Shown here in pieces: positions 1 through 64,000 of a DNA stretch of 64,000 bases; position 1 is the stretch's first letter, and each line of letters opens with the position of its first letter. Under the pieces are notes generated by a model, which saw nothing but the letters and a program-made list of their open reading frames with translations, was not told the origin of the DNA and did no database searches. Origin of the DNA: Membranipora membranacea. Lineage: Eukaryota > Bryozoa > Gymnolaemata > Cheilostomatida > Membraniporidae. The stretch is taken from positions 19,950,062 to 20,014,061 of the forward strand of contig OU612074.1 of assembly GCA_914767715.1 (NCBI GenBank). Reading direction: 5' to 3'. A program made the position numbers and the translations under genes.

Positions 1-91
1 TCCAAATTCGAGCCCCTTCAACAATTGCATCGGAATGCAGTTCAAACTATAGTTGCAGAGTCTACATTAGAAAGAAATTGGTATTTCTCAC

Positions 92-3000
92 ATTTGCGAT
101 CCCAGTCTCAAATTCTATCAGATCGTCCACATCTTGATGTACCGTTGATTCAGAGCCATTAAGATAGAGGGCAATGTCTGTGATGTATGTCCTGTATGCG
201 TCAACTATATATGAATACTTATCCTGAAGATAATAGTCTCTGTATGCTAAACCAAGTCTTGCATGGTCCATCTGCAAAACGATTATTGTGAATTAGAAAC
301 ATTCTGCCACCACATATGACAAGCTAGTGATGCTGCACATAAACAGTATGTTTTGCAGTTCAAAGCTTAAGAGTGTAAACGATTTTGCTCGTACCACTAA
401 TATACTGACAGATCCATTTTTCTTCCATGGCCCTACGAGAAGCGTAATGAGTGTTGAATATCCCAGCAAGTTCTGCTTCACCAAAGCATCCATAATTTCA
501 AAGGAGCTGTCATTCCAAGAAGAATCAATCATTGGCCAGCTGCCAAATTCCTTGTAGAAATTAAACAATGGTGTCAAACCCCGAGCCTCCTTTGCCTCTA
601 AAAAACAAATATAATGTTCAATACAATATTCAAAGTTCCTGATTCCTCTCGGAAGATGACTGTCAGAAGCATCATCTCCTCAGAACTCAGAATGTTAACT
701 AATTATTGACTACTCCTGACGATATTCGACCCGTTCATATTCACATATATGCATCTTCAGCCAGTTGATTAAGTTTCTGAATTTTGCAAATGGACTTGTG
801 AATATGTCTTTTTGGTTTCTGTTTTGAAGTTTTTAGGCCTGATGGCTGGAAATCTACGAAGGAATGTGCTTCATATTGGCGGCTCAACCTACTGAAATAT
901 ACAAAGTTTTACTTGGGATAATCGGTACAGTCTGTTGGTCTTACCATTATTCATGCAGGCCTTGTAATGATTCTTCGCCGCCACCACAGCTCTTGGATCA
1001 GTTGGTTTATTTGGCTCTTCGAGTAGGGCTGAAAAAAACATCGGGGTATCCTCATGCTTGTAATTAGATTCCTAAAGCATATTACAGGACAAAATGGTCT
1101 CAGTGATAATGCATGACAACCTGTGGCACAAAATGGTGGCCTTTGATAAATAAGATTTTACCCTTATTTTGTTCCTTAATTATGCAGTTCGATTCATATC
1201 CAACATTAATAACGGATACAGTTCTATTCAACATACTGGGGTACTGGGGTTTTAATGTTTGGGAAGCATTATTAATTATTATAAAACAAAACATTATATT
1301 TTTATGAGATTGACTTTTCCCAATTTACTACACACAAAGTTTCCTCCCAATACATGACATAAGCTCAAACATTGTTAATCATAATAATATGTCTGATCTC
1401 ATCCACCAACCAAATGACCACAAACACAGAGAGATTTTATTTTGCCACCCAAGTATTGAGTTTTCATCCCCAACCAGAGAAGACTGGCAAAACTCAACTG
1501 TTCCGCTTCAAGACTTTGATACTTGTGTCTACACTGATGGCTCAACTCATGACATTGGTGTGCGAACTGGTATATTCATCCAACAAACACAAGAAGAATC
1601 AGATGGCCAAGCTTGTACTGATGAGGAAATCACAATTCCACTAACTCAAAATGCAACAATATCTCAAGCAGGAAATTACTGGAATTTCAATAGCTGCCAT
1701 GGTTCTCGAATGTTCCAGGAATAGATAACTAGCTATAATCACAGACAGTCTCTCTTCACTCCAGTTCCTTAAAAACCAAACAGGAATGCATACACGACTT
1801 AAATACCCTTGTGAAGAGTAACTCCATCACTCTTATCTGGGTTTCTGCCCACTCCAGGACCGATGGTAATGAGCGTGCTGATGAGCTTGCCAACCTCAGA
1901 GGTGCGCTTGATACCCTCGATCCTGAACCCTCACCCCCTATTGCTCAAACAGTCATCAAACAAAAGATCAAAGAACAAACTATCAGCTCTTTTGAAGATT
2001 AGTGGTTCAACTCAAAGAAATATACAAAAACATAAACCATTACTAGAAATATCAAGGGACAAATATCGAAACCCCTGTTGCAACTCAGAAGGCCACTTCT
2101 GTCATATGTTGTAAACACATCACAGGTCATGGTCCATTCAGAGAACACTTAAACCGAATGAACATCGCTGACAAGTCATCCTGTCCTAAATGCGGTGCGA
2201 TATCGGATTCAAATATTCACTTTAATTTTAACTGCCCAAATTACTCAAAAATCAGAGAGAAAACACTCAAAATAGATTTATATCAAAACCTTAAAACACA
2301 ACTTTGCATTAAGGTGGTGGATATGGCTGACTTTATAAAATTGTCTGACAGATTTACTACCAATTTATGCTAAACCAAATTTGTCCGGGACCTCTGAATA
2401 TGATGGGTGCCATATATCGCCTGTATTCTGACTGATTGATTCCATTCTATCTCAGCCCCCTCATAAGACAAGACAAGACAACATGACATAACCTGACGAA
2501 AGCAATCATTGTGGGGGATTCCATTGAGTCTCAAAAATATGGCTAATAACTTATAAGACCGGCAGGCGAACACGAGTTTCCTTGTCAACAAATATGCCTG
2601 TTTGTCGAACAGCGAAATTGATGAGATCATTTTTCTAGTATGTAATTATGTATGTAAGTAAGTATGGTAAATTTTAGAGTTTTATTTTAATTACTGAATG
2701 AATAACCTTGTTAATTTTTATTTTTGCATTTTATTAGAACAATTTTTTTCTAGTGGAATTCTCTCCGGTGCATCATCTCATAATGATTTTAGGAGGAAAT
2801 AAGAAAACATACATACATACATACATATATATATATATTGAGCCATAATGGACAATTTTGATATTCAAAATTATAATATCGGCAATAATAATATTATTTA
2901 CTGAGAAATATGGTCAGATGAAGGAAATATCAATTCCCTCAAAACCTGCTTACACAACATCACTTGACAATGGTAAGAAAAGTATGTTTTTTATTTCTAA

Positions 3001-5733
3001 TTGGTCAAAACTGCATATAAATAAGATCTATTCTGAATCATATTGACCAATTGCATGCAATGCACTGCATGTGTGTGGCCTGTAAGTGTTTTAAACTCAA
3101 CTTTGATCATTCTTAAAATGCAACATTGCCAACCAAAACAAAACAAACCAAAGTAATAACAGTGAATTGTGTAGGATATTACCTTTGAGTTGGATGTTTA
3201 TATCACTCAATAACTTATAGGCGGGATGGTGTAATTGCGTGCCTTCTGGTAATGGATTTTTCTTTATCCATCCACCACATGCATATGTGTAGAAATCTTC
3301 ACATGGATCAGCTGATGCATTCATAGCCTCAATTAAATACATTGCTTCAACATAAGAGTAATATCTGCTATCAAGTAGTGGAATTTCTTACTAAGATAAC
3401 AAAAAACCAATCTTACAATCTGTGTCCAATAACCAGCGGTGCCGGTGATTTGTCAGTCTCTTACAGACAATGGTGATTTGAAAGAAAAATTTGGCTTCAG
3501 TCATGCTCAGTGATTTAAATGCACTCACTTTTTGTTCATTATCTCCTCATGATTCTGATTACCTATATTTTACTAGCTATGTGCTTTGTTCATCTTTGGC
3601 CACAGTATTATCGCATATCATATCAGCATATCACGCAATAAGTCATAAAAAATCTGGTTTCTTCCAATACTTTTGAGTTCCGTCAAGTTTACCAGATTTT
3701 TATCATCACTAAGGCAATTTTCCATATATAGAGAAATAATAACCGTTTGGTTGCACGGTGTAAAGATAAAGCACAGTGAAATTAATGGGATAAATGTAAA
3801 ATGTATATGTTCTGAATAGCCACTGAACATGGATTTCCCTAGGGCATTACTCACATTGGGATTCCCCAACTTGGGATTTCCCACTTTGGGATATCCCATA
3901 ATACATGTGGGTGCATCATCGTCCTTGAAGAAACTAGAATTGAATAATACTACTATCCTGGCCATACTCACATGCACGCACGCAACCTTTGGTTAAACAA
4001 ATATCACCATCTTCTTGATCTAAAATTGAACATACTTTACCTAATTAACATCAGAAATTAGGTACTATGGGATAATGAGGGAACCGTCTTAAGCTAAGGC
4101 CACCCGAGGCTGTTTTCTCACGTTTCGTATAAATTATTCACGAATAATTTCGTACGAATAGGGATTTCCACGAATTCGTGAAACGTTTGATGTTCACGAT
4201 GCACGAATCTGAATCGTGTAAATTTTCACGAAATTTTATCTGATTGGCTGTCAGATTTGATTGATTTCCTGTCTCGTTTTGATTGATAAGTCAAGACCAT
4301 ATCCATATAAACAACTTTGGTTAAAAAGATAGAATGGTTGATAAACATGTGGGGCTTCTCATTGATTTGGACCTGGAGCAAGAGGGAGAAGGGATACAAT
4401 GACTAATAGGGTATCAAATTGAATAAATATGAGGAGATAGTTGAGCCTAAGCATATCCAGAACCTGAATCACTGGACTGGTTGGTATAACAACAAGAAGA
4501 AACAGCATCTCCTTGGTTTAATTTTTTATTTATCACTGTAGGCCATGGTTTAGATTGGCTGCAGAGGATTACAGTAGGATTACACCCATAAATCATTAGT
4601 ACGAATTTGGGAAATGACAACCATGTGTGGCAGGCTAATATTTGTACGAAATTTAATTTGCAAGAATTAGTGGAAATTTGCATGATCATGTGGCCTCTGC
4701 TTTACACATTATTCAAAATACAATTATAAATTAAAAATAAGTCACATGCAGTGATGGTTTATGAGATTTGAGTTGTCATGTTTGACATTAGCGCCATGAA
4801 GAGCGATGAAGCAAAGAAGAAAGTGAGGAGGCCTTATGACAAGAGAGTACTTACAGAGACTGCCTGGATATGGTTTGATGCTTATTGATGGTAATCTGTA
4901 CACATGTGAACTGATTTCATTAGGTTAGTTCAGAAACCATTGATCCATCAATCAGAAGGCCAGTCATGCAAAGCCATCAAATGTATTGATGCACTGTCGT
5001 GATATGCATAGATACACAACCATTGAAACTATCTATCAGTCAACCATCAATGCACACCATTTGTATGAACTCACCTTCTGGAATGGAGGTTGTTGGCTGA
5101 GGAGTCTGCAATTCTACCTCTGGGCAATCTGCACCACCTTCACTTCCTGATCTATCTCTTGTGCTACTGTCGTTGCGAAACTTAAGGGCTCCTGATGACT
5201 GCGTCATTACGATGACAATGGCAATACTCAATGCTATGACTATAAGAACTCCCACAACCAAGGCAGCAAAGAGTAACTTGGTATTCCTGTTGTATGTAAA
5301 GGGTTGCCCCACAGGGGTGATTCTACAAAACAAAAGGCTCATTTGAGCTTTATGCATATGCTGATCTCCTAAGGTTTCAGAAAAAGAGCTAACTGAACTG
5401 CAGACCACCTTGTAATATATTGGAATTTGTATAAGGTCTTCATAAGCAAAAGAGGATCATCATTAACCTATGACACCATTTACAAAACAGATGTTTATGA
5501 TTTTGAAGGATGTAAATTTGTTGACAGTCTTCCACTATAGCTGCAAACCACATTATGTATCACATAGTATCACTATGAGGCGGAAAAACACCTTTTTTAA
5601 CATTTTGGTTTTCTGAAAGTTCGCAGCTAACAGTAGTTGTTTAAAAGTATCTTCAGACTATCACCTACCTGTTTCGTCTACTGGGTATTAGCCTTAATCC
5701 AGGAGAGCTAGGCGGTGACTTATGTTTCTCCAT
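92..5733 (-). CDS. M13 zinc metallopeptidase (neprilysin/ECE-like), 5' part of gene, truncated by window edge
   Basis: Type II membrane peptidase of the neprilysin/endothelin-converting-enzyme family; known members cleave extracellular peptides. Exons read on the minus strand: 5733-5669 (starts MEKHKSPPSS), 5322-5075, 3386-3183, 1028-945, 597-395, 271-92. All have AG/GT borders and agree in phase. Exon 2 encodes the single membrane segment (LLFAALVVGVLIVIALS) after a short cytoplasmic tail. Exon 3 carries the family N-terminal motif [14 protein letters not shown], exon 4 LLEEPNKP...KNHYKACMN, exon 5 [15 protein letters not shown]. The catalytic half lies beyond the left edge. Exons 2, 4, 5 and 6 have exactly the same length (248, 84, 203, 180) as in the plus-strand paralogue at 7647. 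The exon 3 acceptor (TAAG at 3387) is the least certain border. Confidence 0.88.
1372..2373 (+). mobile_element. Broken non-LTR retrotransposon fragment: RNase H domain and C-terminal zinc knuckle
   Basis: Two shifted reading frames give an RNase H domain: CVYTDGSTHD (1518-), TQNATISQAG, ITDSLSSLQFL near 1740 in another frame, then WVSAHSRTDGNERADELAN near 1838. A third piece (2158-2373) has a Cys/His cluster CPKCG...HFNFNCPNY as at the C-terminus of I/Jockey-group LINEs with RNase H. Stops and frameshifts separate the pieces, so this is a dead 3' remnant. It lies in intron 3 of the minus-strand M13 gene, in the opposite direction. The clade is inferred from motifs only. Confidence 0.75.
2807..2840. 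repeat. Microsatellite (ACAT)n then (AT)n
   Basis: Four ACAT units run into about six AT units, inside intron 3 of the minus-strand M13 gene, downstream of the LINE remnant. A related GTAA/GTAT-rich stretch lies near 2640-2665. Confidence 0.9.
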
Positions 5734-5935
5734 TATAGTAAAAACAGACAACAATCACTCTACACCACACAAACCTACTGCACTGTTGACTTAATTCGAC
5801 TTCCTAGTTCTCTGTAGTTTGTACTTATCCGAAACCTTTCAGTTTGATTCGATTCTTGATTGTTGCATTCTTGTGTATGATGACATGTTATAACTTACAT
5901 GCCATGAATAGAACAAGTTTTATTATGAAATTTGG
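5734..5935 (-). promoter_or_regulatory. Putative promoter/5' leader of the minus-strand M13 gene, conserved in inverted copy
   Basis: Read on the minus strand, the 200 bp before the ATG align almost continuously with 7445-7646 before the plus-strand ATG. Shared blocks include GTCAACAGTGCAGTAGG, AGAACTAGG and CAAGAATG.AACAATCAA. Homology fades further upstream. Conservation next to the ATG of both copies suggests core promoter and 5' leader, but the first 60 bp of intron 1 are also conserved, so shared ancestry alone could explain it. Confidence 0.55.
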
Positions 5936-7444
5936 CATGAAACTGAACGAAACGATAAATCAATCGGGCGGTTGAAGTACGGACCCATTGATGCCATTTG
6001 CTTGCCAATCAGATGTTTGAACCCTGCCTGTTGAACATAGTGAGGTACAGAAGCAAAAACAGTGTTCTCTCTAGAATCGCTCAAGCCTCAACATATTATA
6101 CACAATGGGATGTATGACGACTACAGAATTCCAAGGAATTGCAAGTTAGCTGGATGATATGGATACCTCAAGGTCTGACGAAAAAACTGATGGAGTTTGT
6201 TATTATGACTCCAGGAAAGAACATGATAGTGGTGTTGAACGCAAACTCCAAGTTAAGAGTATGAAGAAAAGCGTGGAAAGAAGAAAAAAATATGTGAGTT
6301 GAAATCATAATGATATGAATTAATGTGACGTGTATTGAAGCAAGGGAATGGCTGAGATTCAAGTGTGGGTTTCTACGGCAGAGGATTTTAAAGTGTCTCT
6401 GCTTATCTGTAAACACAGCAATGATGGGCCAAGTCAATAAGAAATGTAAAACATCTCTGGTTAAAGGCAATTAACGCTCACTCAAATGGTATGGGTTCAA
6501 CATTTTTTTTCAAAATTAAGTATCTGTGAAGAGATTTGTGCTATTTATTAAAGATACGATTTATTTGACACTCACATAAAGCATTAACATAGTTAAGAGA
6601 AAAAGAGAGATATTACACACGAGAGTGCTGGGGGCTGAAACAATGAACCTTGAAAACTCTCCCACTGGAACTCAAACCCATGAATCCTGCGGCATCCTTG
6701 CCTGGCAGTGAATAGCAACCAAGCTATAATTGTTTTGCAATTTATTTCTCAGATTTATGCACTCTTGTGAAACAAGCTCATTCGATTCCATCATTCACAC
6801 CCTGTTCAAACAACGTATATTTTTAAGGTCGTCGGATATTATATTGCTCATTGCTCTGATGCCTGGTAGTTCTTAGATGTCTTTCAAGCATATCTGCATG
6901 TATTTCTATGATGTCACAGGTCTTTCTATGAGTCATTCAGAACAAAAATACTTTGATGTTAGGCATATTATAGGAGTAGAGGTCAATCGCTTGAACAATG
7001 TTGGCTGAACATCTTTTTAAAGAAAGTTTTCAATTCCATCTTAGTTACTGACTACGCTTCATTTGTCATGAGAAAATGGTTGATGTCAATAAAGTTCTAG
7101 TCATCGAAGAGAAAGAAGATTTGTATAATGGATATTACATGACATTTTTCAACCTAGTTTTCTGCCTTCCTTTCAATTTGATTAACATAGTAATTAGGTT
7201 GGAGTTTTGAGACATTTCAATGAAAGACATTCAAAGAATGCATAATTTTATAGAGTATCTTCCATCTGATGGTGAAGAATTTGACTTCCTTGTGACTCTT
7301 CATCGGCATTATTGTGTTTAATAAGCCGTAAGTTTTGTCAGCCCCTTTTAATTTTTGAAAGATTGCAATGGCTCAATAAAAATTAATAAAGCCACCTATT
7401 TATTACATACATCATGATAGATGACAAACTGTGTGTGATTTGAC
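5936..7444. other. Spacer between the two head-to-head M13 genes
   Basis: No coding exon, RNA gene or clear repeat recognised. Together with its flanking conserved blocks it is the 1.9-kb interval separating two divergent start codons, so it must hold the upstream control sequence of both genes. The short open frame at 6168-6470 has no recognisable similarity and I regard it as chance. Confidence 0.5.
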
Positions 7445-7646
7445 ATGTTCAAATTTTCATTCTAGTCATATTGTTAGGTAAGTTTATCACAGCGCATGAA
7501 ATACAAGAATGTAACAATCAAATATCAAATCAACTGAAACTAAAGGATTCTAGTAAACTACACAGAACTAGGGAGTCAATTAAATGTCAACAGTGCAGTA
7601 GGCTGGTGCTGTGTGGAGTGATTGTCGCCCGTTTTTTTTTTCTATA
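7445..7646 (+). promoter_or_regulatory. Putative promoter/5' leader of the plus-strand M13 gene
   Basis: Mirror image of 5734-5935. It ends in a T-rich stretch (7632-7641) directly before the ATG at 7647. No canonical TATA box at a fixed distance was identified. Confidence 0.55.
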
Positions 7647-10600
7647 ATGGAGAAGAAACCTAAGAGACCTACAAGCTCTACTGGATTAAGGCTAATACCC
7701 AGTAGACGCATCCGGTAGGTGATAGTCTGAAGTTACTTTTAAACAACTACTTTTGGCTGTAAACTTTCAGAAAACCTCAATAAATAACTAGCCAAATATC
7801 AATACTTAGCCAAATCATTGTTTCTGATCTGATTGGCTGTCTGATTTCATATATAGCCGATTCGAGGTCACTCTCAGTCCCCAAAGATGAGTATAATAGT
7901 AAAATTGAACTGAACTACTTTCAATTTCACAATAAAGATGGAGTGCATTTCAGATCCAGCATTAATTGTGGACACTTGGTAGTCTATCTTCAGAGATTTA
8001 CTTGTGCGGGGAGTAATAATATGGACCAACATTTTTTTTATAAGAATTACTTTTAGCAATTTGCTATGCTCAAAATCAGACTTGCCAAACTAAAAACTCA
8101 AGGGTGCCTTAAATGACCAGAAACTGCCCCAAAATTTTTTGCACTACGCGCAAAAAGTGCCTTTTATCACAGAATGCAGACCTTGGTAGCGTAGGAATGC
8201 GGATTACTCAACACTTGTCTTTTTCCCTATGCGTGTAAGGTGCAATCTGCTAATAATAAATGAGGAGTTGCATCTCTTATGTAATGGCTACAAGTAGGTA
8301 GTGCCATCTATATCCTGCAAGGTAGCCAACTGTTCAGCTACATCCTCCAGTGTAACAATAGAAGCTTACAGGACCTTACTGAGCTATGAGCAAGCGCATT
8401 CAAGCCTCTATCTTTGTAGAAACAACCCTGTGGAGAAACCCTCTGCATATGGCAAGGGTACAAAGTTACTCTTTAGTGCCTTGGTTGTTGGGATCCTCAT
8501 AGTTATAGCTTTAGCGATCATCATTGTCGTCGTCATGATCCAGAGTTCAGGATTGATGAACTTCCCCAAACCCGGTGGCACGAGACACAGACCAAGAACA
8601 GCTGGTGGTGCAGATTGCCCTGAGGCAGGTGTTCAGACAACGCGGCCAACCACTGCTGCTCCAGAGAGTGAGTACAAACGTTTTTAAAAGTTCTATGGCT
8701 GTGAATCAATACATCTAATTACATTGCATCAATGGCCTCCTGATCAATGGAATGATGGTCTCTGATTTTAGAATTTTTTGTGCTGAGTGACATCATCATG
8801 AAAGGAATGAGAGTTACCTTCCCTTAAGGAGGCTCTCTTTCCACCATCAGTAATTCATGTCAAGTAGAGCATTGAGTTATTTTACAAAGCAAATCTGACA
8901 CAACTTTAGCTTAAGTGACTGCCTGACTATAACATGCATTGGTCTTTGGGTTGTCTTTAAAATGAATTATATACCCCAGTAGTCTCTGCTAATTTATTTA
9001 AAATCATTCGGCTTGTCTATATTCTTGCTGCCTTTCACCTTCATAGCTTTAACTATTGTGTCAAACATGCAAATTCAGATCACAAAAAAATCAGTTTGAT
9101 ATATTATTTTAATAATTCAATGTATTTACTCTCATTTCAAATATATGACATAAGGATTACTCTGTGTACTTTGAGTTCTAACATATCCCATAGTTGTTTG
9201 TTTCAGTGATTTAAAAAAAAGTTATATATCCTTGGTTCTCTCCAAATTCAAAGTTAATTTGTATTCATCGCAACTCTTTAGTTACAAAATTAATTTTTTG
9301 TCATTAGCATAGATAATCGAGTGAAGAGTTTTAGTTGCATTGGTTAATTTATTTATATATTCTATTATATACAGGTTTGGACTTGGGATTTATACTTGTG
9401 GAACAACAATGTTTATATTAACAATTGTGACTCGGAAAACATGTTAATATTATATGCCCAAGTCAATTACTTTGAAAAATCTCTAAACTCACAATATTTT
9501 TTAACATGCTTTGTTTATCGCCCACCTAGTGCACTGATTTATTGGAACCATATCTTCACTTTATTTCAGGGGTTTTTCATGTTGATCTCAGTCAGATCAG
9601 CACACTGGCCTGGTGGGTTAGAAATGTCATTAATCCACTTGGACTTACACAAGTAATAAAAGATTTTACAAGAATTGCAGAAAATTCTTTATCTATCATC
9701 GATCACATAAACACAAACCAACCATTTAATGTTTCGTTCTAGCTTAGTTCTGAAGTACTCCTTAAGTGATCATATTTGGTGATGGCACTACAAAAAAGGG
9801 TGTAGTAAAATCAGAGAAAAGAATTAAGATAGATTTCAACGATAATAGCAAACTTATCGATGAAAACATACACCTATATTCATTCCTATGTGGATTATTG
9901 ATGAAGTGCTCAATCATATGACACTGAGAGACCAGTATAAATCTCAAAACTTATGGGATTTTTATAAAACTGAAAGAAACTTCGTCACTAACATGATAAA
10001 AAGGAAAAAGAAAAAGTATATGGCAATACTGGTCGAAAATTCCAAATCATTTTTGAATGTGCTAGAAATCAAAAACAAAACTAAAACGTACGTGGACAAT
10101 ATTGCTGATATTTCTAGCAGTAGTTTGGATGAGCACTTTACTTCTGTCGCTGCAAAGGTATCAAAAGATTTTCTTTAATTTCTGATTTTTCCAGAACTTT
10201 ACAAATTACCACCACAAAGGTTTGAAACAATTTCCAAAATTGACTACAGTCACATTACATAAGCTACTGAAATTAAAATCAATACCCATGAACACAAACA
10301 CAAACACTGGTCCTGACCACATTTCTGTTAGGATGTTGAACAAAACATTTCCCTACGTAGGTCAAGTGCTCACAGATATTTTCAATATTTCGTTTCAGAG
10401 CAAAAAGATGATATTTGTTTAACCAAAGACTGTGTGAGGGCATGTGAGTATGACCAAGATGGTTGCATCATTTAATTCATTAGCCTCAAAGCAACAACCA
10501 TACTGCTGCCCATTATCCAGGATGAAGCAAGTCATATGACATCTTGATTTATACAAACATTGTTTTGGCGACTATTCACTGGACAAGGACCTAATTGATT

Positions 10601-13600
10601 CCATGTGAGACTGTCAGCTTTTGTTTGTGGTCATGTTTAACTCAATATTTTTTCACCTTGTTGTACATCTTGGCAACCCTTGAACGGTTGGGGCTCCCGG
10701 CGTATTTTACTGAAGATTGAAGATTGAGTGTTTTAAAATTGAAGAAAAGATTTAAATGAAAAATCAATAGAAGATTTCCCCATTTCAAGTAGACTGGAGA
10801 CTGGATTCAGTCAAACAGCTTGGAGTTATCTACTCAGGTTGGGTTTGTTGGTTTGAACAGACAACTCCACACAACAACAAACCAAATCCAAATTTTACTG
10901 ATTTTTTATCACAGGATCCTGAGTTCGAGCCCACCTCGTGCATTGTTTGCCTAGAAAAAAATAATAACCTTCATTAACTAATAAACTTGTTGGCTCAGTT
11001 TTCACAGGCATTTTAGTACAGTAGTTTTATGTCGAGTCCAGTTGTTTTTGAAGAATTTATTCTGAAGATTAGAGTTTTAAAATTGAAGATGGCTCTATTT
11101 TCTCTGAAGAAATTGAAGACAGCATTGTGTGCAGGGAGCCCCACGGTTCATTCTAGTTAAACTATATCAAACAATTCCATTAAGCTTGAGTGAGCCATCA
11201 TAGATAATATGATCATGGTATTGATAATGGATAAGCCAATGTAAAATGTTATGTTGTCAATTATAATACATGAAGTAAATTCCACTAGATAAAAATTGGA
11301 AACAGCTTTTGCGAAGGTACAAGCAGTCCCAAGTTTGTCTGTACTATTTAATCACAGGCTCAAAAATGCCTAAAGCAATTGGCAATGAACAAAGAAGAGT
11401 ATTATGTGATACATTGACAGGCATATTATCGGACACAGGATGCAAAATAAGCTTTACAAATCCAGAAAATCTGCTGTGTGTCCGTTAGTGATACCAGGTA
11501 TTATTCTGTTGCAGCTTTGAATTTAATTGAGGCTATGAATACCTCAGTTGATCCGTGTGAAGATTTCTACACATTTGCATGTGGTGGGTGGATAAAAAAT
11601 AATCCGATACCAGATGGCGAGGATGTACATATTCCTGCCTTCAAAATGTTATCTGAACTGAAATTTCAACTCAAAGGTAAATATCATGCCGCACGATTTC
11701 ATAATCAAACAAGGCTTATGGAACCAGATTTGATCTGGAGATGAGACGGGTCCTCACAACATCCATGGGAAGAGATGTTTTTCATGCAGGATGTTTGTCA
11801 TGTGACTGGCCTTTCATTTTGATCTCAGACCAAAATATAACATAAGACGTTTCATTTTATTTTTCTCGAGCCCAATAGATGAAGGTAAAGCAACAACATA
11901 ATCTAAGGCCTCCAAAGGACAAATACAGGATTTACAAAGGATTGGCACTCCTTTAGATAGCTCTGATTACTTGGCCACATTGTGGCATTGCATTCATCAC
12001 ACTTTTGTTATAACGGTGTATAAAAAATGTGGTAAATCATTCTTATAGACAGTTTTCTGAGCCCTTATTTATGCCTCAATTCGAAGTTGCCCTCTCTCTA
12101 GTTTGGTACTTTTAACCCAAGCCGCATGGGAAAAACCTGCTGAAAGAGGTTTATCTTGAAAACCGCTTATGTGAGGATAAAAATGATTTTCGGTTCAGAG
12201 CCTGCACCATTGAAAACTCTGTGAGACAGGGTTTCCAAATCATTGGAGGCTTGAATGTTGATATATCTTAATTTTAGTGACGAAACTCCTGAAAAATTCT
12301 GCCAAATTGACCGCAAAACAGGTAGAAAATGCTATAATTGACTATCTAAACACTAAAATTATTTCCCAAACTATGTCTATATGAGTTTTCAATGTTGCAG
12401 ATTCTGAATCAAAAATAATTTTTATCCTATTATAAGCGGTTTTCAAGATAACCCTCTTTTCAGTACATTGTTCCTATGCGGCGTTGTTTAAAAGTACCAA
12501 ACTGGAGTGAGGCCAACTCCGAATTGAGGCCTAAATACGAGCTCAGAAAACTGTCTATTTCCAGTCCTACTTGAAGAACCAAATAAACCAACAGATCCAA
12601 GAGCAGTAATGGGGGTAAAGAATCATTACAAGGCCTGCATGGATGATGGTGAGATAAACAGATTTTCACAAATAAAATTTGTAAATTTCCGAGCTTGATT
12701 TGTTGGTATTGACTAGATTCTCAGTCATCGAGCTTACAACCTCAGCTGAGGAATCAAAATAATACATAAATAAATTGCTGTCATCGTGGCCAAGCAAACC
12801 GCATGTTGCACAGTTACCATATATGCTCAGAAACTCACTCGACTGGCAGGTTCAAGCAGAGTTTGAGCTCACAGTGATGGTGTAAGAAGTCCTGTTCAAT
12901 AAATTGACAATCGGAATACTCTAAATACATGGCACTGACAGCAATATTTGATGCTTTTGTCAGCCATTGGGGAGTTTGCAAACAAAAAAACATTGTATTA
13001 AAACACTTTATTTTCATGTTTAGAGGCAAAGGAAGCTCGTGGTTTGACGCCATTGTTTAACTTCTACAAGGAATTTGGCAGCTGGCCAATGATTGATTCT
13101 TCTTGGAACGAAAATTCCTTTGACATTGTGGATGCTATGATAAAGCAGGATTTAAATGGACATTCATCACTCATCTCATTCTTTGTACACGCAGACCTTG
13201 TGAATATATCTTTCAATATATTGATGGTATGTACAAAACTATTAAAAGTCATATTTGAGCCCAAAACCGCGGAAGAAACTATGTCTGCGCACAACACAAT
13301 CATCACTTAGTTGTTACATGTGGCTGCAAAAAGTCAAATAAATCATTTTGCAGGTTGACCAGCCAAAACTTGGTTTAGCCTACAGGGATTACTATCTTCA
13401 GGATAAGTTTGCATATTTGTTGGAGGGTTACAAGGCATTCATCACAGAAACCGCTCTCTATCTTAATGGCTCAGAATCAACTGTACATCAAGATGTGAAA
13501 GATCTAATAGAGTTTGAGACCGCAATCGCAAATGTGAGAGATAAAATATTCGTTTTTTAATAATAGCTTCACCTGCATACATTGTAGATGAACCAAATTA

Positions 13601-16600
13601 AACCAGACAACTCTACTTAAGGGTTAAGGTGAAGGGCAATGAGTTAGTCTAACCGACAAAGGAATGATTGATCTTGATTCACTGTCAGTGTCACATAATC
13701 CGGTTTTCTTCATCATGAATCAACCTGATCTGATCTGATCTGATTGACAGGAAAATTTGAAGTGTTGACCTAATTTTATTTGAGCTTACAGCACTGTATA
13801 ATTGATATTTAACCGATAATCGAGGAAAAAGCCAAATATGTGGTGTACTATACCTATCCAGATAAATAAATGAGATCTGATGAAATTTAAAAATTCAAGT
13901 TCATTCAAATTCAAAACCAAAACAGCAGCATACATACTGTTGAATTCTGCATTAGCAACTCTATCTACAGCCAACAGAGACGGCACATAGGCTTCATCTT
14001 TCTTGCCCTTAACTTGTTATACCAAAGGAATATTGTTTAACAAATCTACTGTTTGCTGGACTGGATCTCAATGCAAATGCAATTATGATTATCTTATTTC
14101 AACTGTTATTTGCATCAACTCCAGTCATTTACCAAAATAGTGACATTCCTCCTCAAAAGCAAGAATAAGCTATTTTAAAACACTAATGGGTGTGACAAGC
14201 GGTACTTAAAATATCCTCATCTTAATATACTTGAGTTACAAAGTATAGCTTGCCCTATAGCTAACACTGCAGGAACTTTACTCTAAAAGTCGGAGATAGC
14301 TGATTGTTTGAGCCTGGCATGTGGTTTTTGTAGAACCATGTTTTGTATGTTTCGATGCGCGATTTGGCAAAAATGACACTTGATTTATGCCGTTTTTTCC
14401 ATTGTAGTTTTCTTCACCTTCCACTGAAAGGATAAGCTATTCTCAATTGTATAACCTCTTCAAAGTATCTGAATTATATTCTAACATAACAAGCGAAGTG
14501 AGTTATTGAATATTGTCATGTTTTCTTTAAAATTTGTTAAGATGCTCTTTATTTGTTGCTTATATTACCATACTTAAGTATTTACATAGCTGATAGCTTG
14601 AATGTTGATCAACCCCTTGCCTCTCACACAGGCTACTGGAGGCAACTAGTGAGCACATAATTGTGCAAGATAATTGCAATGGAAATTATTTGTGTATATC
14701 AGTAACAATTATGTATATTTCTTTTCAGTTCGATTGGCTGGGTTATCTGAATGGACTATTTGCATCAGTTGAGTACCAATTCACAAATTCCAGCGAGTTG
14801 GTTATTTATGAACCTACATACTTGAAAAAGGTTTGTGTCTGTTATTCCATACAAACTATGGGTTCAAACAGCTTCCAAATTTCTGCTAAAGGAGATTCTC
14901 CACTGTTGTTTGGTGGTAAAGAGGGATGGTTAGTTAGCAGGGAACACCTCAACTTTAGTTGGTGTCAGGAGTGATCTAACTGTTCAAGGTGCAGGCTTGT
15001 GATCTGTGACGTTTGAGTTTCATTCCCGATGCAGTCAATCTTGATATGATGCATGATATTTATCTGAGTCAGGTCATTATTATACTACAGTATAGTATAA
15101 TAGTTTGGTCCCTGGGATATAGGACTAAAACTACTGGAGGTCCACTGTTTGTTGCACACCCAACATGCAGTAAGTACTAAGATCCACTGTGTCCTCCTCG
15201 ACTTCAAGAGAAGCACGAAATTCGATAGAAATCTCCCAAATTTGAAAACATAAGCTCAATGGTTTGATATTATGGATGAGTGAGGCAGTAGCTGGATTTG
15301 CCTGAAATTTTGAGTTGGAATTGTTTCGACCTGCACAACACCAAGTTGGTGAATAGTAGGTCAACTAAATGTGTGGTGATCACTGAGGCATTGTTGTTGT
15401 TTAGATGTTGGAGAAGCTGCAGAAAACTCCCAAAAGAGTCATAGCAAACCATCTTTCCTGGCATATTACAAAAAATGTGATAGGTGATTTACCAAAGGCA
15501 CTGCAAAACATTTCAAGAAAATTTGATCAGGTATGTGTCACAGCAATTGTAAATTTTTTATCTTCAAAACCATGCAGTTGTTAGCTTGTTACCAGGTTCT
15601 CAGCAACAAACATAGACCGGCATCGATATTCTTTTAAATTGTTGATGTTGTGATATCGTGATTGATTCATGTTGTTTATGGAACAGAAATCGATAGATCG
15701 GTCAACACATTATGAACCTCCATTTGCTTGAATCTTTTCACACACTGGTATGAAAGGAAACATAAGAATGACGAGTTCCCAGTTTGAGTTAATCATTTTG
15801 TCTTCCTACAATTTTCATGGCAACGGTTTGAAGGATTCAATCAATATTTACAACATACTAACTGGTTAAATAGAGAATAACCTAAAACCAAACACAAACC
15901 ACCTCTAGTACTAGCTTGTAGTTTAAAGTTTTGATTTTGACACTTTTACAACTCTTTTCCTCAGATAAGAACGGGTAAACAAAGCCCTCCCAAGAAACAA
16001 GAAAGCTGGGAACAATGTGCTGAGTCTGCTAATTCATTTGAGTATGCTACTGGCCGTCTTCACACAGATAAATACTTCAACGCAGAAGCAAAAGCTACTG
16101 TAAGTATCCACCTCATTGAATGGATGAACGCAGGCTTGAGCTCACACTTGTTGAGGAGTCAGCAGTAAAAGAGTTTTATGTCAACCATTATTCCAAGGTA
16201 GCAGCAAATCACAATTCAATAGTCATGCATCAATTCAAAACATGCTTTGGGTTGTCAACAAAACTAAATTGATAATAAGCTGGACTGAGTCCTAATCTAA
16301 TCAGTCACAAATCAGCAGGAACAAGACACTATTGTTGACCCACTTTGCATCTCGTGCAGGGCAGAAGTTCAGAAAAATGGGGCAGTGTCTTCTTGCCTCA
16401 CCTAAAACTATAGCACTGTCATGACTTGAGACACACTTTTACTCGACACAAAACTAATTGTACCAAAGAAAGACATCGCTATTTTCAGCTTCTTAAAATG
16501 GCGCACACACTAAAGGACTCGTTTCGTGAGATGTTAGACTCTGTTGATTGGATGAGCAAAGAAACCAAAGCATATGCCAAATCAAAAGTGAGTTAAGAAT

Positions 16601-19600
16601 TTAGTGGACTCAATTAGCTAACTCTCAAAAGGTGCAATCATCAAAATTTTAAATAATTAATTTATTGTACTCTAAATCATGTATAAGTCTATATATTATA
16701 TTCATTCTGGTAGTATTAACCCAGAATCAAAGATGAAAAGAATCATTTTTAAAAATGCTTATTAAGTAAAGTATGAAAGTGTCTAGAACTAACAAAGATA
16801 AAATAACTAATTACAGAAAAAGATACAGAGACTACAGGAAATAAGATTATCACATTTAAATTTACGTTCTAATGGGAAAAATGAATAAAAAATAATAATG
16901 TGAAGTAATAGAGAAGTAGAACTGTTTTATGCACAAAAATGTCGGCTAACGCGATTGATTTGAGATCATAGCACAACTTGACGGGCAGGGGCAAGATTTT
17001 ATATCATATCGCTTTCTAATTTTACAGGCATCATCTACAATTAAGACCAGATTGTTTATCAGTTTAAAAATTTTTAGAAGGTCTAAATAATGGTATCGCT
17101 TGGTGATGAAATGAATATTGTGCCTTTGCCTTATCTCAATATTTTGGCAATTTCGATCCATGATTTTCAAACATTGGTTCTTAATTCATATGATGTCCAA
17201 AGTGTACCAACAAGACTGTGGCTAAAGATTAATTCAGCGACTCACGATTTCTCACAATGATGCCTATAGTTTTTGTTTAATCTTCTTATTCTAATCATAT
17301 TGGTGCAAAGTCGCAATCGGCTAAGCACTAGCCACTCGTGCCATAGTCCACTTCTCGAATTCAGGACATTGAGAGTTGCACATCTCTGACACAAGTCAGA
17401 GAGCTGACTTGTTAGCGCTACAGCCAGGTGAGCTAACTGTGATCCCTGTCTATCTCAGACTCAGTTTGATTTTGCACCCTGCAGAGGTTGAGCTCCTTCA
17501 ATTTGAGTATTAATGGCATAATCTCTGCCCATTCATACTACCCTGAGTAGCTTGCTAAAGAAAACTTAATCATTTTAATATAATCCTACCCTAACAAATA
17601 TATGCTGGCCAACTCCAACTACCAAAGTGAGTGTGTTGAAACCCCAGCTCACAACCTATAGGATTACTTTGATTTTGTCTTCACACAGTGCTGTTTTCCA
17701 AACCATGCAGATGCGCTCTCTTCCTCACGTACTATGCTTTTTTGACTCTATTGAGTTACCTGCTTTACAGTCATATTCTAGTCAGAAATTTGGTAGGTGA
17801 TCTAGCCCAAACTCCACGGAAGCGACCGAATGAATCGCAATTCCAACCTTTGCCTTGACATTGTGCCACCAATTTGTCATATCTTTTTAGTTTTCTGTCA
17901 TGCATATAGTCTAGTTTCATCCATCAGTATCAATGTATTAAGTCTGGTTTTGGTTTGTGATCACAATATGCTGTGGAATGCTCTGTGAGGTCGCACCTCA
18001 CCAATCATTCTCTGCTGTATGTCGGTTCCCATTAGCATGTTATTCTCAATTCTTCATGACAAATTTGTGGAACACATTAACAATGCACATTACTAACTGC
18101 AATTCAAATTAATTATGCAAATAACAGCTCACTGAAAGTAGTTCCATAGGTGTTTGGACCAGATATGCATGTTGTGGAAATACTAGAGTAAGTAATGATA
18201 ATGGGCTAGAGTAGAGCTAGTGAGTTGATGCGAGATTAAAGAAACTGTGGATTATTGCTACAACACAATTAGGATAACATTTCACTGACCGCAGCATAAC
18301 TCAAGCTGTTTAAGGGCAAAAACTAATATAATTTCATGTGATGTGTTTTTATTTGTATTTAAGTTGGCAATGATGTCACTGAACCTAGGATATCCTGAAT
18401 GGACCAAGGATGACATGAAGCTCAATGAGTACTATAAAGAGGTGAGGTGTAATGCATTGTGGATAAAGTATGTCTCTTTTCTGATATATAGATGAAACAA
18501 TATCATGACTGTGCTATGACATTTCTGAACACCATGAATACAATAAACTTTAAATCTATGTGTGAAAACAGTCGGACAGACTAAATTTGATGGTTATGAT
18601 AGAACTATAAATTAGCATGTTCTATCTTGTGGCTTTCCTTTCCCCTTTTCTCAAAAACAGCACAAATTGACAACTCGAATTTGTCAAGCCTGACAATGTA
18701 TGGGTGTCGATGCATATGCTAGATTGATGATATTTTTGTATTTTCAACCATGTAACTACTAAAGTTAATATAATTATTATGTACATTGAATGTGATAATA
18801 TAATCGTCAGAGTGCAAAACTCCACTAAAATCATATGCAACAGCAATGTTCACGTGAAACTTCCGTTTTGACATGCAGAATGAAAGAAATAACATCAACT
18901 CATTATTCATTTTCAAATAAATGAAGAACCTTCTATTGTGTGCTATGTTATCAGAAGCTTACTGTTGCTATTTTTATCCTCTCTGTGACAATAAGATAAC
19001 GGGAGAGCTTTACCCTGGCAAATGGTTTGAAAGTAACGGGGCCTTACGTAGACACAATGTCATGAAACAGATCCGAGAAGGTTATAAACTTATTGAACGA
19101 GAGAAGTGAGTTCCTTTATCAGCCTAATATAATGGGTCTTTCAACTTGCAAGGGGTTTGAGCCAAGTCATCACTCAATATTTCCTAGCACTTCCTGATTT
19201 TGCGATCAATAAATTAATTAGGCATAAGTGTTGTCTTTTTTGTTACACAAATCCTTTGATATTATAATGCACATAGTTTTTTAAATGAATGAGAAGCTTT
19301 GGGAACAGTTGCTCTGATAAAGATACCTCTTGCTGGGGTCACAGGCTAATTTGTAATCACAAACTTTTGATGGCTCATGTTGGGCTGTATGAGTGTTGTT
19401 TGTATTTTCTCTTCTCGGAGCTGGGCTTGTATTTGTTCATCCTCTTCCAAAAACAATTAAATATATACAATGAAAATTCAATGACAGGATAAACTACAGT
19501 GGCATAGACATGGTAAATTCTTCTTACATACAAGGCTTGACATTCAATTGATAAAATACTATCAGGAGGCACATACCATCAATAATGAATGACAATACTC

Positions 19601-22600
19601 TTGAAGGGACAATAAATTTCTGTTTTCTATTAACACGCCAATAAAGCAATCAAGAATCTAGGTAAAACATTGCAATATACATTCAAAATTGAAGTTTTGT
19701 ATCACCAACAAGATAAGTGAGAGAATTTATGTTTAGCTAACAAAGGTAGATTACTAAAACTGCGTTACTTATCACTTTGAACTTGCAAATTCTAGCAGAA
19801 AGATGGTTATTGCATTACCAAATATCGAATTCTTGTATGCAAATAATTAATTTTTCAGTGCTTTATTGGCTGTTTAACAAAAATCAGAAGTATATTGTCC
19901 CTTTTAACGATAAGAGCCTCCCACACATAAAGATTGGAGCTTCTCGGGCAGCTTGCTTGAAACAGAGTATGTTAAAACCCATTAGAGATCTTCTCTGCAC
20001 ACTAGCATTATTAATTAACTTAACAATCTGTACTGAATTTTATTTTCTGCAGTGTTGCAAAGAAACCTGTCAACGTTGGAGGCTATTACTACCCTAATTC
20101 AAACGCAATAGGTACGTAACAGCTAATCTAAGGGCCTGGACTCCGGCTTAATTGTGTGTTTTATGCATTTCTTTAAAGAATTGATGCACGATCGCAGAAT
20201 TATTGCCCACTATTAGGTAATTCATCTAATGGGTTTATCTCAACATGATAAAATTTAAAGCTTGACAACAGGCTACCAGCTATGCCTGCCGTAGCGCTGT
20301 ATTGGTCACTATATCATTGGATGGTCTTCCACAACATACTGAGAACAAGATTGCTTTTGTTGGAAATAAAGCTGCTTGCTCCTGAGGGGTCAATAATTTG
20401 TGTGATTGTATATTTACAGTTTTCCCTGCTGGACAGCTTCAGCCGCCATTTTGGTCTCCAAACAGACCAGAGTGAGTATAAAAGAGTTTATGTTATTTTT
20501 CTATATCGTTTTTTCTTTTTATTGTGTTTTGCTAAAGGCTTGAACTAGTCCACCTGAAGTTCATATGATAATAATGTCACATCATGTAAAAGTCAAATGA
20601 TAGTTAAGTCACATAGTGTAAAGGTCATATTTTGACAGCATAGTCTTAGTTCATTCCAAGCGAAATATAGTTCAAAGCACATTCACTTTGAAATAAACAG
20701 ACACGAAGTGTTTTTTGTTTTCCAAGTTTTTATCATGCAACTACAGTAGGTTAGCTCAATACATTGCATACTTTGGTATGATGCGCCCAGTGACTGAAGC
20801 GTTTAAGTAAACAGGAATCTAGATTGTTTCCACAAATAAGCCATTTGGTATGGGGATTTAATCTGTTAAACAAGGCCTACAAACATACTATCACAACAAT
20901 TATGCATGAAAAGTAGCAGCAAAAAGTATCAAAGCATGTATTAGTTGGTTTAAAAGTAGTTAAAATCACAATGCCTGTCTCAGTTCGCAGACTGAGAATA
21001 AAGGTGCCCTAAATATACGTGGTATTGTAGATCTCTCAATTATGGTAGCTCAGGACATGGATTTGGACATGAGATGACACATGGATTTGATAACCGGGGT
21101 ATGTTTGTTTCTACACTTCTTCTCTAGCATGGCAGTCAGACTGTGAGAGGCCTGATTCTTTTTAGATTGCAATAATACATTTTCAATGTTATTTATGACT
21201 ATATGGTATAATGTTATAAATATTGGACTAACATCATGACAACCAGTTACGTATAGGCAAATGCTAATAGTTCTTTTTTTTTATGTATCACAGGTCGTAT
21301 GTACAATAACGTTGGGGAGAAAGGAGATTGGTGGACTGAAGACGAAGTAAAATCTTTCTACGAGTTGTCACAGTGTTTCATTGATGAATATGGCAGCTAC
21401 ATAGTACCTCAAGTCAACAAATCGGTTTGTTTACTTCATGATTCAGCAGCAATTAGCATATAAATATATGACCTTATTTTCACTCACCAATTTTTTCAAG
21501 GTAAATATGGCAGCTACCTAGTACCTCATGTCAACATGTTTGCTTGTTTACTTCATGATTGAGGAGTAACTAGCATATATATATATATAAGCTTTATTTT
21601 ATCTTATCAATTTTTTTCAGGGTTAATAAAGACTACTTTACATAGGTAAACAAAGGAAGAAAAAGCTGCTCGACATTTCGGACTGGTCACAAAATCCTTA
21701 CATCATGTTCTTTCAGTGAATTGAATGTCTTATGCGATCAGGAACCACCATCCATAAACTGTTATAAAAATATCAATAATACATTGATGTGTTCAAGAAA
21801 AGAGCCAAAAGTGTGATCAAAAAGCATTGATGATTTTCTTGTTATTCTACTGCAATCATTACAATAGACGGTAACTAGTCTTACATTGTTGCTTGTTCGT
21901 TGCAGATTGATGCCACTAGGTCGCTGCCAGAACTTATCGCTGATAATGGGGGTCTGAAACATACATTCAGGGCCTACTTAGCATATGAGAAGAAGCACGG
22001 TGTGGGTCAGAGACTTCCGGGATTGATAGACTTAAGCTCCAAGCAACTCTTCTTTCTTGCATCTGCCCAGGTGAGTCATTGCACCACTTAATAAATTGCA
22101 TAACACAAAGATTATTTTACATTTGGTTATAAGATGGTAGCAGCCATAGAAATAGAATGTTGCACAATAGATTATCAGAGTCTGAATGTCTTCAAATTAT
22201 ATACAAGAATCCTAGACTAAGAAAATCAGGAAAGGAGGCTGGAGAAATGGTTATTGGGTGTGGAAAATATCAATATTGCTATTGATTGAGATATGATCCG
22301 GAACATCAGTCAGAGATGGATGTCGCATAAGTGAAACCTTAATCAAATTCAGCTGCTATACCTTTTCCTATCAAACTAGAAATAAGCTGGAACATGAACT
22401 AAAATTCTTCCCTTTTTGTATAACTTTTTGCAGGTATTCTGTGAGTCCTGGGAGGATGCACGGTTGGACAAACTAATACGTTACAGTGGACATCCTCCTG
22501 GAGTGTTGAGGTGAGTGGCCAGCAGTCTAACTCATTTGCCGCATGATTCCATTCTTTTCAAGCCAAATCTGTCCACACATTATGTTTACAATCTTTTGTT

Positions 22601-22913
22601 CGGATGGTAACCCTAACTTATAAACTGGTAGAATATTTTTCGTAAATTATGGCAGAATGATGAGTGAAGTGAAACTTTTTCTGAATCATAAGTCCTCCTC
22701 CCACATGCGACTACAAACTGTTCATATGAACAGTGTGCCTAGACAAGATTTTGGAAAGTTGGTGTCAAAATATGGTAAAGGAGTCTAAAGAGATGTTTTT
22801 TATGACTTTTTAGGGTTCGTGGAATGCTGTCAAATTCACCAGAATTCGCTGAAGCATATCAATGTCCAGTTGGATCGATAATGAACCCAGTAAAGAAATG
22901 TTCTGTGTGGTAG
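7647..22913 (+). CDS. M13 zinc metallopeptidase (neprilysin/ECE-like), apparently complete gene
   Basis: Predicted exons: 7647-7714, 8420-8667, ~11452-11676, 12565-12648, 13024-13226, 13354-13533, 14408-14497, 14729-14830, 15405-15530, 15965-16099, 16489-16587, 18364-18441, 18996-19105, 20053-20111, 20420-20471, 21031-21098, 21294-21424, 21906-22070, 22434-22510, 22814-22913. They sum to 2,400 bases (799 residues), in phase throughout. Order: cytoplasmic tail, membrane helix ([18 protein letters not shown]), [22 protein letters not shown]...[17 protein letters not shown] (exons 14-15), zinc motif HEMTH in [12 protein letters not shown] (exon 16), third-ligand motif ELIADNGG (exon 18), [11 protein letters not shown], and C-terminal CSVW-stop. 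All catalytic residues I can check are present, so an active ectopeptidase is expected. The acceptor of exon 3 is uncertain: it has a weak pyrimidine tract and a second possible donor for exon 2 lies at 8671. Confidence 0.93.
9396..10422 (+). mobile_element. Broken LINE fragment: endonuclease and start of reverse transcriptase (CR1/L2-like)
   Basis: Frames give the C-terminal part of an APE-type endonuclease ([12 protein letters not shown] near 9510, [19 protein letters not shown] near 9640, then DHINTNQP). A linker follows ([25 protein letters not shown] near 9950-10020 as two short blocks), then the first RT motif ([17 protein letters not shown] near 10300, FNISF). Several stops and frameshifts; the RT catalytic motifs and 3' end are absent. 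It lies in intron 2 of the plus-strand M13 gene, in the same direction. The clade call is an inference from gene order and motif style. Confidence 0.75.
12048..12555. mobile_element. Mariner/Tc1-type MITE with ~150-bp inverted arms in intron 3
   Basis: The left arm starts GACAGTTTTCTGAGC at 12048 and the right arm is its reverse complement ending at 12555. Similarity continues about 150 bp into both arms, including TTATCTTGAAAACCGCTTAT. The element is flanked by TA on both sides (12046-12047, 12556-12557), the target duplication of Tc1/mariner elements. No transposase is encoded. The right end lies 9 bp before the first base of exon 4 (12565). The superfamily is inferred from the TA duplication only. 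Confidence 0.8.
21388..21620 (+). repeat. Tandem duplication of an exon end and adjoining intron (two ~117-bp units)
   Basis: The end of exon 17 (ATATGGCAGCTAC.TAGTACC) and the first part of intron 17 occur a second time from about 21505. The second unit carries ATGGCAGCTACCTAGTACCTC, the same downstream GTTTACTTCATGATT and a T-rich tail. It has an in-frame stop (TAG within CTAGTA), so it cannot serve as extra coding sequence; it also repeats the acceptor-like TTTTTTCAAG. Confidence 0.8.
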
Positions 22914-23131
22914 CATGTATTATGGCATGAAAATCTGTCAAGACAAAAGGACATTGATTGTTTATAAAACTTGATATGGTTAGAGTTACTTGATATTGAC
23001 AATAATTTCACTAGGGATTAAAAAGCCAACAAGGTCGACGCATGTCACGGACGTCCCACATTTTCCTTCGTTCTCTTATATTTTCTTCCTTTTCTTCTGT
23101 TTAATATTGCAAGTGGAATTTTTGCAATACA

Positions 23132-23137
23132 AATAAA
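23132..23137 (+). terminator. Likely polyadenylation signal AATAAA of the plus-strand M13 gene
   Basis: Canonical AATAAA 219 bp after the stop codon at 22911-22913, followed by a T-rich stretch. It is the first hexamer of this type downstream of the gene. Confidence 0.55.
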
Positions 23138-23796
23138 TTTCTTTGTTTCTGACTTTATGCTGCTACATTAACAAAGTTGTTATGAGGATATTTAGGTAAC
23201 TGTGATATCCTGTCGTTATATGATTTTAGCCTTTTTGAAATTGACTAGAAATTGACAGGAACCGTGATACTATTGTTGCATAAGATAAAAGTCCTCAATT
23301 GATAACTTGAGCTGGTCATGTCAAAAAGAAGGTCTGCGCTTGTCTGCCTGTTACCTCTTTCCATGCCCACAATACCATTAAAATAGTAATGAAACGGAAC
23401 GTTCTAGACAAGGACAGCAGTAAAATGTCAACAAATATGGATGTGACATCAATGGTAGCATCATTGCTGGGTCAAAATTCAATGTTGTTAAGTCGGTCAC
23501 AAAACAGAAAACAGTAAAGTTGATGGTCTAAGTTATTGACAAATACATTTATTCTTAACTAATGTGTAAATAATATGTTAATAAAATTTTATGGAAGTGG
23601 TGGCATATGGCGCTGGTACAGCACTATGTTTTGAAACCTCATAGGTTACATTGATGAAAAAGGATGGAAAATTCTAACTCTATACACAGTTTTTTACCCA
23701 GAAGTGTTATGACTTCCTTCAGTGGCAAAATATTGCATCACTACTGCAGTCCTATCTGCCGACTATATATTACTTTGGTCCGTCTGTAAGCTTCAT

Positions 23797-23852
23797 GCGC
23801 CTCACTCCAGCTGTATATGGTGTCCTGTCTAGGTCTATTATTAAGTATTAAC
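23797..23852 (-). mobile_element. Solo end of the P-type MITE family
   Basis: On the minus strand it reads TTAATAATAGACCTAGACAGG then ACACCATATACAGCTG.AGTGAGGC. These are the terminal blocks of the MITE found complete at 63238-63724. I do not see the partner end nearby, so it is a remnant. Confidence 0.65.
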
Positions 23853-23854
23853 CA

Positions 23855-24065
23855 TATCCATTTAATAATTGTACTCAATCCCCATATCCAGGCTGCTATA
23901 GATATGTATAATGATGGTACATACCTATTTACATAAATCTAGTATCGATGTCAAGATTTCACAAAATTGATGAGAATATACCCTAGAATGAAAAATCAAG
24001 TTGTTGTCAAATGTAATTCATAGCAGCCTGAAAATGGGGTTTGAGTACAAATATTGAATGTATAT
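23855..24065. repeat. Foldback element, ~45-bp inverted arms
   Basis: TTGTACTCAATCCCCATATC...AGGCTGCTAT on the left (23865-23905) is mirrored by AGCAGCCTGAAAATGGGGTTT...GAGTACAA on the right (24020-24055). The loop of about 110 bp has no coding potential. Probably a small MITE; no target duplication could be fixed. Confidence 0.6.
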
Positions 24066-24540
24066 ATGGATGGGCGATACCCTAACGTGGAAGTTAGCCA
24101 TTTTAAATAGGTTCATACTTCTAAGTCTCAAATGCCCTGTCGCGGTCATGTTTTCACAACAATATCCGAGTCAATCCCTGTGCAATACATTTCACACCGC
24201 ATCCAAGATCAATAAGAGATAACAAACTGAAGTTGTTCGTTTTTCTACCTCCTGAATATGTGACTAGATGAAATTATTAGGTGTATATACATCATACTAA
24301 GTGACAAAGGAAAATTTTCATAATCTATGTGCAAATCAGATGTCATTTGGGATCGGGATGGCAATTATTTAAACTTTCATAATGATTGATTGCCCAAAAA
24401 AATATTATTTTTCCAGGTGATATGATGCAAATATGACAACCAAAAAGTGCATAAATGCCTCACAATCTGTATGCATGTTTATTATTGGAAGTATTGCCAA
24501 AATCTAATGTTAACTTTTAATCAAAAGACTAGTAAAATTT

Positions 24541-24800
24541 AACTACTGCTGCCACACAGGCAAATGTCCGCTTATTTATTTGTGTATAACCCAAAACTAA
24601 TATGAAAATAATTTTCACAAAGCGATCGTCAAAATCAGGGTATGAAATTAATTATCTAGCATATGTAGTGACATTGTTACCGTCTTACTAGTTAAAAATA
24701 ATGACGCCATCAGCTAATGCGCTGATTTCATACCCTGACTTTGAAGATCATTTCATGCAAATTATTTGTCCTGTGGTGAGCAGCAGCAGTGGTTTAAAAT
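24541..24800. repeat. Foldback element with ~110-bp imperfect inverted arms
   Basis: The left arm has CTGCTGCCACACAGGCAAAT and TCAAAATCAGGGTATGAAAT. The right arm has their near reverse complements, ATTTCATACCCTGACTTTGA and ATTTGTCCTGTGGTGAGCAG. The TAACTACTGCTG/CAGCAGTGGTTTA ends define it. No protein. Family unknown. Confidence 0.65.
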
Positions 24801-26421
24801 CCAACGAAAACTTATAGCCTGTTGGGTGCGAGAAAGAATGGCTAGTTGAATCAGCAATTTATGGCCAAGACCATTTTCGAGTAATAAAAAATAAGATGAA
24901 GTTTGTTCATAAAACAGCTTCCTCCACTGATCTACATTTCGAATTTCATAAGTATTTAACCATTTATTTCATTTTTTATACGCAATACAAATCTAGGTCT
25001 CTAACCGATGGTAAATTTGATTTGATGAATCATTAAGTTCAGGGTTCATCATCATAACCCTGATATTCCCGCTGGGGTATTTTTTTTTTTATTTATGATT
25101 CAGGTCCAACTTAATAATAAGCTTATTCGCCTGTTAATAGACGTCTGTTGTCAAGGCGACCACATTATTTACTAGGCGTGCATTCATGCGAATGAAATGG
25201 CACTATAATTATTTTTAGCCAATAATAGAGCTATTAGCTAAGGGGTCCAAAATTAACTCAAGCAGGTTTTATCACAACCAGGTTTTATTGAGTGCCTCTC
25301 CTTCAATAAATGCCTATAAATCATTTATTGATTTATTATCTTGGACGTGTGTTAACCAGAGAATAAGCTTAATGTACCATTTCTGTCCCGTGTGTCATAA
25401 ATCTCATTGCAAGCTTTGTACAGGATGAAAAGATTTTGAAGTATGCTCTAAAAATTCATATCCCGTCCAACAGATATCCACAAGCCATGTATGCTTTGGT
25501 GCCATTGTATTTGCTAATGAGCATATTGTGGTGCAACATGCGGAAAACCATTATGTGGCCTTTCTGTGAGAGCAAATCATCATAACTTTTATTCTTTTAA
25601 CTATACTTGTGAGGTCAACAGCAGGTCTAATCCCCTCATTTAACTCGTTAGATACTGCTTTCTCTTGATATACGAAGGTTTCATGACTGATAAGTGAGCA
25701 AAATGTTGTTGATGGCGGAACAAAGCTTTTTTATCCGATTCTCTATCTCACTGACAACAGCTGAAGTGATATTGTAAAGGGTAGATATACTCAATCTGAA
25801 GTCAGTCTTCACCATCAGAGGGGCCAACTTGTTCTCTACACCTATTAGCATTATGCACTTTTATATTTGTCAGAGCGTCCTCAATCGGGGCAAGCCTGTG
25901 TGATTATCACAGTTGTGGTTTCTCGATGAAGCTCTATAGTGTGTTAAGAGTTGTGCACCTTCTTGTTCAATATAATGCTGCAGTGCCTAGCGTGTCTTAC
26001 AGCACAGTGTATGACATCGACTTGTATTCTCTGCCTCATGCTGACACAAGTGAGAGCACAACTCTGGTGTTTTGTGATGCCTGCTCTAAAAAGGGTGAAA
26101 GACCTGAAGCTGAAGTCTATTGCGCTGCTTGTACTCAGTGCTTGTGTTCTAAACACAAACAGGTAAACATATAATTATAAACGCAGGTGGTACATTAACG
26201 GATTTAACTTTGAGACACAAACTTATAATCATACCGGTCAATGATTCTCACATGATAAACTCCTAGTACATCTAATAGATATATGCCTATTATTACAAGT
26301 GAAGAGGTTAATCTGATACCAGCCCTCTCATAGTACAAACAGTGGAAGATTGCTATACATTTACACAATTTTTCCGTAAATGTCACGTTGCACTGTAACA
26401 GGGATCTAATGCAGCAAAGTA

Positions 26422-26769
26422 CCCTATGGGAGTTTAGTTTTCGCGGCATTTAGGATTCGCTTTTCGCGTTGTTGCCTAGGTATGCGAAATTTAGTGTATC
26501 TCAAATTAAACTCACTCACCATAGTTTCATAAACAATGTACAATTATACAGGAATACACCTAACAAAGCATGCAAGTTAGCTTGGTGTAGTGGTCTAAGT
26601 GTCCGCCTTGCAATCAGATGGAGATTTATGCCCTGGGTTCGTATCCCAACTTGGACATTTTTTTTTAATTTTCACTAGTAGGTCTCCTAGCGAAATTTAG
26701 TACTAGTGAAATTTAGTACCAGGTCCAGATAGCGAAATTAAACTCTAGCTAAATTAAACTCGTATAGGG
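26422..26769. mobile_element. TA-flanked MITE carrying a tRNA-like sequence
   Basis: Ends CCCTATGGGAGTTTAGTTTTCGC (26422, in two overlapping blocks) and, inverted, GCTAAATTAAACTCGTATAGGG (to 26769, likewise). TA dinucleotides at 26420-26421 and 26770-26771 fit a Tc1/mariner-type duplication. Further inner matches (GCGAAATTTAGTG) support long degenerate arms. It sits in the B-box1/B-box2 intron of TRIM copy A. Confidence 0.65.
26573..26654 (+). other. tRNA-like sequence (SINE head or tRNA pseudogene)
   Basis: A box TTGGTGTAGTGGTCTAAG and B box GGGTTCGTATCCC (GGTTCRANYCC type) are spaced as in a tRNA. CAAGTT and AACTTG can pair as an acceptor stem, and a T run follows at 26658 (pol III stop). 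The anticodon stem pairs poorly (GTCCGCC against TCAGATGG), with the loop around TTGCAAT, so a working tRNA is unlikely. Confidence 0.5.
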
Positions 26770-27689
26770 TATGTTAGGATATGAATATAATCACAATTGT
26801 TTTGATCATAAACTTCTCAACCATTCCATAAAATCACTGACCATCTGTTCTTTCTATGCGAATAAGATGCAGATATTGAATCAAGTCCTCATTCTCTCTA
26901 TTTACTATAAATATGCTGCCGAGTTGTGGAGGAGATAACTTTGTGAGTGATTTACTCTGTCTAAGTTATTAGACTTTCTCTATTTTTGTTTCTAATTTCC
27001 GTCCCATGAATAGTTACACGATAACCACAAGATGACAGTGGAGGAGTATCGTAAACAATGTAGAAAGTTTGTGAAGAAAACTTGCACCAAACATCACGGA
27101 CAGAGTCCCATTGCTGGATGTCAGATTTGCTGGAAGGTTTTCTGCGTTGAATGTACAACAGAGCAAGAAATTGCAAAGATGGTAAACAATTTTCAAATCC
27201 TTCACTTCGATTCTTACAACTATTCGTAACCTACAGGTATAAAATAAATAGTCAACATCAGAATGGTATTCAAGGCTGTAATATTCTTTCATGTAGACCA
27301 GTAACTGGTTAGAGAATAAGTCATGTGCAGTAGTAAAGGGTGATTTTATTTAACAACGTCTGACATCTGTAGATCAATCTTGATCTGGTTTGCCTGAGTA
27401 TGAAGTTGCCTCCCCCCTCAAGCCAGTAGAATTGGACTGAATTTGTCCTCATCTCATACAATGAATTATAATGTACCTGCCCGCATGGAAGTTGTGCCAT
27501 GTTGAACGCGCGACAAAATGTTTACCCGAGACCAAGTCTTGTTTAGTCTAATGATGAATCATGTCTTCATGATTTGTAGGTTCAGCTCACAGAACTCAGA
27601 TACTAGAGAAGCTAGTACAGTATATAGAGGGTGAGGTAGATATACTGAAGACAGAAGCTTCTAAACTTGATACTAAACTATCAGAAAAA

Positions 27690-27973
27690 TACAATAGATT
27701 TAGCAGCTTGTCTTGAACAGTTTGATACAAGTTTTAGGCTAACAATTATTGTGGAAGAAGAAATAGCATCAAGTCGATAACAAGACACTGCTTATTTTAA
27801 AGCAACTTTCAAACTCAAAATCCGATAAAAATTGATCGAGTTATGAACAAAAACCTGGATTTTGGACAGCAACATCGCTTCTACATCTTCCGATGTTGTC
27901 ACTTTGCCTCACAATTAAGTGCCTCACTTCAGCTGTATATGGTGTCCTCTCTCAGTTTATTATTAAGCCTATG
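27690..27973. mobile_element. P-type MITE, right half only (TRIM copy A)
   Basis: Matches the interior and right arm of the MITE at 63238-63724, ending ATTAAGCCTATG before CCATTTCC. The left half and about 1.7 kb of TRIM sequence (rest of coiled coil) are missing; the break is at about 27685-27690. Confidence 0.8.
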
Positions 27974-30549
27974 CCATTTCCTAATTTAATTATGTGAAAG
28001 TTATAGGGAGTTATTTCTCCACAAAGCTAGAGAAGACAAGTCTCAAAAAAAGGTAACTTGTATTACATATGATCGCCTTTCTGGTTGGTACGACCAAGAT
28101 AATTTTACCTTTCAGTTTTAGATACACATAAACCATTGTATAATTATTATCAGACAATTTCCATTTTACGAAGGATTATTGATATTCTAGTTTTATTTTG
28201 ACTATGGAACCTCGGATAAAATACACTGAATTTTTTTCCTTTTGATAACCATGTTTAACTTATATATCTCTGATATATTACAGCCCCTATCAGAGGTATA
28301 GAGGTGAAGATAATAACTACTGACCCGATCTCTCTCACTGAGGACAGAGAACATGCTAAACCAACCAATCAGATCCCAGCTGTCCTTGCCCCTCCCACTT
28401 CTATGAAATTACTGCAAGAGATTAGTTAGGGTAATTACTGCACAACAGCGTGTCGTTATAAGAATCAGACTTATGTTGGTCTTGATGGGAGATCTGTAGT
28501 TAGAATAGGTCCTGATTATAAAGTCACACAATTCATTAAACTGAGTGACCATGCAACAGGGATGGCAGTGTGTGGTGATCAGCTGGTCACCACTACTTGG
28601 GGTGATCCACAAACAGTCAGTATACATGAGATATCTACTGGTAGAATAGTTACAAGCTGGACTCATAGTGATGGTGCATTCTGGAGATCCGGTAGTAACT
28701 TAGCTGTAGTAGGTGAGCAGATAATCATATCTGATAGAGATAATAAGAGACTGAGTGCTTATTCTAAAATTGTTACATTAATCAAACACATCCCCTGTCC
28801 TCAGCTTTCACCTAGGGAGATTTGCCTCAGTGCTGCTGACAATGACAGCATCATCTTATCTGACAATGAGACATCTAAAGTACACAAGATCAGCATAACT
28901 ACAGGAGATGTTATCTGGACATCATCTGATGTAACTGGACCACTCGGAGTAACCTGCAATAACGATCAGTATGTGCTGGTGGTTCTGAAGGCAGAACAAC
29001 AATGATCAGCATTCTAGATATCAGTACAGGTGAGCTTAGAAATATTATTTGATTTGTCCTTTAAATATTTTGCTTGCCATGTTCCGCGGAACTATTGGAA
29101 TAAACAGCACTTCTCTTATATTGCAAATAAATAAACCAACTGTGCCTGAAAATTGTTTATGGTCTGCTGTTCGTAGACAAATAATAAATATATGATCTCG
29201 GTTTATATATTTTGCACATATAAAGTATGATTTAAATAAACATTGATCAATTCATTGAGATGCAATAGAATAATAAAGTTGTTGAAAGAGCAAATCATTA
29301 TCTACAAATTTACTTTTAGGGAAAATAATCAGGACAATTATAGAAGACCCCAGAGTTATGAGTCATAGCTTTATATACAGCCTCTGTGTAGAAGGTGAGA
29401 CTCTGATTGTACCCCGATACCATTGTATGAAGGTTCTCTACTATAGACTGGAGTAACCTTCTCCCTACTGACAGATATAGATGTACATCTTGGTAAGTTA
29501 TATATATATTTATATATCTTGTAGAGACAACCCGGTACCTTGAGGAGATTACGCCTGAACTTGTCTTCCGGTAATAAGTCATAGGTTTTATCTAATGTAT
29601 ACATGTTGTTGGCTGTTTATAACAAAGATCACCAACTCTTCTGTGGTTAGTTGAACATTATTGACAACCAATATTAGCAAAGACATCTGCATCACTTAGT
29701 AAAGGAGCAGCCGCAGTGATGCCTCAAACATTGTCATCAACTGCCATCACTTTCTAGAGAAGAGTCAATCACCGCCAATCTTCAGATAAAACTGTGCGTT
29801 CAATGAGAAGCCACAGACTCAATAACACGTTGCTTGCATATGGCATGTACAGTAAGATATATATCTGTGGTACAACTATGTTTTTTGTGTTTTTCAGATG
29901 ATCAGCTATATTTTGAATGTTTTTAATTTTAGTCTCATTTTAATGGCAAGGCAAGCATGCAAAATATAACAAGTAAATATTGAAATACGTAGTTCTTTCA
30001 AATTTATGTGTCATTCATTAGAACGTCAAAGTGTCATCTTGACCAGTGAATGGACTACTTACGTGATCAAACAAACCAAATATGGGCTAGTCAGTCCCTA
30101 CAGTGTGTTGCATATTCCATTCCTGAAAGACTGCTGGGTAATCTCATTGATTATATTATGAATGGGTAGTATATATGAGAGTACATGAGGAGCTGATAGG
30201 GTTGATGACTTACCTGTTAGCTTAAAATCTGCTGAGAAGTAACTGGAAGCAAATTCAAAACTTCATGACGACCAAATCACTCTTGTATGAGGTCACTGCA
30301 AGTGAAAATTTTATTACAAGGAGTTATGTTCCTTTTTAGTATGAGAAGACGACTAAGTATTTATGGTACATGATATCAGGGAGAGTGGGATGGGTATTTC
30401 CACCCTCCCTGATGATATGATGCCCCACGCTAGCTCCCCAGCTGGCCCTCATTAACCTTCATTGATGATTACCCTTAGTAACTTTCCAGATTATAAAACG
30501 CTGCACTAAACTAAATTAAGAATTGCATCTCTCGTGAGTCTCACTCAGG

Positions 30550-30941
30550 CAGTGGCGTATATTAGCACTCACGGCCCACGGATTCCCGTGAGTGGCTGAA
30601 TAGCTCAGTGTGTAGAGCGTCCGCTTTATAATCAGATTGTTGTGGGTTCGAAACCCATCAAGGTCAATTTTTTTTTCAAATGGGAGCATTTTTACCGTAA
30701 TCTTCTACTGCTATTGAGTTGTTTTCTGAAAGTACCCAACAGCTCAGTGAGCTATTGAAATACCTCTCTGCTTGCACTATTTTGCTACCGATATGCAAAA
30801 ATTTCCGTGGTGGGAGGGCGCTTAAGCGCCCCTCCCACACCCTCCCCGCCACGCTTACGGCGTGTGGATCGGGCTGCGCCCGATTATTATGCTCATCTCT
30901 GAAAAGTCAGTGAGTGAAATTTTATAGAATATACGCCCCTG
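30550..30941. mobile_element. hAT-type non-autonomous element with perfect 8-bp target duplication
   Basis: Begins CAGTGGCGTATATT and ends AATATACGCCCCTG, the hAT-style CAGnGGCG terminus, flanked by CACTCAGG on both sides (30542-30549 and 30942-30949). The interior is 392 bp with no transposase. It holds a tRNA-like sequence (about 30592-30664) and a GC-rich hairpin-prone block (GGGCGCTTAAGCGCCC near 30818). Confidence 0.88.
30592..30664 (+). other. tRNA-like sequence inside the hAT MITE
   Basis: D arm AGCTCAGTGTGTAGAGCG (GCTC/GAGC pairs), anticodon region CCGCTTTATAATCAGAT and T arm GTGGGTTCGAAACCCAT (perfect stem, TTCGAAA loop), followed by a T run at 30667. The anticodon stem is broken by CCGC in place of a TCAGA partner, the same substitution as at 26573-26654. 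Probably a tRNA-derived SINE head rather than a tRNA gene. Confidence 0.55.
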
Positions 30942-31309
30942 CACTCAGGAATCTCATGGTAATTGTATTCTATTTATTTACCAACATTATCATTATCATG
31001 TGTTCTTCATATTTTCAAAACATTGAACAATACCAACTAAAGGTGAATGCTATTTTCTACTATATATTATATGTGAGTTTTGGATGAGGAGAGAAACATT
31101 GTAAAACTGTTTTCTGATGGTAACTCAATCAATTTGGGTCAGATATTGAGTTGCAACGGATTTAACAGCTTGTCATGATCAACATGTTATTAATCTCAAC
31201 CTCAACCTCAAATTTTTGAATTTAAAAACTGCATGAAATATTAGAGCTGCTGAATCTATATACTTATTGTACAAAGTTTGGATGCTTCCCGTTTCAGCTA
31301 TCAAAATTC

Positions 31310-31328
31310 GGGGGGGGGGGGGGGGGGG
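31310..31328. repeat. Run of 19 G
   Basis: Uninterrupted G run. Similar runs occur at about 33819-33830 and 59596-59604 (TRIM RING/B-box1 intron) and at about 39104-39118 (THAP remnant). Length is prone to sequencing error. Confidence 0.9.
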
Positions 31329-32489
31329 AGGGGGCTATCGTAATATTTATCACATTTCCAAGTTGGAAATCAGTGATACAGATTTTGATCCTTTAGTGCA
31401 GGTACCTATCAAGCAGATTATGATGAGAATTTACCTTGACAATTTCTATTTTATACATGACTTTTATAGGATGGCTGCTCATTATTAAATTCTTATTATA
31501 AGTAATTTGGGAGGCCTCAAACCATGGAGTGCTCAACTCACTAACCCAGTTGTAGATAACAATTTCCATGCAGCAGAAAGGACCGTCCGACACACTATTG
31601 ATACCATAGGGCTAGCGCCAAATTTTGAATAATGTAGTTGTCACCGTACTTTATCAAATTTATTACTTATCAACATTAAGGGCACATTTAAAAGAGCATC
31701 CCACTGTACAATCATCTACATATTCAAAATGTTCAGTACCATGATTTGGGCTTTAATGGGTACTAATTATCAGCATTATGTCGTTGCGTCGCAGTATTTA
31801 ACGGGGACACTTTTTGATAGGCTATTTACTACACAGTGTCCTGTCTAATGTTGTGTGTTTTGTCTATGGTATTTACCCTCAGGGCGTCACAAAACCCCGA
31901 AGATCCGAACAGCTTGGGCACATGACTCTGCCATGGTAAACTTCTTGAATAAAACGATAGTTTAAATTCCTGCTCCTTTATAACAATTTTTATACCATAT
32001 TTGAAGACCTGTTATCGAATACTGAATAATTTAGCACAGAACCAAGACTTATCGATAAATTTTTATTTCTTGACTGAGTAAATCCATCCATTCAATCTAT
32101 ATATCTTATCATTTAATTTGCAATCACCACTTCCCTTTTCTTGGTAATGCTTATTTAGAGACAACAGTTAGAATAAGGTTAGAAGTGTAAAACTTACTGC
32201 CTTTGAAGTTATGAGTTGTCTCACTCTGCAGTGTTTCTATGGATTCTATGTAAAATGGTTCATTTAGTTTAGCCTTAGAACCACAATATCTTTTGAGTAT
32301 GAAGGAAAAATTTGTATAGGCCCCACGGTGTAATAATGAATAAGCAACAAAATTTTGCTAAGGGAATTCCCCTGACACTGACTTCCTGACCAGGCCCCTC
32401 CCCCTAATACAATTTTCATCAACTCATGGTGTTGACACTTTGGAGCAAGTGATTGTGAGAGGAGATTACTGTAACCTCTATCTATATCC

Positions 32490-32585
32490 TACACACAAAG
32501 CTCACTTTGTCTTGTGACAGATCAATCAGTGTTACATCATCAGTCTCTTCATTACATCTTCTACTACATCTCATCACCACAACTG
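32490..32585 (+). other. Possible 5' non-coding exon of TRIM copy B
   Basis: The sequence before a GTTAGT donor (after ACAACTG, 32585) is conserved before copies B, D (donor GTGAGT at 54280) and E (58356), about 0.3-0.7 kb upstream of the RING exon that carries the first ATG behind an AG acceptor. Conservation and donor placement suggest an untranslated first exon; its 5' end is not defined. Confidence 0.35.
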
Positions 32586-33272
32586 GTTAGTGGGTAGTAG
32601 TCTGTCTTATATTTGATTGTATTGTACACTGCTACACCTTGAGGTGGGAAGCTCATTCACACTGCTGTGCAGTTGGATATCAAACTAACACTGCAGAGTA
32701 TAAGTGAAACTCACTGTCCTCTTGCCTTGCAGCCAGAAGGTAACAAATTTCCAAAGACATTTAACTATATATTTGGTTACTGCTGATCACAGTCATGTTC
32801 TGTAGGGGGAGTATCCACTTTTATGTAAAAAATCATAGTAGAGGGTTTGTTGATGCAGCCCATATTGCGTGCTCAGACATATTTTCGGTACTGCGTCCAA
32901 TCAAACACTCGTTCGAGGTGCAACAAAAGATGTGTGGCAGGTGCTCTATGGGACATGTCTTATATTGCACTCATGCTGCCCCCTACAGCACCAGTAAGAC
33001 TGACTGCTGTAAGAGGTTTGAGCGCTGTAAGACAATGTCATAAGTCTCACAACACCTTCGCCAGTGCCGGTTTTAGTCCCAAATCATAACAACATAAATT
33101 ATTGTAATGCTAGCCATTACTATGAATGTCCCCTTCATAGTAGTGTAGGAGAGTACATGCCTAAGGCTGAGACCGTGGTGACCCTTCATGAATAAAAAAC
33201 TACCTGCTTCTCCAACTGAATCTCATTATCTATAGCTCGTTCCCCTGATTCTTATTTTTCCACCTTAAGATA

Positions 33273-36200
33273 ATGGCTGGATTGGCAGATGCTAGAACTG
33301 AAGAGATAGCCTGTAGCTTCTGTCTAGAGTATGGTCGCTATCTGACTAGACCTCGCTCTCTACCCTGCGGACACTACTGCTGTGAGCCGTGCCTAGAGAC
33401 AGATTTTATAACTCAGAAGGTGGTCAGGTGTATCAGGTGTAGGTAAGAAGTCCCACTGAGATAACGACCTGAAGTAAAGTAACTGGACATGTGGTCGAAC
33501 AATTGGCTGCTTCCGGAAATTTTGACAGGCCAGGCTTATCTCCCCACAGACTTCAATAAATAACATGTTTATGCATCAAACTTATGCAAGTCTACTTGTG
33601 AGATAATCAATCCTATTTGGATGAACAAGATATGGCCTCTGTGACTTTCCTGAGATAGGTACTAAGGGAAATCGTCATCACAAGCTACCTCATACCTGTC
33701 AATATTCCGGCTATTCTTTATGTCAAAGATCAAATTGGGTGATGCAATATTGAATCTGTAATCAAAGCAAAAGCCAATCTGTGAGATGGTCACACTTTTT
33801 GAGGGTTTGGCTAGGCAAGGGGGGGGGGGGTTGCATTCCAACATCAGGTAGGATTGCTTGTGCCTGGAATTGAACCTTCACTTGAAAGATCATATACCTA
33901 TAACCTAACCATTATAACCTCTACTGCCTCACTCGACACTTTATTAAAAGTTACATAATGATAGCAGATCCAGATTGATTGCTGGTGTGAGGTGAGGTGC
34001 CCTTTGGTCAAACCATGAGCCTACCTTTCTGTCCTTCGACTCATTCTTGTCACGCATAAATCGTTGAGTTCTAATTGGGTCTTATCCAGTTAGCATATAT
34101 TTCCATATGTTAAATTCTATCCTACAGCACAGTGTATGACATAGATTTGTATTCTCTGCCACATGCTGACACAAGTGAGAGCACAACTCCAGTATTCTGT
34201 GATGCCTGCTCTAAAAAGGGAGAAAAACTCAAAGCTGAAGTGTATTGTGCTGCCTGTACTCAGTGCTTGTGTACTAAACATAAACAGGTAAAACTCATCT
34301 CCGTGAAAACTAACAGCTCTTTATACAGCCACCGATTGAATCTTGTGACCAAAATTACAATCTTATCAGTCGATGATTGTCTCATAAAATAAACCCGTTG
34401 GGTGTCTGATATATTCGAGCTTTTAAGTACCAGTGATAAGATTACTGTGCAAACAGTGATAGAGTAAGTCTGAAATAGTCTGGTTGTTATTTTCAGTTGA
34501 CTGTCACGTATCCCTTGATAGCACAAAGTTCAGATGAATTTTGTGGTTTCAATCAAATGGGGACTGTGGCTGCACAGTTTATGATATGATCGGAATCACA
34601 CTTCTTGCGGTCATGCAGGGCTGAAGTTCTGAGATAGGCACTTACTCCTCTACAATGCTTATTAATGTGGCCTTCAAACATTAAATTGAATATTCGATGT
34701 CAAAATCCTCTCGTTAGGGATATGTTTTTGCTTTTTATAAACATTTAAATATCTTGGGGCTGGTACTTTGACCGTGGCACAGTAGGAAGAGATAATAGCA
34801 CCCCAACTAGAGTAATGTTGTGCACAAAGTTTTGCCTCCCCCACTTTTTTGTCTAAGCTACGGCCCTGTCATGAGTATGCTCTTGCACCGTTTATCCAAA
34901 TCTAGGACCACCTATTAGTTTCAACACAAGAAAGATTCGAGTTCAGACCCCATTTCTCTCTTTCTTATTATAAACATGCTGATGGCTTCAAAACACATTA
35001 GATGACCTGTGTAGGAATTTCTCTGTCTCAAATATTTTCAGACTTAGGCTTGATTGATGTGAGTTTTTATTTTCAGTCTCATGATGAGTTTTTCGATAAC
35101 CACAAGAAGATGACAGTGGAGGAGTATCGTAAACAATGTAGAAAGTTTGTTAAGAAAACCTGCACTAAACACCAGGGGCAGAGTCTCATTACTGGATGTC
35201 AGATTTGCTGGGAGGTCTTCTGTGCTGAATGTACGACCGAGCCGACGGCCTGCAAAGATGGTAAAATCATTTACAAGCTGTGATACCCCTACATGCGGAC
35301 TATGAGCTATCAATATTGTAGTAGTGTAGAAGTCTGTGATATTATTTAAGAGGGACCAGTTTGTGGTGAACCAACTAAACGCAAATAAAGTAATTAGTTT
35401 AAAGCTTTTTACAAGCAGTTTTAGGATCTATGAAGACTAATTATTATCAGATAAACATTAGAACTTTCTCCCCCTAGAGCCAGTAGAATGGGACAACTCT
35501 TCATGCAGCCAAATTGGTCCAATCATGACCTCGGTTCTATGATTGTGATGTCGATGACTAATAACTTAGGCTGGTATTTATCTCCCCTGTTAGATGACAA
35601 AGAGTTCATATCCATCTCCTGTCTGCCTGGTCTCAGTAAATTCTTATTTAGATTTAAGAAGTTATCTCCTCCACACACACCTCAGTGCTAGCCTGTACTT
35701 TTAGTGATAACAGAGCTGGTTGGTTGGTTTATTTTGTCACAAAATTTAGGTATGCTGAGAGATTGAGTGTTTATACTGTTACATGAGTAGGGAATACCAA
35801 AAAGAAACATCAACAAAATGAGTAAAGTAAAGTCTGACTTCTAGTGGATTAAAAAATATCTTGCAATATCAAAATCAAGTGTCTGAGGAATGAGTCTTGA
35901 GTCTTGAGCTGCAGGTGATGTTTAGTCTAATAATGAATCATGTCTTCATGATTTGTAGGTTCAGCTCACAGAACTCAGATACTAGAGAAGCTAGTAAAGT
36001 ATATAGAGGGTGAGGTAGATATACTGAAGACAGAAGCTTCTAAACTTGATACTAAACTATCAGCTTATAGTAAGAAATGTGCCACAATACTTGAGGAGCA
36101 GAAAACAGAAACAGACAGTCTTCTGAAAGTGCTGCATGAAACCCGAGACGAGCAGGTGAGCAAATCTGACAATGTACATCACACAAGCCACACCAGTCCT

Positions 36201-39200
36201 GTTTAACTTGGTTTAAATGTTGGTTAGAACCACAAGGGTTCATCATCACTCGCCGCATCCCGAGGCATGGGTGGCGAGATAGGTTGCCTTAGTAGCTAGG
36301 ACGCAATGGCTGCGCCAATTTGCTCTCAGTTTGTAGGCAGGTCGGAGCAGCCAACAAGGTCCAACAATCCCCTGTGACCAGTGGACTGCAGTGGAACTCA
36401 AACCAACACCATTCAATACTTGCATGCTAAATACCAGCGCTCTAACCAACTAAGCCACCTCCTACTCCTTGTGCGCTGCTTGTGATAAGGTTATTTGGCT
36501 TAGTGAGTAGTAGTAGTTTGTCCGGCAGATAATAGTTGTACTATGTCCTGAATCATTGATAATCAAATCAAACGTTCCTGTTATAGCTGGCAGATATTAG
36601 AGCTAAATACGACAAACTGGAGGCAGAGCTGGTGGAAAAGAGGGAGACGACTCATCGAGAGATTGAGGAATTTCTCTCTAACAAGTTGGGAGACATGTTA
36701 ACAGATTTAAGAAGGGAGATCAAACTCTGTGAGGCCAGACTGAGAGATAATCATCAGGTGACAAAATTATCAACATAAATTGAGATTTTCTTAATCTTTG
36801 TGTATGAGAGCAAAGACAACTTTAGAATCCCAGGCTTGACCCAAACTCTCAGGTTACTGATATAAGAAGGGAGATCAAACTCTGTGAGGCCAGACTGAGA
36901 GATAATCATCAGGTGACAAAATTATCAACATAAATTGAGATTTTCTTAATCTTTGTGTATGAGAGCAAAGACAACTTTAGAATCCCAGGCTTGACCCAAA
37001 CTCTCAGGTTACTGATATGATTGTTGTAACAATTATATTGTTCTCCATCATTTGCGATTGGTAAAGGTATCCAGGGTAATGAATCCTACACTCACATCTT
37101 TCCTCGCAAAAGATAAATCTATTGAATGTTTTATACTTTCACTGATTCACAACTGATTCTATCTTGTTTGTACGACGTAAATTATAAGTTTTTATGGCAT
37201 TTTTCAGATGTGAGATATAAAGACGCTCAAAATTAGATCAAATCACTTTGGCAGTAAAAAACTCCTAATCTGAAGATACTCAATTTTCTCACAGAAATAT
37301 AAATCAATTGAATGTATTCTGCCTGCAAAGTAGTTTTATTTCAAAGCAGTATTTTACATTGATACTGATTCACTGATATTTCTACTCTGTTTCTGATTTT
37401 TGCTTTCTATAAGATAGAGTTTTTATTTTTACTGCTTTATTTAGGTGGACGTGGTTGTGAAATATAAAGATGCGCAAAGTCTAATCAAATCACTTCTGGA
37501 GGAGAAAACTCCAAGTCTGAAGATAAACAACGTATTAGTACTTGCAAAGACAGGTAAGTATTGATTAATCAACCTTAGGCTGTCAGGTAAAAACTCTGAT
37601 AATCACAACAAGTAGAAGCCTTCAAAATATATTCTGGAGAAAACTGACATGCTAATTTTTTATCCTTCTAGTCCTTCGAGATATTACTGTGTTGGAACAA
37701 ACAGCGACTCTGTAAACATTCAATGAATCTCAGCCACTAGATATTAGCGGGTTAAACCAGAGACATATAAATATTTATAAGTATTTATTTGGTTATGAGT
37801 TGAACATATACAACTAACCATTACCCATAGACTTAATGATAAACCTAGACAGGACACTATATGGAGCATTAGCATTGAGGCACTGAGGCACTTAATTGTG
37901 GGCGACGTGACGGCATTGGAAGGTGTGGAAGCAATGATGTTATCATATAGACCTACTAATAATAAACCTAGACAGGTGACAGATATAGAGCTTATACAGT
38001 GAGCAGTGAGGCCTATAATAGCTGGAATTCCCCAATGACACAACGATACTGTGTTGTGCACAGTGCATGCTGCAATGAATGGTTTTACCGTATGAGCGTG
38101 ACTGATTATAAGCTATAATGGCATTTTTCTCATAGAGATATCGTAGACCGATGCCTACAAGTTGATTTGATCTGAAAGGTGATGTACCAAGCAACGCCAT
38201 AGTCTCTGAATATTATCTCTAGCTTAAATATTGAATGAGATACAACCATTAGAAGTTGGCAATATCTGTAAACGTTGATACATTATAGCAAGGAGCAACA
38301 GTGAAGATAAAATGTGTCTTGTATTGGTTGTAATAATAAATGAGAAGTCTTATTCTTACTATGCAACTGAACATCCAGAAGTACCACTAGAAGTACGAGT
38401 TGCGTACTTTATATCATGATATGCATAGATAGACCAGTTACTGATGCTGAAATATTATCAATCTATTGAGTTTAGACCGGATGTTTTCATTTTTCTCTGA
38501 TGTTTTCTTCTGGGTTTCGTAATGAACTCGTATCATTATGCATCGGTGGATAAGGGATCTGATTGTTGAAGTGGAATGCACAGCACATTTCATAAATCCA
38601 TGCAAATTTCCTAAAAGAATATAGTTGAGGACTCTGTTTCGGGTTTTGATAAGTATGTTTGTGTCAACACCATTGCATGTTATATAATTGCGGAGTAGTT
38701 GCTCGCTCACTACGAAGAGTTTCTTTGTGTTGGGAGAAAGTACAACAAGCCCGCCCCTATTCTTGACGGACACCAGTGTAGTATCATCATTCGGGTCGTT
38801 AGTGTCTGTATCTATAAGTGAATCTCTACAGTCTGAACATGTCTAAGATACCTATCATGTTACGTTGTACTCTCTCCTTCTTCTCAAATCCGCGTATGCG
38901 TTGCTGCAATGTCTTTACTCGCCTCCTTTGTTTCGGAACTTTGGCTTCAGGAGTTGTCTTCTTTTGCCCACGCCCCTCCTGCGGCGCATCGCTACTCAGT
39001 ATTAAGGGTATATCTGGAACTACAGGTTTTGCTGCTTCAGCAGGAACTGTATCTGTTTGCACAGTATGTAAATCCTCACTAGTTTCTGCGCTTGAACTCG
39101 GGGGATGGGGGGGGGGGGGTTTGCAGCGTCTCTGCTTAACACTCTACGTTTTTTGGGTTGTGGGGGTCGTAGATACGCAGGATACTCCGGAAACATAGTA

Positions 39201-42200
39201 GGCACTGCATTCAGATAGAGCATAGCCCGTCTCCCTGGAAGGTTAGGAGGCACTCTGTATGCACCCTTTCCAAAATGCTTGCTGCATAGAACAGAGTTTG
39301 TGCTCGGTTTCCAATCTTTACGGGACACTGCTTCGATCCATTTGTCACGGCGTTCCTGCTGAGGCGGAAAACGGTGGAAGGTGAGGCTTGCATCCTTAAT
39401 TGGTGTGTTGCTACAGCCAAAAGCACAGCAGCAGTGTCGACTACTTTTACTGGCCTGTAAAACATGACATCAATCTTTCTCCTACTTTGCGAAAGTGAAA
39501 AAAGAGCATAATGTCGTGCCTGTCATTGCCACCTTTACCTGACAGTATTGAAAAGTAGAGCATACCATACCATGGAACTGAAACAAATTAAAACACAAGT
39601 ATAGTTATGAATCTTATCATACCGATTGCGATGTTGATGCGATCTCAGGTGTGCAAGAAATCCACTGAGCAACTGGACAGTTTAGTCTCAATAAGGCAAA
39701 GCCATAGAGTTATCCCCCCTAGAGCTATTACTCACAGACTAATAACATTGCGTTTCCGGTGGAGGTGTGTGCACAGTGTCGGCCATATTGGATTTGGGGA
39801 GCAACACATAAACATTCCATTGTGCTCTATAGTTGTGGTACAAAATTCATGGATATCTCTAGGGTTTTTTCAATAGATCTCAACATCTGATGAACCCAGG
39901 CATAGATTGAAGAACCCAGGTAGAGTACAAAGACCTCTTAGCTGTATTTTATGATTTTGAACTCATTTTGAGTAAAATATATGGACATCTCAGTGAAGCA
40001 TGGTCTTGGGAGGAAAAAGAAGTGTAACTGGAAGACAAGGTATGTCAAGTGCATAAATCTTACATATTCTGAGAAGCTGAGTTGTTTCCCATCACATCAC
40101 ATACACTAAAACATTTTCATTCTGCATCTGATTGGACTGGTGATTAGCAATCATTATTTGTTTGGATAGCAAGCATGACTTTTTAGTTCTTCAATTTCAT
40201 TCTTCATTTAATTTTGTTGTTGTCCAGCATTCCTATCCCCCCTGATCCCATCATCCATTTGCCTTTCTATCTTTCTACAGCTAGCCCTGCATAATTGCAG
40301 GATTGAATGTAGAAAGACAAATAGAATGGTAAGATTACATCATTGTCAGCCAGCTAGCCAAATATATAATATTAATTGGCACAATTGTAATTGTGTGTAT
40401 TCATTTATTTCTTTCTTTCTGCAGCTAAGAACTGTAAGATAGTTTTGGATTACCCACATTCACTAAACAACAAGCAGGTGAGATGCCCGGAGGGAGCTTT
40501 TGCTGTGCAGTTAACTGCTCTAACTCTTCAAGTAATTCATCTAAAAAATTCCATGGGTGAGTTATTTTATATTATAATTTACAATGATGTAGCTTGGATC
40601 TATAACAGCAATAGTTGGTGTAAAATTGAGTTTTGTAGGCACATGGAGGGTTGATTCCCCTACAGTGGTTTAGTGCCCCTCAAAAAACCACCACCAATCA
40701 ACAAAAGAAGTTGTGTTTTTTGTTGGTTGCTTCCGGTGGGGGACGGTTTGGTGGGCACTCGACCACTGTTGGGGGACCAAACCTTCAATGGTGCCCATGG
40801 CTGTTATTTTGTACTCTTTGCATTTGTCAGGGCAGAGCTTTTGAATTCAATACCACCAAAAATGTTACAATATCGTTCACGCTTATCATTAGACTCACGG
40901 ATGTATTACCACTAGCGTGTTTGTGTAGTTATTGAATCTTGAAACTTGAATACGTAATCAAAAAATAATCATTGTTACAATGCATTGTTATTATAGATTT
41001 CCACTGAAAGACCCTGAACTGACCAAAAAATGGGTGGTTGCGACAAAGAGAGAGGGCTTTAATCCTGGGAAGTCGACAAAGCTGTGCTCCGACCATTTTA
41101 AAGACAGTGATTACGCCGGAGTGCCAAAACAGTCATATCTAAAACCTGATGCCATTCCTTCTGTGTTCACTTTTCCAGCACATCTTATGGTATGATGAAT
41201 ATGACATGAAGCACATAGCTTTAGCATTGCCATGCGGCCAATTAAAAAAAAGGGCCGCAGGGCAAGGCTACATAACTTTGACATTGAAGCCTAAATCTTT
41301 CCATCGGAAAAGAATTGTTAACTCTTTTTTTTATATGAGGAGTGTATCAGAACTACTGGATGGATTATTCAGATGATTGAATTATTCAAATAATCAATTT
41401 CAATGATCAGAACCGACACTTTACCTTTGTAGATTACACAAATATTGCACTCATTCATGTACATGTAGGCAATTCTCATTCACAGAACATGGTAGTTGTG
41501 GCTTAACTTTTTTCCAGTTTTTGCTGCCTGTCTTTGTGTCTGAGTTTTTCACATCGCTGACATCCCAGTAGCTGATATTATATCAATCTTGTTGTTTGTA
41601 GCCTAAGCAGACCAATGTCAGAACTGCACGGAAACGCAAATTATCCACAGAAGATTTGCCGAGCTCAGAGCCAGTTTTAGATGATAGCCCGACTCCAAGC
41701 TCCTCTAGTACTCCGCATGATCATAGTTACAGCGAGGATATAGGTACGTATAGAACAGCAAACAAACATAGCTCATGCTCATAAAAATAATAATGAGTTT
41801 ATTTGATATCCCGCTCATAAAGATCACACTATGATCCCGCTTTATGAACTCCAAGATAGGATAACTTCTAAGCGGCTGTATTTTTGTGGAATTTATAATT
41901 TAATGTGGTGGATGTAGATGTTGTAAATACCATAAATGTGTTTGTCTACATGTACTTTCGCATTTCTATTATTTCTATTATAGTGGCAGGTAGTGTTATT
42001 CACAAAATGATATGAACAAATATGAACACAAGCAACTTGATTTTATATTTCACAGATGTCGCAGTAAAAAAGTCTAAGGAGAGAACTAAGTTACTTGAAA
42101 GAAAAGTCAAGGCGTTATCAAACAAAGTGCGAAGGCAAACACAGCAAATCAACACCCTCAAATCTCTTTTGGTTGAGCTAAAAGAAAAACAGCTGCTACA

Positions 42201-45200
42201 AGCACACCCAGCCGCAATATTAGAACAATGCTTTGACGACAACATAATTGATGTCATCAGGAATGAGTACGAGAACAGCTCTCGCCATAAAAAGGGTAGG
42301 CGTTATTCTGAAGAGACAAAACAGTTTGCTCTAACCTTACACTACTACAGCCCTCAAGCTTATGAGTTCTGCAGAGAAAAACTTTCCCTACCTCACTCGT
42401 CATCCCTCAAGCACTGGCTCAGTAATATAACATGTGAGCCCGGATTTCTATCTAATGTGATTGAGGAAGCAGCTAAGTCAAACATAAAAGACTTCTCCCT
42501 AGTTGTTGATAGTATGTCCCTCATGAAGACCACAACTTACTCGAACAGTCAGTTCTCAGGATACTGCGACTATGGCGGTGTTGTCGCAGAAGAAAGCGAA
42601 CGTCTGGCATCAGAGGCTTTAGTGTTCTTGCTGGTACCTCTGCACTACTCAGTAATGAAATACCCCGTGGGTTATTTTCTGGTTGACAAGGTAAATGCAG
42701 ATATTCAAACCAGACTTGTGCAGAATCTTCTCAGCATAACTGCTGAGAAGGGAGTTCTTATACGTAATATAACCTCCGATGGCGCCTCCGCCAATATCGC
42801 CATGTTCTCAGCTCTTGGTGCTGATCTAGATGTACTCAATCCAAAGCCTTACTTTAATCATCCACAACTCGGCCACAGGGTCTACACTACCCTCGACATA
42901 TGTCATATGCTTAAATTAGGCAGAAACACACTCGCTGACTATAAAGAACTGAAAGTTGACGGTAGGACTGAATCAATATATTGGAATCACATTGTGCAAC
43001 TATCATCGCTGCAAGATGACATTGATCTACACCTGGGAAATAAACTATCGTCACAACATGTAGCGTGGCAGAAACAGAAGATGAAGGTGAAATTGGCAGC
43101 TCAGACTTTCAGCCGTTCAGTGTCCGATGCTCTAGAGTTTCTCAAGCAAGCTGAAGTCCCAGAATTCAAAAAATGCTCTGCCACTATAGAATTCATACGT
43201 CAGGTATATTCTCAAAACTTAGTGCATTCTTGCTGTATGCTCCTGCTCGCTTTCTTTGAACTGTTAATGCTTAAAATCTCAAGAAGTGCTGCACAATATC
43301 AATGTTTAAACCATTCGATCTCGATTTTTCAAAAAGCGATATCTCGATATAGTTTGTCTCGCTGGGATCTCTTAATTTCAGAAAATTTAGCGCCATTTTC
43401 CACAAGATACTCCAGGGATTACCTTGATTCAAGCCTACTATCTTTTCATAACAATACTAGGTCAATATGGGTATAGTTGATCTCATATCAATGATTTTAT
43501 AATTCGTTCCAATACTATAACATTTAATGTTAGTTTTGATATCAAATTATTGATTACATATTTTTGGATTAATCTGAAATCTGTGAGCACTAAGTTAAGT
43601 TTATGTTGTTGCTTGACACTTATGTTCTGTACTGTTCTTTCAGAGTTCTGCCATTGTTCCTCTACCTTTCAATCAGCATGTTACGGTGAGTGCTTGTTGT
43701 TAGACTCGACTTTTCCGTATTTTTGTAAAAAAAATTGTTGCTCGTAGTCGAATTGAGTCATAGATAGACCATGATAGAATTTTCATCATTCTCTGAAATG
43801 GTGCTATAAACATCTGTGAATCCCCACTTATCATTCAACGCACCCCAGCCAATGAATAAATAAGTAAATCAGCTATCGTTTCATACCAAATTGAGTTTTT
43901 ATCTTTGCTTGCAATGAGATCCATAATACAGAAATTTGGATCGCATTATTGCTTGTTCAAATCTGTGTAAGAGTAGTCTTCTCATGCCAACTTTCAATAG
44001 ATATAAACTGCCACTAGCAGTTTAAGTGCATCTTTATCTCTTCTCCGTATTTACTTGGTGACTATTACCTATACAGCAATCTCTACATAATTGACCAATA
44101 CAATTACGTATTTCTTTTTCACAGATGGACATCGTATTCGACATATTAAACTCTAAGAGTGCATACGGGAGATTTTCAAAATCTCCATAACGACCTGATA
44201 ACATGGCAGAGCAGAGAAAGAACTATGATAACTTCAGAAAATACATCCTTTCCATACAAGATTCGAGCGGCCAACCACTATATAGGGGAAGACGCAAGAC
44301 ATTTATAGTAGGCTTCATAAACACATTCCACGCAGTTCTCATGCTAGCAGAGGAGCTGTTTTCCTCAGGTTTGAAGTACCTGCCTACGTTTAGGATATCA
44401 CAAGATTTTATAGAAACACTTTTCAGTAAGATTCGCAGGATGGGTGGTCACAACAGCAACCCTACATGTGTGCTATTCAAAGCTGCTCTTAAAAAGCTAC
44501 TGTGTAAGCAGTTCGTACAGGGCTCTAACAGTGCAAATGCTTTAGAAGCCGATTCCAACTCCGGCATTTTCTCTCTGAAATGGAGCAAGCGAACTGCTCC
44601 GGTACCAACTGTTAGTGACATTTCATTGTCAAATGATTTAGTTGAGAAACTTCAACACCTCGAGACAAGCACAAGTAACATAGTTAGGGATAATATTGTT
44701 ACATATGTTGCAGGCTATGTTGTTCGATCACTGTTAGGGTCTGTCAAGTGTGAGGCCTGTGCCGAAGCTTTGGTCGGGAAACGAGGCAACTGTGTATTTG
44801 ATCATGACTATCAAAGTTACAGTTACAAATCTACACAGTTACTGAATATTAAGGATAGAGGTGGCCTTGTGGCTGCCTCACAGTCTGTTAATGATATTAT
44901 AAAGCGGTGTGAGTCCATCATGGAACGATATGTTGATCAAAAATTCCTACTTAGAGATAATCATATAAATCTGCTTGTGGCGTTGTTATTCCGCAGTGTA
45001 ATTGTAGAAAATCCTATTTTATTATTTACTCATAGCTGTGAGCTTGGGGAGGGTAGTTTAGATCACAGCAAACAGTTGATCAGGGAAATAGCCAGAAAAT
45101 ATTTTGATATTCGTATAAAACACTATGTTAAGCATTACAACAAAACAGTTATTCATGGGAGTCAGGGAAAGTATCGATCAAAGTTGAGTCGCCTTGTAAT

Positions 45201-48200
45201 ATTTAAACATCTGTAGTCTTGCATCATTCACTCTGCGATTTAATCTGATATGGTACAATCCAATTTATTTTATGTTTATGATCTATTTCATTATTGTCTA
45301 TGAATTAAAAAAATTATATCCATGTATCAGTCTGTGCTTGATAGGATCAATAAAGTACATTGATATGAGTAGCATCTATTGTATCTTCTTTCTAGCATCA
45401 CTGGTAGGCCATAGCATGGAAGCTTATATTTCCTTAATCTTTGGGTTAAAACCTCTGCAATGGTGTTTTGTGGTTCATCATAGCTTAAAATTTACCTGTT
45501 GAGAGCTATGGTACTTGCAAATCAATGCTTAATCTTAAAAAGCTAACTCCTCCCCATATAATTATATTTCTTCAACAGTCCACAGTGATTTGTTTATGTG
45601 TTGCTACACAAATCCAATATGGCCGCCGGATACACATGCCTCCACAGGAAGTCAACATTGAGTCATGGCTCTAGGGGGATAACTCTATGGGCAAAGCCCA
45701 CCAATAAAGAGTATGCAAAAATTAAGCTAATCCTACAGCGATAACTTTCAAGATCATGCTACTTATGGGGACGTGTAACAAACCCCTTGAGCTACAATAC
45801 AGATGGACACAGAGGCATGTGCAAGGTTGACCAAGGTTATAGCTATTTTTAGCTAGCCATGCTTTGAGTCATCAACTGATTGCAGCACACCCACATGATA
45901 AGGCCTGTGTCTTTCAGAACGTATAAACAAATATTTTCACGCAACAGTCAGTCATTGAGTCATGATATTTCCGACTTCTAATGGACGTAACTCACTCAAT
46001 ATTTGAGTCAGATACAAAATTCAAAGACTTACAGCTGGCTTGGTCCATCACATTTCACATAAAATTAACTTGCTTGCATAATTTCTCGATGAATCTGTGA
46101 GAAAAATGCTATTTTCTTGCTGCAATGCTTAAATGATGTATCACTGTTTACAGATATTGCTGGCTTCTAATGGTCGTATCTCATTCAATATTTGAGCTAG
46201 AGAAAAAATTCTAGAGACTATGACGTTGCTTGTTACATCACCCTCCAGATAAAATTAACTTGTAGGCATCAGTCTTCGATATCTCTATGAGAAAAATGAC
46301 ATTATAGCTAATAATCAGTCACGCTCATATAGTAAAACCATTCATTGCAGCGCTCACTGTGCACAACACAGTAACGTTATGTCATTGGGGAATTCCGGTT
46401 ATTATAGGCCTCACTTCAGCTGCGCAGGTCACCTGTCTCGGTTTATTATTAGTAGGTCTATGTGTTATCATTGATTTACTGTCAAAAATCCAGGTTTTTT
46501 TGTCGATAACTTGATCAATTTTGATCGGATTTTGAGTTTGAAAACTACAATAGATTTAGCAGCTTGTCTTGAACAGATTGATAGAAATTTTAGGCAAACA
46601 ATTTTTGTTGAAGAAGAAATAGCATCAAGTCGATAACAAGACACTGCTCATTTTAAAGCAATTTTCAAACTCAAAATCCGATAAAAATTGATCGAGTTAT
46701 GAACAATAAACCTGGATTATGGACAGTAAATCAATGATTGCATCATCGCTTCTAGACCTTCCAATGTTGTTACTTTGCCTCACAATTAAGTGCCTCACTT
46801 CAGCTGTATATGGTGTCCTCTCTCAGTTTATGCCTATGCTATTTCCTAATTTAATTATGTGAAAGTCATAGGGAGTTATTTCTCCACAAAGCTAGAGAAG
46901 ACAAGGCTCAAAAAAGGATAACCTGTATTATATATGATCGCCTTTCTGGTTGGTAAGACCAAGATCATTGTACCTTTCAGTTTTAGATACACATAAACGA
47001 TTGTATAATTATTATCAGACAATTTCCATTTTACGAAGGATTATTGATATTCTAGTTTTATTTTGACTATGGAACCTCGGATTTAATACACTGAATTTTT
47101 TTTCCTTTTGATAACCATGTTTAACTTATATATCTCTGATATATTACAGCCCCTATCAGAGGTATAGAGGTGAAGATAATAACTACTGACACGATCTCTC
47201 TCACTGAGGATAGAGAACATTCTAAACTTACCAATCAAATCCCAGCTGTCCTTGCCCCTCCCACTTCTATAAAATTACTGCAAGAAGTCAGTTTGGACAT
47301 TGGCTGCACAACAGTATGTCGATATCAGAATCAGACTTATGTTGGTCTTTATGGGGGGTCTGTAGTTAAAATTGGCCCCGATTATAAAGTCACACAATTC
47401 ATTAAACTGAGTAACAATGTAAGAGGGATGGCAGTGTGTGGTGATCAGCTGGTCACCACTACTCGGGGTAATCCACAAACAGTCAGTAAACATGAGTTAT
47501 CTACTGGTAGATTAGTAACTAGCTGGACTCATAGTGATAACCCTATTGGCTGGTGGGTCAGTAACTTAGCTGTAGTAGGTGAGCGGATAATCATATCTGG
47601 AAATAAGAGACTGAGTGTTTATTCTAAAGTTGGTAGATTAATCAAACACATCCCCTGTCCTCAGCTTTCACGAGATCGGGTATGCCTCAGTGCTGCTGAC
47701 AATGACAGCATCATCTTATCTGACCATACGACTTCTAAAGTACACAAGATCAGCATAACTACAGGAGATGTTATCTGGACATCATCTGATGTAACTAAAC
47801 CACTCAGAGTAACCTGCTACAATAATCAGTATGTGCTGGTGGCTTCTAGAGGCAGAACAACAAAGATCAGCATTCTAGATATCAGTACAGGTGAACTTAG
47901 AAATATTATTTGATTTGCCTTTTTGAATGATTTGCTTGCCATGTTCCGCGGAACTATCGGAATAAACAGCACTTCTCTTATATTGCAAATAAATAAACAA
48001 ATTGTGCCTGAAAATTGTTTATGGTCTGCTGTTCGTAGATAAATAATAAATATATGATCCCGGTTTATATATTTTCCACACATAAAGTATGAATAAAATA
48101 AACATTGATCAATTCATTGAGATGCAACAAAAATGACAAAGTTGTTGAAAGAGCAAATTATTATCTACAAATTTACTTTTAGGGAAAATAATCAGGACAA

Positions 48201-48316
48201 TGGAAGACCCCAGAGTTTGGATGGATCACAGAATATTCAGCCTGTGTGTAGAAGGTGACACTCTGATTGTACCCAGACATGACGATAACAGGGTTCTATA
48301 CTATAGACTGGAGTAA
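33273..48316 (+). CDS. TRIM copy B: RING - B-box1 - B-box2 - coiled coil - beta-propeller protein
   Basis: Tripartite-motif protein, likely RING E3 ubiquitin ligase by family. Exons: 33273-33442 (MAGLADART..., RING: CSFC, PCGHYCCEPC, CIRC), 34128-34287 (B-box1: CDAC, CAAC, CTKH), 35077-35260 (B-box2: CTKH, CQICWEVFCAEC), 35959-36155 and 36587-36757 and 37445-37553 (coiled coil), 47150-47890 (propeller), 48183-48316 (last blade, ends RVLYYRLE-stop). Phases agree at every junction; total 1,866 bases, 621 residues. The propeller has repeated strands such as GMAVCGDQLVTTTRG, NLAVVGERIIISG and CLSAADNDSIILSD, resembling NHL/WD-like propellers of TRIM2/3/71; the exact fold is inferred. The 9.6-kb intron before the propeller contains a MITE and two nested P-like transposons. 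Whether that intron is still spliced is the open question. Confidence 0.87.
36709..37018 (+). repeat. Perfect-looking 155-bp tandem duplication across a coiled-coil exon end (copy B)
   Basis: Units 36709-36863 and 36864-37018. Each contains the last 49 bases of the coiled-coil-2 exon, its GTGACA donor and about 106 bases of intron. The second unit has a donor but no acceptor of its own. Copy E (62281-62430) has only one unit, so the duplication is younger than the B/E split. Confidence 0.92.
37208..37294 (+). pseudogene. Decayed extra copy of the third coiled-coil exon (TRIM copy B)
   Basis: After a TTTTTCAG acceptor it reads DVRYKDAQN-stop-IKSLWQ, matching VDVVVKYKDAQSLIKSLLEE of the real exon at 37445 but with two stop codons. 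Present also in copy E (62621-62706), so it predates their split; I do not see it in copy D. Confidence 0.8.
37672..37715 (+). CDS. Alternative short last exon of TRIM copy B (propeller-less form)
   Basis: After a TATCCTTCTAG acceptor, and in the same phase as the propeller exon, the sequence reads VLRDITVLEQTATL then TAA. The same 44-base exon, same phase and same stop occur in copies D (56963-57006) and E (63084-63127) with only few changes. Splicing to it would give a RING/B-box/coiled-coil protein without propeller. Inferred from conservation; transcript evidence is needed. Confidence 0.55.
38438..39454 (-). pseudogene. Core-deleted THAP/P-transposase gene of the outer element
   Basis: On the minus strand, from an acceptor at 39455: a THAP zinc finger with CAFGC, SLTFHRFPPQ, KWIEAVSRKDWKPS and LCSKHF (C2CH complete). 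A Pro-rich linker follows, then a basic, leucine-rich coiled-coil stretch (KQRRRVKTLQQRIRGFEKK, about 38880) and the transposase C-terminal block (VKNRGGLVVLSPNTKK, about 38770; SKLNRLIIFQHQ at the stop, 38438). The RNase-H-like catalytic core present in the inner transposase is absent. The frame changes at a G run near 39104-39118, which may be a true frameshift or a length error. The first coding exon is not identified. The layout recalls truncated P-element repressors; function is inference. Confidence 0.7.
40483..45216 (+). CDS. THAP9/P-element-type transposase, near-complete with one premature stop
   Basis: Exons: 40483-40556 (MPGGSFCCAVNCSNSSS, first THAP cysteines), 40997-41189 (FPLKDPELTKKW, LCSDHF, rest of C2CH THAP), 41602-41743 (linker), 42056-43203 (coiled coil, then RNase-H-like core: VVDSMSLMK, ITSDGASANIAMFSALGAD, LDICHMLKLGRNTL, KLAAQTFSRSVSDALEFL), 44125-45216 (FDILNSKSAYG, LYRGRRKTFIVGF, DRGGLVAAS, ends LSRLVIFKHL). 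Phases fit; about 880 residues, close to THAP9. A TAA at 44188-44190 interrupts the last exon after RFSKSP; reading continues intact on the other side (ATG at 44203). A 42-base in-frame exon at 43644-43685 (SSAIVPLPFNQHVT) with good splice sites is possible. So the copy is recent but probably disabled unless the stop is bypassed. Confidence 0.85.
45349..45354 (+). terminator. Likely polyadenylation signal of the P-like transposase
   Basis: AATAAA 133 bp after the TAG stop of the transposase, still inside the inner element. Confidence 0.5.
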
Positions 48317-50520
48317 CTTTCTCTACTGACTGACACAGATGTACATAATCTCTTTGGTAAGTTATATATATACAAGCTGATATATGATAACCTTGAGTAA
48401 TCCTTGTATATTGTGTATGAGCCGGGTCTGCCAGGTAACTTGGAGAAGGTAAACATGGTAGATCTATTATTTGGGTAACAAGTGAGGGGAAGGTTCACAT
48501 CGAGTTAAATAACCCTGTCTTCTTATACAGTAACATATTATACAGAATGTGTATGTCTGGGTGTTTATAACAAATGAATCACTCCGTCTATCTAGGTACC
48601 TTGAAGAGGTTACACTAGCCTGTCTTGACAAGCTTTGTTCAGTTGTTTCTCCTTCCTCGCAACAAAACCTTTCAAGACAGGCTAACGTTAGACATGGGCT
48701 GAATTTATGATCATGTACATGTTATACACATAAACATATAAGTATATATATTATGATTAATTATGGTTATGTATGATGGGTATGACATTGCTTGCTTATT
48801 ATGAATTGATTTATTGGTTCATCCAGTCATTCTTAGGCCTCCCTGGAACTCAATTAGATCAAGTTTGCCCAGATGCTATCCGCTGGTAGAGGGGGTGCAA
48901 CTCCAAATTGCCCAAAAATTGATCAAAACTTAATCAAAGGCTTCACATTGTCTATTTGTAGTGAAGCAACAGAATCATCAACTCACTAATCTGCGGTTAG
49001 TTAAACGATATGGGGTTTGTGGATACAATGGGCTGCAGGCAACCTTCGACCTATTGGCCAACATGAGCAAGTCATCTGTATCGCTGAGACTAGAAGCAAC
49101 CACTAAGATACCTCCCACAGTCTGCTATGACTTTCAAACCGGTACAACTTCCGATACGATAGAACATCGGTCCAGTTTAGTATCGTAACAAGGCCATCAA
49201 CTGCAATCGATCATAGCCAAGCTACTGACAAACTGACTATCCACTGAGTACCCATCAATGTCATAGTATGTTTGGTATGTACAGTAAATTCTATGTTGTG
49301 ATGCAATCATTATTTACTTGTTGGTCATTTTGATGATCAATTGAATTTTGAAAGTTATCAGTTTTTATTTTATTATATTATGATATTATAAACATTAAAA
49401 ATATAAATAATTAATATTGAAACACTGCAGTTCTTTAGATTTATTTGTCAGAAGAATTTCTAATAGTCATCTGGACAAGTGAATGGATTATATGCTGGGT
49501 CAAATGACCCCTATAGGGCCTAATCTGCCCCTCCAGTGTGCTAAAAATTCGGATCCCAGCAGTTGTTAGTCAACAAAACTGGGGATAAGAAAGAAAGTGG
49601 AAGCATATTTATCAATTCATGATTATCATATCACACAAGATCACACAAATAAAGAAATGTATGACCAGGAGTTACGTTCTTTTATATTAAGAGAAGACAA
49701 CTTAATATACATGGACCATGTTATCAGCGAATGAGACATGAGACATGGTAGCTCCACAGCTAACTCTAATAATTCCTCCCTAGATTGTGTTACTGTATGT
49801 TTCCATATGAATATGTATACTGCTTCTCCAGGACACTGCTTCGCTAAAAGTTTAATAATTTGTTGATAGCGCAGTCTTTTTCGATATTCTTCATTTGAAT
49901 TGTTGAGTTTATTGAAATCGGTTATATAAGAGTATGATCTGTGAATATATTGGCTGCTTCCTCTACCAATCATCACAACAATCCAGGGAATGATTGGTCC
50001 TACGACCACCCACCCACCTTCTCTGCACTGACAGTCATTTGAATGCATTAGGAGTCACTCCTCCTCTACTGGTGACTCCACTTTTTGCCTGCATTGTGAC
50101 CAAATGGAAATTGAGCAATTGGAATGCAGGCCAACTGAATAAAACCTGATCCGCTATGTCTATGGGTCTTAGACCGTAAGTTAGTATGATATAGTAGTAT
50201 GAATACGCTCGCCTTTCCATTCAACCATTAGAAATAACCAGAGAATATACGCTCTGCTGACATTCAATACATTTGTTTTAGAAATATATAATTAGCTCAT
50301 TGGAACAATCTTTACATAATAAGTCGCTGTACAATATTTACATTCTTCTCAGTAATAACATTCACATTGAGAACCATTAGAAACTTCTACGCACATATTC
50401 CTGTGTAATCAGCCAGACACTAGCTATCAACTCCTTCAAGTATCACCTCTGCAAAATATTAACACAAAAATTGGTGATATTGTTTAGGATTTTGCAAATT
50501 GCAGGAAAATCACTTGATCG
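48317..50520. other. Downstream flank of TRIM copy B
   Basis: No coding exon recognised. Contains 3' UTR and flank; 49190-49760 shares blocks with the flank of copy A (29620-30440). Several short open frames here show no recognisable domain. Confidence 0.55.
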
Positions 50521-50737
50521 ATGAGATTGATTGACATGCTCATCAACACACAAGGGTGGCTTCATGCTGCTGGGGCCGGTCATGAGGAGGTTGTACTAGA
50601 GAAAGCCTCGAAACAAGATTTATATAACTTATTCTCTGGCAGAAGAAGGGAACAGCAGGATTCAGTTTATGGCCTCATCATTCTGTTGTGTGAGGAGTCG
50701 GTAATTGAACGAGTTGGAGATTTAACCTTGGATTGCT
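50521..50737 (+). CDS. Possible ankyrin-repeat-like fragment
   Basis: An open frame reads GWLHAAGAGHEEVVLEKASK, reminiscent of the LHxAAxxGHxEVV core of one ankyrin repeat, then LYNLFSGRRREQQDSVYG and a hydrophobic stretch, before running into a minisatellite. No splice-linked neighbours could be found. It may be a single decayed exon or chance; I would not name a gene. Confidence 0.25.
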
Positions 50738-51080
50738 CATACCTGAGACCTCATCTCATACCTGGGACCTCTCATTACTTGGACGTCTCATACCTGGGAC
50801 CTCTCATACCTTGGACATCTCATACCTTGGACTTCTCATACCTGGAACTTCTCATACCTGGGGCCTCTCATACCTGGGACTTCTCATTAGTTGGGACATC
50901 TCATACCTGGGACCTCTCATACCTTGACCTCTCATACCTGGAACCTCTCATACCTGGGGCCTCTCATACCTGGGACTTCACATTAGTTAGGACATTTCAT
51001 ACCTGGGACATCACATAGATAGGACCTATCATACCTAGGACCTCTCATAGATGGGACCTATCATACCTAGGACCTCTCGC
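50738..51080 (+). repeat. Minisatellite, 16-bp unit CTCATACCTGGGACCT
   Basis: About 20 imperfect units in tandem. Common variants are CCTTGGAC, CCTGGAAC and CTGGGGCC, with occasional TTAGTT units and a change towards CATAGATGGGACCTAT at the right end. Because 16 is not a multiple of three, all frames cycle, giving open but meaningless translation. Confidence 0.93.
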
Positions 51081-52725
51081 ATGAGAGAGGGTTTAAAGCT
51101 CAAGCCATCATGGATATTAAAAATGGTGATATTATTATTATTATTGTTCATCTTCCACTGCTGAAATGTAAAATAAAGTGATTTGATTATGGGATTGGTG
51201 ATTATCTCAGATATGAAATCATTTGTTGACTGTAGTCTGGTGCCCTCTGGCGGAACATAATCTCAAGAGTCTCAAGACTCTTGCAATGCTCTTGCAATGC
51301 TCTTGTGAAAATCGTACCATTCTGCAGATTTTGAGGTTCACATTTGCATCAAAATTTCCTCGAGTAGTCTTGCAGAAGTTGTACAATATTATACAACAAG
51401 GAAGATTGTGGTTCACATTTGTTTCCAGACTCTCTAATATTAAATTGAAATCTTAGTCCAACTATAATATATACAGAGAAAATCTTATCCCAAATTTCAC
51501 AACTAATTTTAGTACGATATCACATTGCAAATGTCATGCTACAATCTCAGAATTCTGACATCACCGGACTTTTCTGATAAGATTTCAACTTGTTGCAAAA
51601 CCTTATTAGCCCAGAAGTTATGAGTGAAAAATCATGCAGAGGCCAGAGAAGCATGATGGTACTACGGTATATGGTCATTATGATCAGCAGGTCTAGGTGC
51701 TTTTTTTAAATAATTATGGTAAAGTCAATATGAGACCATCATTTTGGATTATAAATATATTAAGCCCCAAAAGGGGTGCAGTGACAGAGAAGTCCTGTCT
51801 GACTTACCCATCATAGGATCATATAGGCTGTTTTTACATTCCTTAATATGACAATTACAAATAATCAGGAAAGGTGAGATAGAGCTCATAGTCCTCCTAT
51901 CTACTAAGCATTAAGTACTTTGCAGTGCCGGTATTGTCTGGTGATGTGTGGGTTTGGTGAAAGAATTTTTGTTGGTGGCTGCTTAGAGGAGATTGGCTAT
52001 ATTTGATCTATGATATGATATATTCTGTTGTATAGCACGGGAACCAGAGGATTATAAATTCGATGAAAGATGAAAGATGAGCTGAGAGTAGTCTACCACT
52101 TGAATCGATCATAGCTCCTAAAGGTCACCGCTATGTTTGTGCTCTGATCTCTCATTCCTGATATTGTGGATGGAGAGTGTAAGCTAGCAGATACTAGAAA
52201 TTGATTTGTCAGTATTTTGAATTATAGCCAATGGCGACATATATATATGATAAGCAGTGAGTATTTATTGAATGTTGTTTAAGTGGAACCAAGCAGGATT
52301 AACTACTAGAAAATATGAGAATACGTTAAAATCCTAGGCAATAGTTTTTTTATACACGTGCATGTCACACGTACATTTGTTCATCTACATCATCTTGCAT
52401 AACCTAATATTGTTGGCTCGCGTAACTTATGAGTAAATCTAAAGCTCTTTCAGATTTATTATTCACCAAGTTCTTTGCTTTCCATATTAACAGCAGACTC
52501 TAGGGGGAGGGGGCAGTCTTGCACTGACCAAACTTGTTTGTTGGACCCTGAGCTTAATCCAGCCACCTTTCCATGACATGATATTCATATTCAATATTTA
52601 AATGATGATTTAATCTGAACTACAGGATTGAAAATAGTGAGAATTACAAAGAAGTGGGAGGTTGGCAGAAGTGGGTGAGAAAATCTGGAGGGTCCCACCT
52701 AAATAGGGAGACTTAGCAAGTATGT

Positions 52726-52829
52726 GGAGTTGTTCTCCCTTTTTGAAGCAGGCGTCACAGAATACAGGACTTATGCTCTCATTTGTGTCAGCATGCGGCA
52801 GCGAATACTTATCCATGTCATGCACTGTG
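52726..52829 (-). pseudogene. Inverted fragment of a TRIM B-box1 exon
   Basis: On the minus strand after a TTTCTTACAG acceptor it reads TVHDMDKYSLPHADTNES then PVFCDACFKKGEQL, matching the B-box1 exon of copies A, B and E for 104 of 160 bases, then stops abruptly. Copy D, 1.8 kb downstream, lacks exactly this exon, so this may be the exon moved and inverted by rearrangement, or a remnant of another copy. Confidence 0.8.
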
Positions 52830-52879
52830 CTGTAAGAAAGAAAATATCAGTAACAACACTCATAGCTGTTAGTACGTCA

Positions 52880-52992
52880 GACGAGCTGCGCCATGTGGTA
52901 AAAATAATTCGGAATGGCGCAGCTCGGCTACATGCAAATTACATGTGGCGCAGCTCGGCTAGAGGCAATTTATGTGTGGCGCAGCTCGGCTA
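52880..52992. repeat. 31-bp-spaced repeats of TGGCGCAGCTCGGCTA plus one inverted copy
   Basis: Three direct copies at 52915-52930, 52946-52961 and 52977-52992 with exactly 31-bp period, and an inverted version GACGAGCTGCGCCA at 52880-52893. GC-rich in an AT-rich setting. Confidence 0.9.
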
Positions 52993-54613
52993 GTTTCAAA
53001 TTTTGAAGCCATGAGAACGTCTGCCGTAGTTAGGTCATGTCAATTTTGATATGCTAAAACAGGGAGACTAAATTAGCATGATGTATGAGTGAATTGCAAA
53101 TTGAGTTGACAGACAGAGGAGTAAGTTCATGGTTGAAGAAAAGCAACTGACAATAGTGATTTATCAAATTCAGATTTAACACCTTGCACTAGCTATCATG
53201 TCTGCTCTGAAAGGATGTGCCTTTTTTTGCCGGATCCTTTGAGATAAATGGGACTATTAATACAATAGTTCAACCCGGTGTTGGCCTACCCATCACCCAA
53301 TGGAAAAAGAGAAGATATAAAGAGAAGAGAAGAGACCGGGCACGGTGTCCTGAGTTTTATTAGTCATGTTGTTATGTTATACAGAATCTAGAACTCGGTT
53401 AATAGCGTTAGCATTAAAAAAGAGCCGGTCCTTTTCTACATAATGTTTATTATTCACACACAATATTAAGTCGCTGGCTAAACATTCAGACTGCAAACTG
53501 ATACCTATTATTTATCCTATTAGGTCTCACTCTGAGGAACAGTTCAGCTTTGTCCGAGGAATGAGAGATCAGAGTACAGCCATAAAAGTGACCTCAGGTG
53601 CCGTTATGACATAAAAAGTAACATTATTTCTGTTTATGTGACCAAAATTACTATATCCTCATTGTTACCCACGCTTCTGGCTACCTAGCTACCATATCAT
53701 CTAAACCAGGTCACAAAACGAAATTTTGAGAGGAGTCATATCCAAAATGATAGAAGGGACCCGATTATTATACATTGCATGTTATCACTAATAATATAAT
53801 TAAGTTCTAGATTTGGTGAGTAGCTAATAATGTCAAACAAATCACATAACCGATAGTATCTGATCCAGATTCTGAATTCGTTTGTGTGAGAAACACAACC
53901 TTAAAAAAACCAGAGTATTTTTCTGTTCATCTTTGTTATGCTACAACAGAGAAATCAACAACCTGCATATACTTACTGCCTGCATTTCAGAGTTGTTTTT
54001 TTATCATTTTTTTCAATGTAGGGATTCTAAGTCAAGAAAACTAAGCATCAGTCTTAAAACAGTTTAGCCTATAATCCACACTATTTGTTTAATTTGAGGT
54101 GATACCAAGTATAGCCCCAAAGTGATGAATCACTTCCTCATCAGAAATTTGCTAATGGAGTTCCCCTTGCAAAGTTGGTTTATGAACTGGTTCTGAGAAT
54201 TTACATAGATTCACAAAGATCAGCCAGTGTAAAAGTCTCAAGCTCATTTTCACCTCTAGTCTCACATCATCACAGACTGGTGAGTAGATAGTAGTCTGTC
54301 TAATACATTGTATTGTACTCATTGGTGATACAAACGTATACTTAGTGGTCTAAGATTGATGCCCATTACCCTCTGCAGTGGGTAACCACTCCAGCAGCAT
54401 GATAAACATCAAAAGGGCTTTATATACCCAACTCATATGATTTGATACTAACTAAAAGTGTTACACAGCCTTGTCCAAGTGTATTAGTAATCAGGTAACC
54501 AGATATAGACAATTATTTCCAAAAGTCCTTTACTGGACACCAAAATGGCCACCTATTAATAAAAAGAGCCATTCTCATTTTCACAGCTTCCCTGCATGAT
54601 TCTCATTAAGATA

Positions 54614-57006
54614 ATGGCTGGAATGGCCGATGCTAGAACTGATGAGATAGCCTGTAGCTTCTGTCTAGAGTACGGTCGCTTTCTGACTAGGCCTCGCTCT
54701 TTACCCTGTGGACACTACTACTGTGAGCCGTGCCTAGAGACAGACATAACTCAGAAGGTGGTCAGATGTGTCAGGTGTAGGTAAAAAATCCCCTAATAGA
54801 AAGTTACCTGCAGTATATTACTCAATCAATCCTCAGCCTATAGATATTGATAAATGTTTTTTTCTCTTGAAAGACTCTCTCAGATTATAAACTAGTCTTT
54901 TAGAGTTGTGTGAGTTTAGTGTCTCTCAATATCCTCAGACCAAAGATGATTGTGATGACAGGCTACCTTATAACCTTGCTTGTCTCAAGTCCAGCTTCTC
55001 TTCATACGTCGAAGAGCATAGGGGGTGGTTTAAATTCTGTATGTATACCCATTTTATAGCCTCTTATAGTCTAATATTTCTAAAGGTCTGGCAAAAATTC
55101 CACAGCTGTTCCAGATCAGGAAAGTATGCTGGAGCAATGTAATGAACCTTAACTTTGAGTTCGCTATTGTCTGAGCCGCCCACCATACCCCAATTCTCTT
55201 TTGTTTTAAATCAGTTTGCATCTCAATCACATATTTATCGTTGCGGACTAATTAACTCATCTTGATTTTCCTTGTCTTTCAGTCCCATGATGAGTTTTTT
55301 GATAACCACAAGAAGATGACAGTGGAGGAGTATCTGAACAATGTAGAAAGTTTGTGAAGAAAACTTGCACTAGACATCACGGACAGAGTCTCATTACTGG
55401 ATGTCAGATTTGCTGAAAGGTTTTCTGTGTTCAATGTATTCAACAGAGCCAACCACCTGCAAAGATGGTAAACAAATTTCCAATCCTTCGCTTTCATTCA
55501 TAAAACTATTTGTCACCTACAGGCATAAAGTAATTAGTCAACATCAGAATATGGTATTCAAGGCTGTTATATTCTTTCATGTGGATTACTGGTTAGAGAA
55601 TACTTCATCTGCAGTAAAGGGTGATTTTATTTAACAACGTCGGATATCTGTAGATCAATCTTGATCCTGTTTGTCTGAGTATGAAGTTGCCTCCCCCCTC
55701 ATGCCAGTAGAATGGAACTGAATTTGTACTCAACCCTTCTAATGAATTATAATGTACCTGCCGACATGGAAGTTCTACCATGTTGAATGCGCGACAAAGC
55801 TTAGCTTAGCTTAGCTAAGTTTACCCGAGACCAAGTCTCGTTTAGTCTAATGATGAATCGTGTCTTCATGATTTGTAGGTTCAGGTCACAGAACTCAGAT
55901 ACTAGAGAAGTTAGTCAAGTATATTGAGGGTGAGGTAGATATACCGAAGAGAGAAGCTTCTAAACTTGATACTAAACTATCAGCTTATGGGAAGAGATGT
56001 GCCAGAATACTTGAGGGGCAGAAAACAGAAACAGACAGACTCCTGAAACTGCTACATGAATCCCCAGACAATCAGGTGAGCAAATCTGGAGTGTGACTAA
56101 CCTCGATTCGTTTTATCTGTAGCTGGTTTTACTGGCCATGCAATTACAGCATTTTCTCAATGTCATTTTCAATATCGCTCTCACAGTCCGAGCTGTTAGA
56201 GGTAGTTGTTTTTTTAAATCACCACCATCATGCACCACAACCTGTCATCAGGTTATTCGGCTTAGTAATTGATAAAGGTATATTGTACATCAGATAGAAG
56301 TGCCTGTATGCTCGGAGTCCCCAATAATCAAATCTTATATTTGTCACAGCTGGCAGCGATTAGAGCGAAATACAACAAACTGGAGGCAGAGCTGGTGGAA
56401 AAGAGGGAGACAACTCATCGAGAGATTGAGGAATTTCTCTCTAACGAGTTGGGAGATTTGAGAAGGGAGATCAAACTGTGTGAGGCCAGACTGAGAGATA
56501 ATCATCAGGTGACAAATATATCAACATAAATTGAGATTTTCTTAAACTTTAAGTATGATACCAACGAAAACTTAAGAAGCTCAGTCTATTTCATATAATA
56601 TGTATTCTGCCTGTTAAAAATTTCTTTTCTTTAGAGCAGTATTTGACTTTGAAGCTGTTTTACTACTGATTCCACTCTTTTGCTGCTTTTTTGTTTCTAT
56701 GAGCTAATTTATCAGTTTTTGCGCTTTTATTTAGTCTGATGTGGTTTCGAAATATAAAGATGCACAAATTCTGATCAAATCACTTCTGCAGGAGAAAACT
56801 CCAAGTCTGAAGATAAACGATGAAGTAGAACTGGAAAAGACTGGTAAGTGATAATAAATAATGTTATGGTTCTCAGATAATAACCCAGATAATCACAACG
56901 AGTGTGAGAAACCTTAATAATATATTCTGGAGAAAGAATTATGATAAACTTTATCCTTCTAGTCCTTCATGATAATACTGTGTTGGAACAAAAAGCGACT
57001 CTGTAA
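54614..57006 (+). pseudogene. TRIM copy D: RING / broken B-box2 / coiled coil, no propeller
   Basis: RING exon 54614-54780 (CSFCLEYGRFLTRPRSLPCG, CEPC, CVRC) is intact. No B-box1 exon lies between it and B-box2. B-box2 exon 55283-55467 has a one-base loss after EEY (frameshift), a TGA where B and E have TGG, and an insertion near 55435. Coiled-coil exons 55879-56075, 56350-56508 (four codons shorter) and 56735-56843 are open, as is the short terminal exon 56963-57006 (VLHDNTVLEQKATL-stop). No propeller exon precedes copy E. Likely non-functional, although a RING plus coiled-coil product by skipping B-box2 would keep neither phase nor the zinc sites. Confidence 0.85.
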
Positions 57007-59047
57007 GCATTCAATGAGCCTCAGCCACCAGATATTAGCGGGTTAAACCAGAGACATATAAATATTTATCAGTATTTATTTGGTTATAAGTAGAACATAT
57101 ACAGTTAACCATTACCCATAGACTGTTGGGGATCACACTGCCCTCAAACCCCCATCGCTCGGGTACTTCACACCCTCGAAGCATTGCGATGACGTGCAGT
57201 ATCGCTTCGTATCACTTGGTATCACTTGGCAAGTATGATATGCTGTTTAACTAATATTTCTATGACATTTTTGCTCAATCAAAATAAGTGATGAGTTAGA
57301 CAGAATATAGAAAAAGCTGTTACCTGTGCTGCAGAAGATTGCTGCTGCTATTCTGTATCAAATTCTATAAAATCTATCAAATTATCTGCATCAAAGGGAG
57401 ATTACTCCAAAAAACACAAGCATCATTGATTTTTCTACCACAGCTAGATGTTGTTGCGTCTCAGTATTTAATGGGGACACTTTTTGATAGGCTATTTACT
57501 ACACAGTGTCCAGTCTAGTGTTGTGTATTTTGTCTATGGCATTTACCCTCAGGGCGTCTCAGAACCCCTAAGATCGGAACAGCTTGGGCACAAGACTTTT
57601 CGTGCGTGCCACATGGTAAACTTCTTGAATAAAACGATAGTTTAAACTCCTGCTCTTTTTATAATGATTTTTATGCCTTATTTTAAGACCTGTTATCGAA
57701 TACTGAATAATTTAGCACAGAACCAAGACTTATCGATAAATTTTTATTTCTTGATTGAATAAATCCATCCATCCAATACATATATAATCATTTAACACAT
57801 TTTGACCTTGCAAAACACTAACTGACAAAATTTTAAAATTCAACTTTTTGCATTATGTGATTATTTTCACTCATTGGCCTTTGCTCTAAAAATTGTTTTG
57901 CAGTCACCACTTCCCTTTTCTTGGTAATGCTTATTTAGAGACAACAGTTAAAAGTGTAAAAATTACTGCCTTTGAAGTTATGAGTTGTCTCACTCTGCAG
58001 GGTTTCTATGGATTCTAAGCAAAATGGTCCATTCAGTTTAGCCTTAGAACCACAGTATCTCTTGATTATGAAGGAAAAATTTGTACCAGCCCCATGGTGT
58101 AATAATGAATAAGCAACAAAATTTTGGTAAGGGAATTCCCCTGACACTGGCTTCCTGACCAGGCCCCTCCCCCTAATACAATTTTTCATCAACTCATGCT
58201 GTTGACACTTTGAAGCAAGTGATTGTGAAAGGAAATTACTGTAGCCTCTATCTATATCCTACACACAAAGCTCACTTTGTCTTGTGACAGATCAATCAGT
58301 GTTACATCATCAGACTCTTCATTACATCTACTACAACATCTCATCACCACACACTGGTTAGTGGGTAGTAGTCTGTCTAATATTTGATTGTATTGTAGTT
58401 GTACACTGCTGCACCTTGAGGTGGGAAGCTCATTCACACTGCTGTGCAGTTGGATATCAAACTAAAACTGCAGAGTATAAGTGAAACTGTCCTCTTGCCT
58501 TGCAGCCAGCAGGTAACTAATTTCCAATGACATTTAACTACATATTTGGTTACTGCTGATCACAGTCATGTTCTGTAGGGGGAGTATCCACTTTTATGTA
58601 AAAACTCATAGTAGAGGGTTTGTTGATGCAGCCCATATTGCATGCTCAGACATATTTTAGGTACTGCGTCCAATCAAACACTCGTTCGAGGTGCAACAAA
58701 AGATGTATGGCAGGTGCTCTATGGGACATGTCTTACATTGCACTCATGCTGCCCCCTACACCACCAGCAAGACTGACTGCTGAATGGGGTTTGAGCGCTG
58801 CATGACAATGTCATAAATCTCACAACACCTTCGCCAGTGCCGGTTTTAGTCCCTAATCATAACAACATAAATTATTGTAATGCTACCCATTACTATGCAT
58901 GTCCCCTTCATAGTAGTGTAGGAGAGTACATGCCTAAGGCTGAGACCGTGATGACCCTTGATGAATAAAAATACTACCTGCTTCTTTAACTGAATCTCAT
59001 TATCTATAGCTCGTTCCCCTGATTCTTATTCTTTCCACCTTAAGATA
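57007..59047. other. Spacer between TRIM copies D and E
   Basis: The first 8 bases of the P-type MITE (CATAGACT, from about 57116) remain after CCATTACC, then the match ends abruptly in unrelated sequence, marking a deletion or rearrangement breakpoint. From about 57449 the sequence matches the upstream flank of copy B (31775 on). It includes the conserved leader ending at the donor 58355/58356 and about 110 extra bases near 57790-57900 relative to B. Confidence 0.65.
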
Positions 59048-62000
59048 ATGGCTGAAATGGCAGATGCTAGAACTGATGAGATAGCCTGTAGCTTCTGTCT
59101 AGAGTATGGTCGCTATCTGACTAGACCTCGCTCTCTACCCTGCGGACACTACTGCTGTGAGCCGTGCCTAGAGACAGATTTTATAACTCAGAAGGTGGTC
59201 AGGTGTATCAGGTGTAGGTAAGAAGTCCCACTGAGATAACGACCTGAAGTAAAGTAACTGGACATGTGGTCGAACAATTGGCTGCTTCCGGAAATTTTGG
59301 CAGGCCAGGCTTATCTCCCCACAGACTTCAATAAATAACATGTTTATGCATCAAACTTATGCAAGTCTACTTGTGAGATAATCAATCCTATTTGGATGGA
59401 CAAGATATGGCCTCTGTGGCTTTCCTGAGATAGGTACTAAGGGAAATCGTCATCACAAGCTACCTCATACCTGTCAATATTCCGGCTATTCTTTATGTCA
59501 AAGATCAAATTGGGTGATGCAATATTGAATCTGTCATCAAAGCAAAAGCCAATCTGTGAGATGGTCCCACTTTATGAGGGTTTGGCTAGGCAAGGGGGGG
59601 GGGTTGCATTCCATCATCAGGTAGGATTGTTTGTGCCTGGAATTGAACCTTCACTTGAAAGATCATATACCTATTACCTAACCATTATAACCTCTACTGC
59701 CTCACTCGACACTTTATTAAAAGTTACATAATGGTAGCAGATCCAGATTGATTGCTGGTGTGAGGTTAGGTGCCCTTTGGTCAAACCATGAGCCTACCTT
59801 TCTGTCCTTCGACTCAGTTTTGTCACGCATAAATCGTTGAGTTCTAATTGGGTCTTATCCAGTTAGCATATATTTCCATATGTTTAATTCTATCCTACAG
59901 CACAGTGTATGACATAGATTTGTATTCTCTGCCACATGCTGACACAAGTGAGAGCACAACTCCAGTATTCTGTGATGCCTGCTCTAAAAAGGGAGAAAAA
60001 CTCAAAGCTGAAGTGTATTGTGCTGCCTGTACTCAGTGCTTGTGTACTAAACATAAACAGGTAAAACTCATCTCCGTGAAAACTAACAGCTCTTTATACA
60101 GCCACCGATTGAATCTTGTGACCAAAATTACAATCTTATCAGTCGATGATTGTCTCATAAAATAAACCCGTTGGGTGTCTGATATATTCGAGCTTTTAAG
60201 TACCAGTGATAAGATTACTGTGCAAACAGTGATAGAGTAAGTCTGAAATGGTCTGGTGGTTATTTTCAGTTGACTGTCACGTATCCCTTGATAGCACAAA
60301 GTTCAGATGAATTTTGTGGTTTCAATCAAATGGGGACTGTGGCTGCACAGTTTATGATATGATCGGAATCACACTTCTTGCGGTCATGCAGGGCTGAAGT
60401 TCTGAGATAGGCACTTACTCCTCTACAATGCTTATTAATGTGGCCTTCAAACATAAAATTGAATATTCGATGTCAAAATCCTCTCATTAGGGATATGTTT
60501 TTGCTTTTTATTAACATTTAAATTCCTTGGGGGCTGGGACTTTGACCTTGACCTAGTGGGAAGAGATAATAGCACCCCAACTAGAGTAATGTTGCGCACT
60601 TTTAAAGTTTTGCCTCCCCCAATTTTTTTACTAAGCTACGGCCCTGTCATGAGTATGCTCTTGCACCGTTTATCAAAATCTAGGACCACCTATTAGTTTC
60701 AACACAAGAAAGATTCGAGTTCAGACCCCGTTTCTCTCTTTCTTATTATAAACATGCTGATGGCTTCAAAACACATTAGATGACCTGTGTAGGAATTTCT
60801 CTGTCTCAAATATTTTCAGACTTAGGCTTGATTGATGTGACTTTTTATTTTCAGTCTCATGATGAGTTTTTCGATAACCACAAGAAGATGACAGTGGAGG
60901 AGTATCGTAAACAATGTAGAAAGTTTGTAAAGAAAACCTGCACTAAACACCAGGGGCAGAGTCTCATTACTGGATGTCAGATTTGCTGGGAGGTCTTCTG
61001 TGCTGAATGTACGACCGAGCCGACGGCCTGCAAAGATGGTAAAATCATTTACAAGCTGTGATACCCCTACATGCGGACTATGAGCTATCAATATTGTAGT
61101 AGTGTAGAAGTCTGTGATATTATTTAAGCGGGACCAGTTTGTGGTGAACCAACTAATCGCAAATAAAGTAATTAGTTTAAAGCTTTTTACAAGCAGTTTT
61201 AGGATCTATGAAGACTAATTATTATCAGATAAACATTAGAACTTTCTCCCCCTAGAGCCAGTAGAATGGGACAACTCTTCATGCAGCCAAATTGGTCCAA
61301 TCATGACCTCGGTTCTATGATTGTGATGTTGATGACTAATAACTTAGGCTGGTATTTATCTCCACTGTTAGATGACAAAGAGTTCATATCCATCTCCTGT
61401 CTCCCTGGTCTCAGTAAATTCTTATTTAGATTTAAGAAGTTATCTCCTCCACACACACCTCAGTGCTATCCTGTACTTTTAGTGATAACTAAACTGCAGG
61501 TGATGTTTAGTCTAATGATGAATCATGTCGTTATGTTTTGTAGGTTCGGCTCACAGAACTCAGATACTAGAGAAGATAGTAAAGTTTATAGAGGGTGAGG
61601 TAGATATACTCAAGAAAGAAGCTTCTAAACTTGATACTAAACTATCAGCTTATGGTAAGAAATGTGCCACAATACTTGAGGAGCAGAAAACAGAAACAGA
61701 CAGTCTTCTGAAAGTGCTGCATGAAACCCGAGACAAGCAGGTGAGCAAATATGACAATATATATATCACACAAGGCACACCAGTCGTGTTTAACTTGGTT
61801 TAAATGTTGGTTAAAACCACAAGGGTTCATCATCACTCGCCGCATCCCTAGGCATGGGTGGCGAGATAGGTTTGCCTTAGGAGCTAGGACGCAATGGCTG
61901 CGCCAATTTGCTCTCAGTTTGTAGGAAGGTTGGAGCAGCCAACAGGGTCCAACAATCCGCTGTGGCCAGTGGACTGCAGTGGAACTCAAACCAACACCCT

Positions 62001-63127
62001 TCAATACTTGCATGCTAAATACCAGCGCTCTAACCAACTAAGACACCTCCTACTCCTTGTGCCGCTGCTTGTGATAAGGTTATTTGGCTTAGTGAATAGA
62101 AGTAGTTTGTCCAGCAGGTAATAGTTGATAATCAAATCAAACATTCCTGTTATAGCTGGCAGATATTAGAGCTAAATATGACAAACTGGAGGCAGAGCTG
62201 GTGGAAAAGAGGGAGACAACTCATAGAGAGATTGAGGAATTTATCTCCGACAAATTGGGAGACATGATCTCAGATTTAAGAAGAGAGATCAAACTCTGTG
62301 AGGCCAGACTGAGAGATAATCATCAGGTGACAAAATTATCAACATAAATTGAGATTTTCTTAATCTTTGTGTATGAGAGCAAAGACAACTTTAGAATCCC
62401 AGGCTTGTCCCAAACTCTCAGGTTACTGATAGGATTGTTGTAACAATTATGTTTTTCTCCATCATTTGCGATTGGTAAAGGTATCCAGGGTAATGAATCC
62501 TACACTCACAACTTTCCTCGCAAAAATAAATCTATTGAATGTTTTATACTTTCACTGATTCACAACTGATTCTATCTTGCTTGAATGACGTAAATCATAA
62601 GTTTTTATGGCATTTTTCAGATGTGAGATATAAAGACGCTCAAAATTAGATCAAATCACTTTGGCAGAAGAAAACTCCTAATCTGAAGATACTCAATTTT
62701 CTCACAGAAATATAAATCAATTGAATGTATTCTGCCTGCAAAGTAGTTTTATTTCAGATCAGTATTTTACTTTGATACTGATTCACCAATAATTCTACTC
62801 TGTTTCTGATTTTTTCTTTCTATAAGATAGATTTGTATTTATACTGCTTTATTTAGGTGGACGTGGTTGTGAAATATAAAGATGCGCAAAGTCTAATCAA
62901 ATCACTTCTGGAGGAGAAAACTCCAAGTCTGAAGATAAACAACGTATTAGGACTTGCAAAGACAGGTAAGTATTGATTAATCAACCTTAGGCTGTCAGGT
63001 AAAAACTCTGATAATCACAACAAGTAGAAGCCTTCATAATATATTCTGGAGAAAACTGACATGCAAATTTTTTATCCTTCTAGTCCTTCGAGATAATACT
63101 GTGTTGGAACAAACAGCGACTCTGTAA
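59048..63127 (+). CDS. TRIM copy E: RING - B-box1 - B-box2 - coiled coil, propeller expected beyond window
   Basis: Near-identical to copy B. Exons 59048-59217 (MAEMADART..., RING), 59901-60060 (B-box1), 60855-61038 (B-box2), 61544-61740, 62156-62326 and 62857-62965 (coiled coil), all with the same lengths and phases as in B (170, 160, 184, 197, 171, 109). The short alternative last exon is 63084-63127 (VLRDNTVLEQTATL-stop). After it come the MITE and, to 64000, the same intron sequence that precedes the propeller exon in B (46847-47110), so the propeller should begin about 45 bp past the edge. No disabling change seen. Coiled-coil residues FISDKLGDMISD differ from copy B FLSNKLGDMLTD. Confidence 0.88.
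62621..62706 (+). pseudogene. Decayed extra copy of the third coiled-coil exon (TRIM copy E)
   Basis: Same remnant as at 37208-37294: DVRYKDAQN-stop-IKSLWQ after a TTTTTCAG acceptor. Here the second stop of copy B is replaced by AAG (GCAGAAGAAAAC), so one stop remains. Confidence 0.78.
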
Positions 63128-63237
63128 ACATTCAATGAACCTCAGCCACTAGATATTAGCGGGTTAAACCATAAACATATAAATATGTATAAGTATTTAT
63201 TTGGTTATAAGTTGAACATATACAATAAACCATTACC

Positions 63238-63724
63238 CATAGACTTAATGATAAACCTAGACAGGACACTATATGGAGTATTAGCATTGAGGCACTGAGG
63301 CATTTAATTGTGGGCGACGTGACGACACTGGAAAGTGTGGAAGCAATGATGTTATCTTTGATTTCCTGTCAAAAATCCAGGTTTTTTTGTCGATCAATTT
63401 TGATCGGATTTCGAGTTTGAAAGCTACAATAGATTTAGCAGCTTGTCTTGAACAGTTTGATACAAATTTTAGGCGAACAATTTTTTCTTGAAGAAGAAAT
63501 AGCATCAAGTCGATAACAAGACACTGCTTATTTTAAAGCAACTTTCAAACTCAAAATCCGATAAAAATTGATTGAGTTATGAACAATAAACCTGGATTAT
63601 GGACAGTAAATCAATGATCGCAACATCGCTTCTAGACCTTCCAATGTTGTTACTTTGCCTCACAATTTAGTGCCTCACTTCAGCTGTATATGGTGTCCTC
63701 TCTCAGTTTATTATTAAGCCTATG
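63238..63724. mobile_element. P-type MITE, complete copy with long inverted arms
   Basis: 487 bp. The left arm starts CATAGACTTAATGATAAACC, the right arm ends TTATTAAGCCTATG, and arms align for about 195 bp each (shared TGAGTTTGAAAG, AATCCAGGTTT, GAGGCACT). Flanks CCATTACC (63230-63237) and CCATTTCC (63725-63732) match at 7 of 8. No coding potential. The first 35 bp resemble the ends of the outer P-like element at 37946, suggesting mobilisation by the same transposase family. Confidence 0.85.
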
Positions 63725-64000
63725 CCATTTCCTAATTTAATTATGTGAAAGTTATAGGGAGTTATTTCTCCACAATGCTAGAGAAGACAAGTCTCAAAAA
63801 AGAATAACTTGTATTATATATGATCGCCTTTCTGGTTGGTAAGACCAAGGTCATTGTACCTTTCAGTTTTAGATACACATAAACCATTGTATAATTATTA
63901 TCAGACAATTTCCATTTCACGAAGGATTATTGATACTCTAGTTTTATTTTGACTATGGAACCTCGGATTAAATACACTGAATTTTTCTTTCCTTTTGATA

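Follow-up and report, generated by a model that had tools for sequence, protein, structure and literature searches.

The Pdre2/THAP9 P-like elements of zebrafish are described as having CATA...TATG ends (CATACCTGTCAAC), 8-bp target duplications and internally deleted copies (PMC10983969, PMC7776569). In Anopheles gambiae, several P subfamilies occur together with P-MITEs that have 8-bp duplications and presumably move by means of transposase from full-length elements (PMC1562414). Galileo, of the Drosophila P superfamily, mostly duplicates 7 bp, with 8 bp in three copies, at a palindromic target (PMC4168063), and Drosophila KP is an internally deleted P element (PMC7776569). Nesting has been described for a partial P element within an Accord element (PMC2891717); PMC5800288 was discarded as a further precedent, as "nested" there refers to nested PCR. 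Among the literature matches listed, none described three nested P-type elements, which is not a claim that such a report is absent.

Here, we describe three P-type DNA transposons lying one within another in a single intron of an animal gene that has been duplicated: a MITE holds an outer element, which in turn holds an inner element. The locus shares with Pdre2/THAP9, as described, a gene with a THAP domain and a P transposase, CATA...TATG ends, 8-bp duplications and the occurrence of internally deleted copies. However, the end sequence after CATA differs, the inner element carries an in-frame stop, and the terminal inverted repeats of the outer element are about 350 bp long, compared with 13 bp in zebrafish. 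As reported for A. gambiae, several P families occur in one genome alongside MITEs whose ends are P-like, although the MITE duplication here is degraded from the 8 bp of the mosquito copies; the mosquito master elements have ends of 27-31 bp and the MITE described here is a foldback over its whole length that holds the nest. Long foldback-like terminal inverted repeats, some with internal duplications, recall Galileo, but the target duplications here are 8 bp long and no palindrome was seen at the three sites. Nesting of this kind is ordinary, and the elements are new members of a known superfamily. With a paralogous copy as control, the history of P-type insertions can be followed here at base resolution, and the locus adds both a foldback P-MITE and a deletion derivative resembling KP. 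This extends what is known of P elements (several families, MITEs, internal deletions) without changing it.

Architecture of the nest and its host intron

The window, the whole 64-kb stretch of DNA analyzed, contains the nest in one gene copy (copy C). The inner element has CATAG...CTATG ends, of which 16 of 18 terminal bases are identical as inverted repeats, and GGCAAAGC is repeated on both flanks (8/8). The outer element (37946-46462) has TATAG...CTATG ends with 17 of 18 terminal bases identical, and is likewise flanked on both sides by TGTTATCA (8/8). The MITE (37826-46838) amounts to 488 bp of palindromic sequence between CCATTACC and CTATTTCC. These boundaries agree with the first-pass annotation, which had proposed a three-layer nest with these ends and duplications, those of the two large insertions being perfect. 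It had also described the outer element as 8.5 kb long; this is right for the span, but the element's own DNA amounts to 2522 bp, the remainder being the inner element and its 8-bp duplication.

Table 1 Features of the nest and of related sites in the window
Feature	Position	Strand	Remarks
MITE right part in copy B	27684..27973	+	left part replaced by other sequence
Host intron of gene copy C	37554..47149	+	9596 bp; holds entire nest; limits inferred from splice-site strings
MITE target duplication, left	37818..37825		CCATTACC; 6/8 against right one in copy C
MITE left part	37826..37945	+	last 8 bases double as outer's left duplication
Outer target duplication, left	37938..37945		TGTTATCA
Outer P-type element, left part	37946..39694	-	coding pieces read on minus strand
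Outer terminal inverted repeat, left arm	37946..38286	+	314/358 aligned bases equal to right arm
Outer C-terminal transposase piece	38438..38842	-	frame differs from coil piece; no Pfam match
Outer coil/linker piece	38826..39143	-	5/145 fetched proteins matched; no Pfam match
Outer open frame with THAP domain	39020..39469	-	Pfam THAP E 3e-18
Inner target duplication, left	39695..39702		GGCAAAGC
Inner P-type element	39703..45689	+	5987 bp
Inner THAP domain	40483..41195	+	apparently two exons, from 40483 and about 40998; splice sites inferred
Inner P-type HTH, RNase H N-part, GTP-binding insertion domain	42056..43203	+	Pfam E 2e-22, 3e-27, 9e-37
Inner RNase H C-part and C-terminal region	44125..45216	+	broken by in-frame TAA at 44188-44190
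Inner target duplication, right	45690..45697		GGCAAAGC
Outer element, right part	45698..46462	-	holds right terminal inverted repeat 46133-46462
Outer target duplication, right	46463..46470		TGTTATCA
MITE right part	46471..46838	+	from comparison with copy E
MITE target duplication, right	46839..46846		CTATTTCC
Copy D remnant	57109..57124	+	CCATTACC and first 8 MITE bases, then other sequence
MITE in copy E	63238..63724	+	487 bp; outer and inner elements absent

The host intron probably runs from a GTAAGT donor after AAGACAG to a TTACAG acceptor before the propeller exon; identical strings occur again at 62959 (donor) and 28275 (acceptor). An earlier assignment of the host gene to the TRIM family is plausible, but the exon translations that we tried gave only sub-threshold matches to B-box and propeller domains.

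We then assessed the ends and duplications against chance. A strict scan for C/TATA...TATG ends lying 80 bp to 10 kb apart, with at most one mismatch in the duplication and at least 16 of 18 end bases identical as inverted repeats, returned three pairs in the window, namely the outer element, the inner element and the copy-E MITE. No pair turned up in 200 random windows that preserved the local dinucleotide composition. The copy-C MITE was missed because its duplication is 6/8. Relaxing the limit to 12 of 18 end bases gave five pairs, but at this setting pairs arise readily by chance, with at least one in 17 of 60 block shuffles. The looser pairs were rejected, among them 20626-22774 (CATATTTTGACA ends, GTAAAGGT/GTAAAGGA), within which there appear to be exons of a different gene, presumably metallopeptidase-like; chance is not the strongest ground against it, since a similar 12-base prefix occurred in 1 of 200 random windows.

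Coding regions of the inner and outer elements

The inner element belongs to the P superfamily and has the complete set of transposase domains. THAP (E 1e-11 for its second piece), Tnp_P_element, TNP-like_RNaseH_N, TNP-like_GBD and TNP-like_RNaseH_C all exceeded the curated Pfam cut-offs; a SAGA-Tad1 listing on the core fell below its own and was disregarded. The in-frame TAA falls between the GTP-binding and RNase H C parts, and the element therefore does not encode the uninterrupted transposase expected of an autonomous copy. In a PDB search, 6p5a was the sole sequence match for each half. A fold search with a predicted core model of moderate quality (pTM 0.58) placed 6pe2/6p5a first (E about 1e-15, TM-score 0.50, rmsd 8-10). 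By sequence and fold alike, the closest solved structure is that of Drosophila P transposase. Four residues, D165, D255, D490 and E493 (numbered from the alignment row beginning at 42016), are identical in the inner element and all 10 aligned relatives (11/11 rows). Judged by motif, D165, D255 and E493 correspond to the catalytic acids D230, D303 and E531 of the Drosophila enzyme (PMC7776569), although the sequence alignment places the first a few columns off.

We also searched microbial and viral sequences, in collections that may leave out records from the window's own genome. A pattern scan of viral contigs with the 16-mer of the inner end gave four stretches, about the number estimated by chance, and the outer end pattern gave none. 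For the inner core, 2 pattern stretches in viral contigs and 32 in prokaryote genome contigs yielded no confirmed relative, nor did plasmids.

KP retains the N-terminal THAP domain and dimerisation region of the P element and lacks the catalytic core. The outer element is built in the same way: its pieces match the N- and C-terminal parts of full-length transposases, with THAP and coil kept, and the catalytic core is missing where the coil/linker and C-terminal pieces join, at about 38839-38844. It differs from KP, as described, in that its pieces lie in different frames and the inner element separates its 5' region from the rest; a repressor role is putative. Against 145 fetched proteins (120 transposase matches and 25 propeller matches), the C-terminal piece matched 16 at E<=0.01, and the eight matches listed place it close to the C terminus of full-length transposases. 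The THAP frame matched 10 proteins in a protein search, but along its full length none came close to identity (best 79% over 47%).

Membership of the outer element in the P superfamily is supported by the THAP domain, C-terminal piece, ends and duplication taken together; the C-terminal piece is homologous to P transposases by blastp, and THAP alone is not P-specific. Assignment to Galileo was rejected, given an 8-bp rather than 7-bp duplication and a target that pairs at 4 of 7 dyad positions. The P-element-like identity originally proposed thus holds for the inner element by its protein domains and for the outer element by these combined features. Because their THAP domains are identical at 31 of 88 positions, the two belong to different families.

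Insertion history and competing explanations

Copy E provides the key comparison. Its MITE folds as a single long hairpin (z -12.7, 0/100 shuffles as good), is flanked by a duplication equal at 7 of 8 positions, and is continuous across the outer insertion site, bar one base of the duplication. When the outer insertion and one duplication were removed from copy C, 461 of 480 aligned MITE bases were equal to copy E, excluding the gapped columns of one 8-base and one 6-base gap. Copy E does carry the MITE without the larger elements, as first proposed, but it serves as an empty-site control for the outer element only and not for the MITE. The proposed order of MITE, outer element and inner element is borne out by the nesting and by the absence of both large elements from copy E.

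We consider a sequential nest formed by ordinary cut-and-paste transposition very probable. A 487-488-bp palindromic, non-autonomous P-type MITE would have entered the intron of the ancestral host gene, creating an 8-bp duplication, and probably did so before the tandem duplication of that gene. Copies B, D and E have the MITE or remnants of it at the corresponding site; it could alternatively have spread among the copies by gene conversion. In copy C, the outer element would then have entered the left arm of the MITE, duplicating TGTTATCA, having either arrived already deleted, moved by transposase in trans, or shed its core after insertion. The inner element would have landed about 230 bp upstream of the outer THAP frame, duplicating GGCAAAGC. 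Both large insertions are seen in copy C only. A transposase of the outer family probably moved the MITE.

Two other explanations concern whether the insertions are real. The assembler may have joined separate repeats, given that repeats abound in the region and its gene copies are closely similar. However, perfect 8-bp duplications bound both large elements to the base, and the target of the outer element is present once in copy E, with one base changed. A random join would not produce these features, and we regard an assembly or haplotype artefact as highly improbable. The MITE insertion is less firmly shown, because its duplication is degraded (6/8 in copy C, 7/8 in copy E) and no MITE-free version of the site was found among the gene copies within the window. 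Both points would suit an ancestral intronic foldback with ends similar to those of a transposon by chance. Against this, the outer right end matches the MITE end (82% over 45 nt, E 3e-6), and another terminus from this family is present at 23799-23845, beyond the gene copies (89% over 47 nt, E 1e-12). The MITE is short and non-coding and has ends in common with a P-type element, as expected of a P-superfamily MITE, and a foldback of the intron's own is very improbable.

The remaining alternatives concern the choice of site. The first-pass annotation had suggested target preference or tolerance of this intron from repeated insertion of one superfamily into itself. This description holds at the superfamily level, and the MITE and outer element share ends, but the inner and outer elements are of different families. 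Host P-type transposases favoring P-type elements or this intron, through sequence, hairpin or chromatin, would explain three P-type elements at one point and the entry of the outer element into one arm of a foldback. Drosophila P elements are described as hopping locally and as favoring promoters, origins and, probably, open chromatin (PMC7776569), and the Galileo target as a 15-bp palindrome (PMC4168063). Here, however, CCATTACC, TGTTATCA and GGCAAAGC have no common motif by eye, and the three 14-bp targets show no significant palindrome in their dyad pairing (4, 2 and 1 of 7; together 7/21, P 0.28). These three unlike targets do not bear out a preference, and targeted insertion appears very unlikely; with one locus, preference, tolerance and accident are inseparable. 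Insertions into non-functional DNA are better tolerated, which alone enriches nests. It is a highly improbable extension that the foldback MITE is a favored landing site whose hairpin small RNA, together with a core-less KP-like THAP repressor, forms a local self-regulating P-type trap. Under sequential transposition, the outer THAP fragment may at one time have served as a KP-like repressor, and the nest-bearing intron is probably spliced out, with its insertions tolerated.

Boundaries and insertion order of the nested elements

We delimited an inner P-type element within an outer P-type element, itself within a palindromic MITE, in one intron of host gene copy C. Under a fixed criterion (C/TATA...TATG ends, 80 bp to 10 kb, a duplication with at most one mismatch and at least 16 of 18 inverted end bases), three pairs were found in the window, namely the outer element, the inner element and the MITE of copy E, with terminal inverted matches of 17/18, 16/18 and 16/18 bases. 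None of 200 random windows with matched local dinucleotide make-up held any such pair. A looser end limit gave five pairs in the window, and at least one pair also in 17 of 60 block shuffles. Because the duplications of the outer and inner elements are exact, misassembly is an unlikely source of the nest. Elsewhere, a candidate pair at 20626-22774 has 12-bp perfect inverted ends (CATATTTTGACA) and a flanking duplication of 7/8; such ends occurred in 1 of 200 random windows.

Positions of the nested elements and of their host intron
Feature	Position	Coding strand	Details
Inner element	39703-45689	+	5987 bp; GGCAAAGC at both flanks (sequence and script scans)
Core domains of inner element	42056-43203	+	
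Outer element	37946-46462	- (coding pieces)	8517 bp with inner element, 2522 bp of its own; TGTTATCA at both flanks
MITE	37826-46838		488 bp of its own; CCATTACC at left flank, CTATTTCC at right
Host intron of copy C	37554-47149		Limits inferred from GTAAGT and TTACAG

The nesting itself bears out the order proposed in the first-pass annotation, MITE, then outer, then inner. Both large insertions are present, among the gene copies, only in C. The annotation had also taken copy E as an empty-site control. This holds for the outer insertion, at whose site the copy E MITE (63238-63724) is unbroken; no gene copy having the site without the MITE was found in the window, and copy E therefore controls the outer insertion only.

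The MITEs of C and E agree at 461 of 480 aligned bases (gapped columns excluded), similar to their intron flanks (263/273 and 264/275). What survives in copy B is the MITE's right part (27684-27973). In copy D, CCATTACC and the first 8 MITE bases remain, followed by other sequence. On the simplest reading, the MITE would be older than the duplications that gave B, C, D and E. Gene conversion could instead have spread it among the copies, and the stub in copy D is only 8 bases long. At 57109-57300, where copy D homology ends 8 bases into the MITE, the sequence beyond has no other match in the window; either the copy was rearranged here, with a breakpoint at the end of a transposon, or a further element follows.

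Coding content and family relations

The inner THAP domain is in pieces, the second matching at E 1e-11. The long core exon carries a P-type HTH (E 2e-22), the N-terminal part of RNase H (3e-27) and the GTP-binding insertion (9e-37), and the last exon carries the C-terminal RNase H part (E 1e-12; all Pfam). Of the PDB sequences, only 6p5a, the P transposase of Drosophila, matched either half (E 1e-12 and 0.005). A core-exon model built on 21 sequences (mean pLDDT 79.6, pTM 0.58) had 6pe2 and 6p5a as its best predicted fold matches (E about 1e-15, TM 0.50, rmsd 10.5 and 7.8). D165, D255, D490 and E493 are identical in the inner row and 10/10 aligned relatives; the transposase frame is broken by an in-frame TAA at 44188.

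A core-exon protein search, scoring the 7999 candidates with most words in common, matched 242 proteins. The top match among the 120 listed, P0001, has 479 of 486 residues in common with it and comes from a separate contig of 2840 bases; a second near-identical inner copy or allele therefore exists. P0001 ends short of the position of the TAA.

The outer element has three coding pieces: a THAP frame (E 3e-18, Pfam), a coil and a C-terminal piece, the latter two without a Pfam match. Of 145 fetched proteins (120 transposase and 25 propeller matches), these pieces matched 22, 5 and 16, respectively. Among the matches listed, THAP aligns to the N-terminus of full-length transposases, the coil just after it and the C-terminal piece near their C-terminal end. 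Between coil and C-terminal piece the core is missing, with an out-of-frame join at about 38839-38844, and a C-run at about 39110 lies at the switch from THAP to coil frame. The closest precedent is the Drosophila KP element (PMC7776569). The inverted repeats of the outer element (314/358 aligned bases equal) resemble those of Galileo in being long (PMC4168063). A direct repeat of about 150 nt lies at and within the right inverted repeat (45964-46303). A THAP-frame protein search matched 10 of 14 candidates. The best match covered 47% of the frame at 79% identity; the named matches were frog THAP2-like proteins, and no near-identical second copy was found among the 14.

The MITE end matches the outer end (82% over 45 nt), and by their ends the two form one family. 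Inner and outer elements are different families, sharing 31/88 THAP and 40/157 C-terminal residues, and their ends gave no cross-match at E 0.01. Folded on itself as single-stranded DNA, the whole copy E MITE reached -107.7 kcal/mol, compared with an average of -43.8 for shuffled sequences (z -12.7; 0/100 shuffles as good). P-MITEs with 8-bp duplications are on record in Anopheles (PMC1562414). Outside the gene copies, 23799-23845 is a MITE-family end fragment (89% over 47 nt, E 1e-12) whose outermost bases are not CATAG.

Target sites and host gene

The suggested target preference, although possible, found no support at this one locus. The three targets are mutually unlike, and pairing in a 14-bp dyad was 4, 2 and 1 of 7 (pooled 7/21, P 0.28; window mean 1.79/7). 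Tolerance of insertions in intronic DNA, together with local or chance insertion, explains the nest.

The assignment of the host to the TRIM genes is plausible but unproved, since all matches of those exons that were translated fell below threshold (B-box E 1.7, PQQ-type propeller E 0.01). This type of gene, like the presence of introns in the P-type genes, points to an animal. The propeller exon at 47140-47913 has 25 related proteins, the best being P0121 (84% identical, automatically labeled BamB). Copy C also holds a tandem duplication at 36694-37018 (156-nt spacing, 97.6% identical). Further afield are a large inverted duplication (82-5898 and 7478-13543, pieces 73-85% identical) and tandem repeats with a repetitive open frame at 50714-51078.
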